Source: an uncultured Oscillospiraceae bacterium
GTDB lineage: Bacteria; Bacillota; Clostridia; Oscillospirales; Oscillospiraceae
NCBI GenBank assembly: GCA_947632005.1
Contig: CANRNU010000004.1
Coordinates: 1-64,000, forward strand
Length of the DNA: 64,000 nucleotides
Reading direction: 5' to 3'
A program made the position numbers and the translations under genes. The notes under the pieces were generated by a model. It was not told where the DNA came from and ran no database searches. It saw nothing but the letters and a program-made list of their open reading frames with translations. Below, one piece after another: positions 1 through 64,000 of the stretch (position 1 is its first letter; the number at the start of each line of letters is the position of its first letter).

Positions 1-663
1 ATCGGCCGTCTCTCCGGCTCCCAGCGGGTCCGGGGGGATGAGCGGGAGATGGATTGGACGCCGGGCGCGAAAAACTATAGGGCCCCCGCCGCGTCCGCTC
101 CGGCCCCGGCCCCTGCTCCGGCGCCCTGGCAGCAAGGGGCGCAGAATGGGGCCCAGAACAGGGGACAGCAGCGGGTCCAGCCCGGGATGCAATACCGCGG
201 TCCGGCGGCCCCGACGGGCACGGTCCCGCAGACAGCTCCGATGCAGGGCGGTCCGGCGGCCCCGACAGGCACGGTCCCGCTGACGGCCCCGATGCAGGGC
301 GGTCCGGCGGCCCCGACGGGCACGGTCCCGCTGACGGCTCCAATGCAAGGCGGCCCGGCGGCCCCGACAGGCACGGTCCCGCTGACGGCCCCGATGCAGG
401 GCAGTCCGGCGGCCCCGACGGATACGGTCCCGCTGACGGCCCCGATGCAGGGCGGTCCGGCGGCCCCGGCGGATACGGTCCCGCTGACGGCTCCGGTACA
501 GGAAGAGACCGGACATGCCGGCGGGCCGGACGGAGAGGGTACGGTCCAGTTGGACGAGGAGCTCCCTGCCGGCGGCGGGGACAGCGCGGAGGCGGCGCGG
601 CGGAAGCTGGGCTTCCAGCCGGACGTGAAGGTCTTGGTATTTCAGTCGGACGAGCGGATATGA
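1..663 (+). CDS. 3' part of a repeat-containing protein (cut by window edge)
   Basis: The frame is open from base 1, so the true start lies to the left and only the C-terminal ~220 residues are seen. They contain an Ala/Pro-rich stretch (APAPAPAPAP near base 105) and then six tandem 17-residue units with core GGPAAPTGTVPLTAPMQ (51 bases each, 199-504). A more acidic tail ends in a short hydrophobic patch (VKVLVFQSDERI). The stop overlaps a possible ATG of the next gene (ATGA at 660-663), so the two are probably co-transcribed. No enzymatic motif is visible in this part. It is likely a low-complexity linker or surface/scaffold region of a T7SS-locus protein. Function is not recognised. Confidence 0.6.
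   Translation: MGRLSGSQRVRGDEREMDWTPGAKNYRAPAASAPAPAPAPAPWQQGAQNGAQNRGQQRVQPGMQYRGPAAPTGTVPQTAPMQGGPAAPTGTVPLTAPMQGGPAAPTGTVPLTAPMQGGPAAPTGTVPLTAPMQGSPAAPTDTVPLTAPMQGGPAAPADTVPLTAPVQEETGHAGGPDGEGTVQLDEELPAGGGDSAEAARRKLGFQPDVKVLVFQSDERI
199..504 (+). repeat. Six tandem 51-bp coding repeats
   Basis: Units start at 199, 250, 301, 352, 403 and 454 with an exact 51-base period and a few substitutions per unit (for example GGC versus AGT at the unit start). The repeats stay in frame and encode GGPAAPTGTVPLTAPMQ variants, so copy number can change without a frameshift. Confidence 0.9.
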
Positions 664-710
664 GTTCGCTCCCCGGCCGGGAAGGGTATCTGGAAAGGAC
701 GGAGGAACAG

Positions 711-3700
711 ATGAAACGATATGCGGTGAGAAACAGGGTCCTGGCATGGCTGTGCGTCGCCGTGATGTTGCTGGCGGCGGTCCCCGCGAGAGCATATGCG
801 GATGGCGAAGAGCTGGAGTTCAAACTGCCGGAGGACAGCCATCTGACCTTTGAGAAGGCGGAGAAAGAGGAAGAGGACAAAAAGGTCTGGAAGATCAACG
901 AGGACGGCGAGTATGTGCTGGTGATGAAGCCGGACGACGGATACCAGCTGCCGGAGAGCATCGTCCTGAAGATCGGGGAGGACCAGGAGCTGAAGAAGGA
1001 CGAGGACTATAAATATGACCGGGAGAAGGGCGAGATCGTCATCTTCCCGGGAGTCCTGGCCGGGACGGAGAAGGTGACCGTCAAAGCGGCGGCCACGCCC
1101 GCGCCTGCGCCTACCCCGGCACCGACGCCGGAGCCCACACCGGAACCGACGCCAGAGCCCACCCCGGAGCCCACGCCGGAACCGACGCCGGAGCCAACAC
1201 CGGAGCCCACGCCGGAACCCACGGCAGAACCGACCCCGGAGGCTACGCCGGAGGCCACGGCGGAACCCACGCCTGAGCCGACGCCGGAAGCCACGGCGGA
1301 GGCTGCCCCGGAGGCTACGCCGGAACCGACCCCGGAGGCTACCCCGGAGAGCACGCCGGAGCCCTCGGCAGAGGCTACACCGGAGGCCACGGAAGTGCCT
1401 GCACCGGAAGCCACACCGGAAGCTACAGCGGTACCGGAGGCCATGCCGGAGGAGACAGCGGGCCCGGCGGAAGAGCCGGAGGTCACGCCGACGGCCACGC
1501 CGGAGCCGGCGGAAGAGCCGACGCCCACACCGGAAGGACCGGCGGAAGAGCCGGCAGAGCCGGAGCCCACGGCGGTGCCGGAACCTACAGCAGTGCCGGA
1601 ACCTACGGCCACGCCGGAGGCGCCCCATTATATGGCGGCCCTTGCGGGAGATGACCACATCCAGGTCAGCGGCGGGGAGAAGATCTATCCGGGAAGCGAG
1701 TACATCATCCACATCGACCAGCTGACGGCGGGATATGTGCTGGGCGGCGTGACCGTCGCGCTGGGAGAGGCCCCGCTGGGGGAAGACGCCTATACATGGA
1801 ACTATGACGGAGCGGAGTCCGTCAGCCTGCAGATCTTGCAGGAGGACGCCGACGGGAGCACGCTGTCGGTGCAGGTCGTCTCTATGCCGGGAAGCTATCC
1901 GGTGACGGTCGCCGGGCAGAAGCTCACGTCCGTCTCCGCCGCGGCGGACGGCGGGGAGCCGGTCCCGGCCGAGAAGGCGGAGGGCGGATATGTCTTCACG
2001 GCGGATTTCGACAAAACGTACACGGTGACGGTGACCTCGGCGGAGGGGTATCTGCTGCCGGAGGAGATCACCGCGGAGCCGGAGATACCGGGACTGGTCT
2101 GGGACGGCCAGACGGGACAGATGACGGTGCCCGCCGGGGCCGTCACCGGGCCGGCGCAGGTGAATGTGGTGACGTCCATGGCCGGGGATGGCTATGTGAT
2201 CACCCCGGGCGCGCCCGGCGAGAACGGCTGGTACGGCGAGGCAGTCACCATCCAGCCCCAGGCGCCTGCCACGGGCATTTTGTGCGACGAGACGTGGTAT
2301 AAGGGCATCGTGATCGGCGGGGCCGGCGAGGCTCCGGAGGAAGGCTGGCTGACCATCGGCGACTGCGAGGACCTGGAGGTGACGTTCCGGGTGAGCGACG
2401 GGACCTGGGACGGGACGGCCTATACCCAGGGCGAGCTGGGGAAAGCGGTGGTGAAGACCTTCAGCGTGGACTCGGCCGACCCACAGGTGGAGACATCGGT
2501 CAGCGGCGGCCTGGAGCAGGACGGGGTGCTGTATCTCGGCGAGGGAGACGAGGCGGTCGTCACCTTCACGGCGTCGGATACCAATTTCATCCCCGACGAG
2601 GCGGGCGCCTATGAGCTGGCGGCGCCCCCGGACGCGGCGGTGTCCGACTGGTCCGGGGAGGAAGAGGGCGTCTGGACCCTGACCGTCACCCTGGACGGCT
2701 CGTCGATGCAGGAGGGCCGGTATGACATCGGGCTCACCGTGACCGACGGGGCGGGGCACGCCGTGCAGAAGACGGCGGCTGCCGTCTGCGTGGACCGAAC
2801 GGGCCCGGAGGTGGCGGGCGTCTCCTACACGCCCACGGAGAGCGGGAAGAGCGTCAGGGAACGGACGCTGGACATGGGCTACAGCGTCTCCGACGCCGGC
2901 GCCGTCCAGGTGACGGTGTCCGCCAGGGACGCGCTCTCCCCGGTGAGCTATTTCGTCATCGAAGACGAGAGCGGCACGCTGTATGAGCATCTGGGCGCCA
3001 GAGCGGACGGGGACAGCGGAAGCTATACCGCGGTCACGGACGAGCCGGTCACGGCCCAGTACAAGGGCCAGCTCACGGTGACGGCGGTGGATGTGCTGGG
3101 CAACAGCGGCACGCTCTCCCCGGACCGGGACAACACCGGCAACACCAATCTGATGCTGGATACCGCGGCCCCCGAGGTGGTGCTTTCGGCCCCCGATTAT
3201 ACGTCGGTGCACAACACGGACTATGTCCTGGAGATGACGGTCAGCGACCCCGTGGAGCAGGGCGTGTACTCCGGCGTGGCGAGCGTCACCTGCATGGTGG
3301 GGGTATACAGCACCGCTGACCAGAAGAACTGGAGCGGCGTGGGCGGTATGCAGCAGTTGTATGCCGCCGGCGGTGAGTATACCCAGGAGGTGACGTGCCG
3401 GGTGACGATCCCCGCCGGGATCAACAGCAACCTGGTGTTCGTCCAGGTGATGGCGGAGGACAACGCCGGCAACACCAACAAGCTCACCAGCAATGTGTTC
3501 AAAATGGACGACCAGGCGCCGGTCGTGAACGTGCGCTTCGACAACAACGAGGCGGTCAATGAGTGGTATTTCAAGGCGCCCCGGACGGCCACCGTGACGG
3601 TGACGGACAAAAACTTCATCTCCAGCGGCGTGACGCTCCTCACCGAGGGGGCCCAGGGGATCTGGTCCGCCGGGACCGACGCCGACCGGGACGGTCTGCC

Positions 3701-5399
3701 CGATACATACACCTGCCCCATCGTCTACGATCAGGACGGGGCGTACAGCCTGACTGTCCGGGCCGCGGATCTGGGGGGCAACACCCTGGAGGACCCGCAG
3801 GTGACCTATACGGGCACGGCGCCGCAGATGTTCACCGTGGACATGACGGCGCCGGTGTATGAGATCAGCCTCGGGAACGCGGGAGACGGCGGGTACCTCA
3901 TGGACGCCGCCGACGCCGTGCTGACGGTCCGGGAGGTGAACTTCTCGCCCATGCTGGCCTCGGCAGGTCTCTCGGTGACAAGGGACGGGACGGACATCAG
4001 CGGCGAGGTCAGCGGCATGCTCCAGTGGGAGGGTGCGGAGGTCCTGACGGCGGACTTCCCCCTGCACGACGACGGGGAGTACACGGTGGATATGGCCTTC
4101 GAGGACCTGGCCGGCAACGCCGCTGTGGGCGTGGAGCGGTCCGTGTTCGTGGACCTGCATGACCCGGTGGTGCGCGTCACCGGCGTGGCCGATCAGTCGG
4201 CCAACGCGCAGGACACGATCCGGCCCACGGTCACGGTGTCCGACAAGTATTATGAGGCCGGCGCCACGGCCATCGTGCTCACCAACGGCATGGGCCAGGA
4301 CGTGACACAGACGTATCTGACCGGGAGCTCCGCCTCCGAGGTGGTCTATGACGCCGTCAGCGGCGTGTATACCCAGACCTTTACGCTGGAGAACATCGCC
4401 GAGGACGACATTTACAGCCTGACCGCCACCAACACCGACCGGTCCGGCCGGACGAACAGCGTGATGACCGTGACCGGCGCCGACGGCGCCGAGCGGCAGA
4501 TCTCCCTGGCGGAAGGGGAGAAGATGCGCTTCTCCGTCAACCGCAACGGCTCGTCCTACGCCGCCAATGAGGAGACCATGGCCATCATGGGCCAGTATGT
4601 CCAGCAGGTCCACGACGTGCGGATCATGGAGATCAACGTGGATGAGCTGGACCCGGAGAGCGTCCACCTCACCCTGACCCGGGACAACAACACCCAGGAC
4701 CTGACCGCCGGCGAGGACTTCACCTGGGAGACGGACCCGGCCAACGCCTCCGGGTGGCATGTCTATGAATACGCCCTGAACGACGAGCTGTTCGAGGACG
4801 ACGGCAGCTATGCCGTGTCGGTCTACTCCCAGGACGCCGCGGGCAATATCTCCCAGAACAATACGGAGGACAAAAACTTCGAGGTCTCCTTCGTGGTGGA
4901 TAAGACCCCGCCCATCTATGTGGCCATGAACCTGGAGGACGGCGCCGTGTACAACGAGCAGAGCCGGACCGTCACCATCAACTGCAGCGACAACATCGCC
5001 CTGGACAGCGTCAAGGTGCTCATGCTGGACAGCACCGCCCCCAGAGATGAAAACGGCGACCTCATCTGGTACGACACGGACGAGGAGGGCAACATCATCT
5101 GGCGCGGCAGGGAGCTGGCGCTCACCTATGCCGGCAACGGCGACTATACCTTCACTCTGGAGGAGGGCGACAGCGCCGCAACCTCCCAGCAGAGCGTGCT
5201 GGTGGTCTGCACCGATAAGGCCCACAACCAGAACATTCACCAGGAGATCAAAGAGTTCACGGTCTCCAGCAACGGCTGGGTCCGGCTGCGGGCCAATCTG
5301 GCCCTGTTCTACGGCGTGCTGGCCGGCGCCGGCATCCTGTTCGCCGGGGCGGCTGCGATCCTGCTGCTGCCGATGCGGAGAAAGCACAAGGCCCAGTGA
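711..5399 (+). CDS. Large membrane-anchored surface protein: Pro/Glu/Thr repeats plus Ig-like domains
   Basis: This 1562-residue protein starts at ATG 711, preceded by GGAGG at 701-705. An in-frame ATG at 660 is less likely because it would precede the signal peptide. Residues 1-30 are a Sec signal peptide (basic start, hydrophobic LAWLCVAVMLLAAVPARAYA). Residues ~127-305 are a long PEPTPEPTPE-type stalk. The remaining ~1200 residues look like repeated bacterial Ig-like beta-sandwich modules, with recurring phrases such as DTAAPEV, DDQAPVV, DMTAPVY and DKTPPIY at domain boundaries. The C-terminus is one membrane helix (LFYGVLAGAGILFAGAAAI) followed by basic RRKHKAQ. There is no LPXTG motif, so anchoring is by the helix. 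Its place at the head of the T7SS/phospho-signalling operon suggests an adhesin or cell-wall-spanning component. The exact role is unknown. Confidence 0.8.
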   Translation: MKRYAVRNRVLAWLCVAVMLLAAVPARAYADGEELEFKLPEDSHLTFEKAEKEEEDKKVWKINEDGEYVLVMKPDDGYQLPESIVLKIGEDQELKKDEDYKYDREKGEIVIFPGVLAGTEKVTVKAAATPAPAPTPAPTPEPTPEPTPEPTPEPTPEPTPEPTPEPTPEPTAEPTPEATPEATAEPTPEPTPEATAEAAPEATPEPTPEATPESTPEPSAEATPEATEVPAPEATPEATAVPEAMPEETAGPAEEPEVTPTATPEPAEEPTPTPEGPAEEPAEPEPTAVPEPTAVPEPTATPEAPHYMAALAGDDHIQVSGGEKIYPGSEYIIHIDQLTAGYVLGGVTVALGEAPLGEDAYTWNYDGAESVSLQILQEDADGSTLSVQVVSMPGSYPVTVAGQKLTSVSAAADGGEPVPAEKAEGGYVFTADFDKTYTVTVTSAEGYLLPEEITAEPEIPGLVWDGQTGQMTVPAGAVTGPAQVNVVTSMAGDGYVITPGAPGENGWYGEAVTIQPQAPATGILCDETWYKGIVIGGAGEAPEEGWLTIGDCEDLEVTFRVSDGTWDGTAYTQGELGKAVVKTFSVDSADPQVETSVSGGLEQDGVLYLGEGDEAVVTFTASDTNFIPDEAGAYELAAPPDAAVSDWSGEEEGVWTLTVTLDGSSMQEGRYDIGLTVTDGAGHAVQKTAAAVCVDRTGPEVAGVSYTPTESGKSVRERTLDMGYSVSDAGAVQVTVSARDALSPVSYFVIEDESGTLYEHLGARADGDSGSYTAVTDEPVTAQYKGQLTVTAVDVLGNSGTLSPDRDNTGNTNLMLDTAAPEVVLSAPDYTSVHNTDYVLEMTVSDPVEQGVYSGVASVTCMVGVYSTADQKNWSGVGGMQQLYAAGGEYTQEVTCRVTIPAGINSNLVFVQVMAEDNAGNTNKLTSNVFKMDDQAPVVNVRFDNNEAVNEWYFKAPRTATVTVTDKNFISSGVTLLTEGAQGIWSAGTDADRDGLPDTYTCPIVYDQDGAYSLTVRAADLGGNTLEDPQVTYTGTAPQMFTVDMTAPVYEISLGNAGDGGYLMDAADAVLTVREVNFSPMLASAGLSVTRDGTDISGEVSGMLQWEGAEVLTADFPLHDDGEYTVDMAFEDLAGNAAVGVERSVFVDLHDPVVRVTGVADQSANAQDTIRPTVTVSDKYYEAGATAIVLTNGMGQDVTQTYLTGSSASEVVYDAVSGVYTQTFTLENIAEDDIYSLTATNTDRSGRTNSVMTVTGADGAERQISLAEGEKMRFSVNRNGSSYAANEETMAIMGQYVQQVHDVRIMEINVDELDPESVHLTLTRDNNTQDLTAGEDFTWETDPANASGWHVYEYALNDELFEDDGSYAVSVYSQDAAGNISQNNTEDKNFEVSFVVDKTPPIYVAMNLEDGAVYNEQSRTVTINCSDNIALDSVKVLMLDSTAPRDENGDLIWYDTDEEGNIIWRGRELALTYAGNGDYTFTLEEGDSAATSQQSVLVVCTDKAHNQNIHQEIKEFTVSSNGWVRLRANLALFYGVLAGAGILFAGAAAILLLPMRRKHKAQ

Positions 5400-5428
5400 T
5401 CGGGCGCCGGTGAGACGGGGGTCATGGG

Positions 5429-5944
5429 ATGAAACGGAAAAATACCGGCTGTGACCGGTCGGATATGGACCAGGGATACGGGGCGTTTTTCCCCTATGCG
5501 GTGCGGTCGCCGGACGGAGCGCCCCGGGTCCCGCCGGGACCCGGCCCGGAGGCGGACACCGTGGCCCTGGACGAGGGGCGGCCGACGACCGGTCCGGTCC
5601 GGCCCGGTCTGACGCCCCCGGAGCGGGCGGTGGCCAGCGTGCTGGTGTTCACGGACACCGAGCGGCGGCGCACCTATTCCGTGCAGCTCTTGGACCGGGT
5701 CACCCTGGGCCGGGAGGAGAGCCTGAACGACATCGCGGTCCGGGACCAGCGGATATCCGCCCGGCACTGTGAGGTATTCCGGGAGGGCGGACGGCTGATG
5801 GTGCGGGACGTGGGGTCCACCAACGGCACCGTGCTGGTGTCCCGGGGCGTCCGGTACCCGGTGGACAGATGGAAGGGCCTGGAGATACAGACAGGCGACA
5901 TGCTGGAGATAGGGCTGACCAGGCTGGAGCTCTCCGGCGTCTGA
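5429..5944 (+). CDS. FHA-domain protein (171 aa)
   Basis: A small cytosolic protein with a disordered N-terminus (~65 residues) and one forkhead-associated domain at about residues 70-168. The phosphothreonine-binding signature is complete: LGREESLNDI, then ISARHC, then DVGSTNGT. FHA domains bind phosphothreonine peptides. A Ser/Thr kinase and a PP2C phosphatase are encoded 2.5-5 kb downstream in the same direction, so this is a probable reader of their output. It lies 29 bases after the surface-protein gene, consistent with one operon. The start at 5429 has only a weak G-rich ribosome site (ACGGGGGTC). A later ATG at 5465 (MDQGYG) is possible. Confidence 0.85.
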   Translation: MKRKNTGCDRSDMDQGYGAFFPYAVRSPDGAPRVPPGPGPEADTVALDEGRPTTGPVRPGLTPPERAVASVLVFTDTERRRTYSVQLLDRVTLGREESLNDIAVRDQRISARHCEVFREGGRLMVRDVGSTNGTVLVSRGVRYPVDRWKGLEIQTGDMLEIGLTRLELSGV

Positions 5945-5999
5945 GACAGAACACTTACTTTGCCCCGGGGTGGTCCCGGGGCCGTGCGGGAGGATATCA

Positions 6000-7505
6000 G
6001 TGGTGACGACTCTATTTCAATCGGGCGCGGACGGGGCGTGCCTGGTGGTGCTGGAACGGGGCGCGGTGCGCAGCTATGCGCTGGGCGCCCAGGCGCTGTG
6101 GACGATAGGCCGCAGGACCCCGGAACACGCGCCGGATATTTCCTTCGACTCCCCCATCGTCAGCCGGGAGCAGGGCGAGTTTTTCGCCAGCGGCGGACAG
6201 TGGTTCTACTGCGACGGAGGGAGCCGGAACGGGACATTTTACAACGACGTGAAGATATGGGCCGGATATCGGGTGAAGAGCAAGCCGGTGCCCCTGAGCA
6301 GCGGCGACGTGCTCCGGGTGGACCGGCGGGACGCGTCCCTGGCGGACCCGAGGGGCGTGTGGATGTATTTCTCCGCCGCCCCCATCCGGGGGGTGTGGCG
6401 GTACTATCCCCTGGCGGGACGCACCAGCACCGTCATCGGCCGGGACGCCGCCCGGTGCGACATCGTCCAGCCCCTGGCCTATATCTCCGGGCAGCATGCC
6501 CGCATCGTTGCCCGGGACGGACAGTTCTGGCTCAGCGACTGCGGCAGCAAGGCGGGCACCTGGCTCAACGGACGGCCCCTCCGGAAGGAGACGTGCCTGG
6601 GAGAGAAGGACCATATCTGCCTGTGCGACTGCCATTTCATCTTTGCCGACGGCGGACTTATCTACAACGACCGGGGCCAACCATCCCCCCGGGAGCAGGG
6701 CGGTGACCCCCGGCAGGGGGATGTGATGCTCCGGGCGGACATCCGCTCCAAAAAGGTCCGGGACCTGAACGGCCACGGGGAGAAGGAGCTCATCCGGGAT
6801 GTGACCCTGGAGATCCGGTCCGGGGAGCTGATCGCCCTGCTGGGAGGCTCCGGCGCTGGCAAATCCACGCTGATGAACTGCCTGAACGGAACAGAGCGGT
6901 CCGGCGTGGAGGGCACCGTCAGCTTCCGGGGGGAGGACCTGTACAAGAACTATGACCGGCTGAAATGCCTGGTGGGCAATGTGCCCCAGCAGAACGTCCT
7001 CAACGAGACCCTCAGCGTGGAGCAGGAGCTGAGATATGCCGCCAAGCTCCGTCTGCCCGGGGACATGAGCCGGGACGATATCCAGCGGCAGGTGGACAAG
7101 ACCCTGGAGGTGCTGGACCTGCAGGCCAAGCGGAAGAGCCCCATCCGGAAGCTCAGCGGCGGCGAACAGAAGCGGGTCAACATCGGCGTGGAGCTGGTGG
7201 CGGACCGGGAGCTGCTATGCCTGGACGAGCCGGACGCGGGACTGGACCCCCACGCGAAAAAGGAGCTGTTCACCACCTTGCAGCACCTGGCCCACGAGCG
7301 GGGCAAGTGCGTGCTGGCCATCATCCACGATGTGTCCGAGATCGACATGTTCGACCAGATCGTCATGATGGTGAAAGTCCATGAGGTGGGGCGGCTGGCC
7401 TTTGCCGGGTCCCCGGCGGAGGGACGCAGGCGCTTCCAGGTGACGAACCTCACGGAGGTATACGACCTGGTCCAGAAAGAGCCTGAAAAATATATTGTGG
7501 GGTAA
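6000..7505 (+). CDS. FHA-FHA-ABC transporter ATP-binding protein
   Basis: I place the start at GTG 6000, six bases after GGGAGG (5988-5993). An upstream GTG at 5970 has no ribosome site. Two FHA domains come first: residues ~33-85 (IGRRTPEH...VSREQGEF...GGSRNGT) and ~145-195 (VIGRDAARC...ISGQHAR...DCGSKAGT). A complete ABC ATPase follows: Walker A GGSGAGKST near residue 280, signature LSGGEQKR near 384 and Walker B LLCLDEPDAGLD near 404. FHA plus ABC is the architecture of mycobacterial Rv1747, a PknF kinase substrate. Here ATPase and permease are separate genes with a 4-base gap. Export or import substrate is unknown. In FHA2 the usual STNGT is SKAGT, so phospho-binding may be altered there. 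Confidence 0.88.
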   Translation: MVTTLFQSGADGACLVVLERGAVRSYALGAQALWTIGRRTPEHAPDISFDSPIVSREQGEFFASGGQWFYCDGGSRNGTFYNDVKIWAGYRVKSKPVPLSSGDVLRVDRRDASLADPRGVWMYFSAAPIRGVWRYYPLAGRTSTVIGRDAARCDIVQPLAYISGQHARIVARDGQFWLSDCGSKAGTWLNGRPLRKETCLGEKDHICLCDCHFIFADGGLIYNDRGQPSPREQGGDPRQGDVMLRADIRSKKVRDLNGHGEKELIRDVTLEIRSGELIALLGGSGAGKSTLMNCLNGTERSGVEGTVSFRGEDLYKNYDRLKCLVGNVPQQNVLNETLSVEQELRYAAKLRLPGDMSRDDIQRQVDKTLEVLDLQAKRKSPIRKLSGGEQKRVNIGVELVADRELLCLDEPDAGLDPHAKKELFTTLQHLAHERGKCVLAIIHDVSEIDMFDQIVMMVKVHEVGRLAFAGSPAEGRRRFQVTNLTEVYDLVQKEPEKYIVG

Positions 7506-7509
7506 CGGT

Positions 7510-8370
7510 GTGAAGACTGATATGACAAAACGGTCCGCGTTCAGCGAGTGGCTGCTGCTCACCAGACAGTCCGCGGCCATCCTGTTCACAGACAAAAAGA
7601 ACCTGATCCTGTCCCTGGTCTTCCCGGTGGTGGCGGCTGTCATCACCGTGTGGATCGCGGGGGAAAACATGTTCGTCACCTTCGAGGGGACGAAATCGGC
7701 TTGCTTCGTGCTGGTGAGCGCGGCCATCTGGGGCGGGCTGTTCAACTCCATCCAGGTGGTGGTGAAGGAGCGGAGCATCATCAAACGGAACCTGACCTCG
7801 GGGATGTACCTGCGCTCCTATATCGCCTCCAAGGCGGTGGTACAGCTGCTGCTGTGCCTGTTCCAGAGCGTGCTGCTCACGTGCAGCTTCCTCGGGGTGC
7901 ACTGGCGGTACGGCAACGACCTGCCGGCGGAGGGGGTCATCCTGCCCTGGGCGCTGGGGGAGTATTTCATCAGCCTGTTCGTGCTGACCTATGCGGCGGA
8001 CGCCATGGGGCTGTTCCTGTCCAGTCTGGTGCGAAAGCCGGAGACCGCCAACGTGATGGCGCCCTATATCCTGATCGTACAGCTGATCTTCTCCGGGGTG
8101 CTGTTCACCATGGAGGGGGCGGCGGACGCGCTGTCCTACGCCATGTTCAGCCGCTGGGGCATGGAGGCCCTGGGCAGTATCAGCGACCTGAACGGGCTGC
8201 CCCTGGCCATCCAGGCCACGGTGCCCACGGTGCCCCATGAGGCGGACGATATGTTCCTGCGCACCGGCGAACACCTGCTGACGGTGTGGCTGGTGCTGGG
8301 GGCGTTTGCCCTGGTGTTCCTGCTGCTGGGCAACTTGTTCCTGCACCGGGTCGCCAAGGACAGCCGCTGA
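7510..8370 (+). CDS. ABC-2 type transporter permease
   Basis: This 286-residue integral membrane protein starts at GTG 7510, seven bases after GGGG. ATG 7522 is an alternative. It has about six hydrophobic segments, including LILSLVFPVVAAVITVWIA, a segment around FVLVSAAIWGGLFNSI and the last one LLTVWLVLGAFALVFLLLGNLF. A conserved-looking loop NVMAPYILIVQLIFSGVLF is typical of the ABC-2 family. It directly follows the FHA-FHA-ABC ATPase and almost certainly forms the membrane half of that transporter. Together the two match a split version of Rv1747-like FHA-regulated exporters. The transported molecule cannot be read from sequence. Confidence 0.85.
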   Translation: MKTDMTKRSAFSEWLLLTRQSAAILFTDKKNLILSLVFPVVAAVITVWIAGENMFVTFEGTKSACFVLVSAAIWGGLFNSIQVVVKERSIIKRNLTSGMYLRSYIASKAVVQLLLCLFQSVLLTCSFLGVHWRYGNDLPAEGVILPWALGEYFISLFVLTYAADAMGLFLSSLVRKPETANVMAPYILIVQLIFSGVLFTMEGAADALSYAMFSRWGMEALGSISDLNGLPLAIQATVPTVPHEADDMFLRTGEHLLTVWLVLGAFALVFLLLGNLFLHRVAKDSR

Positions 8371-8416
8371 GTGGAAAACAAAGACCGCAGACGACGCAGA
8401 AAAGGGGGCGAAGACC

Positions 8417-10531
8417 GTGGAGACGGGAGAGAGCTGGAAGGGCTGGAAGGTGGTCCAGGTCATCGGCCGGGGCAGCTTCGGCACGGTGTACGAGATCGAG
8501 CGGGATATGCTGGGGATGACGGAGAAAGCCGCCCTGAAGCACATCACCATCCCCCGGGACGACGGCGAGACAGAGGAGTTGCTGGGGGACGGCTACGACA
8601 TGGCCAGCATCTCCCAGCGGTACGACAAATATCTGAAAGACATCGTCCGGGAATACGCCCTCATGGCCTCCCTGAAGGGGAGCGCCAACATCGTCATCTG
8701 CGACGATGTGGAATACAGCCCCCGGAAGGGCAAGCCGGGCTGGGAGATCTTCATCCGGATGGAGCTTCTCACCCCCATCCTGCGGGTCATGGACCAGTAT
8801 GGACGGCCTGAGGACGCGGTGCGGATGGGGACAGACCTGTGCCGGGCCCTGGAGCTGTGCGGGAGAAAGCACATCGTCCACCGGGACATCAAGCCCCAGA
8901 ACATCTTCGTGTCCCCTCAGGAGCAGTATAAGCTGGGGGATTTCGGCGTGGCGAAGGTAGCCGACCACACCACGGCAGGGACCCGGGTGGGGACGTTCCG
9001 GTACATGGCGCCGGAGGTGTATTATGGCCGGCCCTATGGGGCGTCGGCGGACATCTACTCCCTGGGGATGGTGCTGTACTGGGTGCTGAATAGGCGGCGT
9101 GGACCCTTCGCGCCTCTGCCGCCGGAGGTGCCCACAGCGAGACAGGAGGAGGACGCCCAGGCCCGGCGGCTGCGGGGGGAGCCCCTGCCGCCCCCGGCGG
9201 ACGGGAGCGAGGAGCTGAAGCGCATCGTGCTGAGAGCGTGCGCCTATGCGCCGGAGGATCGGTATCGCGACGCGGGGGAGATGCTGGCGGACCTGCAGGC
9301 GCTGCCGGACGCAGAGCCGGCTGTCTCCGCACCGGCATATGGAGACGAGACAGTAGAGGTGGAGGAGACGGTAGTCCAGCCAAGCCCCTCTCCCATGGCG
9401 GCGGAGACGGTATACATGGACATGGACCCGGGACCCGGGACCGGCATGGCTGCGGCAGAGACGGTGCTGGAGGAAAAGGCGCCGCCCGCCCCCGCTCCCG
9501 CGCCGACGCCACAGCCTGTGAGCCCCCAGCCTGTGTCTCAGCCGGCGTCTGTGCCTCGGCCTCAGCCTGTGCCCCAGCCCGCGCCAAAAAAGAAAAAGAG
9601 AGGCCGCGTGGCCCTGGTCCTCGCCGGTGTGGCCGTCGTCCTGCTGGCAGCAGCGCTGAGGGTGGCGTTCACCCTGCGGGGCAGCGTCCAGCTGGACATG
9701 CAGCCGTCCACGACCATATCCGCGGGGAGCTTTCACACGGCGGCTGTCCGAGCGGACGGTACCGTAGCGGCTGCAGGGTATAATGGTGCTGGTCAGTGCG
9801 ACGTGAGCGACTGGACCGACATCGTGGCGGTGTCCGTGGGAAGTTTCCGCACAGTGGGGCTTCGCTCCGACGGCAAGGTGGTGGCTGCAGGCTCTAACGC
9901 TTATGGCCAGTGTGACGTGGGCAACTGGAGGAAGATCGTGGCGGTGTCCGCGGGCACAAAGCACACGGTGGGACTGCGCAAGAACGGCACGGTAGTGGCC
10001 GTGGGGTATAATGGTGTTGGCCAGTGCGATGTGAGCGGCTGGGCGGACATCGTGGCGGTGTCCGCCGGCTGGAATCACACGGTGGGACTGCGCAAAGACG
10101 GCACGGTGGTGGCTGCAGGCTCTAACGCTTATGGCCAGTGCGATGTGAGCAGCTGGAGGGACATCGCGGCGGTGTCCGCCGGCGGGTACCACACGGTGGG
10201 ACTTCGCTCCGACGGCACGGTAGTGGCCGTGGGGTATAATGGTGCTGGCCAGTGCGACGTAGACAGCTGGACAGGCATCGTGGCGGTGTCCGCGGGAGAT
10301 TTCCACACGGTGGGGCTTCGCTCCGACGGCACGGTGGTGGCCGTGGGGGAGAACGATGACGGCCAGTGCGACGTGAGCGGCTGGAGGAATATCGTGGCGG
10401 TGTCCGCGGGCACAAAGCACACGGTGGGGCTTCGTTCCGACGGCACGGTGGTGGCCGTGGGGGAGAACGCCTACGGCAAGTGCGACGTGGGCGGCTGGAG
10501 GGACATCCGGCTGCCCGAAGACGAGGGCTGA
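8417..10531 (+). CDS. Membrane Ser/Thr protein kinase with extracytoplasmic RCC1-like propeller
   Basis: This 704-residue protein starts at GTG 8417, about ten bases after AAAGGGGGCG. The kinase domain (residues ~10-310) has a glycine loop GRGSFGTVYE (17-26), ATP-binding Lys in AALKHI (K41), catalytic HRDIKPQN (~155) and DFGVAK (~175). All catalytic residues are present. A ~90-residue Pro-rich linker with Gln/Val-Pro repeats precedes one membrane helix (VALVLAGVAVVLLAAALRVAF, ~395-420). Seven RCC1-type repeats of 38 residues follow (pattern VAVSAG..HTVGLR.DGTVVAVG.N..GQCDV..W), enough for one seven-bladed propeller outside the cell. Most Firmicutes kinases of this class carry PASTA repeats instead. 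Adjacent PP2C and FHA genes suggest a phospho-relay controlling the T7SS. Confidence 0.92.
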   Translation: METGESWKGWKVVQVIGRGSFGTVYEIERDMLGMTEKAALKHITIPRDDGETEELLGDGYDMASISQRYDKYLKDIVREYALMASLKGSANIVICDDVEYSPRKGKPGWEIFIRMELLTPILRVMDQYGRPEDAVRMGTDLCRALELCGRKHIVHRDIKPQNIFVSPQEQYKLGDFGVAKVADHTTAGTRVGTFRYMAPEVYYGRPYGASADIYSLGMVLYWVLNRRRGPFAPLPPEVPTARQEEDAQARRLRGEPLPPPADGSEELKRIVLRACAYAPEDRYRDAGEMLADLQALPDAEPAVSAPAYGDETVEVEETVVQPSPSPMAAETVYMDMDPGPGTGMAAAETVLEEKAPPAPAPAPTPQPVSPQPVSQPASVPRPQPVPQPAPKKKKRGRVALVLAGVAVVLLAAALRVAFTLRGSVQLDMQPSTTISAGSFHTAAVRADGTVAAAGYNGAGQCDVSDWTDIVAVSVGSFRTVGLRSDGKVVAAGSNAYGQCDVGNWRKIVAVSAGTKHTVGLRKNGTVVAVGYNGVGQCDVSGWADIVAVSAGWNHTVGLRKDGTVVAAGSNAYGQCDVSSWRDIAAVSAGGYHTVGLRSDGTVVAVGYNGAGQCDVDSWTGIVAVSAGDFHTVGLRSDGTVVAVGENDDGQCDVSGWRNIVAVSAGTKHTVGLRSDGTVVAVGENAYGKCDVGGWRDIRLPEDEG
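9711..10508 (+). repeat. Seven 114-bp repeats encoding RCC1-like blades
   Basis: Seven in-frame 38-codon repeats end the kinase gene. Nucleotide similarity between units is high (for example, the block around TCTAACGCTTATGGCCAGTG recurs), which points to recent duplication or gene conversion between blades. Confidence 0.85.
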
Positions 10532-10570
10532 CGGGCGCGGCCCGAGGACGGCGGAACAGGAGGGAAGAAG

Positions 10571-11407
10571 ATGTACACACTGTATTACGCCGCACGGACC
10601 CACGGCGGACACGTGCGGGGGAACAATGAGGACAATTTCTTCGTGAACGGGACGTACCGGCAGGACACGGCGGCGGGGGAGGCGGCCTGCGCCGGAACGG
10701 TGACGGAGGGCGCCCTGACGGCCTGCGTGTGCGACGGGATGGGGGGCCATGACCGGGGAGAGGTGGCCTCGCTGCTGGCGGTGCAGGCCCTGGCGGCGCT
10801 GGAGCGGGAACAGGCGTCGTTCCAGGCGGACGGGATGGGCTGCGTGGAGCGGCTGAATCTCTCGGTCTGGGAGGAGAACGACCGGGAGAAGACCAGCATC
10901 GGCACCACCCTGGCGCTGGTGGAGTTCCGGCAGGACAGGGCCCTGGCGCTGAACGTGGGGGACAGCCGCATCTACCGGATGCGGGACGGCACGCTCACCC
11001 AGCTGTCGGAGGACCACACATTGGTGGCCGGGATGGTGCGTACCGGGCAGATCACCCCCGAAGAGGCGGCCGGACACCCCCTGCGGCACCATATCACCCA
11101 GTATCTGGGCATCTGCCCCCAGGAGCTGCGCCTGGAGCCCGCCTTCGCGGGGCCCATGGAGCTGCGGGCCGGGGACCGGTTCCTGGTGTGCAGCGACGGG
11201 CTGACCGATATGCTGGACGACGGGCGCATCGCCGGGGTCCTGGAACAGAACGGGGACGTGGAGAACGCGGCCCGGGCGCTGGTGCAGGCCGCGCTGGCCG
11301 CGGGAGGAAAGGATAACGTGACAGTGGTCCTGGTGGAGGCCGGCCAAGGCCGGTCCAAACTCCGGACATGGACAGACCGGCTGTCGGAAAAGCTGACCGG
11401 GAGATGA
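10571..11407 (+). CDS. PP2C-family serine/threonine phosphatase (PppA/PrpC-like)
   Basis: A 278-residue soluble protein starting at ATG 10571 behind AGGAGGG. All PPM/PP2C metal-site motifs are present: RGNNEDNFF near the N-terminus, CDGMGGHDRGE, GTTLALV, NVGDSRIYR, SDGLTDML and GGKDNVTVVLVE near the C-terminus. It would remove phosphate from Thr/Ser residues, reversing the upstream kinase. It lies 39 bases after the kinase and 7 bases before the next FHA gene. Kinase, phosphatase and FHA readers in series form a complete switch, as in the PpkA/PppA/Fha set of type VI secretion. The length fits the family norm of 240-280 residues. Confidence 0.93.
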   Translation: MYTLYYAARTHGGHVRGNNEDNFFVNGTYRQDTAAGEAACAGTVTEGALTACVCDGMGGHDRGEVASLLAVQALAALEREQASFQADGMGCVERLNLSVWEENDREKTSIGTTLALVEFRQDRALALNVGDSRIYRMRDGTLTQLSEDHTLVAGMVRTGQITPEEAAGHPLRHHITQYLGICPQELRLEPAFAGPMELRAGDRFLVCSDGLTDMLDDGRIAGVLEQNGDVENAARALVQAALAAGGKDNVTVVLVEAGQGRSKLRTWTDRLSEKLTGR

Positions 11408-11414
11408 GGGAAAT

Positions 11415-12341
11415 ATGCAAGAGTTGGTGCAACAGGGATTGATCGAGAGGAAGACGGGCGAGCAGGGGGTATCGTACCTGCTGGCGGAGGAGGCGCTGTT
11501 CTCCCAGACCCGGATGAAGGCCATCGAGTCCAGCGAGGACCCGTGCATCCTCAAGTGCGTGCGGGTGCTCTACAACGGGAAGATCAAGCTGGTCTATCTC
11601 ACAGGCGGATACCGCCGGCTGGACCAGTGCCTGCCGGGGATGAAGAGCGGAGATTACCGGGCCCTGGCAGGGGCGATGATGAGAGAGGTGCTGTTCATCC
11701 GGGGCAACAGCATCCTGAGCTGCGGCTGCATCGACCTGTCGGCGGACCGGGTGTTCGTGGACTGGAGCGAAAAGGACGTGCGGCTGGTCTGCCTGCCGGT
11801 GCGGGATAAGGTCCCCATCCCGGAGGCGGAGTTCGAGAGCATGCTCCGGGAAAAGCTCCTGCAATGGGGCAGCCTGCTCCCGCCGGAGGAGCAGAGCGGG
11901 CTGGAGGAGCTGAATGAACAGCTGAGCGACCCGACCGAGAGCCTGCAGACGCTGGCGGAACATTTCGCCTCCTATCGGCACAGGGCCCCGATGCCGGGCC
12001 CGATGCGGCGGGAAGCGGGACAGATGAAGCTGGAGCTCAGCTCGGTGGGGACCGTGCCGCCGGTCGCGTTCGTGGTGGACCATACGCCGTTCCTCATCGG
12101 ACGGGAGTGGGGCACGGTGGACGGAGCGATCCCCGGGGAGTACCCGCGGGTGGGACGGAAGCACTGCCGCATCGAGGCCGGCCCCGGCGGCTACCAGGTC
12201 GTGGACGTGAACAGCAAAAACGGCACCTGGGTGAACGACGTGAAGCTCCAGCCCCTGGTGCCCGCGGAGCTGGCCCATGGGAGCGTGCTGCGGCTGGCAA
12301 ATGTGTCGTTTGCGGTGCGGATCACAGGAGGTGGAGCATGA
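11415..12341 (+). CDS. DUF6382-like protein with C-terminal FHA domain
   Basis: This protein has 308 residues. The first ~190 resemble the N-terminal domain seen in Firmicutes proteins of the DUF6382 type (LVYLTGGYRRLDQCL, then VLFIRGNSILSCGCIDLSADRVFVD). This assignment is from memory of the family pattern and is moderate. Residues ~225-300 are an FHA domain with FLIGREWGTVDGAI, GRKHCRIE and DVNSKNGTWVND, a good phosphothreonine-binding signature. It is soluble, with no membrane segment. It overlaps the next gene by four bases (ATGA), so translation is coupled to the MinD-like ATPase. It is probably a third phospho-reader of the locus, perhaps linking kinase output to EssC. Confidence 0.82.
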   Translation: MQELVQQGLIERKTGEQGVSYLLAEEALFSQTRMKAIESSEDPCILKCVRVLYNGKIKLVYLTGGYRRLDQCLPGMKSGDYRALAGAMMREVLFIRGNSILSCGCIDLSADRVFVDWSEKDVRLVCLPVRDKVPIPEAEFESMLREKLLQWGSLLPPEEQSGLEELNEQLSDPTESLQTLAEHFASYRHRAPMPGPMRREAGQMKLELSSVGTVPPVAFVVDHTPFLIGREWGTVDGAIPGEYPRVGRKHCRIEAGPGGYQVVDVNSKNGTWVNDVKLQPLVPAELAHGSVLRLANVSFAVRITGGGA

Positions 12342-13387
12342 AGCCGGTCGTGTTTCTGATAGACCAGGACGAGGAGTACGCGGAGTTCCTGGAGGCGAAG
12401 CTGATAGAAAAATACGGCGGGCAGATCGACCTGCACACCATCACCGACAGCGATTATTTCCTCCGGCTGTTCTCCGGCCAGCAGCGGGCCGCCGCGGCGC
12501 TGGTGGGAGAGGGGCTGTACAGCAGCAGCCTGCGGCAGCATCAGATCGACCGGATCGTGGTCCTGAGCGGGCGGCAGTTCTCGGAGGAGGACCGGCAGCG
12601 GCAGGAGCCGGGGGTGGTCTGGGTCAACCGGTTCAGCAACCCCGCCACCATTCTGAACGAGGCCCTGTACGGCCTGCGGATGGAAGCGGCCGACAGGACG
12701 GGGAAACGGGCGGGCATGGCCCAGGTGATCGCCGTCACCTCCGCCATCGGCGGAAGCGGGAAGACCTCGGTGGCCCTGGCGCTGTCCGGGGCGCTGGCCC
12801 GCAGCCACCAGCGGGTGCTGTATCTGTGCACGGAGGAGATCCAGAGCTTCGGCTACCATCTGCCCGGGAGCGGGTCTCTGCCCCTGGACGCCTGCCGGGC
12901 GTTGGCGAAAAATACCTCCGGCGCGTATCAGCAGCTCCGCCGGTACCTGAAAGGTTCGCCCTTCGCCTATCTGCCGCCGATGCCCTGCGCCCCCAGCATG
13001 ATGCAGATCCCGCCGGACGCCTATGTGCGCCTGGTGCGTGAGGCGCGGATGAGCGGAGATCTCGACGTGATCGTCCTGGACCCGGGCACCGGCTGCGACG
13101 GCGGCCGGGCCGCCCTGCTGCAGGAGAGCGACCAGGTGTTCGTGCTGGTGCTCCAGGACGGCCTGTCGGCGGCCAAGACCGAGGCCATGCTGCGGAATAT
13201 GGACGCAAGTTCCGAAAAATACTCCTTCGTCTGCAACCGCTTCGTTCCGCCAGACGCGGAGGATGCGCCCCGGAGAGCGGCGGCGCCGTATACGGTCGAT
13301 ACATATCTAAAAGATATTCCGGATATGAGCCTGAAGGCCCTGGAACAGGACGAGGGGCTGGCTGAGCTCACCTATATGCTTTTGTGA
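12338..13387 (+). CDS. MinD/CpaE-like P-loop ATPase with receiver-like N-terminus
   Basis: This 349-residue protein starts at ATG 12338 (AGGAGGTGGAGC upstream), overlapping the preceding stop. Residues 1-115 look like a degenerate response-regulator or CpaE-type domain (VVFLIDQDEEYAEFLEAKL). From ~residue 128 a P-loop follows: VIAVTSAIGGSGKTSVALAL. It is a deviant MinD/ParA-type Walker A that lacks the usual first Lys (KGGxGKT). A Walker-B-like VIVLDPGTGCD is seen near residue 245. The architecture matches AAA-type regulators that position secretion or pilus machines. Within T7SS clusters, MinD-like ATPases also occur in mycobacterial ESX loci (EspI). The role here is inferred from context. 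Confidence 0.78.
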   Translation: MKPVVFLIDQDEEYAEFLEAKLIEKYGGQIDLHTITDSDYFLRLFSGQQRAAAALVGEGLYSSSLRQHQIDRIVVLSGRQFSEEDRQRQEPGVVWVNRFSNPATILNEALYGLRMEAADRTGKRAGMAQVIAVTSAIGGSGKTSVALALSGALARSHQRVLYLCTEEIQSFGYHLPGSGSLPLDACRALAKNTSGAYQQLRRYLKGSPFAYLPPMPCAPSMMQIPPDAYVRLVREARMSGDLDVIVLDPGTGCDGGRAALLQESDQVFVLVLQDGLSAAKTEAMLRNMDASSEKYSFVCNRFVPPDAEDAPRRAAAPYTVDTYLKDIPDMSLKALEQDEGLAELTYMLL

Positions 13388-13405
13388 TGCGGGAGGTGCG
13401 AAACA

Positions 13406-13663
13406 GTGAGTGAGGGGATCGTCATTACCGTCAATGTCCCCCAGAAGGGACTTCGGGAGGACCTGGAGGTACCGGGCGAGATCACGGCCATCGACCTGAT
13501 CGAGGCGCTGGCCAATATATACGGGCTGAAGATCGACCGGGGCCGGATCTATGATTATTACCTGAAAATGGACCATCCAAAGGCGCTGCTGCGGGGCAGT
13601 CAGACGTTGGCGGAGAGCGGGATGCGCGAGGGATCGGAGGTGTGGCTCTGGAATGAGGAATGA
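13406..13663 (+). CDS. YukD/EsaB-like ubiquitin-fold T7SS protein
   Basis: An 85-residue protein starting at GTG 13406 after GGGAGGTGCGAAACA. It is predicted to fold like ubiquitin: a beta hairpin (IVITVNVPQKGLREDLEVP), then a helix (ITAIDLIEALANIYGL) and a C-terminal strand (GSEVWLWNEE). Size and position immediately before EssC match B. subtilis YukD and S. aureus EsaB, cytosolic components needed for type VII secretion. It overlaps essC by 11 bases. Confidence 0.85.
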   Translation: MSEGIVITVNVPQKGLREDLEVPGEITAIDLIEALANIYGLKIDRGRIYDYYLKMDHPKALLRGSQTLAESGMREGSEVWLWNEE

Positions 13664-16600
13664 TACAGGCGAACGCTGGGATCACCGGCTGATATTGACC
13701 GGCGGCGGACTGTACCGGGAGCTGGAACTCACAGAGGATGTGGTCCGGGTCGCCATCGGCACCGAAATGGGCTCCGATATGCGCTTCCAGGCGCTGGATT
13801 TCTTCGAGCCCTTCTCCTTCTGTGTGACCAGGAGCGACGCCGGCTGGCAGATCGAGTGCGGAGAGGGCGTCTACGTCTCCGGCGGCGACGTGCGGAAGCT
13901 GATGGTATGCCCGCTCACGCCGGGTGGCCAGGTCTCCGTGCGCTACCGGTCCTCCAACGCGGAGCTGCTCCGGGTACGGCTGGCCTACAGCTTCCGGGCC
14001 GCCCCCAAAAATTACGACCGCTTCGTCAGCTTTGCCAACCTCTCCTCGGTGACCCTGGGGGGCACCAACGGCGCCCAGATCCAGCTGCACCATACCCTCA
14101 CCCAGGGGGATGTGTGCATGCTCACCAGACAGGCCGACGGCTGGACGCTCCAGGCCGTCAGCAGCAGGACGGGGGTGTTCCTCAACGGGCGGAAGGTGAC
14201 GGGCAGCGTCCGGCTCCAGCCCATGGATTTCATCGACGTGGGGCCCTTCAGCTTCTGCTGGAAGGACGGGGGCCTGTATACGGCCTGGGGCAGCCCCATC
14301 ACCCTCGCCGGCATCTCCTATGCCGACTACCCCGAGAGCCGCAGCGCCCTGGTCTATCCCCAGTTCAACCGGGGCACCCGCATCCATATCGCCCCCTCCA
14401 CGGAGGAGGTGCAGGTGCTGGACCCGCCCACCGAGCCCCAGGAGCCGGAAAGGGACATCATCGCCCAGCTGTTCCCCGCCATCGCGATGATCGCCATCGT
14501 GGTGCTGGTCCGGGGCAGCCGCGGCGGCAGCGATTCCACCTTCCTCATCATGAGCGTGGCGTCCATGGGCGTCGGCATCGCCTCGTCCATCTATTCGCTC
14601 ATCAAGGGCCGCAGCGACTATAAGAAGAAGCTCCAGGAGCGGAGCGAAGCCTACAGCCGCTACATCGTGGCCAAGCGAGCGGCGCTGCAGCAGTTCCGCC
14701 AGGAGGAGGCCCAGATCCTGGAGGAGACGTATTACCCGGCGGAGAGAGAGCTGCTGATGATCGACGAGTTCGACGAGCGGCTGTTTGAGAGAACGGCGGA
14801 GGACGGCGATTTTCTGGAGGTGCGCCTGGGCACCGGCGAACGGGAGTCTGTGCGCAAGACCGCTTACCGGCAGAAAGAACAGGTGGAGGCCACGGATACG
14901 CTCCAGGATATCCCGGCCAGCGTGGACGCGGAGTTCAAGATGCTCCACGGAGTGCCGGTGACCCTGAGCCTGAAAAACGCCAGCATCGTGGGCATCACCG
15001 GCGGCCGCGGCGCCCTGGCGCATATGCTCCGGGTGCTGACGCTGGACCTGGTCACCCGGCAGTACCATACGGACGTACAGCTGTTTTACTGCCTGGATGA
15101 GACCGACACGGAGATGTTCTCCTACCTCAAGTACCTGCCCCATGTGCGCAACAATGCGCTGCATCGCAGAAATATCATCTGCGACGACGAGAGCAAGAGC
15201 GTGCTGCTGGAGTACCTGTATAAGCTGATGACCAGCCGGGACAAGGACCACACCCTCCCGCGGCTGGTGGTGTTCATGTACCGGGACAGGGGCATCCGCT
15301 CCCATCCCCTCTCCCAGCTCATGGAGCAGGGAAAGAAGCTGGGGGTCACGTTCCTCTTCTTTGAGGAGGAACAGGCCAACCTGCCCACCGGGTGCGAGTA
15401 TGTGATCCAGATGAACAGCGAGGCGGAGGGCGCCCTCATCAGCAGCGCCGACGGGACCTCCGTGCAGCCGTTCGTGACCAGCGACATCACGGACGCGATG
15501 ATGCTGCCGGCGGCCAGAAAGCTGGCGCCGGTCCACAGCGAGAGGATCAGCCTGGAGAGCACCCTGACCCGGAACATCACCCTGTTCGAGCTTTTGAACA
15601 TCTATGGGCCGGAGGACCTGGACCTGGAGAAAAACTGGGCCGCATCGGAGGTCTATCGGAGCATGGCCGCGCCCCTGGGCGTGAAGAGCAAAAACCAGAT
15701 CATCAGCCTGGACCTGCATGAGAAGGCCCACGGCCCCCACGGCCTGGTGGCCGGTACCACCGGCTCCGGCAAGAGCGAGCTCCTCCAGAGCTATGTGCTG
15801 AGTATGGCGCTGCGGTTCCATCCCTATGAGGTCGGCTTTGTCATCATCGACTTCAAGGGCGGCGGCATGGTCAATCAGTTCCGGGACCTGCCCCATCTGG
15901 TGGGCGCCATCACGAACATCGACGGCCGGGAGATCGACCGGTCCCTGCTGTCCATCCGCGCGGAGCTGAAAAAGAGACAGGAGCTCTTCGCCCAGTACAA
16001 CGTCAACCATATCGACAGCTACATCCGGCTGTTCCGCAAGGGGGAGACGCCGGTCCCGCTGCCCCATCTCATCCTGATCGTGGACGAGTTCGCGGAGCTG
16101 AAAATGGACCAGCCCGAGTTCATGAAGGAGCTCATCAGTACCGCCCGCATCGGACGGAGCCTGGGCGTGCACCTCATCCTGGCCACCCAGAAGCCCAGCG
16201 GCGTGGTGGACCCGCAGATCTGGTCCAACTCCCGCTTCAAGCTGTGCCTGAAGGTCCAGTCCAAGGAGGACAGCAACGAGGTGCTCAAAACGCCCCTGGC
16301 GGCGGAGATCCAGGAGCCTGGCCGGGCATACCTGCAGGTGGGCAACAACGAGGTCTTCGAGCTGTTCCAGTCCGCCTACAGCGGCGGCCCCGCCAAGGTG
16401 GAGGGCGTGACGGCCCGGCGGAAGTTCAAGATATCCCGGGTCAGCTTCAGCGGCAGGAGGACCCTGGCCTATGAGCAGAAGCCGGAGGCCAGCGCGGATA
16501 TGGAGACGACCCAGCTGCAGAGCGTGGTCCGGTATGTGGCGGAGTATACGAAGCGCAGACATATCGCCCGCCTGCCGTTCATCTGCCTGCCGCCGCTGCC

Positions 16601-18212
16601 GGAGCGGCTGCCCTATGAGCCGAGAGACTTCGGCGTGGATATCGAGGAGGGCCTGAGCGCGGCGCTGGGCATCTATGACGACCCGTCCCGGCAGTATCAG
16701 GGCGAGTTCTCCATCAACGTGACCCAGGAAAATACCCTTATCATCGGCTCCTCCCAGTACGGCAAGACCAATCTGCTCCAGACCGTGGTCCGCAGCCTGA
16801 CGGAGCAGTATACCCCCGAACAGCTGAATCTCTACATCCTGGACTTCGGGACGATGATCTTCACCAACTTCGAGGACCTGGCCCATGTGGGCGGCGTGGT
16901 CTGCTCCCAGGAGGACGAGAAGCTGAAGAATCTGTTCCGGCTGCTGAACGAGGAACTGGCCTCCCGGAAGGAAAAGCTGGTCCAGGCCGGCGTCAGCTCC
17001 TTCGCCTCCTACCTGGAGGCGGGATTGACCGAGCTGCCCCAGATCGTGGTGATCATCGACAATCTGACCGCGCTGCGGGAGATGTATCTGACGGACAGCG
17101 ACTTCCTGCTGCCCCTGTGCCGGGACGGCCTGTCCGTGGGCATCAGCTTCGTGGCGGCCAACAATCAGACCGGCGGCTTCGGCTACCGGTATCTGACGAA
17201 CTTCGGCAAGCGCATCGCCCTGTTCTGCAACGACAGCGCGGAGTACAACGCCCTGTTCGGCAGTTCCCGGGTGCGCCCCCGCAATACTCCGGGGCGCTGC
17301 CTTGTGGAGCAGGACAAGACGATCTATGAGGCCCAGGTGAGCCTGGCCTTTGACGGGGAAAAGGAGATCCAGCGCGTCGGGCAGATCCGTCAGTTCGTGC
17401 AGGAGCAGAACAGCCGCTGGACCGGCCCGCGGGCCAGGCGCATCCCCATGGTGCCGGAGACGGTCACCGCCGAGGTCCTGGAACGGGACTTCCAGGCGGT
17501 CAGTTCCCCGGAGGAGCTGGTGCTGGGCGTGGATTACGCCACCGTGGCCGCGGCGCGCCTGTCCCTGACCGAGGGCGGATATCTGGGCATCGCCGGCAAG
17601 GACGAGCTGGGCCGGGCGGCATTCGTGGCCTATCTCGTGGGCGCGCTGGAAAAGAGCGGGGCGAGACTGTTCGTGCTGGACAGCCTGTCCGGCGCGCTCC
17701 GGTCCGTCCAGGACGGGGCCCAGACCTATTCCCGCTCTCTGGAGGACCTGCCGGAGATGCTGGCGGAGGTGCGCATGTGCATGGAGGAGCGGGCCCGCAG
17801 AGTGGCGGCAGGCGGTCAGAGCGCCCTGGCCGGGGAGCCGGCGGTGGCGCTGGTGCTGGGGAATCCGGACGCGGTCGACGCCATCAGCGGGGATAAGACC
17901 ATGCTGGCTCATTATAAAGACCTGGTGGGGAAATACCGGGCGCTGCGGATGTGCGTGATCTTTACGGATCTGAACAACGCCCCGATCCCCTATGGCGCCC
18001 CGGAGGTGCTGAAAATGATGAAGAACGCCCGGCGGTTCCTGTTGTTCGAGGAGGCGAGCGATATCAAGCTGACCGATCTGACCACCACCACGCTGAGACG
18101 CTTCAAAAAACCCCTGACCCCCGGCGACGCCTATTTCGTGACCGACACCGCCGTCAACAGGCTCAGAACAGCCGTGCCGGACCGGGAGAGAATGGCCGCC
18201 GGTGCGGTGTGA
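13653..18212 (+). CDS. essC: Type VII secretion ATPase/translocase EssC
   Basis: At 1519 residues it is close to EssC/YukBA length (~1480). The N-terminal ~230 residues contain two FHA-like regions (second: LGGTNGAQIQLHH...SSRTGVFLNGR). Two membrane helices lie near 275-320 (LFPAIAMIAIVVLV; FLIMSVASMGVGIASSIYSL). Three FtsK/SpoIIIE ATPase domains follow. D1 has Walker A AGTTGSGKSELL (~702) and Walker B LILIVDEFAELK (~808). D2 has GSSQYGKTNLL (~1031) and VVIIDNLTA (~1131). D3 has GIAGKDELGRAAF (~1310), where the P-loop Lys-Ser/Thr is missing, so it is probably non-catalytic. EssC is the motor that exports WXG100 proteins. I see no EssA, EssB or EsaA gene beside it. Confidence 0.95.
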   Translation: MRNDTGERWDHRLILTGGGLYRELELTEDVVRVAIGTEMGSDMRFQALDFFEPFSFCVTRSDAGWQIECGEGVYVSGGDVRKLMVCPLTPGGQVSVRYRSSNAELLRVRLAYSFRAAPKNYDRFVSFANLSSVTLGGTNGAQIQLHHTLTQGDVCMLTRQADGWTLQAVSSRTGVFLNGRKVTGSVRLQPMDFIDVGPFSFCWKDGGLYTAWGSPITLAGISYADYPESRSALVYPQFNRGTRIHIAPSTEEVQVLDPPTEPQEPERDIIAQLFPAIAMIAIVVLVRGSRGGSDSTFLIMSVASMGVGIASSIYSLIKGRSDYKKKLQERSEAYSRYIVAKRAALQQFRQEEAQILEETYYPAERELLMIDEFDERLFERTAEDGDFLEVRLGTGERESVRKTAYRQKEQVEATDTLQDIPASVDAEFKMLHGVPVTLSLKNASIVGITGGRGALAHMLRVLTLDLVTRQYHTDVQLFYCLDETDTEMFSYLKYLPHVRNNALHRRNIICDDESKSVLLEYLYKLMTSRDKDHTLPRLVVFMYRDRGIRSHPLSQLMEQGKKLGVTFLFFEEEQANLPTGCEYVIQMNSEAEGALISSADGTSVQPFVTSDITDAMMLPAARKLAPVHSERISLESTLTRNITLFELLNIYGPEDLDLEKNWAASEVYRSMAAPLGVKSKNQIISLDLHEKAHGPHGLVAGTTGSGKSELLQSYVLSMALRFHPYEVGFVIIDFKGGGMVNQFRDLPHLVGAITNIDGREIDRSLLSIRAELKKRQELFAQYNVNHIDSYIRLFRKGETPVPLPHLILIVDEFAELKMDQPEFMKELISTARIGRSLGVHLILATQKPSGVVDPQIWSNSRFKLCLKVQSKEDSNEVLKTPLAAEIQEPGRAYLQVGNNEVFELFQSAYSGGPAKVEGVTARRKFKISRVSFSGRRTLAYEQKPEASADMETTQLQSVVRYVAEYTKRRHIARLPFICLPPLPERLPYEPRDFGVDIEEGLSAALGIYDDPSRQYQGEFSINVTQENTLIIGSSQYGKTNLLQTVVRSLTEQYTPEQLNLYILDFGTMIFTNFEDLAHVGGVVCSQEDEKLKNLFRLLNEELASRKEKLVQAGVSSFASYLEAGLTELPQIVVIIDNLTALREMYLTDSDFLLPLCRDGLSVGISFVAANNQTGGFGYRYLTNFGKRIALFCNDSAEYNALFGSSRVRPRNTPGRCLVEQDKTIYEAQVSLAFDGEKEIQRVGQIRQFVQEQNSRWTGPRARRIPMVPETVTAEVLERDFQAVSSPEELVLGVDYATVAAARLSLTEGGYLGIAGKDELGRAAFVAYLVGALEKSGARLFVLDSLSGALRSVQDGAQTYSRSLEDLPEMLAEVRMCMEERARRVAAGGQSALAGEPAVALVLGNPDAVDAISGDKTMLAHYKDLVGKYRALRMCVIFTDLNNAPIPYGAPEVLKMMKNARRFLLFEEASDIKLTDLTTTTLRRFKKPLTPGDAYFVTDTAVNRLRTAVPDRERMAAGAV

Positions 18213-18229
18213 GCAGAAGCATATATTGC

Positions 18230-18258
18230 TTGCAATCGGAAGAGATACTATGTATAAT
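18230..18258 (+). promoter_or_regulatory. Sigma-A-type promoter for the WXG100 operon
   Basis: TTGCAA (18230-18235), a 17-base spacer and a perfect TATAAT (18253-18258), 69 bases before the WXG100 start. This gives the secreted-protein operon its own transcription, separate from the long upstream operon. Confidence 0.75.
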
Positions 18259-18326
18259 GGGTCTGGGACCGATGATCTTATTGGAACGCAAAACAAAAAA
18301 ATAAACGATCTTCAGGAGGAACGGAA

Positions 18327-18614
18327 ATGGCTGAGAACAGGATCGACTACGACGTCCTTGCCGACGGCGTGAGAGTGTATGCACAGCAGGCGAGCGCGCT
18401 GGAAGAGGTGATCTCCGCGCTGGACACCATGAACGGCCAGCTGGAGAGCGGCTGGAGCAACGAGACCTCCAGAGCCTTTATCGAGCGCTACAACTCCGAG
18501 CACAAACCGGCTCTGGAAAAGGCCAGAGAATCCATCCAGAATATCTCCGACTATATCGCCAAATATAGCCAGAACCGTCAGGAAGAGGACTCCGAGAGCG
18601 CGGCCGGTATCTGA
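18327..18614 (+). CDS. WXG100-family secreted protein (EsxA-like)
   Basis: A 95-residue, all-helical protein starting at ATG 18327 behind CAGGAGG. The central turn reads SGWSNETSRAF (W43), the WXG position with Asn replacing Gly. Two amphipathic helices flank it: residues ~8-38 and ~47-80. The length and the W-centred hairpin are those of EsxA/YukE proteins exported by EssC. It is the first gene after essC and has its own promoter. The C-terminal tail (NRQEEDSESAAGI) may hold the export signal. WXG100 proteins are both substrates and partners of the translocase. Confidence 0.9.
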   Translation: MAENRIDYDVLADGVRVYAQQASALEEVISALDTMNGQLESGWSNETSRAFIERYNSEHKPALEKARESIQNISDYIAKYSQNRQEEDSESAAGI

Positions 18615-18646
18615 CGGATGTCTGGTCGGATACGGCAGTGACTTGT

Positions 18647-18676
18647 GGGCTGTCCGCAGTGGCCTGCGGACAGCCC
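18647..18676 (+). terminator. Strong stem-loop after WXG100 gene (attenuator-like)
   Basis: A perfect 13-bp stem (GGGCTGTCCGCAG with its complement) and TGGC loop, followed by CTTG rather than a U-run. It probably stabilises the WXG100 transcript end or partly terminates, keeping WXG100 mRNA above that of downstream genes. Confidence 0.6.
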
Positions 18677-18736
18677 CTTGTACCACTGTGCTCTTGCGCC
18701 CCCTGCGGAGGGTGACATGGAAGGAGGCAGACGACC

Positions 18737-19210
18737 GTGGGAGCGGAATACTATGACAACCAGATGGCCCAGCTGCGGGGAAAGATCGGCCAATGTGAGA
18801 GCCAGATCAAGGTCCTGAAGGAGCAGATCGAGGATCTGGAAGGGCTCTGGGAGGCCCTGGGCCAGCACATAGAGAACCTGGGGGCTATCCCCGACACGAT
18901 CACCTGCGGGTTCAACCAGCCCGGGGGCGGCGTGCTGGGGAGGCTGGCGCGGATCGGTCTGTCGTTTTTCCAGCCGCTGGAGGATGCGGCCACCGGCGAG
19001 GAGTTCCAGACAGCCGTCCGGCACGCTGAGAGCTCCCAGTTGGCGGCGGAGAACAAGAAGACCGAACTGGAGCAAAAGATAGAGCAGCTCCGGGGACAGA
19101 TCAACAGTTACAGCGGGCAGATATCCCAGCTTTCCCAGCAGAAGTCGGCATATCTGGAGGAAGAGGCGAAAAAGGCCGCCGATAAGTCGGCTGCCGCGAA
19201 CGCGCGGTGA
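18737..19210 (+). CDS. Coiled-coil helical protein of T7SS operon
   Basis: A 157-residue protein starting at GTG 18737, preceded by GGAAGGAGGC. Residues 1-50 and 95-157 form long heptad-rich coiled coils (ESQIKVLKEQIEDLEGLWEAL; KKTELEQKIEQLRGQINSY). They are separated by a Gly-rich middle (NQPGGGVLGRLARIG). No signal peptide is seen. Size, composition and placement after WXG100 resemble the helical partner proteins (DUF5082/YwqH-like) found beside T7SS LXG toxins. That link is by analogy. It probably pairs with one of the two ~95-residue proteins that follow. Confidence 0.6.
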   Translation: MGAEYYDNQMAQLRGKIGQCESQIKVLKEQIEDLEGLWEALGQHIENLGAIPDTITCGFNQPGGGVLGRLARIGLSFFQPLEDAATGEEFQTAVRHAESSQLAAENKKTELEQKIEQLRGQINSYSGQISQLSQQKSAYLEEEAKKAADKSAAANAR

Positions 19211-19223
19211 GGAGAGGTGTGAC

Positions 19224-19511
19224 ATGGCGGATGTAGTGATCGACGACGATTTTTTCGTGTCATCCGGTATGATCCTGCAGAAGCGGGCAGATTTCGACAA
19301 CAAGATCCTCAACCAGTTCATCTCCTGCCTCAAGACGGTGCAGGAGACCGGACTGATCGAGGGACAGACCGCCGAGGCGTTCCGGACATTTACTGAGACG
19401 GTGGAGAAGTGCAAGGGCCTGGTCTATGACGAAGGGCTGTACCTGAAGACCGCTACGGCCGCGCTGGTCCAGGAAGTGGATCTTCAGGACGGAAATCTGT
19501 ACGAGGAATAA
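19224..19511 (+). CDS. Small helical WXG100-like partner protein (95 aa)
   Basis: A 95-residue protein 13 bases after the coiled-coil gene, with start ATG 19224 behind GGAGAGGTGTGAC. Two helices are predicted: KRADFDNKILNQFISCLKTV and TAEAFRTFTETVEKCKGLVY, joined by GLIEGQ. The length and hairpin plan match WXG100-superfamily proteins, although no W-x-G is present. It could be a YwqI/DUF5344-like T7SS adaptor. No catalytic motif is visible. Confidence 0.55.
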   Translation: MADVVIDDDFFVSSGMILQKRADFDNKILNQFISCLKTVQETGLIEGQTAEAFRTFTETVEKCKGLVYDEGLYLKTATAALVQEVDLQDGNLYEE

Positions 19512-19513
19512 GT

Positions 19514-19804
19514 ATGAGCAGACTGGTCGAAAATGCGGATGTGCTCGACATATGCGCCAACCAGATCGCGGCGCTGGCGCTGTGTCTGGATTCCCAGATC
19601 GTCCTGCCGGAAGACGGGGGCAGTACGGGCCCCGGCCGGGAGGCCCTGGACGATGCGGTCTATGGGATGCTGGAGTATGAGAAGGCGTTGAAGGACCTGA
19701 TGGTCCAGACGGCGAAATTCCTGGAGAGCAAGGGCGCCGCCATCACCGAGGCGGATATCGCGGCGGCGGCACAGGCATTGAGTGAAAGCGGCTTTTTCAA
19801 GTGA
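19514..19804 (+). CDS. Small helical protein of T7SS operon (96 aa)
   Basis: A 96-residue protein two bases after the previous stop, so translation is likely coupled. It is helix-rich (LDICANQIAALALCLDS; LDDAVYGMLEYEKALKDLMVQ), with a short acidic Gly/Pro loop in the middle (LPEDGGSTGPG). No known domain is recognised. It resembles WXG100-size partner proteins and is probably secreted or a chaperone for the large protein encoded next. Confidence 0.5.
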   Translation: MSRLVENADVLDICANQIAALALCLDSQIVLPEDGGSTGPGREALDDAVYGMLEYEKALKDLMVQTAKFLESKGAAITEADIAAAAQALSESGFFK

Positions 19805-19821
19805 CGGGGCGGTGAGAAAGT

Positions 19822-21159
19822 ATGCAGCGTGATTATTCGACCGCATGGGAAGAACACCTGGTCGGTATCGCCAAGCAAAGCAACAATGAAAAAAACTGGT
19901 TCGACAAAGCGGTGGCCTTCTGCAGGGATATGACGGTCCGTTTCACGATGGCCACGGGACTGCTGAGCCTGGACGGCTCCCTGTTCGACTTTGACGGGGA
20001 TATCGCCAGCTACCAGACCTGCGTCATCGATGCGGAGAATCTGAAGGAGAGTGAGATCCGGCGCATCTTTGAGGAGTGCCGGGGCTCCGACAGCAACTAC
20101 GCCGAGGGGTTCACGCAGTCCGCCGAGGTCATCAGAAAGGTCGGCACCGACCTGCAGATGCTGGCGGACGCCATCAACCCCAGCATGAACATTCTGCTTT
20201 CGTCCAGCATCTCTTCGATCAGCGAGAAGATCGGAGAGGATATGGCTGCCTGCAAGAAGCAGACCGGCGACCGGCTGACCGCCGAGATCAAAAAGCTGGA
20301 GAACCTGACGAAGGAAAATGCCAAGAAGGAACTGGTGACAGACGCCCTGGCCGTGATCGGAGATCTGTGCGTCTTTGTGGGCGAGGGCATGAAGGGCAAC
20401 GTCGTGGGAATGGTGGACGGCGGATTCAGCTTTTTGAACGACTTTATGGCCGGCCTGGAGGACGGCGGCGCCTGGCTGACTGCCAGTATGGGCGGTCTCA
20501 TGGGAAGCCATTACGAGGCGCGGCTGAGAAATCTGGAGGACGCGGAGAAAATGCGCCAGCAGAACTCCGTGGCCGATATCTTCCACGGAATAGCCGAAGA
20601 CATGGAAGGGACCGGCCTGGAAGGCTTCGTCGACGGGATCGGCACGGCCTGCGATGTGGCAGAGACGATCCAGCAGGTCTACGAGACGGCGGATGCGATC
20701 AAGGACTTTGGCGAGGGCCTGGGCGATGCGGTCGATACGTTGGGGGACATAAAGGAGAACGTCAAACGGGATGGCCTGAAGGGCCTGTTTGAGTTTGAGA
20801 CCACGGATGACAAGCTCCGGAAGATCGACAAGAAATATGAGAAGGCCCAAAATGCAAAGACGGATTGGTACCGGAAGAAGAGACTGCACGAGCTGGACGC
20901 GGAGCGGCTGAGGGTCCGGACTGAGAGGCCGATCAAAAATGTCAAGAGGGTCACCAAGGTGGTGAAGAGGGTCAACGAGGCCAAAAATTCGGTGGATCAG
21001 GGCCAAAAGATCCAGGCAGATCTCGGAAATACGAAGGTCGGCGGGATCATCAAAGACGCGACCGACGCGGTAGATGCGGCAAAGACGACCTGGGAACAGT
21101 TCGTGATGGATGTGGAGGCACCGACGGTCAGCAATGGGACCGTGTATGTGCTGGAATGA
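19822..21159 (+). CDS. Candidate T7SS substrate (445 aa), unrecognised
   Basis: The protein lacks a Sec signal. Its N-terminal ~180 residues are helical. A Gly-rich amphipathic central segment (VGEGMKGNVVGMVDGGFSFL; GGAWLTASMGGLMGS, ~190-235) could insert in membranes. A highly charged segment follows (KIDKKYEKAQNAKTDWYRKK; VKRVTKVVKRVNEAKNS). The C-terminus ends TVSNGTVYVLE. In Firmicutes T7SS loci, small WXG-like adaptors usually precede their large cargo, and this is the only large unknown protein after four such genes. No nuclease, NADase or lipase motif is visible. It could instead be a structural component. No obvious immunity gene follows. Confidence 0.5.
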   Translation: MQRDYSTAWEEHLVGIAKQSNNEKNWFDKAVAFCRDMTVRFTMATGLLSLDGSLFDFDGDIASYQTCVIDAENLKESEIRRIFEECRGSDSNYAEGFTQSAEVIRKVGTDLQMLADAINPSMNILLSSSISSISEKIGEDMAACKKQTGDRLTAEIKKLENLTKENAKKELVTDALAVIGDLCVFVGEGMKGNVVGMVDGGFSFLNDFMAGLEDGGAWLTASMGGLMGSHYEARLRNLEDAEKMRQQNSVADIFHGIAEDMEGTGLEGFVDGIGTACDVAETIQQVYETADAIKDFGEGLGDAVDTLGDIKENVKRDGLKGLFEFETTDDKLRKIDKKYEKAQNAKTDWYRKKRLHELDAERLRVRTERPIKNVKRVTKVVKRVNEAKNSVDQGQKIQADLGNTKVGGIIKDATDAVDAAKTTWEQFVMDVEAPTVSNGTVYVLE

Positions 21160-21168
21160 GGAACGGAC

Positions 21169-22224
21169 ATGAAAGCTGAGATAGACAATGTGCTGCGACA
21201 GGCAGAGCTGCTGATCCGGAACGGACAGACCGAAGCGGCCAAACAGGCGCTGGATGACCTGTACCGGCGGATACCGGAGGAGGACCTGGACGAAGCGCTG
21301 CCCCGCATCCTGTTCGACATGGGGAACGCGGCGATCATAGAGGGCGATCATGCCGAGGCCCTGGAGATGTATGACGGGAGCATCCTGGCCGGGAGCGAGG
21401 ATGTGCGGGTGCTGTTCAATCTGGCGGGTGTGCTGGAGGAGATGGGAGAGTTCTCCCTGGAGCAGGACGTCCTGGAGGAGGCTGCCGGCAGGGAGCTGGA
21501 CGAAGTGTCCGCCCAGTTCATATTTCAGGCGCTGCACCGGTTTTATCTGCGCAGGGAGCTGTATCAGAAGGCGCGCCGGACCGCGGAACGGTATATCCGG
21601 GACCGCGGGGAGACGTATTTCGGATATCACCTGCTGGTGGAAGGAATGTTCCGGAGCGGGGAATATGCCGAGGCGGAAGAGGAATTGGACCGGCTGGAGG
21701 AGAAGTTCCGGGAGGACCCGGGGTATCTCCGGGACCGGCTGGACCTGCTCGACCGGCAGAAACTGTATGACCAGGAGCTTCAGCTGACGGAGCAGGACCC
21801 CAATTACCGGAAGCTCCTGCCGGAGCTCACCCTGCAGAGAAGGCTCCGTATCTTCCTGGACCGGCGCCAGGATGCTGATGTGCGCGAGACGGCCCGGGAG
21901 CTGTTCGTGGGCTGGGGAGACGAGATGGGCGCCCTGACCCAGATGGTCCTGTTCATATGCGACGGGAATGACCATGCCGCGGCCCGGGTGGCGGACTATA
22001 TCCTGAAGCAAAACGCCGCGGCCCCCAATATGCTGTTTTACCTGACCTTGTACATTGACCTGTTCGTGGTGGAGCGGATAGCCGGGGGAGAGCTGTCGGA
22101 AGAGCAGCGGGCGACCCTGACGCGGGCGGCGAAGCTGTGCGTCGGCTGGTTCCGGCAGAACGGACTGTATGACCGGCGGATGGAAGAGCAACTGACGGCG
22201 ATCGGCCTTCGGCTGGATGCCTGA
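21169..22224 (+). CDS. TPR-like helical repeat protein
   Basis: This 351-residue cytosolic protein starts at ATG 21169 (GAGGAACGGAC upstream), nine bases after the candidate substrate. It is built of helix-turn-helix units with TPR spacing and residues: DMGNAAIIEGDHAEALEMYD, LFNLAGVLEEMGEFSLEQDV and LLVEGMFRSGEYAEAEEELD. TPR proteins are protein-protein scaffolds or chaperones. As the last gene of the unit, before a strong terminator, it may act as chaperone for the substrate or as a regulatory partner of the FHA/kinase system. No catalytic residues are seen. Confidence 0.7.
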   Translation: MKAEIDNVLRQAELLIRNGQTEAAKQALDDLYRRIPEEDLDEALPRILFDMGNAAIIEGDHAEALEMYDGSILAGSEDVRVLFNLAGVLEEMGEFSLEQDVLEEAAGRELDEVSAQFIFQALHRFYLRRELYQKARRTAERYIRDRGETYFGYHLLVEGMFRSGEYAEAEEELDRLEEKFREDPGYLRDRLDLLDRQKLYDQELQLTEQDPNYRKLLPELTLQRRLRIFLDRRQDADVRETARELFVGWGDEMGALTQMVLFICDGNDHAAARVADYILKQNAAAPNMLFYLTLYIDLFVVERIAGGELSEEQRATLTRAAKLCVGWFRQNGLYDRRMEEQLTAIGLRLDA

Positions 22225-22254
22225 CGCGAAAAATGCGCGGAATGATATAAAAGG

Positions 22255-22284
22255 TCCCCAAAGGGCATGCCTGCCCTTTGGGGA
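22255..22284. repeat. 30-nt palindrome, copy A of a dispersed stem-loop family
   Basis: TCCCCAAAGGGCA, a TGCC loop and the exact complement ending in TGGGGA. Closely related 30-base copies are at 42793-42822 and 52986-53015. It lies between the TPR gene and its terminator. Confidence 0.75.
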
Positions 22285-22308
22285 GCAGGAAAAAAGATTC
22301 TGACCGAT

Positions 22309-22345
22309 GAAAGAGGACCTGCTTTGCAGGTCCTCTTTCATTTTT
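22309..22345 (+). terminator. Intrinsic terminator of the WXG100 operon
   Basis: A 14-bp perfect stem (GAAAGAGGACCTGC), TTT loop, complementary arm and then ATTTTT. It ends the secreted-protein operon. Confidence 0.85.
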
Positions 22346-22430
22346 AGTCTGCGTTCTCACAGAGGGCCGTTTTCAGCGAAAAAGGGGAATTGTTGACACT
22401 TTGAGAGAAAGGCGCGTTTTCACAAATAAG

Positions 22431-22470
22431 AAAAAGCCCCGCAAATACCGAAAACACGGTAATTGCGGGG
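22431..22470 (-). terminator. Terminator of tRNA-Arg
   Basis: Read on the minus strand: CCCCGCAATTACCG, a short loop, CGGTATTTGCGGGG, then CTTTTTC. The stem is imperfect but long. It sits directly downstream of the tRNA. Confidence 0.7.
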
Positions 22471-22477
22471 TTTCCCC

Positions 22478-22554
22478 TGGCACGGCATGAGGGATTCGAA
22501 CCCCCGGCCTTCTGGTCCGTAGCCAGACGCTCTATCCAGCTGAGCTAATGCCGC
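22478..22554 (-). tRNA. tRNA-Arg (anticodon ACG)
   Basis: On the minus strand the cloverleaf is complete. The acceptor is GCGGCAT paired with ATGCCGT (G-U at the first pair). The D-arm is AGCTCAGCTGGATAGAGC, and the anticodon stem TCTGG/CCAGA frames loop CTACGGA, giving anticodon ACG. The T-arm is GGGGGTTCGAATCCC. CCA is encoded (22478-22480). Confidence 0.95.
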
Positions 22555-22566
22555 TTGTGCCCAAGT

Positions 22567-22595
22567 ATGATAGCATATGCCCGGCCAGATTGCAA
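22567..22595 (-). promoter_or_regulatory. Promoter for tRNA-Arg
   Basis: On the minus strand TTGCAA, a 17-base spacer and TATCAT, ending 13 bases before the tRNA. Confidence 0.6.
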
Positions 22596-22612
22596 GGCTT
22601 TTTTGAAACTTT

Positions 22613-22774
22613 TTACAGCCCCAGCGTGCCGGCGATGTTATCGACCACATCGCCCATGGACTTGATGGTCTTGCCGATGTTCATCTTCTTTTTCTTCGGC
22701 GACGCCACCATGCCCACCATGGACCCGACCATCAGACCGACGCCCATTCCTTTGACAAACGACATGTTATTCAT
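22613..22774 (-). CDS. Small membrane-associated protein, 53 aa (YtxH-like size)
   Basis: A short gene on the minus strand starting at ATG 22774, behind GAAAGAGGGGTAAAGC. It encodes 53 residues. The hydrophobic, Gly/Met-rich N-terminal helix reads KGMGVGLMVGSMVGMVAS. A run of four lysines follows, then an amphipathic helix (NIGKTIKSMGDVVDNIAGTL). The good ribosome site and this composition make it a credible gene. Tiny proteins of this pattern are common in Clostridia, with no known function. Confidence 0.7.
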   Translation of the reverse strand: MNNMSFVKGMGVGLMVGSMVGMVASPKKKKMNIGKTIKSMGDVVDNIAGTLGL

Positions 22775-22867
22775 GCTTTACCCCTCTTTCTTGTCTCGTT
22801 CCCGACTAGTATTTCCCATCCGTTTGTGATATATTTAAGGCAACTGTAAAAAATCGAGGAGACTGCT

Positions 22868-23647
22868 ATGATCATCAGTGTTCTTGCCGTGGGCGACGTC
22901 TGCGGCCAGCCGGGACTCTCCATTTTGGAAAAACGGCTGAAAACCATCCGAAGAGAGAGAGGCATCTCCTTCGTAGTGGTGAACGGAGAGAACGCCAACG
23001 TGGTGGGCGTCACCCCCGACCAGTGCGACCGGATGTTCAACGCCGGGGCCGACGTCATCACCCTGGGCAACCATACCTGGGTCCGCTGGGAGCTGAAGCC
23101 ATACCTGGCAGACAATGTGCGGATGGTCCGGCCCATCAACTACGCCCCCCAGTGCCCGGGCCGGGGCTTCGGAATCTACCGGACCCCCTTCGGGGAGATA
23201 TGCGTCGTCAATGCCCTGGGCCGCTTTACCCTGGACACCAATACCGACAACCCCTTCGTGGAGGTGGACATGCTTTTGAAGGAGCTGGACCCCCTGCCGA
23301 AGATCATCCTGGTGGACATGCACGCCGAGGCCACCAGCGAGCGCCTGGCCATGGGCTACTTCCTGGACGGACGGGTCAGCGCCGTGTGGGGCACCCACAC
23401 CCATGTGCAGACCTCCGACGCATGCATCCTGCCCGGCGGCACCGGGTATATCAGCGACCTGGGCATGACCGGCGCCAGCCACAGCGTGCTGGGCATCGAC
23501 GTGAATCAGTCCATCAACAAGTTCCTGGGAGACCCCCCTATGCGGTATAAGTCCGGAGACGGCGACGGGAAAATGGAGTGCTGCGTGTTCGACATCGACA
23601 CGGACACCGGCCGATGCGTGAATGTGGAGGCATTGAGAATACTATGA
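22868..23647 (+). CDS. ymdB: YmdB-type metallophosphoesterase
   Basis: A 259-residue protein of the TIGR00282/YmdB family, in which B. subtilis YmdB hydrolyses 2',3'-cyclic nucleotides and affects sporulation and biofilm choice. Metal-binding motifs are present in order: GDVCGQPG (10-16), NGENAN (~40), GNHTW (~68), DMHAEATSE (~152) and GTHTHVQTSD (~178). The length is typical. The start ATG 22868 follows GAGGAGACTGCT. In many Firmicutes ymdB lies beside rny; here it is followed directly by a DNA-repair phosphoesterase, with a four-base overlap (ATGA). Confidence 0.93.
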   Translation: MIISVLAVGDVCGQPGLSILEKRLKTIRRERGISFVVVNGENANVVGVTPDQCDRMFNAGADVITLGNHTWVRWELKPYLADNVRMVRPINYAPQCPGRGFGIYRTPFGEICVVNALGRFTLDTNTDNPFVEVDMLLKELDPLPKIILVDMHAEATSERLAMGYFLDGRVSAVWGTHTHVQTSDACILPGGTGYISDLGMTGASHSVLGIDVNQSINKFLGDPPMRYKSGDGDGKMECCVFDIDTDTGRCVNVEALRIL

Positions 23648-24747
23648 TACGTATCCTGCACGCGGCGGATATGCACCTGGACTCCCCCTTCCAGGCCATG
23701 AGCCGGGACAAGGCCGCCCTGCGGCGGGGGGAGCAGAGGGCTATGCTCTCCCGGATGGCCGCCCTGGTCCGGGATTATGAGGCGGACATCGTCCTGCTGG
23801 CCGGGGACCTGTTCGATGCGGACAGCCACTACTCGGAGACGGCCCGGCTGCTGGAACAGGCCCTGCCCGACCTGGGGGTGCCGGTGTTCATCGCGCCCGG
23901 CAATCACGACTGGTACGGGCCCCGGTCCCCTTGGGCCCGGCTGGATCTGGGAGAAAATGTGCATGTATTCACCCAGGAGAGCATCCAGTGCGTGGAGCTG
24001 CCCGAGCTGAATGCCCGGGTGTGGGGCGCGGCCTTTACGGGGAAATACCGCCGCCCGCCCCTGACGGACTTCCACCGGGAGGAGAAGCCGGAAACGGTGG
24101 ATATCATGGTCCTGCACGGAGAGGTGGGAGACCCGTCGTCTCCCTACGGTCCCATCTCGGCGGCGGATATCGCCCAGAGCGGCATGCACTATGTGGCGCT
24201 GGGCCATCAGCATACCTTCAGCGGCCTGCGCCGGGCGGGCGAGACCTTTTACGCCTGGCCGGGGTGCCCGGAGGGCCGGGGATTTGACGAGACCGGCGAA
24301 AAGGGCGTACTTCTGGCCGATGTGAGGCAGGATAGCTGTGAGGTCAAACTGATACCCCTTGGCGGCCGGCGGTATGAGACGCTGGCGGTGGACCTGACCC
24401 AGAGCTGGGACCATGTCCACGCGGTGGAGTCCGCCGTGGGCCGGGACGCCTCCCGGGATATCTACCGGATCACGCTCACCGGCACGCCGGAGCTGCCGCC
24501 GGATACGGCGGCGATGCAGAGCGCCCTGGAGGGACAGTTCTTCGCCCTGGAGCTGCGGGACGAGACCCGTCTGCGCCGGGACGTGTGGGACGGCCGGGAG
24601 GTGCTGAGCCTGCGGGGATTGTATTTGAGCAAGCTCTGGCAGAAGTATGAGAGCGCCCAGAGCGACGCGGAACGGGCAGCCATCGAGCGGGCGGCGCGGT
24701 ACGGGCTGCAGGCGCTGGAGGCGGGAGAAGAGCCGGCGGTCGTCTGA
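23644..24747 (+). CDS. yhaO: SbcD/YhaO-like DNA repair metallophosphoesterase
   Basis: A 367-residue protein starting at ATG 23644, overlapping the ymdB stop. Calcineurin-type phosphoesterase motifs are ILHAADMHLDSPF, LLAGDLFDADS, PGNHDW, VLHGEVGD and ALGHQHTF, which together supply the di-metal site of Mre11/SbcD nucleases. The final ~120 residues form a capping domain. It forms a pair with the SbcC-like ATPase encoded next, as in B. subtilis yhaO-yhaN. Predicted role: processing of DNA ends or hairpins during break repair. The name follows the pair's synteny. Confidence 0.88.
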   Translation: MIRILHAADMHLDSPFQAMSRDKAALRRGEQRAMLSRMAALVRDYEADIVLLAGDLFDADSHYSETARLLEQALPDLGVPVFIAPGNHDWYGPRSPWARLDLGENVHVFTQESIQCVELPELNARVWGAAFTGKYRRPPLTDFHREEKPETVDIMVLHGEVGDPSSPYGPISAADIAQSGMHYVALGHQHTFSGLRRAGETFYAWPGCPEGRGFDETGEKGVLLADVRQDSCEVKLIPLGGRRYETLAVDLTQSWDHVHAVESAVGRDASRDIYRITLTGTPELPPDTAAMQSALEGQFFALELRDETRLRRDVWDGREVLSLRGLYLSKLWQKYESAQSDAERAAIERAARYGLQALEAGEEPAVV

Positions 24748-24772
24748 AGGACCTGAAGGAGAGAAAGAGAAT

Positions 24773-26740
24773 ATGATCATAAAGAAAATGACGGCATGGT
24801 TCGGGGCGCTGGAGGGGAAGAGCCTGGAGCTCCAGAGCGGGCTGAATGTGCTATACGCCCCCAATGAGAGCGGCAAATCCACCTGGTGCGCTTTCCTGCG
24901 GGCCATGCTCTATGGCGTGGATACCGCCCAGCGGGCCAAAAACGGCCAGCAGCCGGATAAGGTCAAGTACCGGCCCTGGAGCGGCTCGCCTATGTCCGGC
25001 AGCATGGAGATCGAGACGGCAGGCGGCCCGGTGACCCTGCGCCGGTGGACGGAGCGGGCGGCCCAGCCGATGCAGGAGTTTTCCGCCAGCGTCACCGGAA
25101 CGGACGCCCCTGTGCCGGACATGACGGCCGAAGAGGCCGGGCGCATCCTGACGGGCGCGCCCCGGGAGGTCTTTGAACGCAGCGCGTTCATCCACCAGTC
25201 CGGGCTGGGTCTCACCAATGACCCGGAGCTGGAAAAGCGCTTCGCGGCCATCGTGTCCGCCGGGGATGAGGAGCAGTCCTATACCGAGGCGGACAAGCGT
25301 CTGCGGGCCTGGATGCGCCGGCGGCGCTCCGGGAGGAAGGGGGCCATCCCTGAGACGGAGGGCGAGATCGCCCGGGTGAAGGGAGAGCTGGCCCAGACGG
25401 ATGAGGCGGCCCGGACCGTGGAACGGCTGGACCAGGAGCTGACCCGGGCCCAGGAGGACCAGGCGGAGTTGGTCCGGAAGATGGAGACCGCCCGGGCGGA
25501 GGCCCGGAAAAAAGCCTTGAGCGACCTGGCTGCCGCAAAGGAGGCCGTCGGCGCCGGAGAGGACGCCCTCCGCCAGGCGGAGGAGGACACCTCCCGCGCG
25601 GTGGACGAGCTGAAGGGCACCGCCTTCGGGATCATGGGCCCGGACCGGGCCAGACAGCAGGCACAGACGGATATCGAGCTGGCGGATGACCTGGCCTCCC
25701 AGGCGGATTCCCTGCCCCACCGGTGGCCCATCTTCATCCCGCTGGGCGCGGGGGCGCTGGCCATCATCATCGCGCCGTTCACGGCCATTACAGCGGCGCT
25801 CATCATGGGCGGCGCCGCCCTGCTGTGCATGACGGGGGGCCTGTACTTTTGGTGGAAGAGCGTCGAGAACCGCCGGGACGGCCTGCTGGACAGGCGGATG
25901 GAGATATTGGAGGAATACGGCGTCTCCGACACAGAGGGCGTCCGGAGACAGCTGGGAGAGTATGAAAAGATGTGTCAGAAGGCAAAGGCCGCGTCTGGCC
26001 GGGTGACACAGGCCCAGCGGGAGCTGGAGGAGGCGAAAAAACGCCAGAAGGAGGCGGAGGAACCGGTCCTGAACGGGCTGGACTTTGTCAACGGCGACAG
26101 TGAGGCGGCCAGAGCGTCCCGGGCGGTGACGGCAGGTCAGGCGCGGCTGGACAGGTTGCGGGAGCAGCGGGCCATGGCCGAGGGCCAGGTCCGGGCCGTG
26201 GGAGACCCGGTGGTGCTCCGGTCCGAGCTGGAAGGGCTGGAGGGACGCCGGGAGGAGCTGCTGGCCCAGGAGCAGGCGCTCACCCTGGCGGCAGATACCC
26301 TGGAGCAGGCCGACCTGGGTCTGCGGGAGAAGTTTTCCCCGGTGCTGGCCCAGCGGGCCGCGGAGCTGTTCGGGAAATTGACCGGCGGTCGGTACGACGA
26401 GATCACCCTGGCCCGGGATCTGTCCGCCAAGGCGAGGCTTGCCGGCGAGGCGGTGGGCTGGGAGAGCGATTACCTGTCCCAGGGCGCGCGGGACCAGCTG
26501 TATCTGGCCCTGCGGCTGGCGGTGTGCGAGCTGGTGCTGCCCCCGGAGCAGGCGTGCCCCATCATCCTGGATGACGCCCTGGTGGCCTTCGACCAAAAGC
26601 GCATGGAGCGGGCGTTGGACATGCTGAAGGAGCTGGCGGATGAGCAGAAGCGGCAGGTGCTGCTGTTCACTTGCCATGAGAGGGAGCTGGAGCACTTTGC
26701 CGGTGACGACGCTGTGGCAAAGATAACCCTGGGAGCATAA
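24773..26740 (+). CDS. yhaN: SbcC/YhaN-like ATPase
   Basis: A 655-residue protein starting at ATG 24773 after GAAGGAGAGAAAGAGAAT. The N-terminal Walker A is APNESGKSTW (~29-38), with the usual AAA_23 opening (MTAWFGALEGKSLELQSGLN). Coiled-coil arms flank two hydrophobic segments in the middle (IPLGAGALAIIIAPFTAITA; MGGAALLCMTGGLYFW, ~320-360), a feature of YhaN rather than SbcC. The C-terminal signature and Walker B are SQGARDQLYLALRLA and PIILDDALVAFD. It is the ATPase partner of the preceding phosphoesterase. The next gene follows after one base. Confidence 0.88.
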   Translation: MIIKKMTAWFGALEGKSLELQSGLNVLYAPNESGKSTWCAFLRAMLYGVDTAQRAKNGQQPDKVKYRPWSGSPMSGSMEIETAGGPVTLRRWTERAAQPMQEFSASVTGTDAPVPDMTAEEAGRILTGAPREVFERSAFIHQSGLGLTNDPELEKRFAAIVSAGDEEQSYTEADKRLRAWMRRRRSGRKGAIPETEGEIARVKGELAQTDEAARTVERLDQELTRAQEDQAELVRKMETARAEARKKALSDLAAAKEAVGAGEDALRQAEEDTSRAVDELKGTAFGIMGPDRARQQAQTDIELADDLASQADSLPHRWPIFIPLGAGALAIIIAPFTAITAALIMGGAALLCMTGGLYFWWKSVENRRDGLLDRRMEILEEYGVSDTEGVRRQLGEYEKMCQKAKAASGRVTQAQRELEEAKKRQKEAEEPVLNGLDFVNGDSEAARASRAVTAGQARLDRLREQRAMAEGQVRAVGDPVVLRSELEGLEGRREELLAQEQALTLAADTLEQADLGLREKFSPVLAQRAAELFGKLTGGRYDEITLARDLSAKARLAGEAVGWESDYLSQGARDQLYLALRLAVCELVLPPEQACPIILDDALVAFDQKRMERALDMLKELADEQKRQVLLFTCHERELEHFAGDDAVAKITLGA

Positions 26741-26741
26741 G

Positions 26742-27857
26742 ATGGGGGAGAGGCTTGCTTTTGCCGTGCCATGCCTGTTCGGGTTGGAGGGACCCTGCGC
26801 CGAGGAACTGCGGCGGATGGGGCTTTCAGACGTCCGGGCGGAAAATGGCCGGGTGCGCTTCTCCGGGGACATGGCGGACTGCGCCAGGGCCAATGTCCGG
26901 CTGCGGACCGGGGAGCGGGTGCTGCTGCGGCTGGGAGCTTTTGCGGCCGGGAGCTTTGACCAGCTCTTTGAGGGGGTAAAAGCTCTGCCGTTGGGAGACT
27001 TCATCCCCAGGGACGGACAGTTCCCTGTGAGGGGGTATTCCCTGGACTCGGCGCTGCACTCCGTGCCGGATTGCCAGCGGATCATCAAAAAGGCCGCAGC
27101 GGTGAAGCTGGGGCAGACGCACCATGTCCAGTGGCTGCCGGAGAACGGAGCGCTGTATCAGCTCCAGTTTTCCATTATAAAGGATCAGGCGGAGATCTTC
27201 CTGGACACCACCGGCGCGCCGCTTTTCAAGCGGGGCTACCGACCGGGGCATGTGGCCGCGCCGCTGCGGGAGACACTGGCGGCGGCCCTGGTGGGCTTTG
27301 CCCGCTACCGGGGAAGAGACGCCCTGTGGGACCCCTTCTGCGGCAGCGGCACCATCCCCATCGAGGCGGCCCTGATCGCCCGGAACCGGGCCCCGGGACT
27401 TCATCGGACCTTTGCCGCCCAGAGCTGGCAGTTCGTCCCGGCGGCGGTGTGGGACAAGGCGAAGGAGGAGGCCCGGAGCTTGGAATATCCGGGGCCGTAC
27501 CATATCTTTGCCTCGGATATCGACCCCAAGGCCGTGGCCCTGGCCAGGGAGAACGCAAAGCGGGCCGGCGTAGAAGTTGACATAACATTCTCTGTGACCG
27601 ATGCCAGGACGACTCCCGCCCCCTGGGAAACGGGCGTGATCGTGTGCAACCCGCCCTACGGGGAGCGGATGCTGGAGCGGCAGCAGGCCCAGGCCCTGTA
27701 CCGGGACATGGGACGGACCCTGGGGAAGCTGGAGGACTGGAAGCAGTATGTCATCAGTTCCGAGCCGGACTTCGAGCGGCTGTACGGCCGCCCGGCAGCG
27801 AAGCGCCGCAAGCTCTACAACGGCATGATCCAGTGCTATTTGAATATGTACTGGTGA
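26742..27857 (+). CDS. THUMP-domain rRNA (guanine-N2) methyltransferase, RlmL/YpsC family
   Basis: A 371-residue protein. The N-terminal ferredoxin-like and THUMP region (~1-160) is followed by a class I SAM methyltransferase domain: DPFCGSGTIPIEAAL, then ASDIDPKAVALARENAK, then catalytic VCNPPYGERM. NPPY is the signature of N2-guanine/adenine amino methyltransferases. B. subtilis YpsC and E. coli RlmL (m2G2445 of 23S rRNA) are the nearest characterised types. Substrate base cannot be fixed from sequence alone. It is translationally close to yhaN (1-base gap) and followed by a GNAT-like gene. Confidence 0.9.
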   Translation: MGERLAFAVPCLFGLEGPCAEELRRMGLSDVRAENGRVRFSGDMADCARANVRLRTGERVLLRLGAFAAGSFDQLFEGVKALPLGDFIPRDGQFPVRGYSLDSALHSVPDCQRIIKKAAAVKLGQTHHVQWLPENGALYQLQFSIIKDQAEIFLDTTGAPLFKRGYRPGHVAAPLRETLAAALVGFARYRGRDALWDPFCGSGTIPIEAALIARNRAPGLHRTFAAQSWQFVPAAVWDKAKEEARSLEYPGPYHIFASDIDPKAVALARENAKRAGVEVDITFSVTDARTTPAPWETGVIVCNPPYGERMLERQQAQALYRDMGRTLGKLEDWKQYVISSEPDFERLYGRPAAKRRKLYNGMIQCYLNMYW

Positions 27858-27870
27858 GGAAACAAAAACG

Positions 27871-28716
27871 ATGCTGACACCACTTAAGAGAGAAGAATTT
27901 GACAAGTACATAGACTTTGTATACGCTCTGGCCCTGGACCCGGCCCGGTCCGGCTATCCCACCTACACGGACGGGATCAAGACCAGGGCGGATTTTGTGG
28001 AAAGGTCCCTGCGGGCCTTTGAGCGGGAGAACGAGGACATTCTGCTCTACGAACGGGACGGGGAGACCGCCGGGTGGATACACTATTACCACCTGGCGGA
28101 GGATCAATATCTGGACACCTGCTCCTTCTGCATCGCAGAGGGGATGGCGGACGCCATAGCGGAGTTTACCGCCTTTGCCCGTGGGCATTTTCCCGGAAGT
28201 GAGCTCTATCTGAAATTTCCGGGGGAGAACACCCAGGCGGCAGCGGCGCTGGAGGTCGGGGGCTTTGTCTGCATCGAGCGGGACTTCAACGACGTGTTTG
28301 AGCTGGACCGTTACGAGTCCCGGCAGCCGGACCCGGACGTGGTGCCGGTGACGAGGGAGAATTTTGACCTTTTCCGCGCTCTCCACGCCCCGCACGAGGA
28401 TATGTACTGGAACTCGGACCGGCTGCTGGCGGACATGGACGAGTGGCGGCTGCTGCTGTATATGCCCGGCGGTGTGCCGGCGGGCGCCCTCCAGGCCCGG
28501 AGGGACAGCGAGATGGGGGAGATATTCGGCATATTCTTCCCCGGGGAGTACGACGCCGGGGCGTACCGGGCGCTGGTGACGGCGGCCCTGAACGGGGCCA
28601 AGGCCGACGGGGCCGGGTCCATGGTATTTTTCAACGACGCCGAGACGCAAGCCGACGCCCTGGCCATGGGCTTCCGCTGCGTGGGTGAGTACATGTGCTA
28701 CAAAACGCTGCTGTGA
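27871..28716 (+). CDS. GNAT-like acetyltransferase (two-domain)
   Basis: A 281-residue protein starting at ATG 27871. It appears to contain two GNAT-type halves. The first (~40-150) has a central strand (GETAGWIHYYHLAE) and ends AAAALEVGGFVCIERDF. The second (~155-281) has GVPAGALQARRDSEMGEIFGI and ends DALAMGFRCVGEYMCY. Phrases of the form ALEVGGFVCIE and ALAMGFRCVGEY are typical GNAT C-termini, where a late Gly-Phe precedes the last strand. The substrate is unknown. It follows the methyltransferase by 13 bases, likely in one transcript. Confidence 0.65.
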   Translation: MLTPLKREEFDKYIDFVYALALDPARSGYPTYTDGIKTRADFVERSLRAFERENEDILLYERDGETAGWIHYYHLAEDQYLDTCSFCIAEGMADAIAEFTAFARGHFPGSELYLKFPGENTQAAAALEVGGFVCIERDFNDVFELDRYESRQPDPDVVPVTRENFDLFRALHAPHEDMYWNSDRLLADMDEWRLLLYMPGGVPAGALQARRDSEMGEIFGIFFPGEYDAGAYRALVTAALNGAKADGAGSMVFFNDAETQADALAMGFRCVGEYMCYKTLL

Positions 28717-28753
28717 TCGGCGGAGCGGGAGTTGCCGATGTCAACGCCAGCCC

Positions 28754-28882
28754 AAAGCCTCCCCTTTGCAAGGGGAGGTGCCGAGCGGAGCGAGGCGGAG
28801 GGGTTGTTACTGCGCGGTAGAATCAGAGGAACAATCCCTCAGTCAGCTTCGCTGACAGCTCCCTTTGCACAAGGGAGCCTTC
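28754..28882. repeat. Imperfect 129-bp palindromic intergenic element (MITE-like)
   Basis: Two arms of about 55 bases are inverted copies. The left arm reads AAAGCCTCCCCTTTGCAAGG, continues with a GAGCGGAGCGAGGC hairpin and GGAGGGGTTGTT. The right arm reads back as AAGGCTCCCTTGTGCAAAGG, an AGCGAAGCT hairpin and GAGGGATTGTTCC. About 18 bases separate them. I recall very similar elements between genes in gut Oscillospiraceae. It has no coding capacity and occupies most of the 28717-28961 gap. Confidence 0.8.
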
Positions 28883-28967
28883 AAAAAGGAGCGGCTTCGC
28901 CGCAATAACTGCTGTTTGTCGGGGTGCTGCGGCGGGGAGGTCTGAGCGGAATGGAGAGAGGATGCAG

Positions 28968-29855
28968 ATGAAGAAGAGACTTACGCAAGCGCTGCGGACG
29001 CTGCGGTGGGGGAATTTCCCGCTGCTGTTTCTGGCCGGGTGCGTGAACGCCTTCGGCGTCACCATCTTTTTGGCGCCGGTGAGACTGTATGACAGCGGCA
29101 TATCCGGTACATCCATCCTCCTGTCTCAGATCACCCCGGAGAGCTGGTCGCTGTCGGTGTTCCTGCTGCTGTTGAACATACCGCTGTTCCTGTTCGGGGC
29201 GAAAAAGCAGGGGGCGGCCTTTACCGTCTACTCCATCTTCGCGGTGGCGGTGTATGCGGGTGCCAGCTGGCTCATCACCGACGTGCTGCCCATCGACGTG
29301 AGCATGGCGTCGCCTCTGGCGGGACAGGACCTGTTGCTGTGCGCCCTGTTCGGCGGCGTCATATCCGGCGCGGGCAGCGGCCTGACCATCCGCTGCGGCG
29401 GAGCCATCGACGGCATCGACGTCATGGCCGTGATCTTCGCCAAGGGGCTCAACATCACCGTCGGCACCTTCGTCATGATCTATAATGTGCTGCTGTATGT
29501 GGTGTGCGGGTGCGTCATCCACAGCTGGATATTGCCGCTGTACTCCATCGTGACCTACGCGGCGGGACTGAAGACCGTGGACTTTATCGTGGAGGGCTTC
29601 GACCGGTCCAAGGAGGTCATCATCGTGACGGATAAGCCCCGCCAGATCAGCGACGCGCTCATCGAGGCGTTTCAGTGCGGCACCACGAAGATCGCCGCTG
29701 TGGGCGGGTATTCCAACGCGGAGAAGACCGTGATCTATTTTGTGGTGAACCGGTTCCAGATCGCCCGGATGCGGAATATCGTCCACCAGATCGACCCCAG
29801 GGCCTTTATGACCATCAGCGAGGTGGCGGACGTGTTCAAGAACAACGACCGGTGA
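28968..29855 (+). CDS. YitT-family membrane protein (DUF161-DUF2179)
   Basis: A 295-residue protein. I prefer ATG 28968, six bases after GAGAGAGG, over ATG 28962. Residues ~15-210 carry five to six membrane helices (LLFLAGCVNAFGVTIFLAP; LSVFLLLLNIPLFLFGAK; FTVYSIFAVAVYAGASWLI). SGAGSGLTIRCGGAIDGIDV is the family's conserved loop. The C-terminal ~85 residues are the cytosolic DUF2179 domain (KEVIIVTDKPRQISDALIEA; TMISEVADV-like end). The YitT/YqfU family is widespread in Firmicutes; its substrate is not established. Confidence 0.9.
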   Translation: MKKRLTQALRTLRWGNFPLLFLAGCVNAFGVTIFLAPVRLYDSGISGTSILLSQITPESWSLSVFLLLLNIPLFLFGAKKQGAAFTVYSIFAVAVYAGASWLITDVLPIDVSMASPLAGQDLLLCALFGGVISGAGSGLTIRCGGAIDGIDVMAVIFAKGLNITVGTFVMIYNVLLYVVCGCVIHSWILPLYSIVTYAAGLKTVDFIVEGFDRSKEVIIVTDKPRQISDALIEAFQCGTTKIAAVGGYSNAEKTVIYFVVNRFQIARMRNIVHQIDPRAFMTISEVADVFKNNDR

Positions 29856-29889
29856 TGGACCGGGGTGCGGGCAGAAAAAACGGATACGC

Positions 29890-29918
29890 GCGGCGCGGGA
29901 AACCCCTTCCCGCGCCGC
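29890..29918 (+). terminator. Stem-loop after yitT-like gene
   Basis: A 12-bp perfect GC stem (GCGGCGCGGGAA) with loop ACCCC and only a short AT-rich tail (TATTTGG). A probable terminator separating it from groESL. Confidence 0.6.
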
Positions 29919-29976
29919 TATTTGGAACCGTACACTCCTATCAAAAAAACCTTGCGAAATTTGTGCACAATGCCAG

Positions 29977-30005
29977 TTGAAGAAACAGGAGAACTGGGGT
30001 ATTAT
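29977..30005 (+). promoter_or_regulatory. groESL promoter
   Basis: TTGAAG (29977-29982), a 17-base spacer and TATTAT (30000-30005). The operator that follows overlaps the expected transcription start. Confidence 0.7.
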
Positions 30006-30012
30006 AACGGTG

Positions 30013-30039
30013 TTAGCACTCAGAGGCTCGGAGTGCTAA
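30013..30039 (+). promoter_or_regulatory. CIRCE operator (HrcA binding site)
   Basis: A perfect CIRCE: TTAGCACTC, nine bases, GAGTGCTAA, eight bases after the -10 box. HrcA represses groESL here and releases it on heat or misfolded-protein stress. Confidence 0.97.
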
Positions 30040-30080
30040 CACCGTGAAATTTGTATTTACATTTTTAGGAGGCATATACA

Positions 30081-30365
30081 ATGACACTGAAACCGTTGGC
30101 CGACAAGGTGGTCGTCAAGCGCCTGGAGGCGGAAGAGAAGACCAAGAGCGGCATCTATCTGGCCCCCGCGGCCCAGGAAAAGCCGGAGCTGTTTGAAGTC
30201 GTGGCCGTGGGGCCCGGCGGCATGGTGGACGGCAACGAGGTCAAGATGGAAGTCAAGGCCGGCGACCGGGTCATCACGGGCAAGTACAGCGGCACCACCG
30301 TCAAGGTGGACAGCGAGGAATACACCATCGTGCGTCAGGGCGATATCCTGGCCATTGTGCAGTAA
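30081..30365 (+). CDS. groES: Co-chaperonin GroES
   Basis: A 94-residue protein of normal length. The N-terminal PLADKVVVKRLEAEEKTKSG and mobile-loop region (SGIYLAPAAQEKP) are characteristic. GDRVITGKYSGTTVKVD and the C-terminal GDILAIV complete the fold. It caps GroEL in the cytosol. The start follows AGGAGGCATATACA. GroEL follows after 18 bases. Controlled by CIRCE/HrcA. Confidence 0.98.
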   Translation: MTLKPLADKVVVKRLEAEEKTKSGIYLAPAAQEKPELFEVVAVGPGGMVDGNEVKMEVKAGDRVITGKYSGTTVKVDSEEYTIVRQGDILAIVQ

Positions 30366-30380
30366 TTCAGGAGGGTTTGA

Positions 30381-32009
<1,629 letters not shown>

Positions 32010-32030
32010 GAGACAGCCCCAAAAGGAAAG

Positions 32031-32060
32031 AAATACCCCGGCTTTCAAGCCGGGGTATTT
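32031..32060 (+). terminator. groESL terminator
   Basis: AAATACCCCGGCTT with its complement around a two-base loop, ending TATTTCCTTAT. Confidence 0.85.
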
Positions 32061-32115
32061 CCTTATAAAAACCCTGCGGGGCGTTTTGGCGTCCCCGGCG
32101 GAACTGGTCAGGCAT

Positions 32116-32144
32116 TTGCAGGGCGGGGCGGGACGTGGTATAAT
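32116..32144 (+). promoter_or_regulatory. Promoter for radical SAM gene
   Basis: TTGCAG, a 17-base spacer and TATAAT (32139-32144), 89 bases before the start codon. Confidence 0.65.
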
Positions 32145-32232
32145 ACCGGTCGTGCTCCCGGCTATGCCGGAACCGCACGACATGGCACAATAAAAGAAAA
32201 GCAGTCCGGGACAGAGGGGAAAGAGAGGCGCT

Positions 32233-33726
32233 ATGGAGAAGGCAAGGGTCCTGCTGGTCGCGTTTTACAACAAAAAAGCCCTTGGGGTCCGGTATCTGGA
32301 GGGGGCTTTGCTCCGGGCCGGGCACGAAGTGCGCGTGGTCTATTACAAGGATTTCAACAGCCTTCATCCCAGCCGGACCACCCAAAAGGAGCTGGACCTG
32401 CTCCGGGGAGAAGTCGACACTTTCCGGCCCCATCTGGTGGGCCTGTCCGTCATGAGCTCCATGTATCTGGACACGGTCAACGCCGTGCTGGACATGCTCC
32501 GGCAGGACGCGGCGGCGCCGGTGGCCTGCGGGGGAGCCTTTGCCACCATGTTCCCGGACTACTTCCTGGACCGGGGGGCGCAGTTCGTGATCCGCTCCGA
32601 CGGGGAGTTTTCCATGTGCGCCCTGGCAGAGGCCCTGGCGGGCGGGACGGCCTGGGAGGGCATCCCCAGCCTGTGCTGGCGGCGGGGCGGAGAGACGGTC
32701 ATGAACGACATCGGCGGGCTGTTGAACGACATCGACGGCTATGGCATCCCCGTGGTCAACAGCACCAATGCCTGCTTCATCGAAAACGGCACCATGACCG
32801 AGGGCGATCCCCAGCGGGACACCCTCAGCTATGAGGTCATCGCCTCCCGGGGCTGCCCGTTCACCTGCTCCTATTGCTGCTGCTGCAACCTCCGAAAGCT
32901 GCTGCCCCCGGGCATCCATGGCGTGCGCACCCGCTCGGTGCAAAGCGTCATCGACGAGCTCATTGAGGCGAAAAAACAGTGCCGGCGCATCGCCTTCATC
33001 CACTTTTACGACGAGATATTCCCTAACCTGCCGGGCTGGGTGGACCAGTTCGTCGTGGAGTATAAAAAACACATCGGCCTGCCCTTCACCATCTGGACCC
33101 ACCCCAAGATGGTGGACGAGGAGATGCTGAAAAAGCTGGTCAGCGTGGGTCTGACGGAGGTCATCATGGGCATCCAGTCCGGCTCGGAACACATCCGCAG
33201 GGATGTGTTCCACCGGTATGAGACCCAGGAGGATATCCTCCGGGCTACCCGGATCATCCGCCGGTCCGGGGTGTTTTGGTGCAGCTACGATTTCATGCTC
33301 CAGCATCCCTTCGAGACCATCGACGACCTGAAGGAGAGCTATTGGCTGGCCAAGAAAATGACCGGGCCCTATGAGCTGCAGCTACACGGGCTCAACTTCC
33401 TGCCGGGCACCGACATCGTGCCCATGGCCATCGAGGCCGGGTATTTTACCCGGGAAGAGATGGACGCGGTCATGTACGGGCCCATGGAGGAGCAGTACGG
33501 GGCCTATTGGCGGCGGGAGACGTCCCGGGAGAGCGAGCTGTGGTACCGGATGCTCTACTGCCTCCAGTTCAAAAGCCTGCGGAGGAAGATCGAACGCTTT
33601 GAACAGGACCCGGCGGCCCACGGCGGCGAGATCGACCGGCTGTATATCCGGGGCCAAAAATTGCAGCGGATGCGGTATCTTTACAAGAAGTCCAGGGTCG
33701 TGCTGAAGAGAATGGGAATAGGTTGA
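32233..33726 (+). CDS. B12-binding-domain radical SAM protein
   Basis: A 497-residue protein. The N-terminal ~190 residues form a cobalamin-binding-like Rossmann domain (VLLVAFYNKKALGVRYLEGA; LVGLSVMSS; VACGGAFATMFPDYFL). The radical SAM cluster motif is CPFTCSYC (CxxxCxxC) at ~214-221, unusually followed by three more Cys (YCCCCN). Radical SAM core signatures such as FYDEIFPNLPGWVDQF and IQSGSEHIRRDVFHR follow. The DxHxxG cobalamin motif is not evident, so B12 binding is uncertain. Such proteins often methylate or rearrange small molecules. There is no pathway neighbour to suggest the substrate. Confidence 0.85.
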   Translation: MEKARVLLVAFYNKKALGVRYLEGALLRAGHEVRVVYYKDFNSLHPSRTTQKELDLLRGEVDTFRPHLVGLSVMSSMYLDTVNAVLDMLRQDAAAPVACGGAFATMFPDYFLDRGAQFVIRSDGEFSMCALAEALAGGTAWEGIPSLCWRRGGETVMNDIGGLLNDIDGYGIPVVNSTNACFIENGTMTEGDPQRDTLSYEVIASRGCPFTCSYCCCCNLRKLLPPGIHGVRTRSVQSVIDELIEAKKQCRRIAFIHFYDEIFPNLPGWVDQFVVEYKKHIGLPFTIWTHPKMVDEEMLKKLVSVGLTEVIMGIQSGSEHIRRDVFHRYETQEDILRATRIIRRSGVFWCSYDFMLQHPFETIDDLKESYWLAKKMTGPYELQLHGLNFLPGTDIVPMAIEAGYFTREEMDAVMYGPMEEQYGAYWRRETSRESELWYRMLYCLQFKSLRRKIERFEQDPAAHGGEIDRLYIRGQKLQRMRYLYKKSRVVLKRMGIG

Positions 33727-33738
33727 CATAATATAAAT

Positions 33739-33761
33739 CCCCCGGAGCGGTGCTCCGGGGG
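33739..33761. terminator. Stem-loop between convergent genes
   Basis: CCCCCGGAGC, GGT loop, GCTCCGGGGG. The flanks are AT-rich on both sides. It lies between the radical SAM gene and the converging secreted-protein gene and can serve both. Confidence 0.75.
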
Positions 33762-33769
33762 ATGTGTTG

Positions 33770-35359
33770 TTACGCGTGGAAGTAATTCGCGCCGGGGAGG
33801 AGGATAAAGGTGCTGCTGGCACCGGCGGACTGTTCCCCGTCCTGGGGCGCAGCCGGGACTTGGGGCGGCTCCAGGGGCTCGCCGTCCGGGAATCCCTGGG
33901 GTTGGGGCCGTGCCTCCGGCGCCTGACCGTCCGGGGGCTCCGGCGCCTGACCGTCCGGGGGCTCCGGCGCCTGGCCATCCGGGGGAACATCCTGGTCCTC
34001 CGGGAGGTCCGGGGGCGCGGCCTGTCCGCTGCTCTCCGGCATGGCCGGACCGTGACCGAAGCCCATGCCCGGACCGCCCATGCCGCCGGCCATGCCGGCG
34101 GAGACCGGCAATGCCTCGCCGTTCACCAGAAGAGAATAGGTCTCGCCGTCGGTCAGGGCGGGGCAGGTCATCACCAGGATGGTGAGGTCATTCTCCGCCT
34201 GGAAGGACATATACTCTGTGCCGTCAGCGCCGATCAGGGAATACTCCGTCCCGGCGGGCTGGGGCGTGGAGAAGGTGAACAGGGCGCAGCACTGGTCCGA
34301 GGGGGTGATGGGGTCCAGCATGTTGCCGGTGGCTGTCACCATGCCGCCGTTGAGATAGATGCCCTTCTCCCCGTCCAGGCCGGCGTCGGCGCTGGTGGAG
34401 CATGCCTGGGCCGTGACAGTGCCGCTGTTGATGACCAGCCAGCCGTTGGAGTCGATGCCGTCTCCCTCGCCGGTCTCACCGGCGGCGATGGAAAGGGTCC
34501 CGCCGTTCACTGTCACCACGGAGACGTCGTCCTCGTTGCAGTTGACGCCGTCGTTGCCGGAGGTGATGCGGATGTTGCCGCTGTCAATGGTCAGGTGCAT
34601 CTCCGTGTCCAGTCCCTCGTTCCGGGCCTCGATGTTCAGCGTGCCGGTGCCCTCGGGACCGCCGGAGATGCGCATGCTCATCTTGGAATAGAAGGCCCCG
34701 TCGTATTTGTGCAGCTTCTTGCTGTCGGTGACGGAGGCGCCGTCCTCGCTGAGGGTGATGGACTTGTAGATGCGGGCCACATAGGAGCCGGAAATGCTGT
34801 TCTCGCTGCCGTCGGCGATCACCACCTGCGCCCCGGCGGCGGAGAGGTCCGGCTCGCTGCCGGAGGCGCCGTCCGGGTCGCACTCATATACATTGTAAAA
34901 TATGACCGCCGGGGCCACCGTACAGGTCACGTCCACCCCGGCCAGCACCAGCGTCACCACGGCGTCGGGGTCGTCCTCGGCGTCCTTGCCCAGGTCTACC
35001 GCGATCTGGCCCCGGTCCAGGGAGCCCTGGAGCACATAGACGCCGGGCTCGGCGATATGGACCACCGTGTGGGCGTCCGCCTCTTCGGCGGTGTGCTCGT
35101 CCTCTGCTGTGCCCTCGCCGTAGGTGAAGTCATGGCCGGACTCATAATAGACGATATCGCGGGCAGTGTACACCGGGGCGCTCTCATCCGCCTCCGGCAC
35201 GACCGCCCCGTCCGCCAGAACGGTCTCGCCGGAGAGCGTCAGCGTCACGGCGTCTTCCGGGAGCGCGGCGGATGTGTCCGCCAGTGCGGGCTGCGCCCAC
35301 CCCGGCATCAGCACGCACAGGGCGCAGAAGGCGCCGCAGGTCTGTTTCCAAAATCCCAT
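33770..35359 (-). CDS. Secreted carbohydrate-binding domain protein (cthe_2159-like)
   Basis: A 529-residue protein; start ATG 35359 behind GGAGGACAGACCC. Residues 1-27 are a signal peptide (FCALCVLMPGWAQPALA). The middle is a parallel beta-helix, with recurring phrases typical of the DUF4353/cthe_2159 family: GTLNIEARNEGLDTEMHLTI, GNIRITSGNDGVNCNEDD and GEGDGIDSNGWLVINSGTV. A Clostridium thermocellum member binds acidic polysaccharides. A C-terminal tail after residue ~425 has Gly/Met-rich and PPDGQAPE repeats. There is no anchor motif. It is probably secreted, polysaccharide-binding, and perhaps calcium-dependent. Confidence 0.82.
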   Translation of the reverse strand: MGFWKQTCGAFCALCVLMPGWAQPALADTSAALPEDAVTLTLSGETVLADGAVVPEADESAPVYTARDIVYYESGHDFTYGEGTAEDEHTAEEADAHTVVHIAEPGVYVLQGSLDRGQIAVDLGKDAEDDPDAVVTLVLAGVDVTCTVAPAVIFYNVYECDPDGASGSEPDLSAAGAQVVIADGSENSISGSYVARIYKSITLSEDGASVTDSKKLHKYDGAFYSKMSMRISGGPEGTGTLNIEARNEGLDTEMHLTIDSGNIRITSGNDGVNCNEDDVSVVTVNGGTLSIAAGETGEGDGIDSNGWLVINSGTVTAQACSTSADAGLDGEKGIYLNGGMVTATGNMLDPITPSDQCCALFTFSTPQPAGTEYSLIGADGTEYMSFQAENDLTILVMTCPALTDGETYSLLVNGEALPVSAGMAGGMGGPGMGFGHGPAMPESSGQAAPPDLPEDQDVPPDGQAPEPPDGQAPEPPDGQAPEARPQPQGFPDGEPLEPPQVPAAPQDGEQSAGASSTFILLPGANYFHA

Positions 35360-35448
35360 GGGTCTGTCCTCCGTATCATGTATAATGACAATATAACCGG
35401 CAGCTGTGAACGGCTCTTGCCGGTTTTGTGGAGAGTGTGTAAATAAAT

Positions 35449-35473
35449 ATCCCCGGAGCCTGGCCCCGGGGAT
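35449..35473 (-). terminator. rplM-rpsI terminator
   Basis: Minus-strand ATCCCCGG and CCGGGGAT arms around a nine-base loop, followed by ATTTATTTA, just after rpsI. Confidence 0.65.
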
Positions 35474-35488
35474 AGAGAGTATGACAGC

Positions 35489-35899
35489 TCAGCGCTTGGA
35501 GAACTGGGGAGCGCGGCGGGCGGCCTTGAGGCCGTATTTCTTCCGCTCCTTCATGCGCGGGTCGCGGGTCAGGAAACCGGCGGCCTTCAGGGGCGCACGG
35601 TATTCCTCGTTCACCAGCAGCAGGGCCCGGGCGATGCCGTGGCGGATGGCACCGGCCTGGCCGGTCACGCCGCCGCCGGTCACGGTGGCCTCGATGTCCA
35701 CCTTATCGGTGGTGCCCGTGGTCACCAGGGGCTGACGGACGATCAGCTTCAGGGTCTCCAGACCGAAGTAGTCGTCGATGCTGCGGCCATTCACGGTGAT
35801 GACACCGGTGCCGCCGGGGATCAGGTGGACGCGGGCAACGGAGCTCTTACGCCGACCGGTGCCGTAGAGATACGGACGCTTGGACTGATAGGTAGCCAT
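35489..35899 (-). CDS. rpsI: 30S ribosomal protein S9
   Basis: A 136-residue protein with the complete S9 sequence: [65 protein letters not shown] and the invariant C-terminal FSKR. It overlaps the rplM stop region and follows it in the usual L13-S9 order. Confidence 0.98.
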
Positions 35900-36339
35900 T
35901 AGTTGTTGCCTCCTTCCACATAGATCTCAGGCTTCTGGGCCTGATGGGTGTGCTCGCCGCCCCGGAAAATGCGCAGGCGGGTCAGCTGGTTCTTCGCCAT
36001 GGCGTTCTTCTGCAGCATGCCCCGCACCGCCAGGCGCATCGCAAGCTCAGGCTTCGTGGCCATCAGGCGGCTGTACTGGGTCTCGTGCAGGCCGCCGGGA
36101 TAGCCGGAGTGGGTCCGGTAATACTTCTGCTCCAGCTTCTTGCCGGTCAGGACCGCCTGCTCCGCGTTGATGATGATCACATAGTCGCCGCAGTCCACAT
36201 GGGGGGTGTAGTCCACCTTCCGCTTGCCCCGCAGCAGGTCCGCCGCGATCACCGCGGTCTTGCCCATGGGCTTGCCGGCGGCGTCGAGCACATACCACTT
36301 GCGGACGACATCGGCAGGCTTTACCATTGTCGTGCTCAT
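35899..36339 (-). CDS. rplM: 50S ribosomal protein L13
   Basis: A 146-residue protein of standard length: [50 protein letters not shown] and the final [10 protein letters not shown]. It is transcribed from a consensus promoter 69-97 bases upstream, through a leader with a small hairpin. Confidence 0.98.
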
Positions 36340-36382
36340 TCGTCTTCCTCCGAATATGATAAATGTTTTTTGACAGTTTGCC

Positions 36383-36401
36383 GCACCTTTCCAAAAGGCG
36401 C
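36383..36401 (-). promoter_or_regulatory. Hairpin in the rplM leader (candidate L13 leader)
   Basis: Minus strand: GCGCCTTT, TGG, AAAGGTGC, located between the rplM promoter and its ribosome site. Ribosomal-protein autoregulatory leaders for L13 are known in Firmicutes. Identity here is only suggestive. Confidence 0.4.
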
Positions 36402-36407
36402 TCTCTC

Positions 36408-36436
36408 TTTATAGCACATGGGGGAGAAAGTGTCAA
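36408..36436 (-). promoter_or_regulatory. rplM promoter
   Basis: On the minus strand a perfect TTGACA, a 17-base spacer and TATAAA. Confidence 0.8.
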
Positions 36437-36510
36437 CAGAAAATTTGAAAAATCCTATGTATACTCGCGATATCTCGTTATTGCGTATGTTTTTTCGTGA
36501 ATGCTCCGTT

Positions 36511-36539
36511 TTGATTTTTTTTAGTTCTCATGCTATACT
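36511..36539 (+). promoter_or_regulatory. Promoter for the ThyX-like gene
   Basis: TTGATT, a 17-base spacer and TATACT, 26 bases before ATG 36566. It is divergent from the rplM promoter. Confidence 0.7.
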
Positions 36540-36565
36540 GAGAAAAAACAACCAGGAGGTCCGAT

Positions 36566-37132
36566 ATGAGCGAGCTCAACACCAGACTGCTGTTTTTCCA
36601 GCACGAGGATAATTGGCAGGACATCAAAAATGCCACCATGAACACCATCGGCAAGACGAAGGGGTCCTATCCTGACTCCAAGTGGAAACGGGAGCTCATC
36701 ATGGCAGAGCACTCTCCCATCCGGAAGCTGAAATTCGCCTGGCGGTGGGTGGATCTGCCCTACTGGGTCAGCGTCCATTTTGTGCGCCACAAGTTCGGCA
36801 TTGAGCACTTCGTCAAGACCCAGCGGACCGACCGGACCGGTACCGACAGGACCGAGCTGCCTCAGGGCGCGCCGGTGAACCATGAGTGCGAGGCGGACGG
36901 ACAGGCCATGATCAACATCAGCCGCAAGCGCCTGTGCTCCTGCGCCAGCCCCGAGACCCGCGCCGCCTGGCAGATGGTCAAGGACGAGGTGGCGAAGGTG
37001 GAGCCGGAGCTGGCCTCCTGCATGGTCCGGGAATGCGTGTACCGGGGGTTCTGCCCGGAGATGTTCTCCTGCGGCTTTGCCGAGACGGAGCAGTTCAAAA
37101 AGGAGCGGGAAGCCTACATAAAGGGCGAGTGA
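36566..37132 (+). CDS. ThyX-like protein (FAD-dependent thymidylate synthase family)
   Basis: A 188-residue protein; start ATG 36566 behind CAGGAGGTCCGAT. It resembles short ThyX-family proteins: MAEHSPIRKLKFAWRW, then SVHFVRHKFGIEHFVKTQR (ThyX signature RHR..S.NE.S.RY region), and QAMINISRKRLCSCASPETR. In classical ThyX the catalytic loop reads RHRxxSxNExSxRY. Here it reads RHKFGIEHFVKTQR, so only part is kept, and FAD/dUMP chemistry may differ. A Cys-rich end (CMVRECVYRGFCPEMFSCGF) could bind metal. It has its own promoter, with no folate or dTMP neighbours. Confidence 0.6.
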   Translation: MSELNTRLLFFQHEDNWQDIKNATMNTIGKTKGSYPDSKWKRELIMAEHSPIRKLKFAWRWVDLPYWVSVHFVRHKFGIEHFVKTQRTDRTGTDRTELPQGAPVNHECEADGQAMINISRKRLCSCASPETRAAWQMVKDEVAKVEPELASCMVRECVYRGFCPEMFSCGFAETEQFKKEREAYIKGE

Positions 37133-37168
37133 GGACATGTGCCCTCCGGGGACGTCTGTAAAAAAAGT

Positions 37169-37190
37169 GCGCGGTGCGAGAGCACCGCGC
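37169..37190. terminator. Bidirectional terminator
   Basis: GCGCGGTGC, GAGA loop, GCACCGCGC, flanked by A-run (left) and TCTTCTT (right), between convergent genes. Confidence 0.75.
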
Positions 37191-37207
37191 ATCTTCTTGT
37201 CCTTCGC

Positions 37208-37903
37208 TCATGAGAGCATCACGTTGAAGGGGATCACGTCTCCGTCGGGGCCTGCCCAAATGTCGAGGGTGTAGCAGGGGTCGAAGCTGTCCAGATAGTC
37301 CTCGAACTCGTCCCGGTCCACGACCTCCTTGCCGATCACATACTCTCCGTCATCCTCCGCGCCATAGGTGCCGGTGCAGGACAGGATGCAGTATTCGTCC
37401 CCCAGCGCGGCCTCGCCCTCCGCCAGGGAATAGATGTCGTAGAAGTCGTTGAAGTCGGCCCCGTCCGGTTCGCTGGTCTTGACCAGCACGTACAGGTCGC
37501 CGTCCTTCTCCGCCAGGGTCAGGGTGCCGCTGTTGCCGCCGATCTCGTTGAACAGCACGCCGGAGCCCACGCACTTTGACTTGCTCCCGTCGATGAGCCA
37601 GACCTTCTCCATCACATAGTCGAGGCCGTCGTCATTCCTGCAGGGATAGACCATGAGAAGCTCCCAGACCCCGTCGCCGTTCTCATCGGACTGGCAGGCG
37701 AGAGGCTCCTGGTCCAGGTTCCAGTAAAAATCCTCGCTGTCCATGGTGTCGTGCAGAATGTCCACGATCTCGTCCCAGGGCGGGGTGGCAGCCAGAGCGG
37801 TCACCGGGGACAGGACCGTGACGGCCAGCAGGACCGCCAGGAAAACGGACAGCGCCCGGATCCGGCGGGCATGGCCACTTGTGTGCTTTACGGTGGATGT
37901 CAT
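37208..37903 (-). CDS. Secreted protein, unrecognised (231 aa)
   Basis: The start is ATG 37903 (AAAAAGGAGGACACGCG upstream). The N-terminus is a long signal peptide (RIRALSVFLAVLLAVTVLSP...ALA, cut near residue 39). The mature part is acidic, with an EF-hand-like or dockerin-like phrase (DENGDGVWELLMVYPCRNDDG) that may bind calcium. Later strands (GTLTLAEKDGDLYVLVKTSE) suggest a beta-rich fold, as in secreted proteins that report on FG-GAP-type calcium repeats. Function is unknown. A signal-peptide neighbour on the same strand lies upstream. Confidence 0.65.
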   Translation of the reverse strand: MTSTVKHTSGHARRIRALSVFLAVLLAVTVLSPVTALAATPPWDEIVDILHDTMDSEDFYWNLDQEPLACQSDENGDGVWELLMVYPCRNDDGLDYVMEKVWLIDGSKSKCVGSGVLFNEIGGNSGTLTLAEKDGDLYVLVKTSEPDGADFNDFYDIYSLAEGEAALGDEYCILSCTGTYGAEDDGEYVIGKEVVDRDEFEDYLDSFDPCYTLDIWAGPDGDVIPFNVMLS

Positions 37904-37986
37904 CGCGTGTCCTCCTTTTTAGAATGTGATTTTTTCTTAAAGGGCGCGGTGCGAAGGCACTGGGCCCAGGATGCGCCTGCTGGGGC

Positions 37987-38949
37987 TCACGCCAGCACAG
38001 CCAGGCTGAGCAGGAAATAGATGTCCTCCGGCAGCTCGGTCCCCTCGGGATAGGTGAGGATGACGTCGCCCATGCTCTCCTCGCCCTGCTTCAGCACATG
38101 GTAGGTCACCGTGCCGTCCTGGGTGAATTCCACATAGAAATTGCCGAAGTCATCGTAGGTGAACTCCGCGTCCTCCGGCAGGCCCCGGCGCACGCCGTCC
38201 CGGGTGGAGTATTCCTCCACGTCCGCGGGCAGGGGCACCCCCGCCGCCTCGTAGGCGTCGGCGCCAAAACGGACGCTGTGGATGGTGATGTCGCCGCTGG
38301 TGAAATCCGCATAGGTCTGGGGGAGCGGCTCCTCCACGGCGCCGGTCTGCATCTCCCACGCCTCGGGCAGGTAGAAGGTGCCCACATCCTCGGCGTCGTA
38401 CCGATGCAGGCCCTCGGCTGCCGCGTCGACGACGGCCTGGCTCATCCACTGGTAAATGCCCTCCGGCAGCTCGGTCCCCTCGGGGTAGGTGAGGATGACG
38501 TCGCCCATGCAGTCCTCACCCTGCTTCAGCACATGGTAGGTCACTGTGCCATCCTGGGTGTATTCCGTGTAGTAGCTGCCGAAATCGTCATAGGTGAACG
38601 CCGCGTCCTCCGGCAGACCCTGGCGCACACCGGCACGGGTGGAGTATTCCTCCACATCCGCGGGCAGAGGCACGCCCGCCGCCTCATAGGCGTCGGCGCC
38701 GAAGCAGCTTATATGGATGGCGATGTCGCCGCTATAGAAATCCGCATAGGTCATGGGCAGCGGCTCCTCCACCGCGCCGGCAGCCATCGCCCAGCCGGCG
38801 GGGAGGGAAATGGCTCCCACGTTGGCGACGGCATATTCCATCAGCCCGTCGCTGTCTGCCGGCTCTTCGGCGGCACAGGCGTAGCCGGAGAACAGGCCAA
38901 AACACAGGCAAATGACCAGAAACAGAGCGGACAGCTTCATTCGTTTCAT
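37987..38949 (-). CDS. Secreted protein with two tandem ~135-aa domains
   Basis: The start is placed at ATG 38949 (MKRMKLSALF), behind AAGAAGGAT, because it begins a clean signal peptide (LFLVICLCFGLFSGYACA). Upstream in-frame codons lack it. The 320-residue precursor holds two near-identical domains, residues ~30-175 and ~180-320. Each runs VGxxxLPxxWxMxxGAVEEPLPxTYADFxSGDI to HVLKQGExxMGDVILTYPEG, with most residues shared. This is an internal duplication. No catalytic motif is seen. It may be a binding protein. Confidence 0.68.
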   Translation of the reverse strand: MKRMKLSALFLVICLCFGLFSGYACAAEEPADSDGLMEYAVANVGAISLPAGWAMAAGAVEEPLPMTYADFYSGDIAIHISCFGADAYEAAGVPLPADVEEYSTRAGVRQGLPEDAAFTYDDFGSYYTEYTQDGTVTYHVLKQGEDCMGDVILTYPEGTELPEGIYQWMSQAVVDAAAEGLHRYDAEDVGTFYLPEAWEMQTGAVEEPLPQTYADFTSGDITIHSVRFGADAYEAAGVPLPADVEEYSTRDGVRRGLPEDAEFTYDDFGNFYVEFTQDGTVTYHVLKQGEESMGDVILTYPEGTELPEDIYFLLSLAVLA

Positions 38950-39128
38950 GGGGGATATCCTTCTTTCCAATAAGATTGGGGGGTTCTGGGGACAGGACTG
39001 TCCGCAGAAAACCGACCGCCGTAGCGCCATTATAGCACAGGAGAGGCCGGAATTCAAGTGCCGGAGGGCGGCGATGGCGGCGGAGAGAGTTTTTGCGAAA
39101 AAATAATAAAATGATGTGGTTTACCATA

Positions 39129-39157
39129 TTGCCTTTCAGGGAGAGATGTGTTACAAT
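39129..39157 (+). promoter_or_regulatory. Promoter for purN-like gene
   Basis: TTGCCT, a 17-base spacer and TACAAT, about 55 bases before the start codon. Confidence 0.65.
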
Positions 39158-39212
39158 ATGGTGACAAAGAGTTAAAAATACAAAAAATTGTCGTCTGTGG
39201 GGCGGAGGTGTT

Positions 39213-39851
39213 GTGATTATGGTCAAAACGGTGGTCCTGGTGTCCGGCGGCGGCACCAATCTGCAGGCCGTCATGGACGCGCATCTGTTCGGCGAGATCC
39301 CGAACTGTGAGCTGACAGCGGTCATCTCCTCCGACCCGGAGGCATATGCCCTCATCCGGGCCAAGAGCGCCAACCTGCCCACCTATGTGGTGGACCGGTC
39401 CCTGTTCGCCAATGTGCAGAGCTTCAATACCGCCGTGGAACAGAAGCTGCAGGACCTGGACGCAGAGCTGGTGGTCCTGGCGGGATATGTGCACGGATTG
39501 GGCGGCGGCGTGCTGCGGGCCTATGAAAACCGCATCATCAATGTCTGCCCCTGCCTGCTGCCCGCCTTCGGCGACGCGGATATGAACTCCATGCAGCCCT
39601 ATGAATGGGCCATCCGGGCCGGCGTCAAGCTCTCCGGCGCTACCGCCTACTTCGTCACAGACGGGGCCGCCGGACCGATCATCCTGCAGCAGGCCGTGGA
39701 GGTCTGGGAGGGGGATACCCCAAAGACCCTCCAGCGGAGGATCATGGAGGAGGCCGAGTGGAAACTGCTGCCCAAGGCGGTCGCCCTGTTCTGTCAGGGA
39801 CAGCTCCGGGTGGAGGACGGCGCCGTGCATGTCACCGGCGAACGAAAATAA
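39213..39851 (+). CDS. PurN-family protein with altered catalytic motif
   Basis: 212 residues by the GTG 39213 start; ATG 39219 is also possible because GGAGG (39204-39208) serves either. The fold matches glycinamide-ribonucleotide formyltransferase: VLVSGGGTNLQAVMDA (phosphate loop) and the formyl-folate strand VVLAGYVHGLG. The usual NxHPSLLPxF catalytic site reads IINVCPCLLPAF: catalytic His (E. coli H108) is Cys, and the following loop is GDADMNSM rather than the usual Gly-rich one. The Asp of TAYFVTDGAAGP (E. coli D144) is kept. Either a specialised homologue or an inactive paralogue. No other pur gene is nearby. Confidence 0.8.
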   Translation: MIMVKTVVLVSGGGTNLQAVMDAHLFGEIPNCELTAVISSDPEAYALIRAKSANLPTYVVDRSLFANVQSFNTAVEQKLQDLDAELVVLAGYVHGLGGGVLRAYENRIINVCPCLLPAFGDADMNSMQPYEWAIRAGVKLSGATAYFVTDGAAGPIILQQAVEVWEGDTPKTLQRRIMEEAEWKLLPKAVALFCQGQLRVEDGAVHVTGERK

Positions 39852-39881
39852 CGACTATATTTTAGAGGATGGATTCTGGAT

Positions 39882-41279
39882 ATGAGCAAGCTAACACGTA
39901 AGTGCCCCAACTGCGGGGCGGTGGTGCCGGCGGATGTGAAATACTGCCGGAAGTGCCACGCGAGGATGGATTCCGGCCGGGTGGAGGTGCTGGCCAAGCC
40001 GGAAAAGGAGCAGCGGCCCCAGAAACGCGGTCGGGAAAACGACGCGCTGCGCAATCTGCCGAAGCCCGTCCGTCCGGAGGAGGTCGCAGAGAGAATGTAC
40101 GGCAGCCAAAACGCGCCCAGACGGCCTGCTCAGTCTCAGAACGAGGGCCAGGACGGCTTCTTTGAGCCCGGCCAGGACGGGGCCCAGCAGAGAAGACCCG
40201 GGCAGCGGGGACGTATGGCCCCGGCAGGTCAGGGCGTGCCCAGACCGGTGTCTACCGCGAGGGGCGCAGGCGGCCAGATGGAGCCCAACCGGAACAAGGA
40301 CAAGAATCTGTGGCAGATCATCACGGTACTGGCCATTATCCTGGTCATCATCGTGGTGGCCATCGTGCTGGTCGTCCGGCTGAACCGGCCCACTCCGCCG
40401 GCGGCGGCTTCCGACCCCTATGAAAACGCCACGGTCATTGCCAGCAGCACCGCCAGCCCGTCGCCCACGCCCACGAGCACCCCGGCCATAGCGGCCCCGG
40501 AGGGCCTGATCGTACCCGACGCTACCCCGGTGCCCGCACCCTCCGCCACGCCTGTGATAGCTACCCCGGTGCCCTCTCCGGCGAGCTCGCCTTCCAATTT
40601 CAGCACGACCGCCGTGAATGATACGGTGTACATCAGCGGCAACGGCGTCAACGTCCGCTCCGGCCCGGGTACGGACTACAACATCCTGGGGTCCGAGAAC
40701 AGCGGCAAGCAGCTCCAGCGCACCGGAAGGACCAGCAACGGCTGGAGCCAGGTCTCCTATAACGGCCAGACCGGCTATGTCATCGACAGCCTGCTGACCA
40801 CGACGCAGCCCGCCGCCAACAACAACACCAGCACCAATTATACCGTCAGCGAGGCCAGCGGGACCGTGACGGTGGCGTCCGCTACCGGCGCCAACCTGCG
40901 CTCCGGCCCCGACACGTCTTACTCCGTGGTGGCCACTGTCGCCAACAATACCCAGCTGACCCGCACCGGGACCTCCGGCGGGTGGACCCGCGTCAGCTAT
41001 AACGGCCAGAACGTGTTCATCTCCACGAACCTGCTGGCGGGCAGCAATACCTCTTCCGGCAGTACCGGCAGCACCGGGTCCTCCGGCGGCTCCGGCACCA
41101 TCACCGTCACCGGCAACGGCGTGCGCATCCGCTCCGGCCCGGGCACCGGCTATGGGATCATCGGCGCGGCCAACTCCGGAAATGTGCTCACCCTCCTGGG
41201 ACAGAGCGGGGACTGGTATCAGGTCAGCTATAACGGCTCCACCGGCTATATCTCCGCCACCTACGCCAGAAAGAACTGA
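39882..41279 (+). CDS. Zinc-ribbon, membrane-anchored protein with three SH3 domains
   Basis: A 465-residue protein. The N-terminus is a zinc ribbon (CPNCGAVVPADVKYCRKC). A ~100-residue disordered basic linker is followed by one membrane helix (IITVLAIILVIIVVAIVLVV, ~145-165). The exterior carries a Ser/Thr/Pro-rich stalk and three bacterial SH3 (SH3_3) domains: residues ~240-295 (GNGVNVRSGPGTDYNILG), ~315-380 (GANLRSGPDTSYSVVA) and ~400-465 (GNGVRIRSGPGTGYGIIG). SH3 domains of this kind bind cell wall. A cytosolic ribbon joined to exterior SH3 suggests a wall-sensing or anchoring role. Confidence 0.85.
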   Translation: MSKLTRKCPNCGAVVPADVKYCRKCHARMDSGRVEVLAKPEKEQRPQKRGRENDALRNLPKPVRPEEVAERMYGSQNAPRRPAQSQNEGQDGFFEPGQDGAQQRRPGQRGRMAPAGQGVPRPVSTARGAGGQMEPNRNKDKNLWQIITVLAIILVIIVVAIVLVVRLNRPTPPAAASDPYENATVIASSTASPSPTPTSTPAIAAPEGLIVPDATPVPAPSATPVIATPVPSPASSPSNFSTTAVNDTVYISGNGVNVRSGPGTDYNILGSENSGKQLQRTGRTSNGWSQVSYNGQTGYVIDSLLTTTQPAANNNTSTNYTVSEASGTVTVASATGANLRSGPDTSYSVVATVANNTQLTRTGTSGGWTRVSYNGQNVFISTNLLAGSNTSSGSTGSTGSSGGSGTITVTGNGVRIRSGPGTGYGIIGAANSGNVLTLLGQSGDWYQVSYNGSTGYISATYARKN

Positions 41280-41295
41280 CAGATATATCAAAAGC

Positions 41296-41327
41296 AAAGG
41301 AGACAGGCAGCAGCCTGTCTCCTTTTT
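41296..41327. terminator. Bidirectional terminator
   Basis: AAAGGAGACAGGC, AGCA loop, GCCTGTCTCCTTT then TT. It separates the SH3 gene from the minus-strand gene and works both ways. Confidence 0.85.
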
Positions 41328-41764
41328 CAGCTCTCCAGCCCGCCGTAAAGGGCCAGGGTGAAGCGCTTCAGCGCCCGGTCCCGGCGGCGGTAGACCTGGG
41401 CCTTCTCCCGGTCCAGCTCCTCGCACAGACGCTCCGCCGCCCCCTTGTGCCGGTGCACGTAAAACCGGTCCAGTACCAGCCGGTCCTCCTCGTCCAGGGC
41501 GGAGAGCCCGCTGTCCGCCAGGGCTACCCATGCCTGGGCCGACTCCAATTGCCGGGCCAGTTCCTCCCGGCGCACGATGTTGGACAGCATCGCGTCCTCC
41601 CGCCGGCTCCCGGCACCGTGGGCGGGAATGGAATCCGGCACCGAGCTCTTCAGGGCCCCATAGTCCAGCTCCAGCCGCCTGATCTCCGCCGGTATGTTCT
41701 CCAGCGACTGCCGCCGGACCTCATACTGCATCAGTTTCTCCGCCGCTTCCTGTTTCCAATCCAT
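41327..41764 (-). CDS. Phage-type sigma-region-4-like regulator (ArpU-like)
   Basis: A 145-residue protein; start ATG 41764 behind AAAGGAGGACACGGACC. Helical throughout. The C-terminal half has a sigma-70 region-4-like helix-turn-helix phrase: LDRFYVHRHKGAAERLCEEL, then DREKAQVYRRRDRALKRF. Small proteins of this plan (ArpU/DUF1492 class) are late-gene regulators in Firmicutes prophages and usually sit beside the terminase genes. Here it is 4.7 kb from the phage-like cluster, next to an S24 repressor. Role inferred. Confidence 0.62.
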   Translation of the reverse strand: MDWKQEAAEKLMQYEVRRQSLENIPAEIRRLELDYGALKSSVPDSIPAHGAGSRREDAMLSNIVRREELARQLESAQAWVALADSGLSALDEEDRLVLDRFYVHRHKGAAERLCEELDREKAQVYRRRDRALKRFTLALYGGLES

Positions 41765-41839
41765 GGTCCGTGTCCTCCTTTTTGGCCGTTGTAGGTGTTA
41801 ACAGCATTTCGATGCTCCCGTATTCGGGATGGTATCATT

Positions 41840-41868
41840 AATATAATACCGAAAAAGGGGCTTGTCAA
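41840..41868 (-). promoter_or_regulatory. Promoter for the ArpU-like gene
   Basis: Minus-strand TTGACA, a 17-base spacer and TATATT. Confidence 0.7.
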
Positions 41869-41900
41869 GGAGAAATTTAACCGAAAAGTAGATTATTTAA

Positions 41901-41929
41901 TTGACAAATGGTAAGGATTCGGGTACAAT
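41901..41929 (+). promoter_or_regulatory. Promoter for the S24 repressor
   Basis: Plus-strand TTGACA, a 17-base spacer and TACAAT. The -35 box of the divergent promoter is only 32 bases away, leaving room for a shared operator. I do not see a clear dyad there. Confidence 0.72.
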
Positions 41930-41952
41930 TGGCGTGACAGGAGGGATGATGC

Positions 41953-42690
41953 GTGGAGATCGGCGAAAGGATAACAGGATACCGCAGACAGGCGGGTATG
42001 ACCATCGAGGAGCTCTCCCGGCGCGCCGGCGTCTCCAAGGGGACGCTGAACAAGATCATCAGCGGGGAGACGAAGAGCCCGACCATGGCGGTGATGAGCG
42101 CCCTGGCCAGGGCTCTGGGCCGGTCTCTGGCGGATTTCGACGACGGCGGCGCACGGGAGCTGTCGGAGGAGGCCATGGAGGCGGCCAGGGATTATGAGGC
42201 GCTGGACGGCCACGGGCGGCGGGTCGTGCGGGCCGTGATGGGAGAGGAGAAGCGCCGGATGGAGATCCGGGAGCTGAACGGCGGCAAGAGGCCGATGAAG
42301 ATCGTCCCGCTGCTGGGCAACTCCTTTGCCGCCGGCCGGGGGGACCCGGACTTCGGCAATCCCTGGGAGGATCATGAGGTGCCGGCGGACAGCGGAGCGG
42401 ATTTTGCCGTGCGCATCAACGGAAACTCCATGGAACCATACCTTCCGGACGGGTCCATTGCCCTGGGGAAAAAGCGCGCGCCCAGGGACGGCGAGGTGGC
42501 GGCGATGCTGCTGGACGGCGAGTTTTTGTGCAAGCAGGTCTGCCAGGATATGGCGGGGAACCTCTACCTGTTCTCTCTCAACCGGGACAGGCGGGACGCG
42601 GATGTGACCATCCGGCACGACACGGAGCGGAGCCTGACCTGTTTCGGGACCATCATCATGGAAAAAGTGCCGCTGCCGGCGGAGATGTGA
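41953..42690 (+). CDS. HTH/S24 peptidase repressor (CI/LexA-like)
   Basis: 245 residues; start GTG 41953. Residues ~5-60 are an XRE helix-turn-helix (GMTIEELSRRAGVSKGTLNK). The C-terminal S24 domain has the catalytic Ser in GNSMEPYLPDG (~158) and Lys in FLCKQV (~194). The Ala-Gly cleavage bond occurs in NSFAAGRGD (~127). Such repressors self-cleave on RecA activation and lift lysogeny. It is divergent from the phage-type regulator. Its final 28 bases are duplicated downstream, around an inserted element. Confidence 0.85.
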   Translation: MEIGERITGYRRQAGMTIEELSRRAGVSKGTLNKIISGETKSPTMAVMSALARALGRSLADFDDGGARELSEEAMEAARDYEALDGHGRRVVRAVMGEEKRRMEIRELNGGKRPMKIVPLLGNSFAAGRGDPDFGNPWEDHEVPADSGADFAVRINGNSMEPYLPDGSIALGKKRAPRDGEVAAMLLDGEFLCKQVCQDMAGNLYLFSLNRDRRDADVTIRHDTERSLTCFGTIIMEKVPLPAEM

Positions 42691-42792
42691 GGAAGCGAAG
42701 CCCGGTCAGGGCGAGCCGCGTCGTTGATGCGCGCCTGCCAGGTTTCTCTTTGCCACAAAGCGGCAAAGTTCAAATGGCGGCGGCATCTCCTC

Positions 42793-42822
42793 TCCCCAAA
42801 AGACTGACAAGCCTTTTGGGGA
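42793..42822. repeat. 30-nt palindrome, copy B
   Basis: TCCCCAAAAG, a ten-base loop, CTTTTGGGGA. It is followed by CCCC, as in copy C. Confidence 0.75.
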
Positions 42823-42876
42823 CCCCGGGGCCGCGCGTCAAGGTCAAAAGCCATAGGACGTTTGGCTTTTGACCTT

Positions 42877-42911
42877 CTGCGAGGGGGAATTCACTTTCCC
42901 CTCGCAGTTTT
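42877..42911 (+). terminator. Terminator of the repressor transcript
   Basis: CTGCGAGGGG, an 11-base loop, CCCCTCGCAG then TTTT. Confidence 0.75.
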
Positions 42912-42965
42912 AATCAGGAAAAGTGCCGCTGCCGGCGGAGATGTGAAAGGACAAGGGAAAAGACC

Positions 42966-42996
42966 GCGCGGCCCCCGGTGATGCCGGGGGCCGCGC
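42966..42996 (-). terminator. Terminator of the HAAS operon
   Basis: Minus strand: GCGCGGCCCCCGG, a five-base loop, its complement, then GGTCTTTTCCC. Confidence 0.75.
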
Positions 42997-43010
42997 AGTA
43001 TCGTGACCTG

Positions 43011-43232
43011 TCAGAAGGGAAGTATGGCGCGCAGGCTCTGACGGAGGGCCTCAAGGTCGGCCTGCAGGATGTTCCAGTTGGCGCTCAGCCGCTCGCCGTA
43101 TTGGGCCAGATGACCGTGGGCCTGCAGAGCAGAGGGGGAGCTGCCGGTGAAAAAGGCCACGCCAATGGCCGCGGCCCCCAGCAAAAAGCAGATGAGCGCA
43201 ACGACGCTGACGATATGCCACAGCTTACGCAT
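43011..43232 (-). CDS. Small membrane protein (73 aa)
   Basis: The protein has an N-terminal membrane helix (LWHIVSVVALICFLLGAAAIGVAFFTG) and an exterior amphipathic helix (LSANWNILQADLEALRQSLR). It overlaps the upstream HAAS gene by eight bases, so translation is coupled. No domain is recognised. It is probably a partner of the HAAS protein, which commonly has small co-encoded proteins. Confidence 0.6.
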   Translation of the reverse strand: MRKLWHIVSVVALICFLLGAAAIGVAFFTGSSPSALQAHGHLAQYGERLSANWNILQADLEALRQSLRAILPF

Positions 43233-44163
43233 CCCGGGTCACCTTCTTTCCGAGGGTCAGATGGGTCATGGCCTTGCAGGCGAGGATATATGCCTTCACG
43301 ATGCCCGTGTCCAGGCGAAGACCGCACCACAGTACGATCAGCGCCAGACCGAGGATCAGAAAGGCCAGACCGAACAGCATCACCGCGTCGGCGATGTAGC
43401 TGATGCACCAGAGCCCGCCTACGGCGGCCAGCCAGGTGAACAGCAGCAGGATGAGCCCGGGGGCCAACAGCACCGCCATGACAGCCAGAAGTATGGCCGC
43501 TATGGGCACGGCCAGCAGAAGGATGCTCAAAATGAACAGCGGTACGCCCAGCCAAAGGGGGATGGACCGCTCGATGACGGTGAGTGGCCCGGTACTGTCC
43601 TGGTCGTCTATGTCGTCGTCCAGAGAGGGGGGGACGATGGGGGGCGGGGACATGCGCCTGGACGCCGGGGCAGGCCCCCGGGACGCGGGTTTCTCCGGCG
43701 GGGAGGCCGGTGCTTTCGCCGCGTCAGGCCCCTCCGCGGGCTGCTTGGGCTGGCTTTCCGCCGGCGCGGGCTGGTCCTCCTTCTCCGGCGCCGGCGGGAA
43801 GGAAAACGCCGACAGGTCGTCCATCACCATGGGCGGGACGTCCAGGTCCGGCAGACCCTCCACCACGTCGGGCGCGGCCTCTTCCTCCGGCTGGGTCGCC
43901 TCGGGCTCCGGTTCCGGCGGCGCCGCATAGGACGCCTCCAGTTCATCCATGAACCGGTCGGTGAACAGGAGGGGGTCATAGATGCGGCTCAGGCGGATGG
44001 CCGAACGGGTCGGCGTGCCGATCTTCCCCAGAAGCTCCTCCTCCCGGGCCGGGCCGGCCTCGTCAAACAGCGCGCCATATCGGGCCAGGGTCCGCTCTCT
44101 GTCCACCCGGGTCATAAAGACCAAGAGCTGCCCCAGTTCGGCAAGGTATTGCGATTTGTTCAT
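43225..44163 (-). CDS. HAAS-domain membrane protein (DUF1700-like)
   Basis: A 312-residue protein; start ATG 44163 behind AAAGGAACTGCTT. The N-terminus is the HAAS signature (MNKSQYLAELGQLLVFM; then RYGALFDEAG), expanded by an acidic Pro-rich linker (PEPEPEATQPEEEAAPD). The last ~110 residues carry three or four membrane helices (LWLGVPLFILSILLLAVPIA; ILLAVMAVLLAPGLILLLFT; VMLFGLAFLILGLALIVLW). Such proteins pair with PadR regulators and affect envelope stress responses. No PadR gene is present here. Confidence 0.75.
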   Translation of the reverse strand: MNKSQYLAELGQLLVFMTRVDRERTLARYGALFDEAGPAREEELLGKIGTPTRSAIRLSRIYDPLLFTDRFMDELEASYAAPPEPEPEATQPEEEAAPDVVEGLPDLDVPPMVMDDLSAFSFPPAPEKEDQPAPAESQPKQPAEGPDAAKAPASPPEKPASRGPAPASRRMSPPPIVPPSLDDDIDDQDSTGPLTVIERSIPLWLGVPLFILSILLLAVPIAAILLAVMAVLLAPGLILLLFTWLAAVGGLWCISYIADAVMLFGLAFLILGLALIVLWCGLRLDTGIVKAYILACKAMTHLTLGKKVTRDA

Positions 44164-44218
44164 AAGCAGTTCCTTTCAGGTCCGGCCGGAACGGATATCC
44201 GGACAGACATACATCATT

Positions 44219-44247
44219 ATTATAAAATGAAATCGCCCTTTGGTCAA
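44219..44247 (-). promoter_or_regulatory. Promoter for HAAS operon
   Basis: Minus-strand TTGACC, a 17-base spacer and TATAAT. Confidence 0.7.
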
Positions 44248-44255
44248 GTATTCCC

Positions 44256-44284
44256 TTGACATTGCCGGGGCGGGTGTATAAAAT
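44256..44284 (+). promoter_or_regulatory. proS promoter
   Basis: TTGACA, a 17-base spacer and TAAAAT, about 40 bases before ATG 44324. It is back-to-back with the HAAS promoter. The short leader has no T-box. Confidence 0.65.
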
Positions 44285-44323
44285 GTATAAGTTACCAGAA
44301 TATGCGCAAGGAGCTGACAGTTT

Positions 44324-45754
44324 ATGGCAAAAGATAAGCAGGTGACCCAGATCACCTCCATGGAACAGGACTTCGCCCAGTGGTATACCGACGTGTGCAC
44401 CAAGGCGGAGCTGGTGGATTATTCCGGCGTCAAGGGCCTGTTCATCCTGCGGCCTTACGGCTACGCCATCTGGGAGAACATCATGGGCGTGCTGGACGCC
44501 AAGTTCAAAGCCACCGGCCATGAGAACGTGTCCATGCCCCTGCTTATCCCCGAGAGCCTGCTGCAGAAGGAGAAGGACCATGTGGAGGGCTTTGCCCCTG
44601 AGTGTGCCTGGGTCACCATGGGCGGCAGCGAGGAGCTGCCGGAGCGGCTGTGCATCCGGCCCACCAGCGAGACTCTCTTCTGCGACCACTGGAGCCATGT
44701 GCTCCACTCCTGGCGGGACCTGCCGATGAAGTACAACCAGTGGTGCAGCGTGCTCCGCTGGGAGAAGACCACCCGTCCGTTCCTCCGGGGGCGGGAGTTC
44801 CTCTGGCAGGAGGGCCACACCATCCACGCCACCGAGGAGGAGGCTCGGGAGGAGACCCTGCAGATGCTGGAGATATACGCCGACTGCTGCGAGAATTACC
44901 TGGCCATGCCCGTCATCCGGGGCAACAAGACCGAGAAGGAGAAATTCGCCGGGGCTGTCAACACCTACACCATCGAGTGCATGATGCACGACCACAAGGC
45001 CCTCCAGTCCGGCACCAGCCATTACTTCGGCGACGGCTTCACCAGGGCCTTCGGCATCACCTTCCAGGACAGGAACAACCAGGTGTGCTATCCCCACCAG
45101 ACCAGCTGGGGCCTTTCCACCCGCACCATCGGCGGGCTCATCATGACCCACGGCGACGACCGGGGCCTGGTGCTGCCCCCGCGCATCGCCCCCACCCAGG
45201 TCATCGTGCTGCCCATCGCCGCCCATAAGCCCGGCGTCACGGAGGCGGCAGAAGAGCTGGTGGAACGGCTCAAGGCCGCCGGTATCCGGGTCAAGGGGGA
45301 TTTCTCCGACAACAGCCCCGGGTGGAAGTACGCTGAGTACGAGATGAAGGGCGTGCCCCTGCGGCTGGAGATCGGTCCCCGGGACCTGGAGAATCACCAG
45401 GCCGTGGCCGTCCGGCGGGACAACCAGGAAAAGGTGTTCATCCCCCTGGATGCGCTGGAAAAGACCGTTCCGGCGTTGCTGGAGACGGTGCAGCAGGCCC
45501 TGTTCGACAAGGCCAAGGCCAATCTGGACAGCCACACATGGGCCGCCTCCACCGTGGAGGAGGTCCGGGAAAAGGCCCAGGACGGCTTCGTCAAGACCAT
45601 GTGGTGCGGTGACACCGCCTGCGAGGAGAAGATGAAGGAGCTGGCCGGCGTGTCCAGCCGGTGCATCCCCTTCGCCCAGGAGGAGTTGGGGGATGTGTGC
45701 CCCTGCTGTGGGCGGCCTGCCAGGCAGATGGTCATTTGGGGCGTGGCGTATTGA
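44324..45754 (+). CDS. proS: Prolyl-tRNA synthetase, archaeal/eukaryotic-type (ProS type 3)
   Basis: A 476-residue protein, the short form without the INS editing domain. Class II synthetase motifs are present: motif 2 ([28 protein letters not shown]) and motif 3 ([14 protein letters not shown]). [16 protein letters not shown] is in the catalytic core. The zinc site near the C-terminus uses Cys in [13 protein letters not shown] and CPCCGRP, and the protein ends GVAY, diagnostic of this ProRS subclass. It charges tRNA-Pro. A GC-rich hairpin ends the transcript. Confidence 0.95.
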
Positions 45755-45765
45755 GTGGATATCGA

Positions 45766-45794
45766 CCGGGGCGCGGTCCAGGACCGCGCCCCGG
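45766..45794 (+). terminator. proS stem-loop
   Basis: CCGGGGCGCGGTCC with its complement around a single A, followed by TAAGTGTTTT. Weak U-run. Confidence 0.6.
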
Positions 45795-45821
45795 TAAGTG
45801 TTTTGATAGGAGGGATGACAG

Positions 45822-46277
45822 ATGCGGTGCAGACTGGCGGAGATCCAGAACACGATCTTCGTGGAGACAGGACGGAAGGTCCTCTGGGAGGGACCGAACG
45901 GCGTGCGGACGCCGGAACCGACAGAGCGGGAATTTTCCGTGCCGGGCATGTTCCTGGCGGGAGGACTGCCCTATCTGTTCACACGGCAGCTTTTGCTCAT
46001 CCCGACCGGAAAGGGGGTCTATCGGGACGGATATGGGCGGAAGGTGTTTGCCTATAAGGAGAGATTCCCCTGCTTCGACAGCCATGATTACAAACATGAA
46101 AAGCGATATTATCACTGGGCGTATCTGACACATTGGAACAGGCTGATATGCGTCTACTTCGAGGACGGGGACCGGTGCGCGGAGGTGACAGTGGATGTGG
46201 ACGAAGTGCCGGGAGACCATTTCGAGGCCATGGTGAAGGCTGGGCTCGTGGATGCGGACGGATATCTGAGGCTTTGA
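45822..46277 (+). CDS. Conserved-looking hypothetical protein (151 aa)
   Basis: The start ATG 45822 has a strong ribosome site (ATAGGAGGGATGACAG). The product is soluble, with a central Tyr/Phe/His-rich part (AYKERFPCFDSHDYKHEKRY; HWAYLTHWNRLICVYFED) and an acidic C-terminus (EVTVDVDEVPGDHFEAMVK). No catalytic motif or membrane segment is seen. It stands alone, with its own terminator, immediately before the phage-like cluster. Domain and function are not recognised. Confidence 0.55.
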   Translation: MRCRLAEIQNTIFVETGRKVLWEGPNGVRTPEPTEREFSVPGMFLAGGLPYLFTRQLLLIPTGKGVYRDGYGRKVFAYKERFPCFDSHDYKHEKRYYHWAYLTHWNRLICVYFEDGDRCAEVTVDVDEVPGDHFEAMVKAGLVDADGYLRL

Positions 46278-46305
46278 CGGGAGCGCAGGAGCGCTCCCGT
46301 TTTTT
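46278..46305 (+). terminator. Terminator before the phage-like cluster
   Basis: CGGGAGCGC, AGGA, GCGCTCCCG, TTTTTT: a strong intrinsic terminator. Confidence 0.85.
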
Positions 46306-46361
46306 GCGGGCGGGGGCATGAAACTGTAAGTGTAAAAAATGATAAATTAATGAGGCGATTT

Positions 46362-46388
46362 TGCCCGTTTAAGGGTATATAATGGGCA
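46362..46388 (+). promoter_or_regulatory. Putative late promoter with dyad
   Basis: TATAAT at 46378-46383 has no good -35. Instead TGCCC (46362-46366) and GGGCA (46384-46388) form an inverted pair bracketing the -10, with 17 bases between. This could be an activator-dependent phage late promoter. Confidence 0.4.
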
Positions 46389-46408
46389 CAGTGAGATCAG
46401 GGACAGAT

Positions 46409-46428
46409 CCCGGCGGGCGACCGCCGGG
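46409..46428 (+). terminator. Leader stem-loop before the terminase genes
   Basis: CCCGGCGG, GCGA, CCGCCGGG then GTCGTTTT, between the putative late promoter and the first gene. It could be an attenuator. Confidence 0.5.
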
Positions 46429-46455
46429 GTCGTTTTATGGAGGCGGACAGGGTCA

Positions 46456-46800
46456 GTGAGAGCGGAAAAATGGCTGGAAGAGGACGGACTGACCCTGCTG
46501 GAGGGCTGGGCCAGAGACGGACTGACAAGAGAACAGATCGCCGGACAGATGGGCATCGGCCTGAGCACGTTTTATAAGTGGCAGAAGAGATATCCCCAGA
46601 TCGCCCAGGCGCTGCGGAAAGGAAAAGAACTGGTGGATTACCAGGTGGAGGCCGCGCTGCTGGACAAGGCCCTGGGGGGTGACCTGCGGGCCCAGATGTA
46701 CTGGCTCAACAACCGGCGGGGCGATAAGTGGCAGGAGCATCCCAGGGAGAAGAGCGAGAAGGACGGGGATGAGGCGGTCATGGTCCTGGTGGATGTATGA
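46456..46800 (+). CDS. Phage terminase small subunit
   Basis: A 114-residue protein starting at GTG 46456. It has an N-terminal helix-turn-helix: LEGWARDGLTREQIAGQMG and IGLSTFYKWQKRYPQIAQAL, the phBC6A51/terminase-small pattern. Helices then continue to a charged tail (HPREKSEKDGDEAV). It recognises phage DNA and delivers it to the large subunit. Its stop overlaps the terL start (ATGA at 46797). Confidence 0.75.
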   Translation: MRAEKWLEEDGLTLLEGWARDGLTREQIAGQMGIGLSTFYKWQKRYPQIAQALRKGKELVDYQVEAALLDKALGGDLRAQMYWLNNRRGDKWQEHPREKSEKDGDEAVMVLVDV

Positions 46801-48035
46801 GGCAGGTAAGGCTGTCAGAGGTGCTGGGTCCGGCGTTTTTGGACCTGGCCAGGGACGTGTTCCGGCACGGGCACACCCACTATGACCTGGCCGGCGGGCG
46901 GGGCTCGCTGAAGTCCTCCGCCGTCAGTCTCATGGTGCCGCTGCTGCTGGTGCAGCATCCCGAGCTCCACGCGCTGGTGCTGCGAAAGGTGGGCAATACC
47001 CTCCGGGACAGTGTGTTTGCCCAGTATATGTGGGCGGTGGACAGGCTGGGGATGGGAAAATTCTGGACGGCCAGGCTCTCGCCCATGGAGCTCATCTATG
47101 AGCCCACTGGCCAGACCATCCTCTTCCGGGGGGCCGATGACCCCATGAAGATCAAATCCATCAAGGCGCCCTTCGGGTATATCGGCGTCACCCACTTCGA
47201 GGAGAAAGACCAGTTCGCCGGACGGGAGGAGATACGGAGCATCCTCCAGTCCACCATGCGGGGCGGGGAGCTCTTCTGGAACTTCGAGAGCTACAACCCG
47301 CCTGTCAGCCGGGACAACTGGGCCAATGCCGACTCGGCGGAGGACAGGCCCGACCGGCTGTGCCATAGGAGCACCTATCTGGACGCGCCCCGGGAGTGGC
47401 TGGGAGAGACCTTCTTTGCCGAGGCGGAGCGGCTCCGGACCGTGGACGAGCGGGCGTACCGCCATGAGTACCTGGGCCAGGCAGTGGGTACCGGCGGGAA
47501 CGTGTTCGAGAAGCTGGAGGTGCGGACCATCACCGATGAGGAGACCGCGCCCCTGGACCGTATCTTTCAGGGGGTGGACTGGGGTTGGTACCCGGATAAG
47601 TTCGCCTTCCTGCGCACGGCCTATGACAGGGCCCGGGAACGCATCTACCTGTTGGATGAATATTATGTCAACCGAACGAGCAACCGGGACACGGCGCGGT
47701 GGGTCCTGGAGCGGGGATATCAGGACTATCCCATCGTGTGCGACAGCGCGGAGCCCAAGAGCATCAGCGACTGGCGGGAGGCGGGCCTGCCCGCCCGGGG
47801 CGCGGTCAAGGGGCCCGGGAGCGTGGATTACGGATTCAAGTGGCTCCAGACCAGGACGCTGGTCATCGACCCGAAGCGGACGCCGGGGGCCTGGCGGGAG
47901 ATCAGCCGGTATGAATATGAACGGGACCGGGACGGACGCGTCATCAGCGGATATCCGGACCGGGACGACCACGCCATTTCGGCGCTGCGGTACGCCTATG
48001 AGCCGGTGTTTTTGAAGAGAGGGTCAGGGGCGTGA
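46797..48035 (+). CDS. Phage terminase large subunit, PBSX family
   Basis: A 412-residue protein. The ATPase Walker A is GGRGSLKSSA (~33-41). Walker B and coupling lie in FGYIGVTHFEEKDQFAGREE (~118-137). The C-terminal nuclease domain has acidic residues in FQGVDWGWYPDKFAF (D near 262), VCDSAEPKS (~320) and PDRDDHAISALRYA (~390). It resembles XtmB of B. subtilis PBSX. It packages DNA into preformed heads. The ATG overlaps the upstream stop. Catalytic residues look intact. Confidence 0.88.
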   Translation: MRQVRLSEVLGPAFLDLARDVFRHGHTHYDLAGGRGSLKSSAVSLMVPLLLVQHPELHALVLRKVGNTLRDSVFAQYMWAVDRLGMGKFWTARLSPMELIYEPTGQTILFRGADDPMKIKSIKAPFGYIGVTHFEEKDQFAGREEIRSILQSTMRGGELFWNFESYNPPVSRDNWANADSAEDRPDRLCHRSTYLDAPREWLGETFFAEAERLRTVDERAYRHEYLGQAVGTGGNVFEKLEVRTITDEETAPLDRIFQGVDWGWYPDKFAFLRTAYDRARERIYLLDEYYVNRTSNRDTARWVLERGYQDYPIVCDSAEPKSISDWREAGLPARGAVKGPGSVDYGFKWLQTRTLVIDPKRTPGAWREISRYEYERDRDGRVISGYPDRDDHAISALRYAYEPVFLKRGSGA

Positions 48036-48069
48036 AGACCCGGATACATTTTGAATGGGAGGCTGGACG

Positions 48070-49419
48070 ATGCTGGCAGCAAGAGCGAGAGAACAGTTTG
48101 GGGTGAGGGCCCTGTCCTCCGGGCGGGCGGACAGAGTGCTGGCCCGGTGCGCGGATATCTACAGGGGACGGCCGGACTGGCTGGACCAGGACCCGGATCA
48201 GACCGTCCGAACGGTCAATATGGCCAAGAGCATCTGCTCGGAGACCGCAAGGCTCGCCACGTTGGCGGCGGGTGTCTCCGTCGGCGGGTCGGAACGGGCG
48301 CGGTGGCTCCAGGAACAGGTCGACCGGGTCAGGTCTCAGCTCCGGCAATGGGTGGAGTACGGCTGCGCCTATGGCACGGTCATCCTGAAACCCAACGGGG
48401 AGGACGTGGATCTGCTCACCCCGGACCGGTTCCTCATCACCGATATGGCAGGCGGGACCGTGACCGGGGCGGTGTTCCAGGGCGGGCGGTTCCAGCAGGA
48501 GGAGGGCAGGTTCTATACCCGGCTGGAGTACCACCGGTTTTTGGACGATGGGCGGTACGCCGTCAGCAACCGGTGTTTCGTGGGCGAGACGGCGGCGGAC
48601 CGGGGCAGACCGGTATCGCTGGACGTCACGCCATGGGCGGGACTGGCGGAGGACGTCATCGCCGAGGGCGTCACAAAACCCCTGTTCGGGGTGCTGCGGA
48701 TGCCGGGCGGCAACAATCTGGACCCGGCGTCGGCCATGGGACTGCCCGTATTCGCAGATGCTCTGGCAGAGCTGCGGGACCTGGATGTGGCCTACAGCCG
48801 CAACGCGGCGGAGATCGAGGACAGCAGACGCCTCGCCCTGCTGGACGACCGGCTCACCGAACAGGCCGGTACGCCCGTGGGCGGCGCCCGGCGGCTGCGG
48901 CTGCCCCGGTTCATCAAGAAAGCCTTCGGCTCCGGGGCGGAGGAGTATTACCAGGAGATCGACCCGGCGCTGAACACCGAGGCGCGCCTGATGGGCATCA
49001 ATGCGCTTCTCAGCCAGATCGGGTTCAAGTGCGGCTTTTCCAACGGGTACTTTGTCTTCAACGAGCGCTCCGGCGTCATGACCGCCACCCAGGTGGAGGC
49101 CGACGACCGGCGGACCATCCAATTGGTGAAGGATGTGCGGGATGCCCTGGAGACGGCTCTGGATGGGCTCATCTACGGACTGGACGCCTTCGCCGACGCC
49201 TACGCACTGGCACCGGAGGGGGCCTATGAGGTCACCTATGATTTCGGGGATATCACCTACAACCGGGAGGAGGACCGGGCCAGGTGGTATGGTTATGTGG
49301 CCGACGGACGGGCGCCGTTTTGGTACTATCTGACCCGCTTCGAGGGCTTCTCCGAGCAGGAGGCAAGGGCAATAGAGGCGGCGGGAAGCATGACACAAAA
49401 GGATATGCAGAGGGGGTAA
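48070..49419 (+). CDS. Phage portal protein
   Basis: A 449-residue protein. I choose ATG 48070, seven bases after GGGAGG, rather than the in-frame ATG 48055 that overlaps the ribosome site. The family's usual pattern is seen: an N-terminal helical wing (NMAKSICSETARLATLAAGV), core strands (GCAYGTVILKPNGEDVDLL; TPDRFLITDMAGG) and a C-terminal helical stem (TATQVEADDRRTIQLVKDV; ARAIEAAGSMTQKDMQRG). The dodecameric ring joins terminase to head. Flanking genes support the call. Confidence 0.82.
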   Translation: MLAARAREQFGVRALSSGRADRVLARCADIYRGRPDWLDQDPDQTVRTVNMAKSICSETARLATLAAGVSVGGSERARWLQEQVDRVRSQLRQWVEYGCAYGTVILKPNGEDVDLLTPDRFLITDMAGGTVTGAVFQGGRFQQEEGRFYTRLEYHRFLDDGRYAVSNRCFVGETAADRGRPVSLDVTPWAGLAEDVIAEGVTKPLFGVLRMPGGNNLDPASAMGLPVFADALAELRDLDVAYSRNAAEIEDSRRLALLDDRLTEQAGTPVGGARRLRLPRFIKKAFGSGAEEYYQEIDPALNTEARLMGINALLSQIGFKCGFSNGYFVFNERSGVMTATQVEADDRRTIQLVKDVRDALETALDGLIYGLDAFADAYALAPEGAYEVTYDFGDITYNREEDRARWYGYVADGRAPFWYYLTRFEGFSEQEARAIEAAGSMTQKDMQRG

Positions 49420-49422
49420 TCT

Positions 49423-49677
49423 ATGGAACGGGAATTTTTGCAGGCGCTGGACTTGGGCGAGGGAGCCAGATTGCCGGAAGAGGCCGTGGAGGCCATTTTG
49501 GCCGAGGCGGAAAAGACGGCGCCGGCCCGGACAGACGGACGGGTGCGGTTCACCGCGCGTATGGCGGCCAGTGACGGCTGCCAGATGACAAAAGAGCAGA
49601 TCATGGCCATCCGGGACCGGAAACGGCGCCGGGCGGCTATCGCACAGAATCTGAATCTATTTGAAAAGGAGAATTGA
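49423..49677 (+). CDS. Small phage head protein (scaffold-like remnant?)
   Basis: An 84-residue protein three bases after portal. The first ~30 residues (REFLQALDLGEGARLPEEAV) resemble the start of GP20-type scaffolding proteins. The rest (CQMTKEQIMAIRDRKRRRAA, ending LNLFEKEN) resembles short phage proteins that end in an EN-LF motif. There is no separate full scaffold or protease gene in the cluster. It may be a shortened scaffold or a fusion of two small proteins. Confidence 0.5.
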   Translation: MEREFLQALDLGEGARLPEEAVEAILAEAEKTAPARTDGRVRFTARMAASDGCQMTKEQIMAIRDRKRRRAAIAQNLNLFEKEN

Positions 49678-49678
49678 C

Positions 49679-50536
49679 ATGGCAGACGAAAACATCATCG
49701 GCAAGGACGAATTGGCCCACGTGCGGGAGATCGAGTTCGTGAGCGCCTTCGCCGGCTCCATCACGAAGCTCATGGAGGCCATCGGCGTCGCCCGCAAGGT
49801 CCCCAAGCAGGCGGGCGCGGTCCTCAAAGCCTATAAGGCCAAGGGCACCCTGGCCAGCGGCGCGGTGGAGGAGGGCGAGACCATCCCCCTGAGCAAGTAC
49901 CAGACCGAGGCGGTGGCTTACACGGAGATCACCCTGAAGAAGTGGCGGAAGGCCGCCTCCGCCGAGGCCATCATCGACCGGGGCTATGACCAGGCCGTGG
50001 ACATGATCACCGACGAGATGCTCCGGGATGTGCAGAAGACCATCCGGAAGGACTTCTTCGATTTTTTGGCCACCGGTACCGGCACCGCCAGCGGCGGCTC
50101 CTTCCAGGAGGCCATCGCCCAGGCCTGGGGCCAGCTCCAGGTGCTGTTTGACGACGACGGCGTGGCCTGTGTGTACTTCATCAATCCCCTGGATGTGGCG
50201 GATTATCTGGCTTCCGCGCCCATCTCCATGCAGAGCGCCTTCGGGCTGAGCTATGTGGAGAACTTCATGGGCCTGGGCACCGTCATCCTCAACAGCTCCG
50301 TGCCCAAGGGCACCGTGTATGCCACCGCCAAGGACAACCTGGTCCTCTATTACATCCCCGTCAACGGGGCGGACCTGAACGAGGCCTTCGAGTTCACCAG
50401 CGACGACACCGGCTATATCGGCATCCATGAGCAGGCCGATTACACCAATATGACCGCCTCCGACACCGTGGTGTGCGGCATGCAGCTGCTGGCCGAGAAG
50501 CTGGACGGCATCGTCAAGGCCACCATCGGCGGCTGA
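49679..50536 (+). CDS. Phage major capsid protein
   Basis: A 285-residue protein. The start ATG 49679 follows AAAAGGAGAATTGAC. The pattern fits the HK97 fold: an N-terminal helix (HVREIEFVSAFAGSITKLME), then a spine helix (AEAIIDRGYDQAVDMITDEM) and P-domain/A-domain strands (TVYATAKDNLVLYYIPVNG; TGYIGIHEQADYTNMTASDT). It occupies the classical slot after portal. It is shorter than many capsids (often ~300-400), and no N-terminal delta domain is visible. The next gene overlaps by one base. Confidence 0.8.
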   Translation: MADENIIGKDELAHVREIEFVSAFAGSITKLMEAIGVARKVPKQAGAVLKAYKAKGTLASGAVEEGETIPLSKYQTEAVAYTEITLKKWRKAASAEAIIDRGYDQAVDMITDEMLRDVQKTIRKDFFDFLATGTGTASGGSFQEAIAQAWGQLQVLFDDDGVACVYFINPLDVADYLASAPISMQSAFGLSYVENFMGLGTVILNSSVPKGTVYATAKDNLVLYYIPVNGADLNEAFEFTSDDTGYIGIHEQADYTNMTASDTVVCGMQLLAEKLDGIVKATIGG

Positions 50537-50988
50537 TGGAATGGGCGGAGTACGCCGTCCTTTATCCGGACGGACCGGAGGAGAAGGACTATGAGCGCTT
50601 CCGGTGGCAGGCCCGGCGGATCATGGACCGGGTGACCACCGGCGTGGACGGGGTGCGCAAGCTCTCTGCCGCGCCGCCTACAGAGCCGGACGCCGTCCAG
50701 GCTGTGGAGCGGTGCCAGGCAGCGCTGGTCCATGCGCTTTGGCAGATGGAGCGAGAAGAATGTTATGTTAACCGAGAGGACGGCACGGTGACGGGACGGG
50801 TGGTGACGGCCATCACCGCCGGCAGCGAGAGCGTGAGCTTTGCCGCGCCGGGGAACGGGGCGGTCACGGCCCGGGAGAAGGAGGAGCGCTGCCGCCGGAT
50901 GGCGGAGATGTACCTGGAGGGCGTGGCCGACGCCAACGGCGTCAACCTCACGTACATGGGGAGATACCCGATGAAAGCGGGTGCATGA
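50536..50988 (+). CDS. Head-tail connector protein
   Basis: A 150-residue helical protein; ATG 50536 shares its A with the capsid stop (TGATG). The repeated helix pattern (EKDYERFRWQARRIMDRVTT; VQAVERCQAALVHALWQMER) and a C-terminal helix (RRMAEMYLEGVADANGVNL) resemble HK97 gp6-type adaptors that extend the portal. It sits in the expected position after capsid. Confidence 0.7.
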   Translation: MEWAEYAVLYPDGPEEKDYERFRWQARRIMDRVTTGVDGVRKLSAAPPTEPDAVQAVERCQAALVHALWQMEREECYVNREDGTVTGRVVTAITAGSESVSFAAPGNGAVTAREKEERCRRMAEMYLEGVADANGVNLTYMGRYPMKAGA

Positions 50989-50989
50989 G

Positions 50990-51433
50990 ATGTACGAGGA
51001 TACGGTGACGGTGTTCAACCGGAAGAGGACGGAAAGCGGAGCGGTCTGGTATCCCACGGTCATCGAAGGGGTCCAGCTCGGCTGGGAGAGGGCCGGCGCA
51101 CTGGCCGGGTACGGCTGGAAGCAGGCCGGCCAGACGGCGGCCCTCATCCCCTATGTGCCCGGAGAGGGCACATGCACCGTGGCGGGAAAGATCTATCTGC
51201 CCCCCAAGATGTGGCAGAGGGTGGAGGAACCGGAGTTGTATATCACCTTTACGGATGGGGAGGACTTCGACTTCTTCATCCCGGCGGTGTGGCCGGAGAT
51301 GGAGCCGGTCCCGGACAGCACGTGGCCGGAGGGATTTTATGAGCATATGTGCCGGGAGCGGGACGGGGTGTTTGCCGTGGGCGGTGTGCACCGCTACCGG
51401 GCCCTGCCGCACTTTGAGATCACGGGGCGGTGA
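50990..51433 (+). CDS. Head closure/minor capsid protein
   Basis: A 147-residue beta-rich protein. The start ATG 50990 is two bases after the previous stop; GTG 50981 would overlap. Strands such as TVTVFNRKRTESGAVWYPTV and TCTVAGKIYLPPKMW suit a head-closure ring protein. It has no recognised motif. The call is from size, fold and position. Confidence 0.6.
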   Translation: MYEDTVTVFNRKRTESGAVWYPTVIEGVQLGWERAGALAGYGWKQAGQTAALIPYVPGEGTCTVAGKIYLPPKMWQRVEEPELYITFTDGEDFDFFIPAVWPEMEPVPDSTWPEGFYEHMCRERDGVFAVGGVHRYRALPHFEITGR

Positions 51434-51436
51434 GCG

Positions 51437-51904
51437 ATGGAGATCGTGTTCAAAGGTTTTTTCCTCCATGAGAAGGGCGTGGACGCCCGGCTCTCCATGG
51501 CCCGGCCATCCGCCCGGGCCACACTGGCCTTCCGGCGGGTCCATGAGATGGCCGCCGAGGACATGCTCCCCTATATGCCCAGCCGGACCGGCGGGTTCCG
51601 GGAGCGGACCAGAGCCGCCAACGCGTCGATGGCGGGTTCCGGGCAGATATACGCCGGAGTGGGGCCCATGGGACGGTATCTTTACCAAAACAGGGCTATG
51701 GTGGATGCGGCGACCGGAAAAGGACCGCAATTTATCCCTGGAGTGGGGCTGCGCTTTGAACGGGGCGCACGGCTCAGGACCACGGACAGGGCGCTGCACT
51801 ATACCAACGCCGCCGCGAGACCCGCCTGGTTCGGCTATACCAAGGCCCGGCGGCTCCGGGTCTGGGTGGACGAGACCCAGAAGATCATGGACGGTGGACG
51901 ATGA
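51437..51904 (+). CDS. Minor capsid protein (HK97 gp10-like)
   Basis: A 155-residue protein starting at ATG 51437. LAFRRVHEMAAEDMLPYMPS followed by TGGFRERTR and QIYAGVGPMGRYLYQ matches the minor-capsid-2 family, in which the protein makes a joint between head and tail. The C-terminal part is basic. It overlaps the next gene by four bases. Confidence 0.7.
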   Translation: MEIVFKGFFLHEKGVDARLSMARPSARATLAFRRVHEMAAEDMLPYMPSRTGGFRERTRAANASMAGSGQIYAGVGPMGRYLYQNRAMVDAATGKGPQFIPGVGLRFERGARLRTTDRALHYTNAAARPAWFGYTKARRLRVWVDETQKIMDGGR

Positions 51905-52389
51905 ACGAGGAAAAGAAGGAAGTCAAGTACGATGTAAAGGGCAGCCAGGTGCTGACGGAGGCCATCCGGGCCCTGGTCAACGGCTTTCCCGGCCTGGCCG
52001 AAGGGGAAAAGATCGCCTTTGCCACCCTGCGGGAAAGCGGCGGCCTGGCCATGTTCCCCGGAGACGGGGCCGTGGTAGACGAGGAACACAGGAGCGTCAC
52101 CGGACGTGTCCGGCAGGTGTGCCAGTACCCTTTTGTGGTGCTGCTCCGGGGCGCGGGATTCGGCGAGGAGGCCCGGGCAGCCGCCAAGGAGAAGCTGGAC
52201 GGTCTGGGCCGGTGGCTGGAGGGGCTGGGGGAATACCCCGGCCTTGGGGGAGGACGGCGGTTTTTGTACTTCTCCATCCAGGCACCGGCCTGGCTCTACG
52301 AGCGGGACGAGCACAGGACGGAGACCTGGGCGGTGGGATTGGCCGCCCACTACGAAAACATATTTCAAAAAATGATCGGAGGTAACTGA
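51901..52389 (+). CDS. Tail completion/minor capsid protein
   Basis: A 162-residue protein starting at ATG 51901, overlapping the previous stop. TEAIRALVNGFPGLAEGEKIAF opens a compact alpha/beta fold, with CQYPFVVLLRGAGFGEEAR and RRFLYFSIQAPAWLYERDE later. This is the pattern of minor-capsid-3/tail-terminator proteins that sit between head-joining proteins and tail tube in siphophages. Confidence 0.65.
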   Translation: MNEEKKEVKYDVKGSQVLTEAIRALVNGFPGLAEGEKIAFATLRESGGLAMFPGDGAVVDEEHRSVTGRVRQVCQYPFVVLLRGAGFGEEARAAAKEKLDGLGRWLEGLGEYPGLGGGRRFLYFSIQAPAWLYERDEHRTETWAVGLAAHYENIFQKMIGGN

Positions 52390-52391
52390 CA

Positions 52392-52919
52392 ATGGCAAAA
52401 CTGGAACGGGAGGCCCTGGGGCACTATCTGGACAGCAAGTTCAACACCAAGGTGGCCCAGGCGGCGGAGGCGGAGTTCGAGATCATCGGCGACGACATCG
52501 AGGAGATGAGCGTGGAGCTCAACTCCGACACGGAGCAGATCAAGAATATCCTTGGTCAGACCAAGACCCGGGACAACGGCTATGCCCCCAGCATGGAGGC
52601 GGACCCCTTCTACGCCGACCCGGACAAGAAGCTCTATCCCAAGCTGCGGGACATCGCCATGAACCGGATCAAGGGCGACGGGTGCAAGACCCTGATGCTG
52701 GAGGTCATCGTGGAGGACACGGAGGCGGAGAACCACAAGGCCTGGCTGCGGGAGGTCATGGTCAAGCCCCAGAGCTACGGCGGGGACACCGCTGGGTTCA
52801 ACATCCCCTTCACCGTCAGCGAGGACGGGGAGAGCCAGGAGGGCTATGTGTCCGCGGAGAGCATGAAGAGCGGCAGCCCCACCTTCACGGCGGGGGCCAT
52901 CCCCGGTATCGGCGGCTGA
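52392..52919 (+). CDS. Major tail tube protein
   Basis: A 175-residue protein, start ATG 52392 behind AGGTAACTGACA. It is mostly beta: DDIEEMSVELNSDTEQIKNIL and then MLEVIVEDTEAENHKAWLRE, ending in Gly-rich TFTAGAIPGIGG. Typical of long non-contractile tail tubes. There is no sheath gene, so the tail is siphovirus-like. Two hairpins follow the gene, perhaps stabilising this highly expressed message. Confidence 0.78.
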   Translation: MAKLEREALGHYLDSKFNTKVAQAAEAEFEIIGDDIEEMSVELNSDTEQIKNILGQTKTRDNGYAPSMEADPFYADPDKKLYPKLRDIAMNRIKGDGCKTLMLEVIVEDTEAENHKAWLREVMVKPQSYGGDTAGFNIPFTVSEDGESQEGYVSAESMKSGSPTFTAGAIPGIGG

Positions 52920-52939
52920 ACAAAAGAAGAGCTTTGAAA

Positions 52940-52967
52940 TGAAGGAGCCCCGCGCGGGGCTCCTTCA
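52940..52967 (+). terminator. Stem-loop after tail tube gene
   Basis: A 12-bp perfect stem TGAAGGAGCCCC with loop GCGC and complement, followed by TCAAGGCTCTTTT. Confidence 0.65.
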
Positions 52968-52985
52968 TCAAGGCTCTTTTCACTT

Positions 52986-53015
52986 TCCCCAAAGGGCAGG
53001 AACGCCCTTTGGGGA
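52986..53015. repeat. 30-nt palindrome, copy C
   Basis: TCCCCAAAGGGC, AGGAAC, GCCCTTTGGGGA, then CCCC, inside the tail operon. Confidence 0.75.
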
Positions 53016-53046
53016 CCCCGACAAAATGGTAAGGAGGATATAGATC

Positions 53047-53475
53047 ATGGCAGATGTGATGAAGCTGCGGGTGGAGACCGGAGCGGTCACGGTGGAGGTG
53101 GAGGACGAGCGGGGCAGAGGGCTGGGCTCCTTCGACTTCAACCCCGCCGACTCTAACATCCTCAAGCGCTACGGCGCGGTGGTGGATTTTTTCAACGGAC
53201 TGCACTTCGACGACGGGGGCAGCGAGGAGGAGCAGCTCACGCAGATGAACAAGCTGGCGGACGACATCGCCGGGCAGTTCGACTATCTGCTGGGGTATGA
53301 CGTGTCGGGCGCCGTGTTCGGCAAGTGCGGGCCGCTGACGGTGACGAAAAACGGCGACTTCTTCTTCGAGCAGGTGCTGGAGGGGGTGGGCTCGCTCATC
53401 GAGCAGGTCACCAAGAAGCGGCTGGACAAGAAGCTGGCCAAGATCCGCAGGGCCACGGCCAAGTACAGCAAATGA
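53047..53475 (+). CDS. Tail assembly chaperone (first ORF)
   Basis: A 142-residue acidic protein, ATG 53047 behind AAGGAGGATATAGATC. Size and place between tail tube and Gp15 match the assembly chaperone that binds tape measure. It overlaps the next gene by four bases (ATGA), so no ribosomal frameshift is needed. A helix-rich C-terminus (VTKKRLDKKLAKIRRATAK) fits. Confidence 0.65.
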   Translation: MADVMKLRVETGAVTVEVEDERGRGLGSFDFNPADSNILKRYGAVVDFFNGLHFDDGGSEEEQLTQMNKLADDIAGQFDYLLGYDVSGAVFGKCGPLTVTKNGDFFFEQVLEGVGSLIEQVTKKRLDKKLAKIRRATAKYSK

Positions 53476-54059
53476 GCGGAGAGCGCGCCTCGCCGTGGAG
53501 GCTGCCCACGTCCCTGGAGGTCGGCGGCGTGGACTATCCCATCCGGACGGATTTCCGGGACGTGCTGTATCTTTTGGAGATTTTCGGGGACCCGGAGTAT
53601 GAGCCGGACGAGCAGGGGGCCATCTGCCTGCGGGTGATGTACCCCCAGTGGGAGAGCATCCCGGCGGAGCGGCAGGAGGAGGCCCTGGCCCGGGCGGTGG
53701 AGTTCATCGACATGGGCGTGGGCGGCGAGAATGGCCGGGACCGGGGCAGAAAGCCCCGGACGGTGGACTGGGAGCAGGACGGGCCGATCATCGTGCCGGC
53801 GGTGAACAAGGTGCTGGGCCAGGAGGTGCGGGCGATGGAGTACCTGCACTGGTGGACGTTTCTGGGGGCCTACATGGAGATCGGGGAGAGCCTGTTCACC
53901 ACGGTGCTGGGCATCCGGCAGAAGCGGGCCCGGGGAAAGAAGCTGGAGAAGTATGAGCAGGAGTTTTGCAGGGACAACCGGGATCTGGTGACCCTGCGGA
54001 AGAAGCAGACGGCTGCCGAACGGGAGCGGCAGGATGCGCTGAAGACGCTGTTTGTGTGA
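53472..54059 (+). CDS. Bacteriophage Gp15-family protein
   Basis: A 195-residue protein; ATG 53472 overlaps the previous stop. Family phrases: LPTSLEVGGVDYPIRTDFRD, MYPQWESIPAERQEEAL, VDWEQDGPIIVPAVNKVLGQ and EYLHWWTFLGAYMEIGE. Gp15 proteins lie next to tape-measure genes in Firmicutes siphophages and act as tail assembly chaperones. Confidence 0.85.
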   Translation: MSGERASPWRLPTSLEVGGVDYPIRTDFRDVLYLLEIFGDPEYEPDEQGAICLRVMYPQWESIPAERQEEALARAVEFIDMGVGGENGRDRGRKPRTVDWEQDGPIIVPAVNKVLGQEVRAMEYLHWWTFLGAYMEIGESLFTTVLGIRQKRARGKKLEKYEQEFCRDNRDLVTLRKKQTAAERERQDALKTLFV

Positions 54060-54071
54060 GGAGTTGAGAGC

Positions 54072-56570
54072 ATGGCGGAAGACGGTTCTGTTGTCATCAG
54101 AATACGGTTTGAGACGGGCGACGTGGACCAGGGCGTCGAGCAGATAAAGGCTGCCTGCAAACGGGCGGGCAGGGTCGTGTCGGAGATGGGAAGGTCGGCG
54201 GCGAAGCAGTGGCGGCTTCCCCAGGCGGAGAGCGCCGGGAGGACCATGGACAGCCTGGCCGAAAAAACGGAGGCGCTGGAGCAGACTTCGGCCCGCAGCG
54301 GGCTGACCGGCCTGGGGGAGGGCCTGCAGGATGTGGAGCGGGGCGCGGAGCTGGCTGCCGGCGGCCTGGACCGGACGGATGCAGTGCTGGGCGCGGTGGG
54401 ATTGAGTATGGCGGGAAGCTATGCAAGCGCGGTGAAGTTCGGCCTTGGCATCCAGGCGCTGTCGGCCCTGTTCGCGGGGCTGAGCCGAACGGTCCGGGAT
54501 GGGATGAACAGCTTTGCCCAGTATGACAGCGGGGTGCGGTCCGCTCTGGGCAGTCTCAAAAGCTCCCTCAGCGGGCTCAAGGGCGCTTTTATCACGGCCT
54601 TCGCGCCCATCGCCTCCGCCATCGCGCCATACCTGTCCAGCCTGTGCAGCATGCTGGTCACGGCGGCCAACTATGTGGCCATGTTCTTCGCCATCCTGGG
54701 CGGGAAAAGCACCTATAAGCGGGCGGTGGTCGGGGCGTCGTCCGCCGCGTCCGCCATTTCCGCGGCGGGCGGCGCGGCGAAGATCGCCACCCTCAGCATG
54801 GATGGATTCGGCCAGGCGGCGACCGCGGCGGTGACCACCACCGGCCAGGCGGCAGCCCTGACCGCGGGCAGCATCACCAAGGTGAGCCGTGCCGTCAAGG
54901 ACGCGAAAAACAACCTCTCCGGGCTGGATGAACTGAATCTCTGGAAGGTGGAGGAACAGTCCGGCGGCGGCTCCGGCGGAGGCGGTGGGGGCAGTCCCGG
55001 CGGGGGAGGCGGCCTGGATATCCAGGACGGCAGCGGCTTTACCTTTGAGGAGGTGCCCATCGACCCGGCCTTTACCAATAAGATCGAGTGGCTCAAGGAC
55101 CACTTCGACGAGCTGCTCACGGTGGCCGGGGCCATCGGGGCGGCAGTGCTGGGGTGGAAGATCGCCCGGGCCTTCGGCGCCGGGCTCAAGACCGCTCTTG
55201 GCGCGGCTATGGGCCTGGGCGGCGCGGTGCTGCTGGTGAGGGGCTATCTGGACGCCTGGAAAAACGGCATTGACCTGACCAATATGACGGAGACGTTCAC
55301 GGGCCTGGCCATGGTCATCAGCGGCGTCGGCATCGCGGCGGGCCCCACGGCGGCGGCGCTGACGGCATTGGTGGGCGGCATCGGTACCGTGGTGCTGGCG
55401 CTGCGGGAATGGATCGATACCGGTACGCTCACCAATGAGGGGCTCAGGACGCTGACCGGGGGCATCCTGCTGGTGGGCGGCGCTCTGAGCGTGCTGTCCG
55501 GCTCCTGGTTCCCGCTGGCCGCGTCCGCTGCGGCTGCTGTGGCCGTCGCCGTGGCCGCGCGGTGGGATGAGATCAAGGCCAAGACCACACAGGTCTGGAC
55601 AGGTATCAAACAGTCCGTCTCGGATGCCTGGTCGGCCATCAAAAGCAAGGTCACAGAAAAAGCCCAGGCGGTGAAGGAGAAGGTGTCGGAGGTCTTTCTC
55701 GCGGTCAGAGAGAAGATCCAAAGCTCCCTCTCGGCGGCTCGGGAGACGGCAGCGGAGCGATTTGAACAGCTCCGCGCCGCCGCCGCAGAGAAGACCGCCG
55801 GCGCCAGACAGGCGGTGGCGGACGCCTTTACGCAGATCGGGGAGAGGATCCGGGAAAATGTCAACGCGGCAAAGCAGACGGTGTCCACGGTATTCCAGAG
55901 CATCAAGGAGGCCATCGGAGAAAAGCTGGAGGGGGCCAAAAAGGCGGTCTCAGACGCCATCGGCGCCATCAAGAAGCTTTTCAATTTTTCCTGGAGCCTG
56001 CCGAAGCTGAAGCTGCCCCATGTGTCTGTGTCCGGCAGCTTCTCCTTGGCACCGCCCAGCGCGCCGCGTTTTTCCGTGAGCTGGTACGCCAAAGGCGGCA
56101 TCGTGGACGGGCCCACGCTCATCGGCGCCGGCGAGGCCGGAAAGGAGGCCATCGTGCCCCTGGAACGGCATACGGAGTGGATCGGCGGCGTGGCGGAACG
56201 GCTGGCGTGCCTGCTGGACGGGACAGGTCTGAGCAGGGGCCTGGAGGAGATCGCCCGGAGGCTCGGGGAGATACCGCCCGCGCTGGAACGCCTGGGACTG
56301 GCATGGGCCCGCGTGCCGCAGCCGGCGGTGGCCTCCGGCCGGGTCATACCGCCCAGGGCGCTGTATGTGGACGGCCCGGTCCAGGGGTTGTCGGACCCGG
56401 CCTCCGTGCTGCGGCAGATGCTCTCCGGCGGTCAGGGACCGGGCCAGCAGGACAGGAGCTATACCTTTATCGCAAAGATGAACGGTCGGACGCTCTTCCG
56501 TCAGGTCATCGACGAGGGCAGTATGGTGATGAGCCGGACCGGGAGAAATCCCTTTGACTTGGGAGGATGA
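54072..56570 (+). CDS. Phage tail tape measure protein
   Basis: An 832-residue protein. The N-terminal helical region and hydrophobic segments ([60 protein letters not shown]) are followed by coiled coils rich in Ala/Lys/Glu ([20 protein letters not shown]). The typical end is [21 protein letters not shown] Gly-rich hinge ([15 protein letters not shown]) lies near residue 300. Length implies a fairly short tail. No transglycosylase domain was recognised. Confidence 0.88.
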
Positions 56571-56575
56571 CGACG

Positions 56576-56950
56576 ATGCAGGATGTGATCAAAATGAACG
56601 GCAAGACCATCCTTCAGCCCGACGAGGGACTGGGGTATGATTTTGAGACCACCTATACCGACGACAGCACCCGGGTCCAGAGCGGCGTGCTGCACGCCTC
56701 CGCCATGTTCACCGTGGAGGCCTTCAGCTATGAGGCCACCTGGGTGGGGCTGGAGGATATGAAGACCATTTTGCAGATCGTGGCCAAGGGAAAACCGTTC
56801 ACGCTGCACTATTTCTCCCCCTACTATGGCACTTGGCGGGACGGCCGGTTCTATGTGGGCAAGGGGTCGCTGGAGATCGGACGGCTCAATACGGCGGAGG
56901 AGAGGTTCGACAGCCTCTCCTTCAACATGATCGGGGTAAATCCGCTATGA
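56576..56950 (+). CDS. Phage tail protein (DUF6711-like)
   Basis: A 124-residue beta-rich protein. I choose ATG 56576, nine bases after GGGAGG. ATG 56567 would overlap the ribosome site. ILQPDEGLGYDFETTYTDDS and LQIVAKGKPFTLHYFSPYYG resemble small distal-tail proteins in clostridial phages. It overlaps the next gene (ATGA) and sits between tape measure and baseplate. Confidence 0.65.
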   Translation: MQDVIKMNGKTILQPDEGLGYDFETTYTDDSTRVQSGVLHASAMFTVEAFSYEATWVGLEDMKTILQIVAKGKPFTLHYFSPYYGTWRDGRFYVGKGSLEIGRLNTAEERFDSLSFNMIGVNPL

Positions 56951-58917
56951 TACAGGTCAGTGAGGAATTTCGGAAGGCCATGGACGAACGGCGGGACTTT
57001 CGCTGCTGCGGCGAGGTCACGCTGGCGGACGGATCGGAGCTCGTGCTGACGGAAGATGATCTTACCCTGAGCGGCAACAGCGTGACCGACGGGGCGGGAG
57101 ATCAGAGACTGCCCCTGGGCACCGCTGTGAGCCGGACCGCCGTCGTAGAGATCATGAATGACGACGGGCATCTGGACGGATATGACTTTTTTGGGGCGCG
57201 GCTGCGGCTGTGGCTGGTCTTTGCACTGGCAGAGACAGAGGAGCGGATCGACTTCGGCCGGTTTACCGTGCTGGAACCGGAGACGTGGGGAGAGACCGTG
57301 ACGGTGAGCGCCTGCGACGATATGTACAGGGCCGATAAGCCCTATGTCACGGACTTGCCCTTTCCGGCTACGCTGGGGACGATGTTCCGGGATATCTGTG
57401 AGCGGTGCGATATCCCCTATTCCACCGCGGCGTTCCCACACCAGGACTTTGCCGTGGCGTCGCCGCCGGACGGCGAGATGACCTTCCGCCAGGTCCTGGG
57501 CTATATCGCCATGCTGGCGGGCGGGAATGCCCGGGTCAGCCGGGACGGGAGGATGGAGATCCTTGCCTATGACTTCAGCCGGGCGCCGGATCACGTGCTG
57601 GCGGCTTGGGACAGCCTGAAGACCGACACGGACGATATCCTCATCACCGGCCTGGAGACCACGGTCACCGGGACCGACGAGACGGGACGGACTGTACGGA
57701 CCCGGGTGCTGGAGGGGGAGGAGGGGTATGTGCTCTGCCTGGAAAATCCCCTGTTTGCCGGAGAGGAGCGGCAGGCCCTTGCCCTGATCGGCCAGGGGCT
57801 CATCGGAGCGCGCTTTCGCCGGTTCAGCGGCGAACATGCCGCCTATCCCATGGCGGAGTTTATGGATACGGCCAGCGTCGTGGACCGGAAGGGAAACGCA
57901 TATGCCACGGTGCTGACGGACGTCGACTTTGTCTTCTGCGGGAGCACGGCCCTGGCCAACAGCGCGGAACCGGCCATTCGCAGCAGCAGCCGCTATGTCA
58001 CGCCGGAGGTGAAGGCCCGTATCGCGGCCCGGGAGCTGGTGGAGAGAGAAAAGACCGAACGGGAAACGGCGATGGAACGGCTGGCGGGGCTCCTGTCCCA
58101 GTCCGGGGGACTGTTCAGCACCGAACAGACCCTGGAGGACGGCAGCCATATCTATTATCTGCACAATAAGCCCACCATGGCCGGGTCCTCCAACATCATC
58201 AAGCTCACCGCCGACGCCATCGGCCTGTCCCTCGACGGCGGCGCTACCTGGCCCTATGGCTTTACCGTCACCGGCGAGATGGTCATGGGCATCATCCAGG
58301 CGGAGGGCCTGAACGCCGACTGGGTCCGCTTCGGGACTCTGGCACGGGAGCGGGTGGAGGGCCTGGATGAGATGGCCGCCAGCTTTCAGGTGCTGCAGGA
58401 GAGGATCGAATCAAAGGTCTGGCAGACCGACATCGACGAGGCTGTGGACAGCGCCTCCCAGACCACCATGGAACAGGTGGTCTCCATGGTCCAGGACAGC
58501 GAGGGGATCATCATGGAGGCCATGCAGGAGTATGCCAGGACCTCCGACCTTGACTCCTTCCGGGAGAGCGTCCGCGCACAGCTGGGCGTGCTGGCAGATC
58601 AGGTGGTCGTCGAGGTGGCCCGCCTGACCGAAGAGCAGCGGGCGATCAACGACGACCTGCAGGGGAAATACGCCGGACTCATCAAGTATTACCGGTTCAC
58701 CGCCGACGGACTGGAGATCGGAGACAGTGCCAGCCAGCTCATCCTCCGCCTGACCAACGACAGGCTTGCCTTCCTGGACAACGGACAGGAGGTGGCCTAT
58801 ATCAGTGACCGGAAGCTGTATATCACCGACGCGCATCTGCTCAATTCCCTGCGCGTCGGCAATTTCGCATGGGTCCCCAGAAGCAACGGGAATCTTTCAC
58901 TGGTGAGGATGGATTGA
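56947..58917 (+). CDS. Distal tail/baseplate protein
   Basis: A 656-residue protein, ATG 56947 overlapping the previous stop. The N-terminal half has the baseplate-hub pattern (VGxxTLADGSELVLTEDDLT; LPFPATLGTMFRDICERCDI; EMTFRQVLGYIAMLAGGNAR). The middle coiled coil is ARELVEREKTERETAMERLA, and the end (AGLIKYYRFTADGLEIGDSA; LRLTNDRLAFLDNGQEVAYI) is the conserved C-terminus of clostridial tail proteins. It would connect tape measure to the receptor-binding protein. Confidence 0.8.
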   Translation: MIQVSEEFRKAMDERRDFRCCGEVTLADGSELVLTEDDLTLSGNSVTDGAGDQRLPLGTAVSRTAVVEIMNDDGHLDGYDFFGARLRLWLVFALAETEERIDFGRFTVLEPETWGETVTVSACDDMYRADKPYVTDLPFPATLGTMFRDICERCDIPYSTAAFPHQDFAVASPPDGEMTFRQVLGYIAMLAGGNARVSRDGRMEILAYDFSRAPDHVLAAWDSLKTDTDDILITGLETTVTGTDETGRTVRTRVLEGEEGYVLCLENPLFAGEERQALALIGQGLIGARFRRFSGEHAAYPMAEFMDTASVVDRKGNAYATVLTDVDFVFCGSTALANSAEPAIRSSSRYVTPEVKARIAARELVEREKTERETAMERLAGLLSQSGGLFSTEQTLEDGSHIYYLHNKPTMAGSSNIIKLTADAIGLSLDGGATWPYGFTVTGEMVMGIIQAEGLNADWVRFGTLARERVEGLDEMAASFQVLQERIESKVWQTDIDEAVDSASQTTMEQVVSMVQDSEGIIMEAMQEYARTSDLDSFRESVRAQLGVLADQVVVEVARLTEEQRAINDDLQGKYAGLIKYYRFTADGLEIGDSASQLILRLTNDRLAFLDNGQEVAYISDRKLYITDAHLLNSLRVGNFAWVPRSNGNLSLVRMD

Positions 58918-58918
58918 T

Positions 58919-60958
58919 ATGCCGACAACTTCAAGCAAAAGCATGAGCCAGATCAAGTGGTGGGGAAACTCCAGCCTGGTCTGGGATTGGAACTCCGATC
59001 AGTCCGGCGGCTATGCGGGACATACCACGGCAAACGGGTTTTATACCACGGCCTTAAAGTTCAAGACGCCCGCCTTCGTGGGTCTCGCCACGTCGGTCAA
59101 GTTTACCCTGTACTGCAAGCGGAGCTATGGCACCAGCCCGGTGATACGGGCCGCCATCACCGCCAGTACAGGCAGTCAGAGCCGGTACCTCAGCACCAGC
59201 GGGACGGTCTCTGACGCCAACCAGGTGGCATACAGGTCCGTGACCTTCTCCAATATGAGCACGTCCTATGCCAAGCACTCGTTCACCATAGACCTGGCCG
59301 GCGCCACGTTCAAGCCCAGCACGACGTACTATCTGTTTCTCTGGTCCGCCAACGCCGGGAGCAACCTGATCATGCTGTCCTCCGCCACGACGCATACCTT
59401 CGCGGTCAATTACAACAAGGTGACGACCCCCGTGCTGTCGGCGGCGTCGGCGGATATGGGGACGACGATCACCATCAGCACGGAGAGCGCGCCCATCACG
59501 GACGCGGTACATGATCTGACATATCAGCTGGCGGACGGCTCTACGGGGACCATCGCCTCCAAGGTGGGGCTCGTATCCACGCCATGGAAGGTGGCGGACT
59601 GCGGCAGCATCATCCCAAACGGGCTGAGTACGCCCATCTCCATCATCTGTACTACCTATGACGCGAAGGGCACGGACCTGGGCAGCGTCACGCTCAGCCT
59701 GGTGGCGACTGTCCCGGCCAGTGTGGTCCCGGTCATCGGCAATGTGACGGTCACGGAGACTGTGAGCGGGCTGGCAGCAAAATATAAGGGGTTCGTGCAA
59801 AGCAAGTCCAAAGTGCGGGCGGAGGTCACCGCGTCCGGCGCAGGCGGAAGCACAGTGGCGGGCGTGGTCTCCACCCTGGAGGGAAGAAGCTATGCGGGCG
59901 CTTCCTGGACGGCTGCCGATGTTCTCTCGGGCTCCGGGTCGCTGGAGATCCGTACCACCGTCACGGACAGCCGGGGCAGAACGGCCTCCCGGTCCACGGT
60001 CATCTCTGTTATGGCCTATACGCCGCCGAAGATTACCGCCTTCTCTGCCTGGCGGGCCACGTCTGCGGCGGCAGATGCGCCGGAGTCCGCAGACGGCAAC
60101 TATGCGGCAGTCCGCTACGCATACAGCGTGCCAAGCCTGAACGGCGGCAACACCGTCGGCATGAACGTGAAGGCCAAGCGGGCGTCTGAGCCGGTGTATT
60201 CCCAGGTCCTGTTCTCGGGTTCGGCCCTGTCCGCTGACACCACCGGCAGGCCGGCGGAACCGCTCTCCAGCGACTACCGCTGGGACATCCAGATGACGGT
60301 GACGGACAGCTTTGGCGCCACCGCGACGGCGACGGTGCAACTGCCCTCCGCGGCAGTGGTGATGGATGTGGCGGCGGATGGACTGGGCCTGGGGATCGGC
60401 AAGACAGCCGAGGGCCCCGGCATGGATGTTGCCTGGCCCATCACGGCGCGAAAAGGTGTCACAGGCGACCTGGCGGGCGCGGCGGAGAAGCTGGGAAAGG
60501 CGAACGTGGGAAACGCCGGGACGCCCATATATCTGGAGGCCGGAAGTCCCAGGCCGGTCACACCGGCGACTGTGCGCAGCACCATCGGCGCGGCGCCGGC
60601 ATGGCAGGTCCTGTGGACCAATCCGAGCCCCACGGTAAACTATACGGGCCAGACGCTGACCATCGGCGGGCTGAGCGCCTACAATCTGTTTTTGATCTGT
60701 GTCCGGACCAGTACCGGAACGGGTCGGATGCAGAGTATGATCGCGTATGTCCCGGGGACGGATGCCCAGGTCGCCCGGGCACAGGCGGCGGCGAGAGGCA
60801 GCGGCGAGCGTCTCTCCATGTACTGCAGGGATTTTACCATCAACCGCGGAAGCAACACCATCGTTGTCTCCAATGGACTGGAGGCCGCGTCCGCCAAGGC
60901 GAATGTGGCGGACAATACGGTGGCCATTCCGATATACATTCTGGGGACATCCATCTGA
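58919..60958 (+). CDS. DUF859-like phage structural/receptor-binding protein
   Basis: A 679-residue protein one base after the preceding stop. The N-terminus (QIKWWGNSSLVWDWNSDQSG) begins a Ser/Thr-rich beta domain. The middle has Ig-like strands (VSGLAAKYKGFVQSKSKVRA; EIRTTVTDSRGRTASRSTVI) typical of the DUF859 minor structural proteins. A conserved phrase DVAADGLGLGIGKTAEGPGM precedes a variable tip domain. It is the probable host-receptor binder. Composition is notably Ser/Thr/Ala-rich. Confidence 0.75.
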   Translation: MPTTSSKSMSQIKWWGNSSLVWDWNSDQSGGYAGHTTANGFYTTALKFKTPAFVGLATSVKFTLYCKRSYGTSPVIRAAITASTGSQSRYLSTSGTVSDANQVAYRSVTFSNMSTSYAKHSFTIDLAGATFKPSTTYYLFLWSANAGSNLIMLSSATTHTFAVNYNKVTTPVLSAASADMGTTITISTESAPITDAVHDLTYQLADGSTGTIASKVGLVSTPWKVADCGSIIPNGLSTPISIICTTYDAKGTDLGSVTLSLVATVPASVVPVIGNVTVTETVSGLAAKYKGFVQSKSKVRAEVTASGAGGSTVAGVVSTLEGRSYAGASWTAADVLSGSGSLEIRTTVTDSRGRTASRSTVISVMAYTPPKITAFSAWRATSAAADAPESADGNYAAVRYAYSVPSLNGGNTVGMNVKAKRASEPVYSQVLFSGSALSADTTGRPAEPLSSDYRWDIQMTVTDSFGATATATVQLPSAAVVMDVAADGLGLGIGKTAEGPGMDVAWPITARKGVTGDLAGAAEKLGKANVGNAGTPIYLEAGSPRPVTPATVRSTIGAAPAWQVLWTNPSPTVNYTGQTLTIGGLSAYNLFLICVRTSTGTGRMQSMIAYVPGTDAQVARAQAAARGSGERLSMYCRDFTINRGSNTIVVSNGLEAASAKANVADNTVAIPIYILGTSI

Positions 60959-60974
60959 AAGGAGATGCAGGAGC

Positions 60975-61202
60975 ATGTGTGAAGGCTGCCGCTATGCGGT
61001 GCCGGTCTATATGGGCGACGGGGAGGAGCTGATGCGCGCGTGCGTCTACATCCTGCGCACGGGCAGGAAAAGGCCGTGCCCGCCGGGAGAGGGGTGCACG
61101 GTCCGGGAGCCGGCAGAGCCGGGGAGCTCTGCGGACATCCGCAGGAACGCTGTCAAGGCGGACGTATATGCGCATATGAAATGCGCTGTCAGAAGATCAT
61201 GA
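60975..61202 (+). CDS. Small Cys-rich phage-associated protein (75 aa)
   Basis: The start ATG 60975 has AAAGGAGATGCAGGAGC. The product has a CxxC near its N-terminus (MCEGCRYAVPVYMGDGEELM) and two more Cys (RPCPPGEGC), a possible zinc or iron site. A basic helical tail ends it. It lies between the receptor-binding protein and holin; no function is recognised. Confidence 0.55.
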   Translation: MCEGCRYAVPVYMGDGEELMRACVYILRTGRKRPCPPGEGCTVREPAEPGSSADIRRNAVKADVYAHMKCAVRRS

Positions 61203-61235
61203 ATCAAACGCGAAGCTGAGAAAGGAGACCAAAAC

Positions 61236-61661
61236 ATGAAACAGACGATTTGTACGGCGGCGGGCATGGCGGGCGGCGCCATCGCCTCTCTGTTCGGCGG
61301 ATGGGATGCCGCCATGATCACGCTGCTCATCTTTATGGCGATCGACTATGTGTCCGGCCTGGTAGTGGCGGGCGTGTTCCATACCTCGGAGAAATCCGAG
61401 GGCGGCGCCCTGGAATCCAGGGCGGGATTCCAGGGCCTGTGCCGGAAGGGGATGACCATGCTGTTCGTGCTCATCGCGTGCCGGCTGGATATGCTGCTGG
61501 GCATCTGCTTTCTGCGGGACAGCGTGATCATCGGGTTCGCGGTCAATGAGCTCATCTCCATCGTGGAAAATGCCGGGCTCATGGGTCTGCCTCTGCCGGC
61601 GGCGGTGACCAATGCAGTGGATGTGCTGACAAAAAAGGCGGAGGAACAGAGCCATGAGTGA
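61236..61661 (+). CDS. Phage holin (holin 4 family)
   Basis: A 141-residue protein. The family pattern is clear: SLFGGWDAAMITLLIFMAID and YVSGLVVAGVF (first helices), SRAGFQGLCRKGMTMLFVLI (loop and second) and SVIIGFAVNELISIVENAGL (third), then a charged C-terminus. It permeabilises the membrane to release the endolysin, and overlaps the lysin gene by eight bases. Confidence 0.9.
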   Translation: MKQTICTAAGMAGGAIASLFGGWDAAMITLLIFMAIDYVSGLVVAGVFHTSEKSEGGALESRAGFQGLCRKGMTMLFVLIACRLDMLLGICFLRDSVIIGFAVNELISIVENAGLMGLPLPAAVTNAVDVLTKKAEEQSHE

Positions 61662-62457
61662 TGCGGCCAAGGTGATCTCCATCGCGCTGGCGGAGGTGGG
61701 GTATCGGGAAAAGGCGACCAACGCCAGCCTGGACCTGGCCACCGCCAACGCCGGGACCGGAAACTGGACCAAATATGCCAGGGACCTTTGGAATGCCGGG
61801 TACTATAACGGCAATAAGAACGGCTATGCCTGGTGTGACGTGTTCGTGGACTGGTGCTTTTACAAGGCGTTCGGGAAAACCGAGGGGCAGCTGGTGGAGT
61901 GCCAGTCCGGAACGCTGGGCGCGGCGTGCCCCTATTCCGCGGGGTATTACAAGGCCCAGGGGCGGTATGACAGGACACCGCGGGCCGGCGACCAGGTGTT
62001 TTTTCAGCAAAACGGCGCTCTGGTCCATACCGGGATCGTGGCGGAGGTCACGTCTGCCCGGATCGTTACGGTGGAGGGGAACAGCTCCAATATGGTGAAA
62101 AAGAACACATATGCCCGCACCAGCGGCGCTATCGCGGGGTATGGGCACCCCCTGTATACCGCCGGTACCGCGGCGGCGGTCCCAAAGGAAAAATACGGCG
62201 GAGAGATGACCGTAAAGGTCAATGAGCTGAAAGAGGGCTGTGTCGGAGCCCAGGTAAAAACAGTGCAGCGCGTATGCTATGCCCGGGGGATCCTGGACGG
62301 CGCCGGAAGACAGATCGCCGTGGACGGTGAGTTCGGCAGCGCTACCCGGCAGGCGGTCGTTAAACTCCAAAAACAGCTGTTCCCGGCCGACAGCGCCAAA
62401 TGGGACGGCGTCGTGGGACCGGAGACCTGGCGGGCCACGCTGGCGGCGCTGTGGTGA
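61654..62457 (+). CDS. Endolysin: CHAP domain plus peptidoglycan-binding domain
   Basis: A 267-residue protein, ATG 61654. The N-terminal CHAP-like domain has its catalytic Cys in NGYAWCDVFVDWCFY (~66) and His in GALVHTGIV (~125), as expected for an amidase/peptidase. The C-terminus (~195-260) is a PG_binding_1 repeat (LKEGCVGAQVKTVQRV; DGEFGSATRQAVVKLQKQ). It digests host wall peptide bonds for lysis and completes a holin-lysin cassette with no Rz-type gene, as expected for Gram-positive phages. Confidence 0.88.
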   Translation: MSDAAKVISIALAEVGYREKATNASLDLATANAGTGNWTKYARDLWNAGYYNGNKNGYAWCDVFVDWCFYKAFGKTEGQLVECQSGTLGAACPYSAGYYKAQGRYDRTPRAGDQVFFQQNGALVHTGIVAEVTSARIVTVEGNSSNMVKKNTYARTSGAIAGYGHPLYTAGTAAAVPKEKYGGEMTVKVNELKEGCVGAQVKTVQRVCYARGILDGAGRQIAVDGEFGSATRQAVVKLQKQLFPADSAKWDGVVGPETWRATLAALW

Positions 62458-62495
62458 CGGCACCGCGCTCGGAGGGCGTGCCCGGATCTTGATAC

Positions 62496-62532
62496 AAAAA
62501 CTGCGGTCCACTTCTGTGGACCGCAGTTTTTT
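62496..62532. terminator. Terminator between lysin and tRNA-Ser
   Basis: AAAAACTGCGGTCCAC, TTCT, GTGGACCGCAGTTTTTT: a perfect stem with A and T runs, so it can serve both the lysin transcript and tRNA-Ser. Confidence 0.9.
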
Positions 62533-62624
62533 GGCGGAGAAGGGGGGATTCGAACCCCCGATACCCTTTTGGGGTATACACGATTTCCAATCGTGCGCGC
62601 TCGACCAGGCTACGCGACTTCTCC
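62532..62624 (-). tRNA. tRNA-Ser (anticodon GGA)
   Basis: On the minus strand: acceptor GGAGAAG with CTTCTCC, long D-arm (GCGTAGCCTGGTCGAGCGC), anticodon stem CACGA/TCGTG around TTGGAAA (GGA), the long class II variable arm (TATACCCC/GGGTAT) and T-arm GGGGGTTCGAATCCCCC. CCA encoded. Confidence 0.95.
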
Positions 62625-62757
62625 ATGCCTGCCGGACTTGTGTTCGATATGCAATTCAAGCTTATTTATTATAAATGGGTCTGGAGAAAAAGTCAAGATG
62701 AATTCCTGGAAAATCAACATTTCTAAATTGAGAATTCTCTGCCCCGCCAGGAGATAC

Positions 62758-62786
62758 TTTACAAAAATGAATATATATATTATACT
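62758..62786 (+). promoter_or_regulatory. Promoter for the last gene
   Basis: TTTACA, a 17-base spacer and TATACT, in visibly AT-rich DNA. Confidence 0.7.
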
Positions 62787-62855
62787 TTGACATATTGTGT
62801 TGGTCAGCATTAGCGCTGGCAAGATGAATAAACAAAAATGATGGAGGACAGAGAA

Positions 62856-64000
62856 ATGCCGGACAGGATAAAGAAACGGGGGGGTATAGCTAGAGAAGGG
62901 ATCGTTGTATTTTTATTCAGCTTTTTGCTGGTGTTTGGCATTCTTGTCGGAACGGGAACGCTGACGTCGGGATGGCATTTTGTTGATGATCATGAGCTGT
63001 ATTGGCTCAAGGCCGACTTTGCCAGTGGCCTCAGCGTGTTATCTGTTGTCAAGAAGTGTGTTCTAAGAGATTTGAATGTACGCTTCAGGCCGCTGTTTTA
63101 TGTGGAGCGGGTCATAGGTGTCTGGCTTTTTGGTACGAATCTGTTGAGTTGGAACATTATCCGGGCAATTGAAGGTGCACTCACGGTCTTTTTTCTGTAT
63201 TGGACTGCCCGTTATTTGAAGTCCAGCAAAACATTTTCGGCGCTTTTTTCACTGATTGTTGTAATCGGGCCGCAGTTTGCCCCGTGGTATAGGTTTACGA
63301 ACCAGGAGAATATCGGCATGCTGTTCTGCTCGCTGGCACTGTATTTAATTGCCAGACAGAGCTATTATCAGAAGTATCGGGATGTCTGGGGCAACATCTG
63401 GATCATCGTATGCTGTATACTGTGCAGCTTGATGAAAGAGAGCTTCACCCTGTTTCTACCGGTATTTATTCTGCTGAAAATTGGGCTGGAGTATCTTGAC
63501 AGGTGTGGGGAGGAGCGCGCCCTGCGCGAAGTAATCCGGCATCAGATTTTGTTTGCCGGAGTGATTTCTGCTGTCTTTGTTTTTAATATATCCGTGATCG
63601 TGTTTTTTGTCGGGACAGACCGCACAGGATATGCCGGATTTTCAGCATCATACGCGTTGCAGGAGTATGTGCAGGGGATTATCGGGAGTCTGAAAGGCGA
63701 CCTAAGATGGCATGTGGTGTTTGGCGCGATGATGTTTGTTGCAGCATTCCCATATGGTCTGTATCAGGTCGTGAACTTGCGGAAGGACAAGAGGAAAGAT
63801 ACACTGTTCACTTGGCTTATGGTGTGCATTGGTGTGTACGTCATGGCGAGCCAGATGGTCCTGCACGCGAAGGGGCTCATGTGGGAACGGTATATGTTGC
63901 CCTGGAGCATCGGCTACGGGCTGATATTCGTGGTTCTGGCTGGAGCGCTGTTGGCGGGCGAGGAGCCAATGAAGAAGTATACACAGTATCTGTATGTGTT
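62856..64000 (+). CDS. Polytopic membrane protein, GT-C-like, 5' part
   Basis: The frame is open from ATG 62856 (ACAGAGAA upstream) to the window edge: 381 residues with at least eight hydrophobic segments (VVFLFSFLLVFGILVGTG; TFSALFSLIVVIGPQFAPWY; VVFGAMMFVAAFPYGLYQVV). An early extracellular acidic phrase (FVDDHELYWLKAD) lies after the first helix, where GT-C glycosyltransferases carry catalytic acids. Base composition is clearly AT-richer than the rest, suggesting transfer. It may be a wall- or lipid-linked sugar transferase; incomplete here. Confidence 0.65.
   Translation, partial: MPDRIKKRGGIAREGIVVFLFSFLLVFGILVGTGTLTSGWHFVDDHELYWLKADFASGLSVLSVVKKCVLRDLNVRFRPLFYVERVIGVWLFGTNLLSWNIIRAIEGALTVFFLYWTARYLKSSKTFSALFSLIVVIGPQFAPWYRFTNQENIGMLFCSLALYLIARQSYYQKYRDVWGNIWIIVCCILCSLMKESFTLFLPVFILLKIGLEYLDRCGEERALREVIRHQILFAGVISAVFVFNISVIVFFVGTDRTGYAGFSASYALQEYVQGIIGSLKGDLRWHVVFGAMMFVAAFPYGLYQVVNLRKDKRKDTLFTWLMVCIGVYVMASQMVLHAKGLMWERYMLPWSIGYGLIFVVLAGALLAGEEPMKKYTQYLYV

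Follow-up and report, generated by a model that had tools for sequence, protein, structure and literature searches.

Does a set of Ser/Thr phosphorylation genes that lies within a type VII secretion system (T7SS) operon act on the export machine, and which protein would then read the phosphate? The locus raising this question begins at the 5' end of the window, a stretch of 64,000 nucleotides from an uncultured Oscillospiraceae bacterium (contig CANRNU010000004.1). The host is a gut-type bacterium. An earlier note had described a kinase, a PP2C phosphatase, three FHA proteins (one fused to an ABC ATPase), a MinD-like ATPase, YukD and EssC in one co-directional run, and open reading frames and domain searches confirmed every part at its coordinates. 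The run exceeds the span first described, with an Ig-like protein and a partial repeat protein upstream and a WXG100 protein and a probable substrate module downstream; its order is that of the table below. EssC and WXG100, the pair by which a T7SS is generally recognized, are both present.

Table 1. Features of the operon, with window coordinates and the matches or motifs that identify them.
Feature	Position (strand)	Evidence and details
Putative TsxK-like phosphoacceptor protein, C-terminal part	1..663 (+), frame 1	Open at contig 5' end; tandem APTGTVPLTAPMQGG repeats, EGTVQLDEE, tail QSDERI
TsxI-like large Ig-like surface protein	660..5399 (+)	Big_13, Big_3_3
FHA protein	5429..5944 (+)	PF00498; EADTVALDEG (Thr44) precedes FHA domain
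FHA-FHA-ABC ATPase, Rv1747-like, permease a separate gene	5970..7505 (+)	Pfam
ABC-2 type permease, between FHA-ABC and kinase	7495..8370 (+)	PF01061, PF12698
TsxD-like membrane Ser/Thr kinase, seven RCC1 stretches behind TM	8417..10531 (+)	PF00069 6e-34, RCC1_2; start about 8417 inferred, frame open from 8306
Kinase juxtamembrane array (candidate)	9344..9478 (+)	DETVEVEETVVQ..AETVYMD..AETVLEE
TsxF-like PP2C/PPM phosphatase	10571..11407 (+)	PF13672; Stp1_PP2C 4.9e-56, below cut-off
TsxJ-like protein	11415..12341 (+)	DUF6382-type kinase-fold domain about 11415-11978, FHA about 12018-12338
TsxV-like receiver-like + MinD/ParA (TadZ-type) ATPase	12338..13387 (+)	BcsQ, ParA, CpaE-type matches below cut-off
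YukD/EsaB ubiquitin-like protein (TsxB)	13406..13663 (+)	PF08817
EssC ATPase (TsxC), degenerate N-terminal FHA domains	13653..18212 (+)	TIGR03928 1119 bits, cut-off 778
WXG100 protein (TsxA)	18327..18614 (+)	PF06013
Probable substrate module	18737..22224 (+)	Helical proteins, 445-aa protein, TPR protein

According to the earlier note, the full set is missing from known Firmicutes T7SS loci; this is contradicted by the accessible text of Garrett, Higginson and Palmer (2024), where T7SSc, e and j have a kinase and a PPM phosphatase and T7SSe, f and j a separate FHA protein (PMC11217815). Type VII systems that include a kinase, a phosphatase and FHA proteins are thus already known from that text (T7SSc-j), as is the likeness of such sets to type VI secretion. 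The T7SSf gene set (TsxA, B, C, F, J, V) occurs in one cluster in the window, as a WXG100 protein, a YukD-like protein, EssC with FHA domains, a PPM phosphatase, a DUF6382-FHA protein (TsfJ) and a TadZ-type ATPase (TsfV). However, T7SSf as described there has no associated kinase and a TsfJ with two TM helices, whereas the window locus has a kinase and an Ig-like protein (its relatives also TsxK) and a J protein with no predicted TM helix. With T7SSe and T7SSj, again as far as that text goes, it shares the kinase TsxD, the phosphatase TsxF, TsxJ, TsxK and the Ig-like TsxI, but it has TsxV and has lost the EssC FHA residues reported as conserved in TseC and TsjC; T7SSe is described with TseH and a second WXG100 protein, and the T7SSj kinase TsjD carries TPR rather than RCC1 in its C-terminal outer part. 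T7SSb (Ess/Yuk) systems share EssC, YukD, WXG100 and degenerate EssC FHA domains, but EssB/YukC (PF10140) was not found in the window's own genome (77.6% complete), which has a DUF6382-FHA protein of the same fold class instead; PF10140 was present in 2 of 48 relatives, there adjoining a second EssC. The threonine phosphorylation pathway of type VI secretion (PpkA/PppA/Fha) also places a kinase, a phosphatase and an FHA reader beside a secretion machine, and the window locus likewise holds a kinase, a PP2C phosphatase and an intact FHA reader. This resemblance is one of logic only, since the machine is a different one and the acceptor is predicted to be a tandem array; in Agrobacterium, according to the portion of that report available, Fha binds pThr14 of the membrane protein TssL (PMC3953482). 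The idea that the locus proves a new system was rejected, because T7SSe, f and j as published, in the text available, cover most of its parts. What is new is the candidate Thr arrays, the DUF6382 kinase fold with its YukC/EssB match, and the tracking of kinase presence by the FHA domain and solubility of J.

Conservation of the set was assessed around relatives of the window EssC: of 491 confirmed, the 80 best were kept, and exclusion of 37 of these loci for short flanks left 43. A same-strand kinase lay between about 24 kb upstream and 10 kb downstream of EssC in 37/43 (the upstream extension was applied to 40 of the 43 loci), which exceeds chance, since the kinase density, 215 matches per about 141 Mb, predicts about 2 to 3 of 43 loci. 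PPM was present in 33/43, a separate FHA protein in 41/43, all three in 32/43 and the TsxV-like family in 37/43, with profiles trained partly on these same loci and related genomes, several pairs of them near-duplicates, treated as independent. Because the genome searches for EssC carriers scored no more than two or three candidates from each genome, they give minimum counts. Among EssC loci of other types from the same order, part of which had short flanks, 2/31 carried all three. The catalytic HRDxKxxN and DFG patterns occur in 44/63 and 46/63 neighbourhood kinases, and the window kinase has both (HRDIKPQN and DFG). In a midpoint-rooted EssC tree, with references recognized by gene content, the window clade (84 sequences, support 0.952) joins eight T7SSf-like sequences at support 1.0, the node of those eight itself having support 0.0, and the T7SSj-like references L228 and L237 fall in the tree's other major division. 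The window EssC therefore appears to belong to a large clade adjoining T7SSf that, unlike published T7SSf, usually bears a kinase.

Where might such a kinase act? Tandem acidic motifs specific for Thr, found on short membrane proteins, on a second FHA protein and on the kinase linker of the window's branch, look like putative phosphothreonine docking arrays. Thr is strongly favoured over Ser in these motifs, with acidic residues upstream and Leu at +3, and the arrays are confined to kinase-carrying loci. By the array criterion, 13/38 kinase-bearing loci have none; T7SSj references score 1/3, and Ser arrays appear in 4/53 loci. Of the TsxK proteins, 22/30 were hand-picked seeds, and two near-duplicates were dropped for motif statistics; L146 was scored as kinase-bearing, here and for J, although its kinase is on the opposite strand. 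The window repeat protein fits the array pattern, with a T..L count of 6 versus 0.9 +/- 0.9 in shuffles, and immediately precedes the Ig-like gene, an arrangement shared with relatives. No relative was found by BLAST and the tail profile gave no match to it; we infer a TsxK-like identity, with the TM part lying off the contig. The kinase linker has 6 [DE].?T[VI] starts within 120 aa, a number reached in 0/500 shuffles, and lacks a uniform +3 Leu. No literature on tandem phosphothreonine arrays read by FHA domains in kinase-linked type VII secretion was found among the titles and abstract starts of the matches listed.

The candidate readers are the non-EssC FHA proteins. The first FHA protein of the operon has R, S, H and N at the pThr-binding positions and matches FhaB (3e-12) and OdhI (6.5e-7) in NCBIfam, both below cut-off; presumably its layout is GarA/OdhI-like. 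The FHA-ABC protein has R, S, Q, N in one FHA domain and R, S, H, A in the other. TsxJ of the window has Gly at the conserved Ser, as do 12/57 J proteins, and may bind phosphothreonine poorly. Because FHA domains took up the results of a fold search with the full-length J model, the DUF6382 domain of J was folded alone; the prediction is a kinase fold, that of the cytoplasmic domain of 6z0f, as judged by re-alignment against the top 1000 chains. The domain matches the T7SSb pseudokinase YukC/EssB, in a comparison that was weak with two sequences (11%) and rose with seven, compared with only 7% for a kinase profile against YukC; the DUF6382 profile found no kinase among sequences of solved structures (best E 0.079). 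DUF6382-FHA proteins with a kinase nearby keep the FHA domain and are soluble, and those without one often do not, although a soluble FHA-bearing J persists in 5/12 kinase-free loci. Leaving out the T7SSf references, the correlation reads 2/5 vs 0/37 (p 0.012). The J set comprised 50 of 52 listed proteins plus the window copy (L117 and L130 omitted as duplicates; another set, A3, omitted L114 and L146). The J/kinase counts enter one locus twice (L050 and L117) and omit L242, an uncertain case as to its kinase: none lies in the 19.9 kb covered, and its J has a TM pair. A literature search on DUF6382 and on T7SSe/c/d/f returned only PMC11217815.

Since the kinase/PPM/FHA set is kept beside this type of EssC, a phospho-switch is its likeliest reading, and to this extent the earlier suggestion that export is switched by phosphorylation stands. 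We give roughly even odds to a specific form of it, a T7SSf-lineage system under Ser/Thr kinase control. The membrane kinase would sense the envelope through its variable outer domain, here RCC1, and phosphorylate the tandem acidic TxxL/TV-type threonines of the short TsxK-like membrane protein and, in this branch, of its own juxtamembrane linker. The first FHA protein, FHA-ABC and TsxJ would dock on these phosphothreonines, the window TsxJ having lost one key Ser. As TsxJ carries the EssB-like DUF6382 domain, docking would place that domain at the membrane next to EssC, and the degenerate FHA domains of EssC might bind it without phosphate, much as EssC binds EssB in T7SSb; pore assembly or activity would then be switched on, and PP2C would reverse the step. 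More tentatively, and with rather less confidence than even, we propose that TsxJ is EssB in soluble form, a pseudokinase unable to get to the EssC pore until its FHA domain has docked on a kinase-written, multi-site array on the short membrane protein or the kinase linker, and that kinase-free relatives bypass the switch through TsxJ's own TM helices or FHA loss. Assembly would then be phospho-gated, with regulated anchoring replacing a permanent membrane anchor.

Whether the phosphorylation genes serve the T7SS at all bears on this reading, since kinase, PP2C, FHA proteins and FHA-ABC might instead control the exporter or functions of the envelope and be linked to the T7SS by nothing more than a common operon. 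FHA-ABC is usually found elsewhere: at least 12 other carriers were found among 394 genomes (a lower bound, from two or three scored candidates per genome), none among the EssC carriers found. The stretches around these 12 held no EssC-size ATPase (one has a 389-aa FHA protein touched by the EssC profile), yet had a kinase in 9/12, once on the opposite strand, and PPM in 6/12. The full set is consequently ruled out as T7SS-specific. The arrangement recalls mycobacterial PknF-Rv1747, in the text available an operon that pairs a kinase with an ABC exporter bearing two FHA domains (PMC3908365), from which the window differs in its separate permease gene, its PP2C and its place inside a T7SS operon. 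Together with the 5/43 clade loci that have neither kinase nor PPM, this favours separate functions; against them, the block accompanies this EssC in most loci and the FHA and TM content of J follows the kinase, and we regard this explanation as unlikely. Co-occurrence, the check the earlier note proposed, accordingly held for the most part within the clade and failed for FHA-ABC, which may be a separate kinase-controlled module captured by the T7SS operon.

The arrays themselves could be phosphate-independent docking or linker repeats (TxxL/TVGM) rather than phosphosites, as slippage can expand repeats in disordered proteins, but the preference for Thr, the acidic and +3 Leu context and the restriction to loci with a kinase make this quite improbable. 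The earlier note had named the N-terminal FHA region of EssC as the reader. Scoring of 81 EssC proteins, counting domains that span the scored columns (most FHA1 were not scorable), found the full Arg/Lys, Ser/Thr and Asn set in 0/79 FHA2 and 0/17 FHA1 domains, or 0/96, versus 30/31 non-EssC FHA proteins; in the window EssC the residues are absent from FHA2, and FHA1 reads IGT. Because its FHA domains lack these residues, EssC is, on sequence grounds, not a phosphothreonine reader in the window's clade, and we consider the contrary very improbable here. Conserved pThr motifs are reported for TsdC, TseC and TsjC, and partly for TsfC, in the accessible text of PMC11217815, and the idea may therefore hold in those subtypes.

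Kinase control of the kind favoured above, with phosphorylated arrays recruiting TsxJ to EssC, would extend to T7SSf relatives across Clostridia, Ruminococcus torques and R. albus included. It names likely phosphoacceptors and readers, proposes an EssB stand-in for systems without EssB, and turns the observation that kinases often lie near T7SS genes into a concrete mechanism that is testable step by step. At the outer ends of the operon, the best segments of the Ig-like protein are 26-33% identical to Ig-like proteins at other EssC loci by BLAST, the first helical protein of the substrate module is weakly YwqH-like (PF16888 4e-5, below cut-off), and the gene order of that module resembles those of L083, L084, L085, L091 and L130.

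ORF and domain searches bore out the part list and coordinates of the earlier note for this operon, which lies in the opening 64 kb of the 86-kb contig C4, part of a genome that is 77.6% complete.

Features of the T7SS region and of loci from relatives (L-numbers)
Feature	Position	Strand	Basis
Repeat protein, frame open at contig 5' end	1-663	+	ORF
Ig-like protein, 1579 aa	660-5399	+	ORF + domain search
FHA protein	5429-5944	+	ORF + domain search
FHA-FHA-ABC ATPase	5970-7505	+	ORF + domain search
ABC-2 permease	7495-8370	+	ORF + domain search
Membrane Ser/Thr kinase carrying RCC1 repeats	to 10531	+	ORF + domain search
PP2C	10571-11407	+	ORF + domain search
DUF6382-type + FHA protein	11415-12341	+	ORF + domain search
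Receiver/MinD-like ATPase	12338-13387	+	ORF + domain search
YukD	13406-13663	+	ORF + domain search
EssC	13653-18212	+	ORF + domain search
WXG100	18327-18614	+	ORF + domain search
Likely substrate module	to 22224	+	ORF + domain search
TM protein, about 145-162 aa	L048:6795-7280; L088:1219-1707; L102:1608-2081; L106:3006-3488; L126:798-1283; L127:1044-1481

The full set was thought by the earlier note to be absent from known Firmicutes T7SS. However, Garrett, Higginson and Palmer, who defined T7SSc-j in 2024, already describe kinases (TsxD), PPM phosphatases (TsxF) and DUF6382-FHA proteins (TsxJ), along with Ig-like TsxI, single-TM TsxK and the TadZ-type ATPase TsfV, and suggest phospho-control on the model of type VI secretion (PMC11217815); the main point of the finding had thus been published before.

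EssC matches are uncommon in the window's family (at least 15 of 200 genomes, E ≤ 1e-100) and order (at least 26 of 394, E ≤ 1e-150), own genome counted; five relatives show 44-48% EssC identity and the remainder 30-38%. A species-genome collection scan gave 80 named loci, the best 80 of 491 confirmed, from Lachnospiraceae, Oscillospiraceae, Clostridium, Ruminococcus torques and others. In a midpoint-rooted tree of 130 sequences, the window EssC falls within a clade of 84 (support 0.952), grouping with those of L083, L084, L085, L086 and L091 (support 1.0). This clade joins (support 1.0) eight T7SSf-like sequences, whose own node has support 0.0; next to join (0.999) are five EssC sequences, each accompanied by a YukC-like ORF. 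Two T7SSj-like sequences lie in the other main part of the tree, and L244, a third labelled T7SSj, separates from them. T7SSf and T7SSj references were assigned by gene content, L227 carrying PPM, TsxJ, the TadZ/MinD-type ATPase, YukD and EssC, and the T7SSj reference L228 carrying kinase, FHA, PPM and EssC. PF10140 (YukC/EssB) had no match in the window's own incomplete genome; its matches in 2 of 48 relatives each adjoin a second EssC of 33-34% identity and belong to a separate T7SSb.

Neighborhoods were counted at the 43 clade loci, from the best 80 of 491, that had at least 9 kb on either side (40 were extended to ~24 kb upstream where the contig permitted). Kinase, PPM and FHA accompanied EssC together in 32 of these, supporting the proposed co-occurrence; individually, kinase was present in 37, PPM in 33, TsxJ in 39, the TadZ/MinD-type ATPase in 37, YukD in 43, an Ig-like protein in 24 and a non-EssC FHA protein in 41, and five loci had neither kinase nor PPM. 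With 215 kinase matches in ~141 Mb, chance would place a kinase at 2 to 3 of 43 loci. At 31 loci of other EssC types from the same order, some with short flanks, the counts were kinase 10, PPM 8, FHA 11 and all three 2. While T7SSf is described in PMC11217815 as lacking an associated kinase, that statement does not extend to the neighboring clade of the window.

Phosphothreonine readers were scored at the Arg/Lys, Ser/Thr and Asn columns, using only domains spanning them. All three residues were found in 30/31 other FHA proteins, 2/3 FHA-ABC domains, and 42/57 TsxJ of 280-345 aa and 28/32 of other length, but in none of 79 FHA2 or 17 FHA1 domains of EssC, contradicting the idea that EssC is itself a reader. 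T7SSb EssC likewise lacks pThr-binding residues (PMC4925161). Strict-Arg scoring gave lower counts because Lys is common at that column (other FHA 14, other-length TsxJ 3, 280-345-aa TsxJ 2, FHA-ABC 2, EssC FHA2 and FHA1 0). In the window, the residues are intact in the 5429-5944 FHA protein and nearly so in both ABC-protein domains; Gly replaces Ser in TsxJ, and EssC FHA2 has none.

A scan of kinase linkers and neighboring ORFs revealed tandem acidic Thr repeats, candidate phosphoacceptor arrays, at three sites: the kinase linker in the window's branch (EEKTVGM, EEETVGM; in the window, DETVEVEETVVQ...AETVYMD...AETVLEE), a short protein with a single TM segment, encoded after the kinase, that fits TsxK as published (PMC11217815), and the linker preceding the FHA domain of a second DUF6382-FHA protein. 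A TM-region model built on 22 hand-picked seed proteins identified 30 TsxK-like proteins. Across 28 non-redundant tails, T..L occurred 152 times (33.7 ± 5.1 shuffled) and [DE].?T..L 151 times (13.4 ± 3.7), with S..L at chance level (17 vs 18.4); T.L was also enriched (102 vs 33.7) because Leu is also common at +2. Six non-redundant non-seed proteins gave T..L 28 vs 5.8 ± 2.2 and S..L 2 vs 3.5. Three or more motifs within 100 aa were found in 22/30 TsxK, 12/37 other-length TsxJ, 2/419 other annotated proteins and 10/3741 unannotated ORFs, window 1-663 among them, and in no kinase (0/73), PPM (0/46), EssC (0/89), short TsxJ (0/58), other FHA (0/29) or FHA-ABC (0/2) protein; kinase linkers go uncounted here, as the last residue of their motifs is Met or Val. 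With Ser for Thr, the passes were TsxK 0, other-length TsxJ 0, EssC 1, short TsxJ 1 and unannotated 5. Arrays (T..L or M) were present at 25/38 clade loci with a kinase versus 0/5 without (p 0.009), and in 0/7 T7SSf and 1/3 T7SSj references; Ser arrays were present at 4/53 loci overall. FHA domains bind pThr rather than pSer (PMC3146460), which fits Thr-only arrays. Between their kinase and FHA genes, T7SSj-like loci encode a TM protein of 81-85 aa that has two or three motif-like sites. The Thr array of the clade is also seen in a further protein, of 219 aa, between FHA and PPM genes (L048:3036-3695). EETALL/EETAIL repeats in a kinase at another EssC type (L056:8636-11032) suggest that arrays may occur outside the clade.

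The state of TsxJ tracks the kinase. In 38 kinase-bearing entries every TsxJ has an FHA domain and none a TM pair (one borderline segment is predicted in each of two); among 12 loci without a kinase, FHA is missing in five, a TM pair is present in five, and seven show one or both (Fisher p 8e-6, relatedness ignored). Five of those seven are T7SSf references, without which the comparison is 2/5 vs 0/37 (p 0.012). This correlation agrees with the mechanism we favor, a phospho-gated T7SS, built on the observed operon parts, predicted folds and motif statistics. The kinase would phosphorylate membrane-located Thr arrays, FHA proteins would read them, docking would place the EssB-like domain of TsxJ next to EssC and so affect export, and PP2C would erase the mark. 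The nearest tested analogue found is the Agrobacterium T6SS, where Fha binds pThr of the membrane protein TssL (PMC3953482). Weak points are the truncation of the window array at the contig end, the missing Ser of the window TsxJ, the lack of arrays at some loci, and kinases not matching the catalytic patterns used (HRDxKxxN in 44/63).

The FHA-ABC protein occurs in at least 12 other genomes of 394 (E ≤ 1e-40), none found among the order-search EssC carriers (26/394), and as one-chain FHA-FHA-ABC-permease proteins in 8 of the 12. These stretches contain a kinase call in 9/12, PPM in 6/12 and an EssC-size ATPase in 0/12. Among the best 80 of 491 loci, profiles show only L086 to share the FHA-ABC protein with the window (27% identity for the ATPase, 34% for the permease). 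A kinase, often with PPM, adjoining an FHA-ABC exporter forms a PknF-Rv1747-like module in the order (L216-L222, L225, L226; EssC-size ATPase absent from the stretches examined), PknF-Rv1747 being the known parallel (PMC3908365).

The TM protein encoded immediately before the Ig-like gene, which measures about 145-162 aa and is predicted to have three or four helices, is not among the components described in the available text of PMC11217815. The best BLAST match of the window Ig-like protein is a giant Ig-like protein at L061/L062 (G163 and G095, genomes of the window's genus), where EssC is different from that of the window (31% identity). Behind WXG100 (18737-21159), a 445-aa protein without a Pfam match and several small helical proteins, of which the first shows weak similarity to YwqH, resemble an LXG-type substrate with partners. 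A tRNA-Arg (acg) on the minus strand (22478-22554) lies immediately behind the T7SS region.
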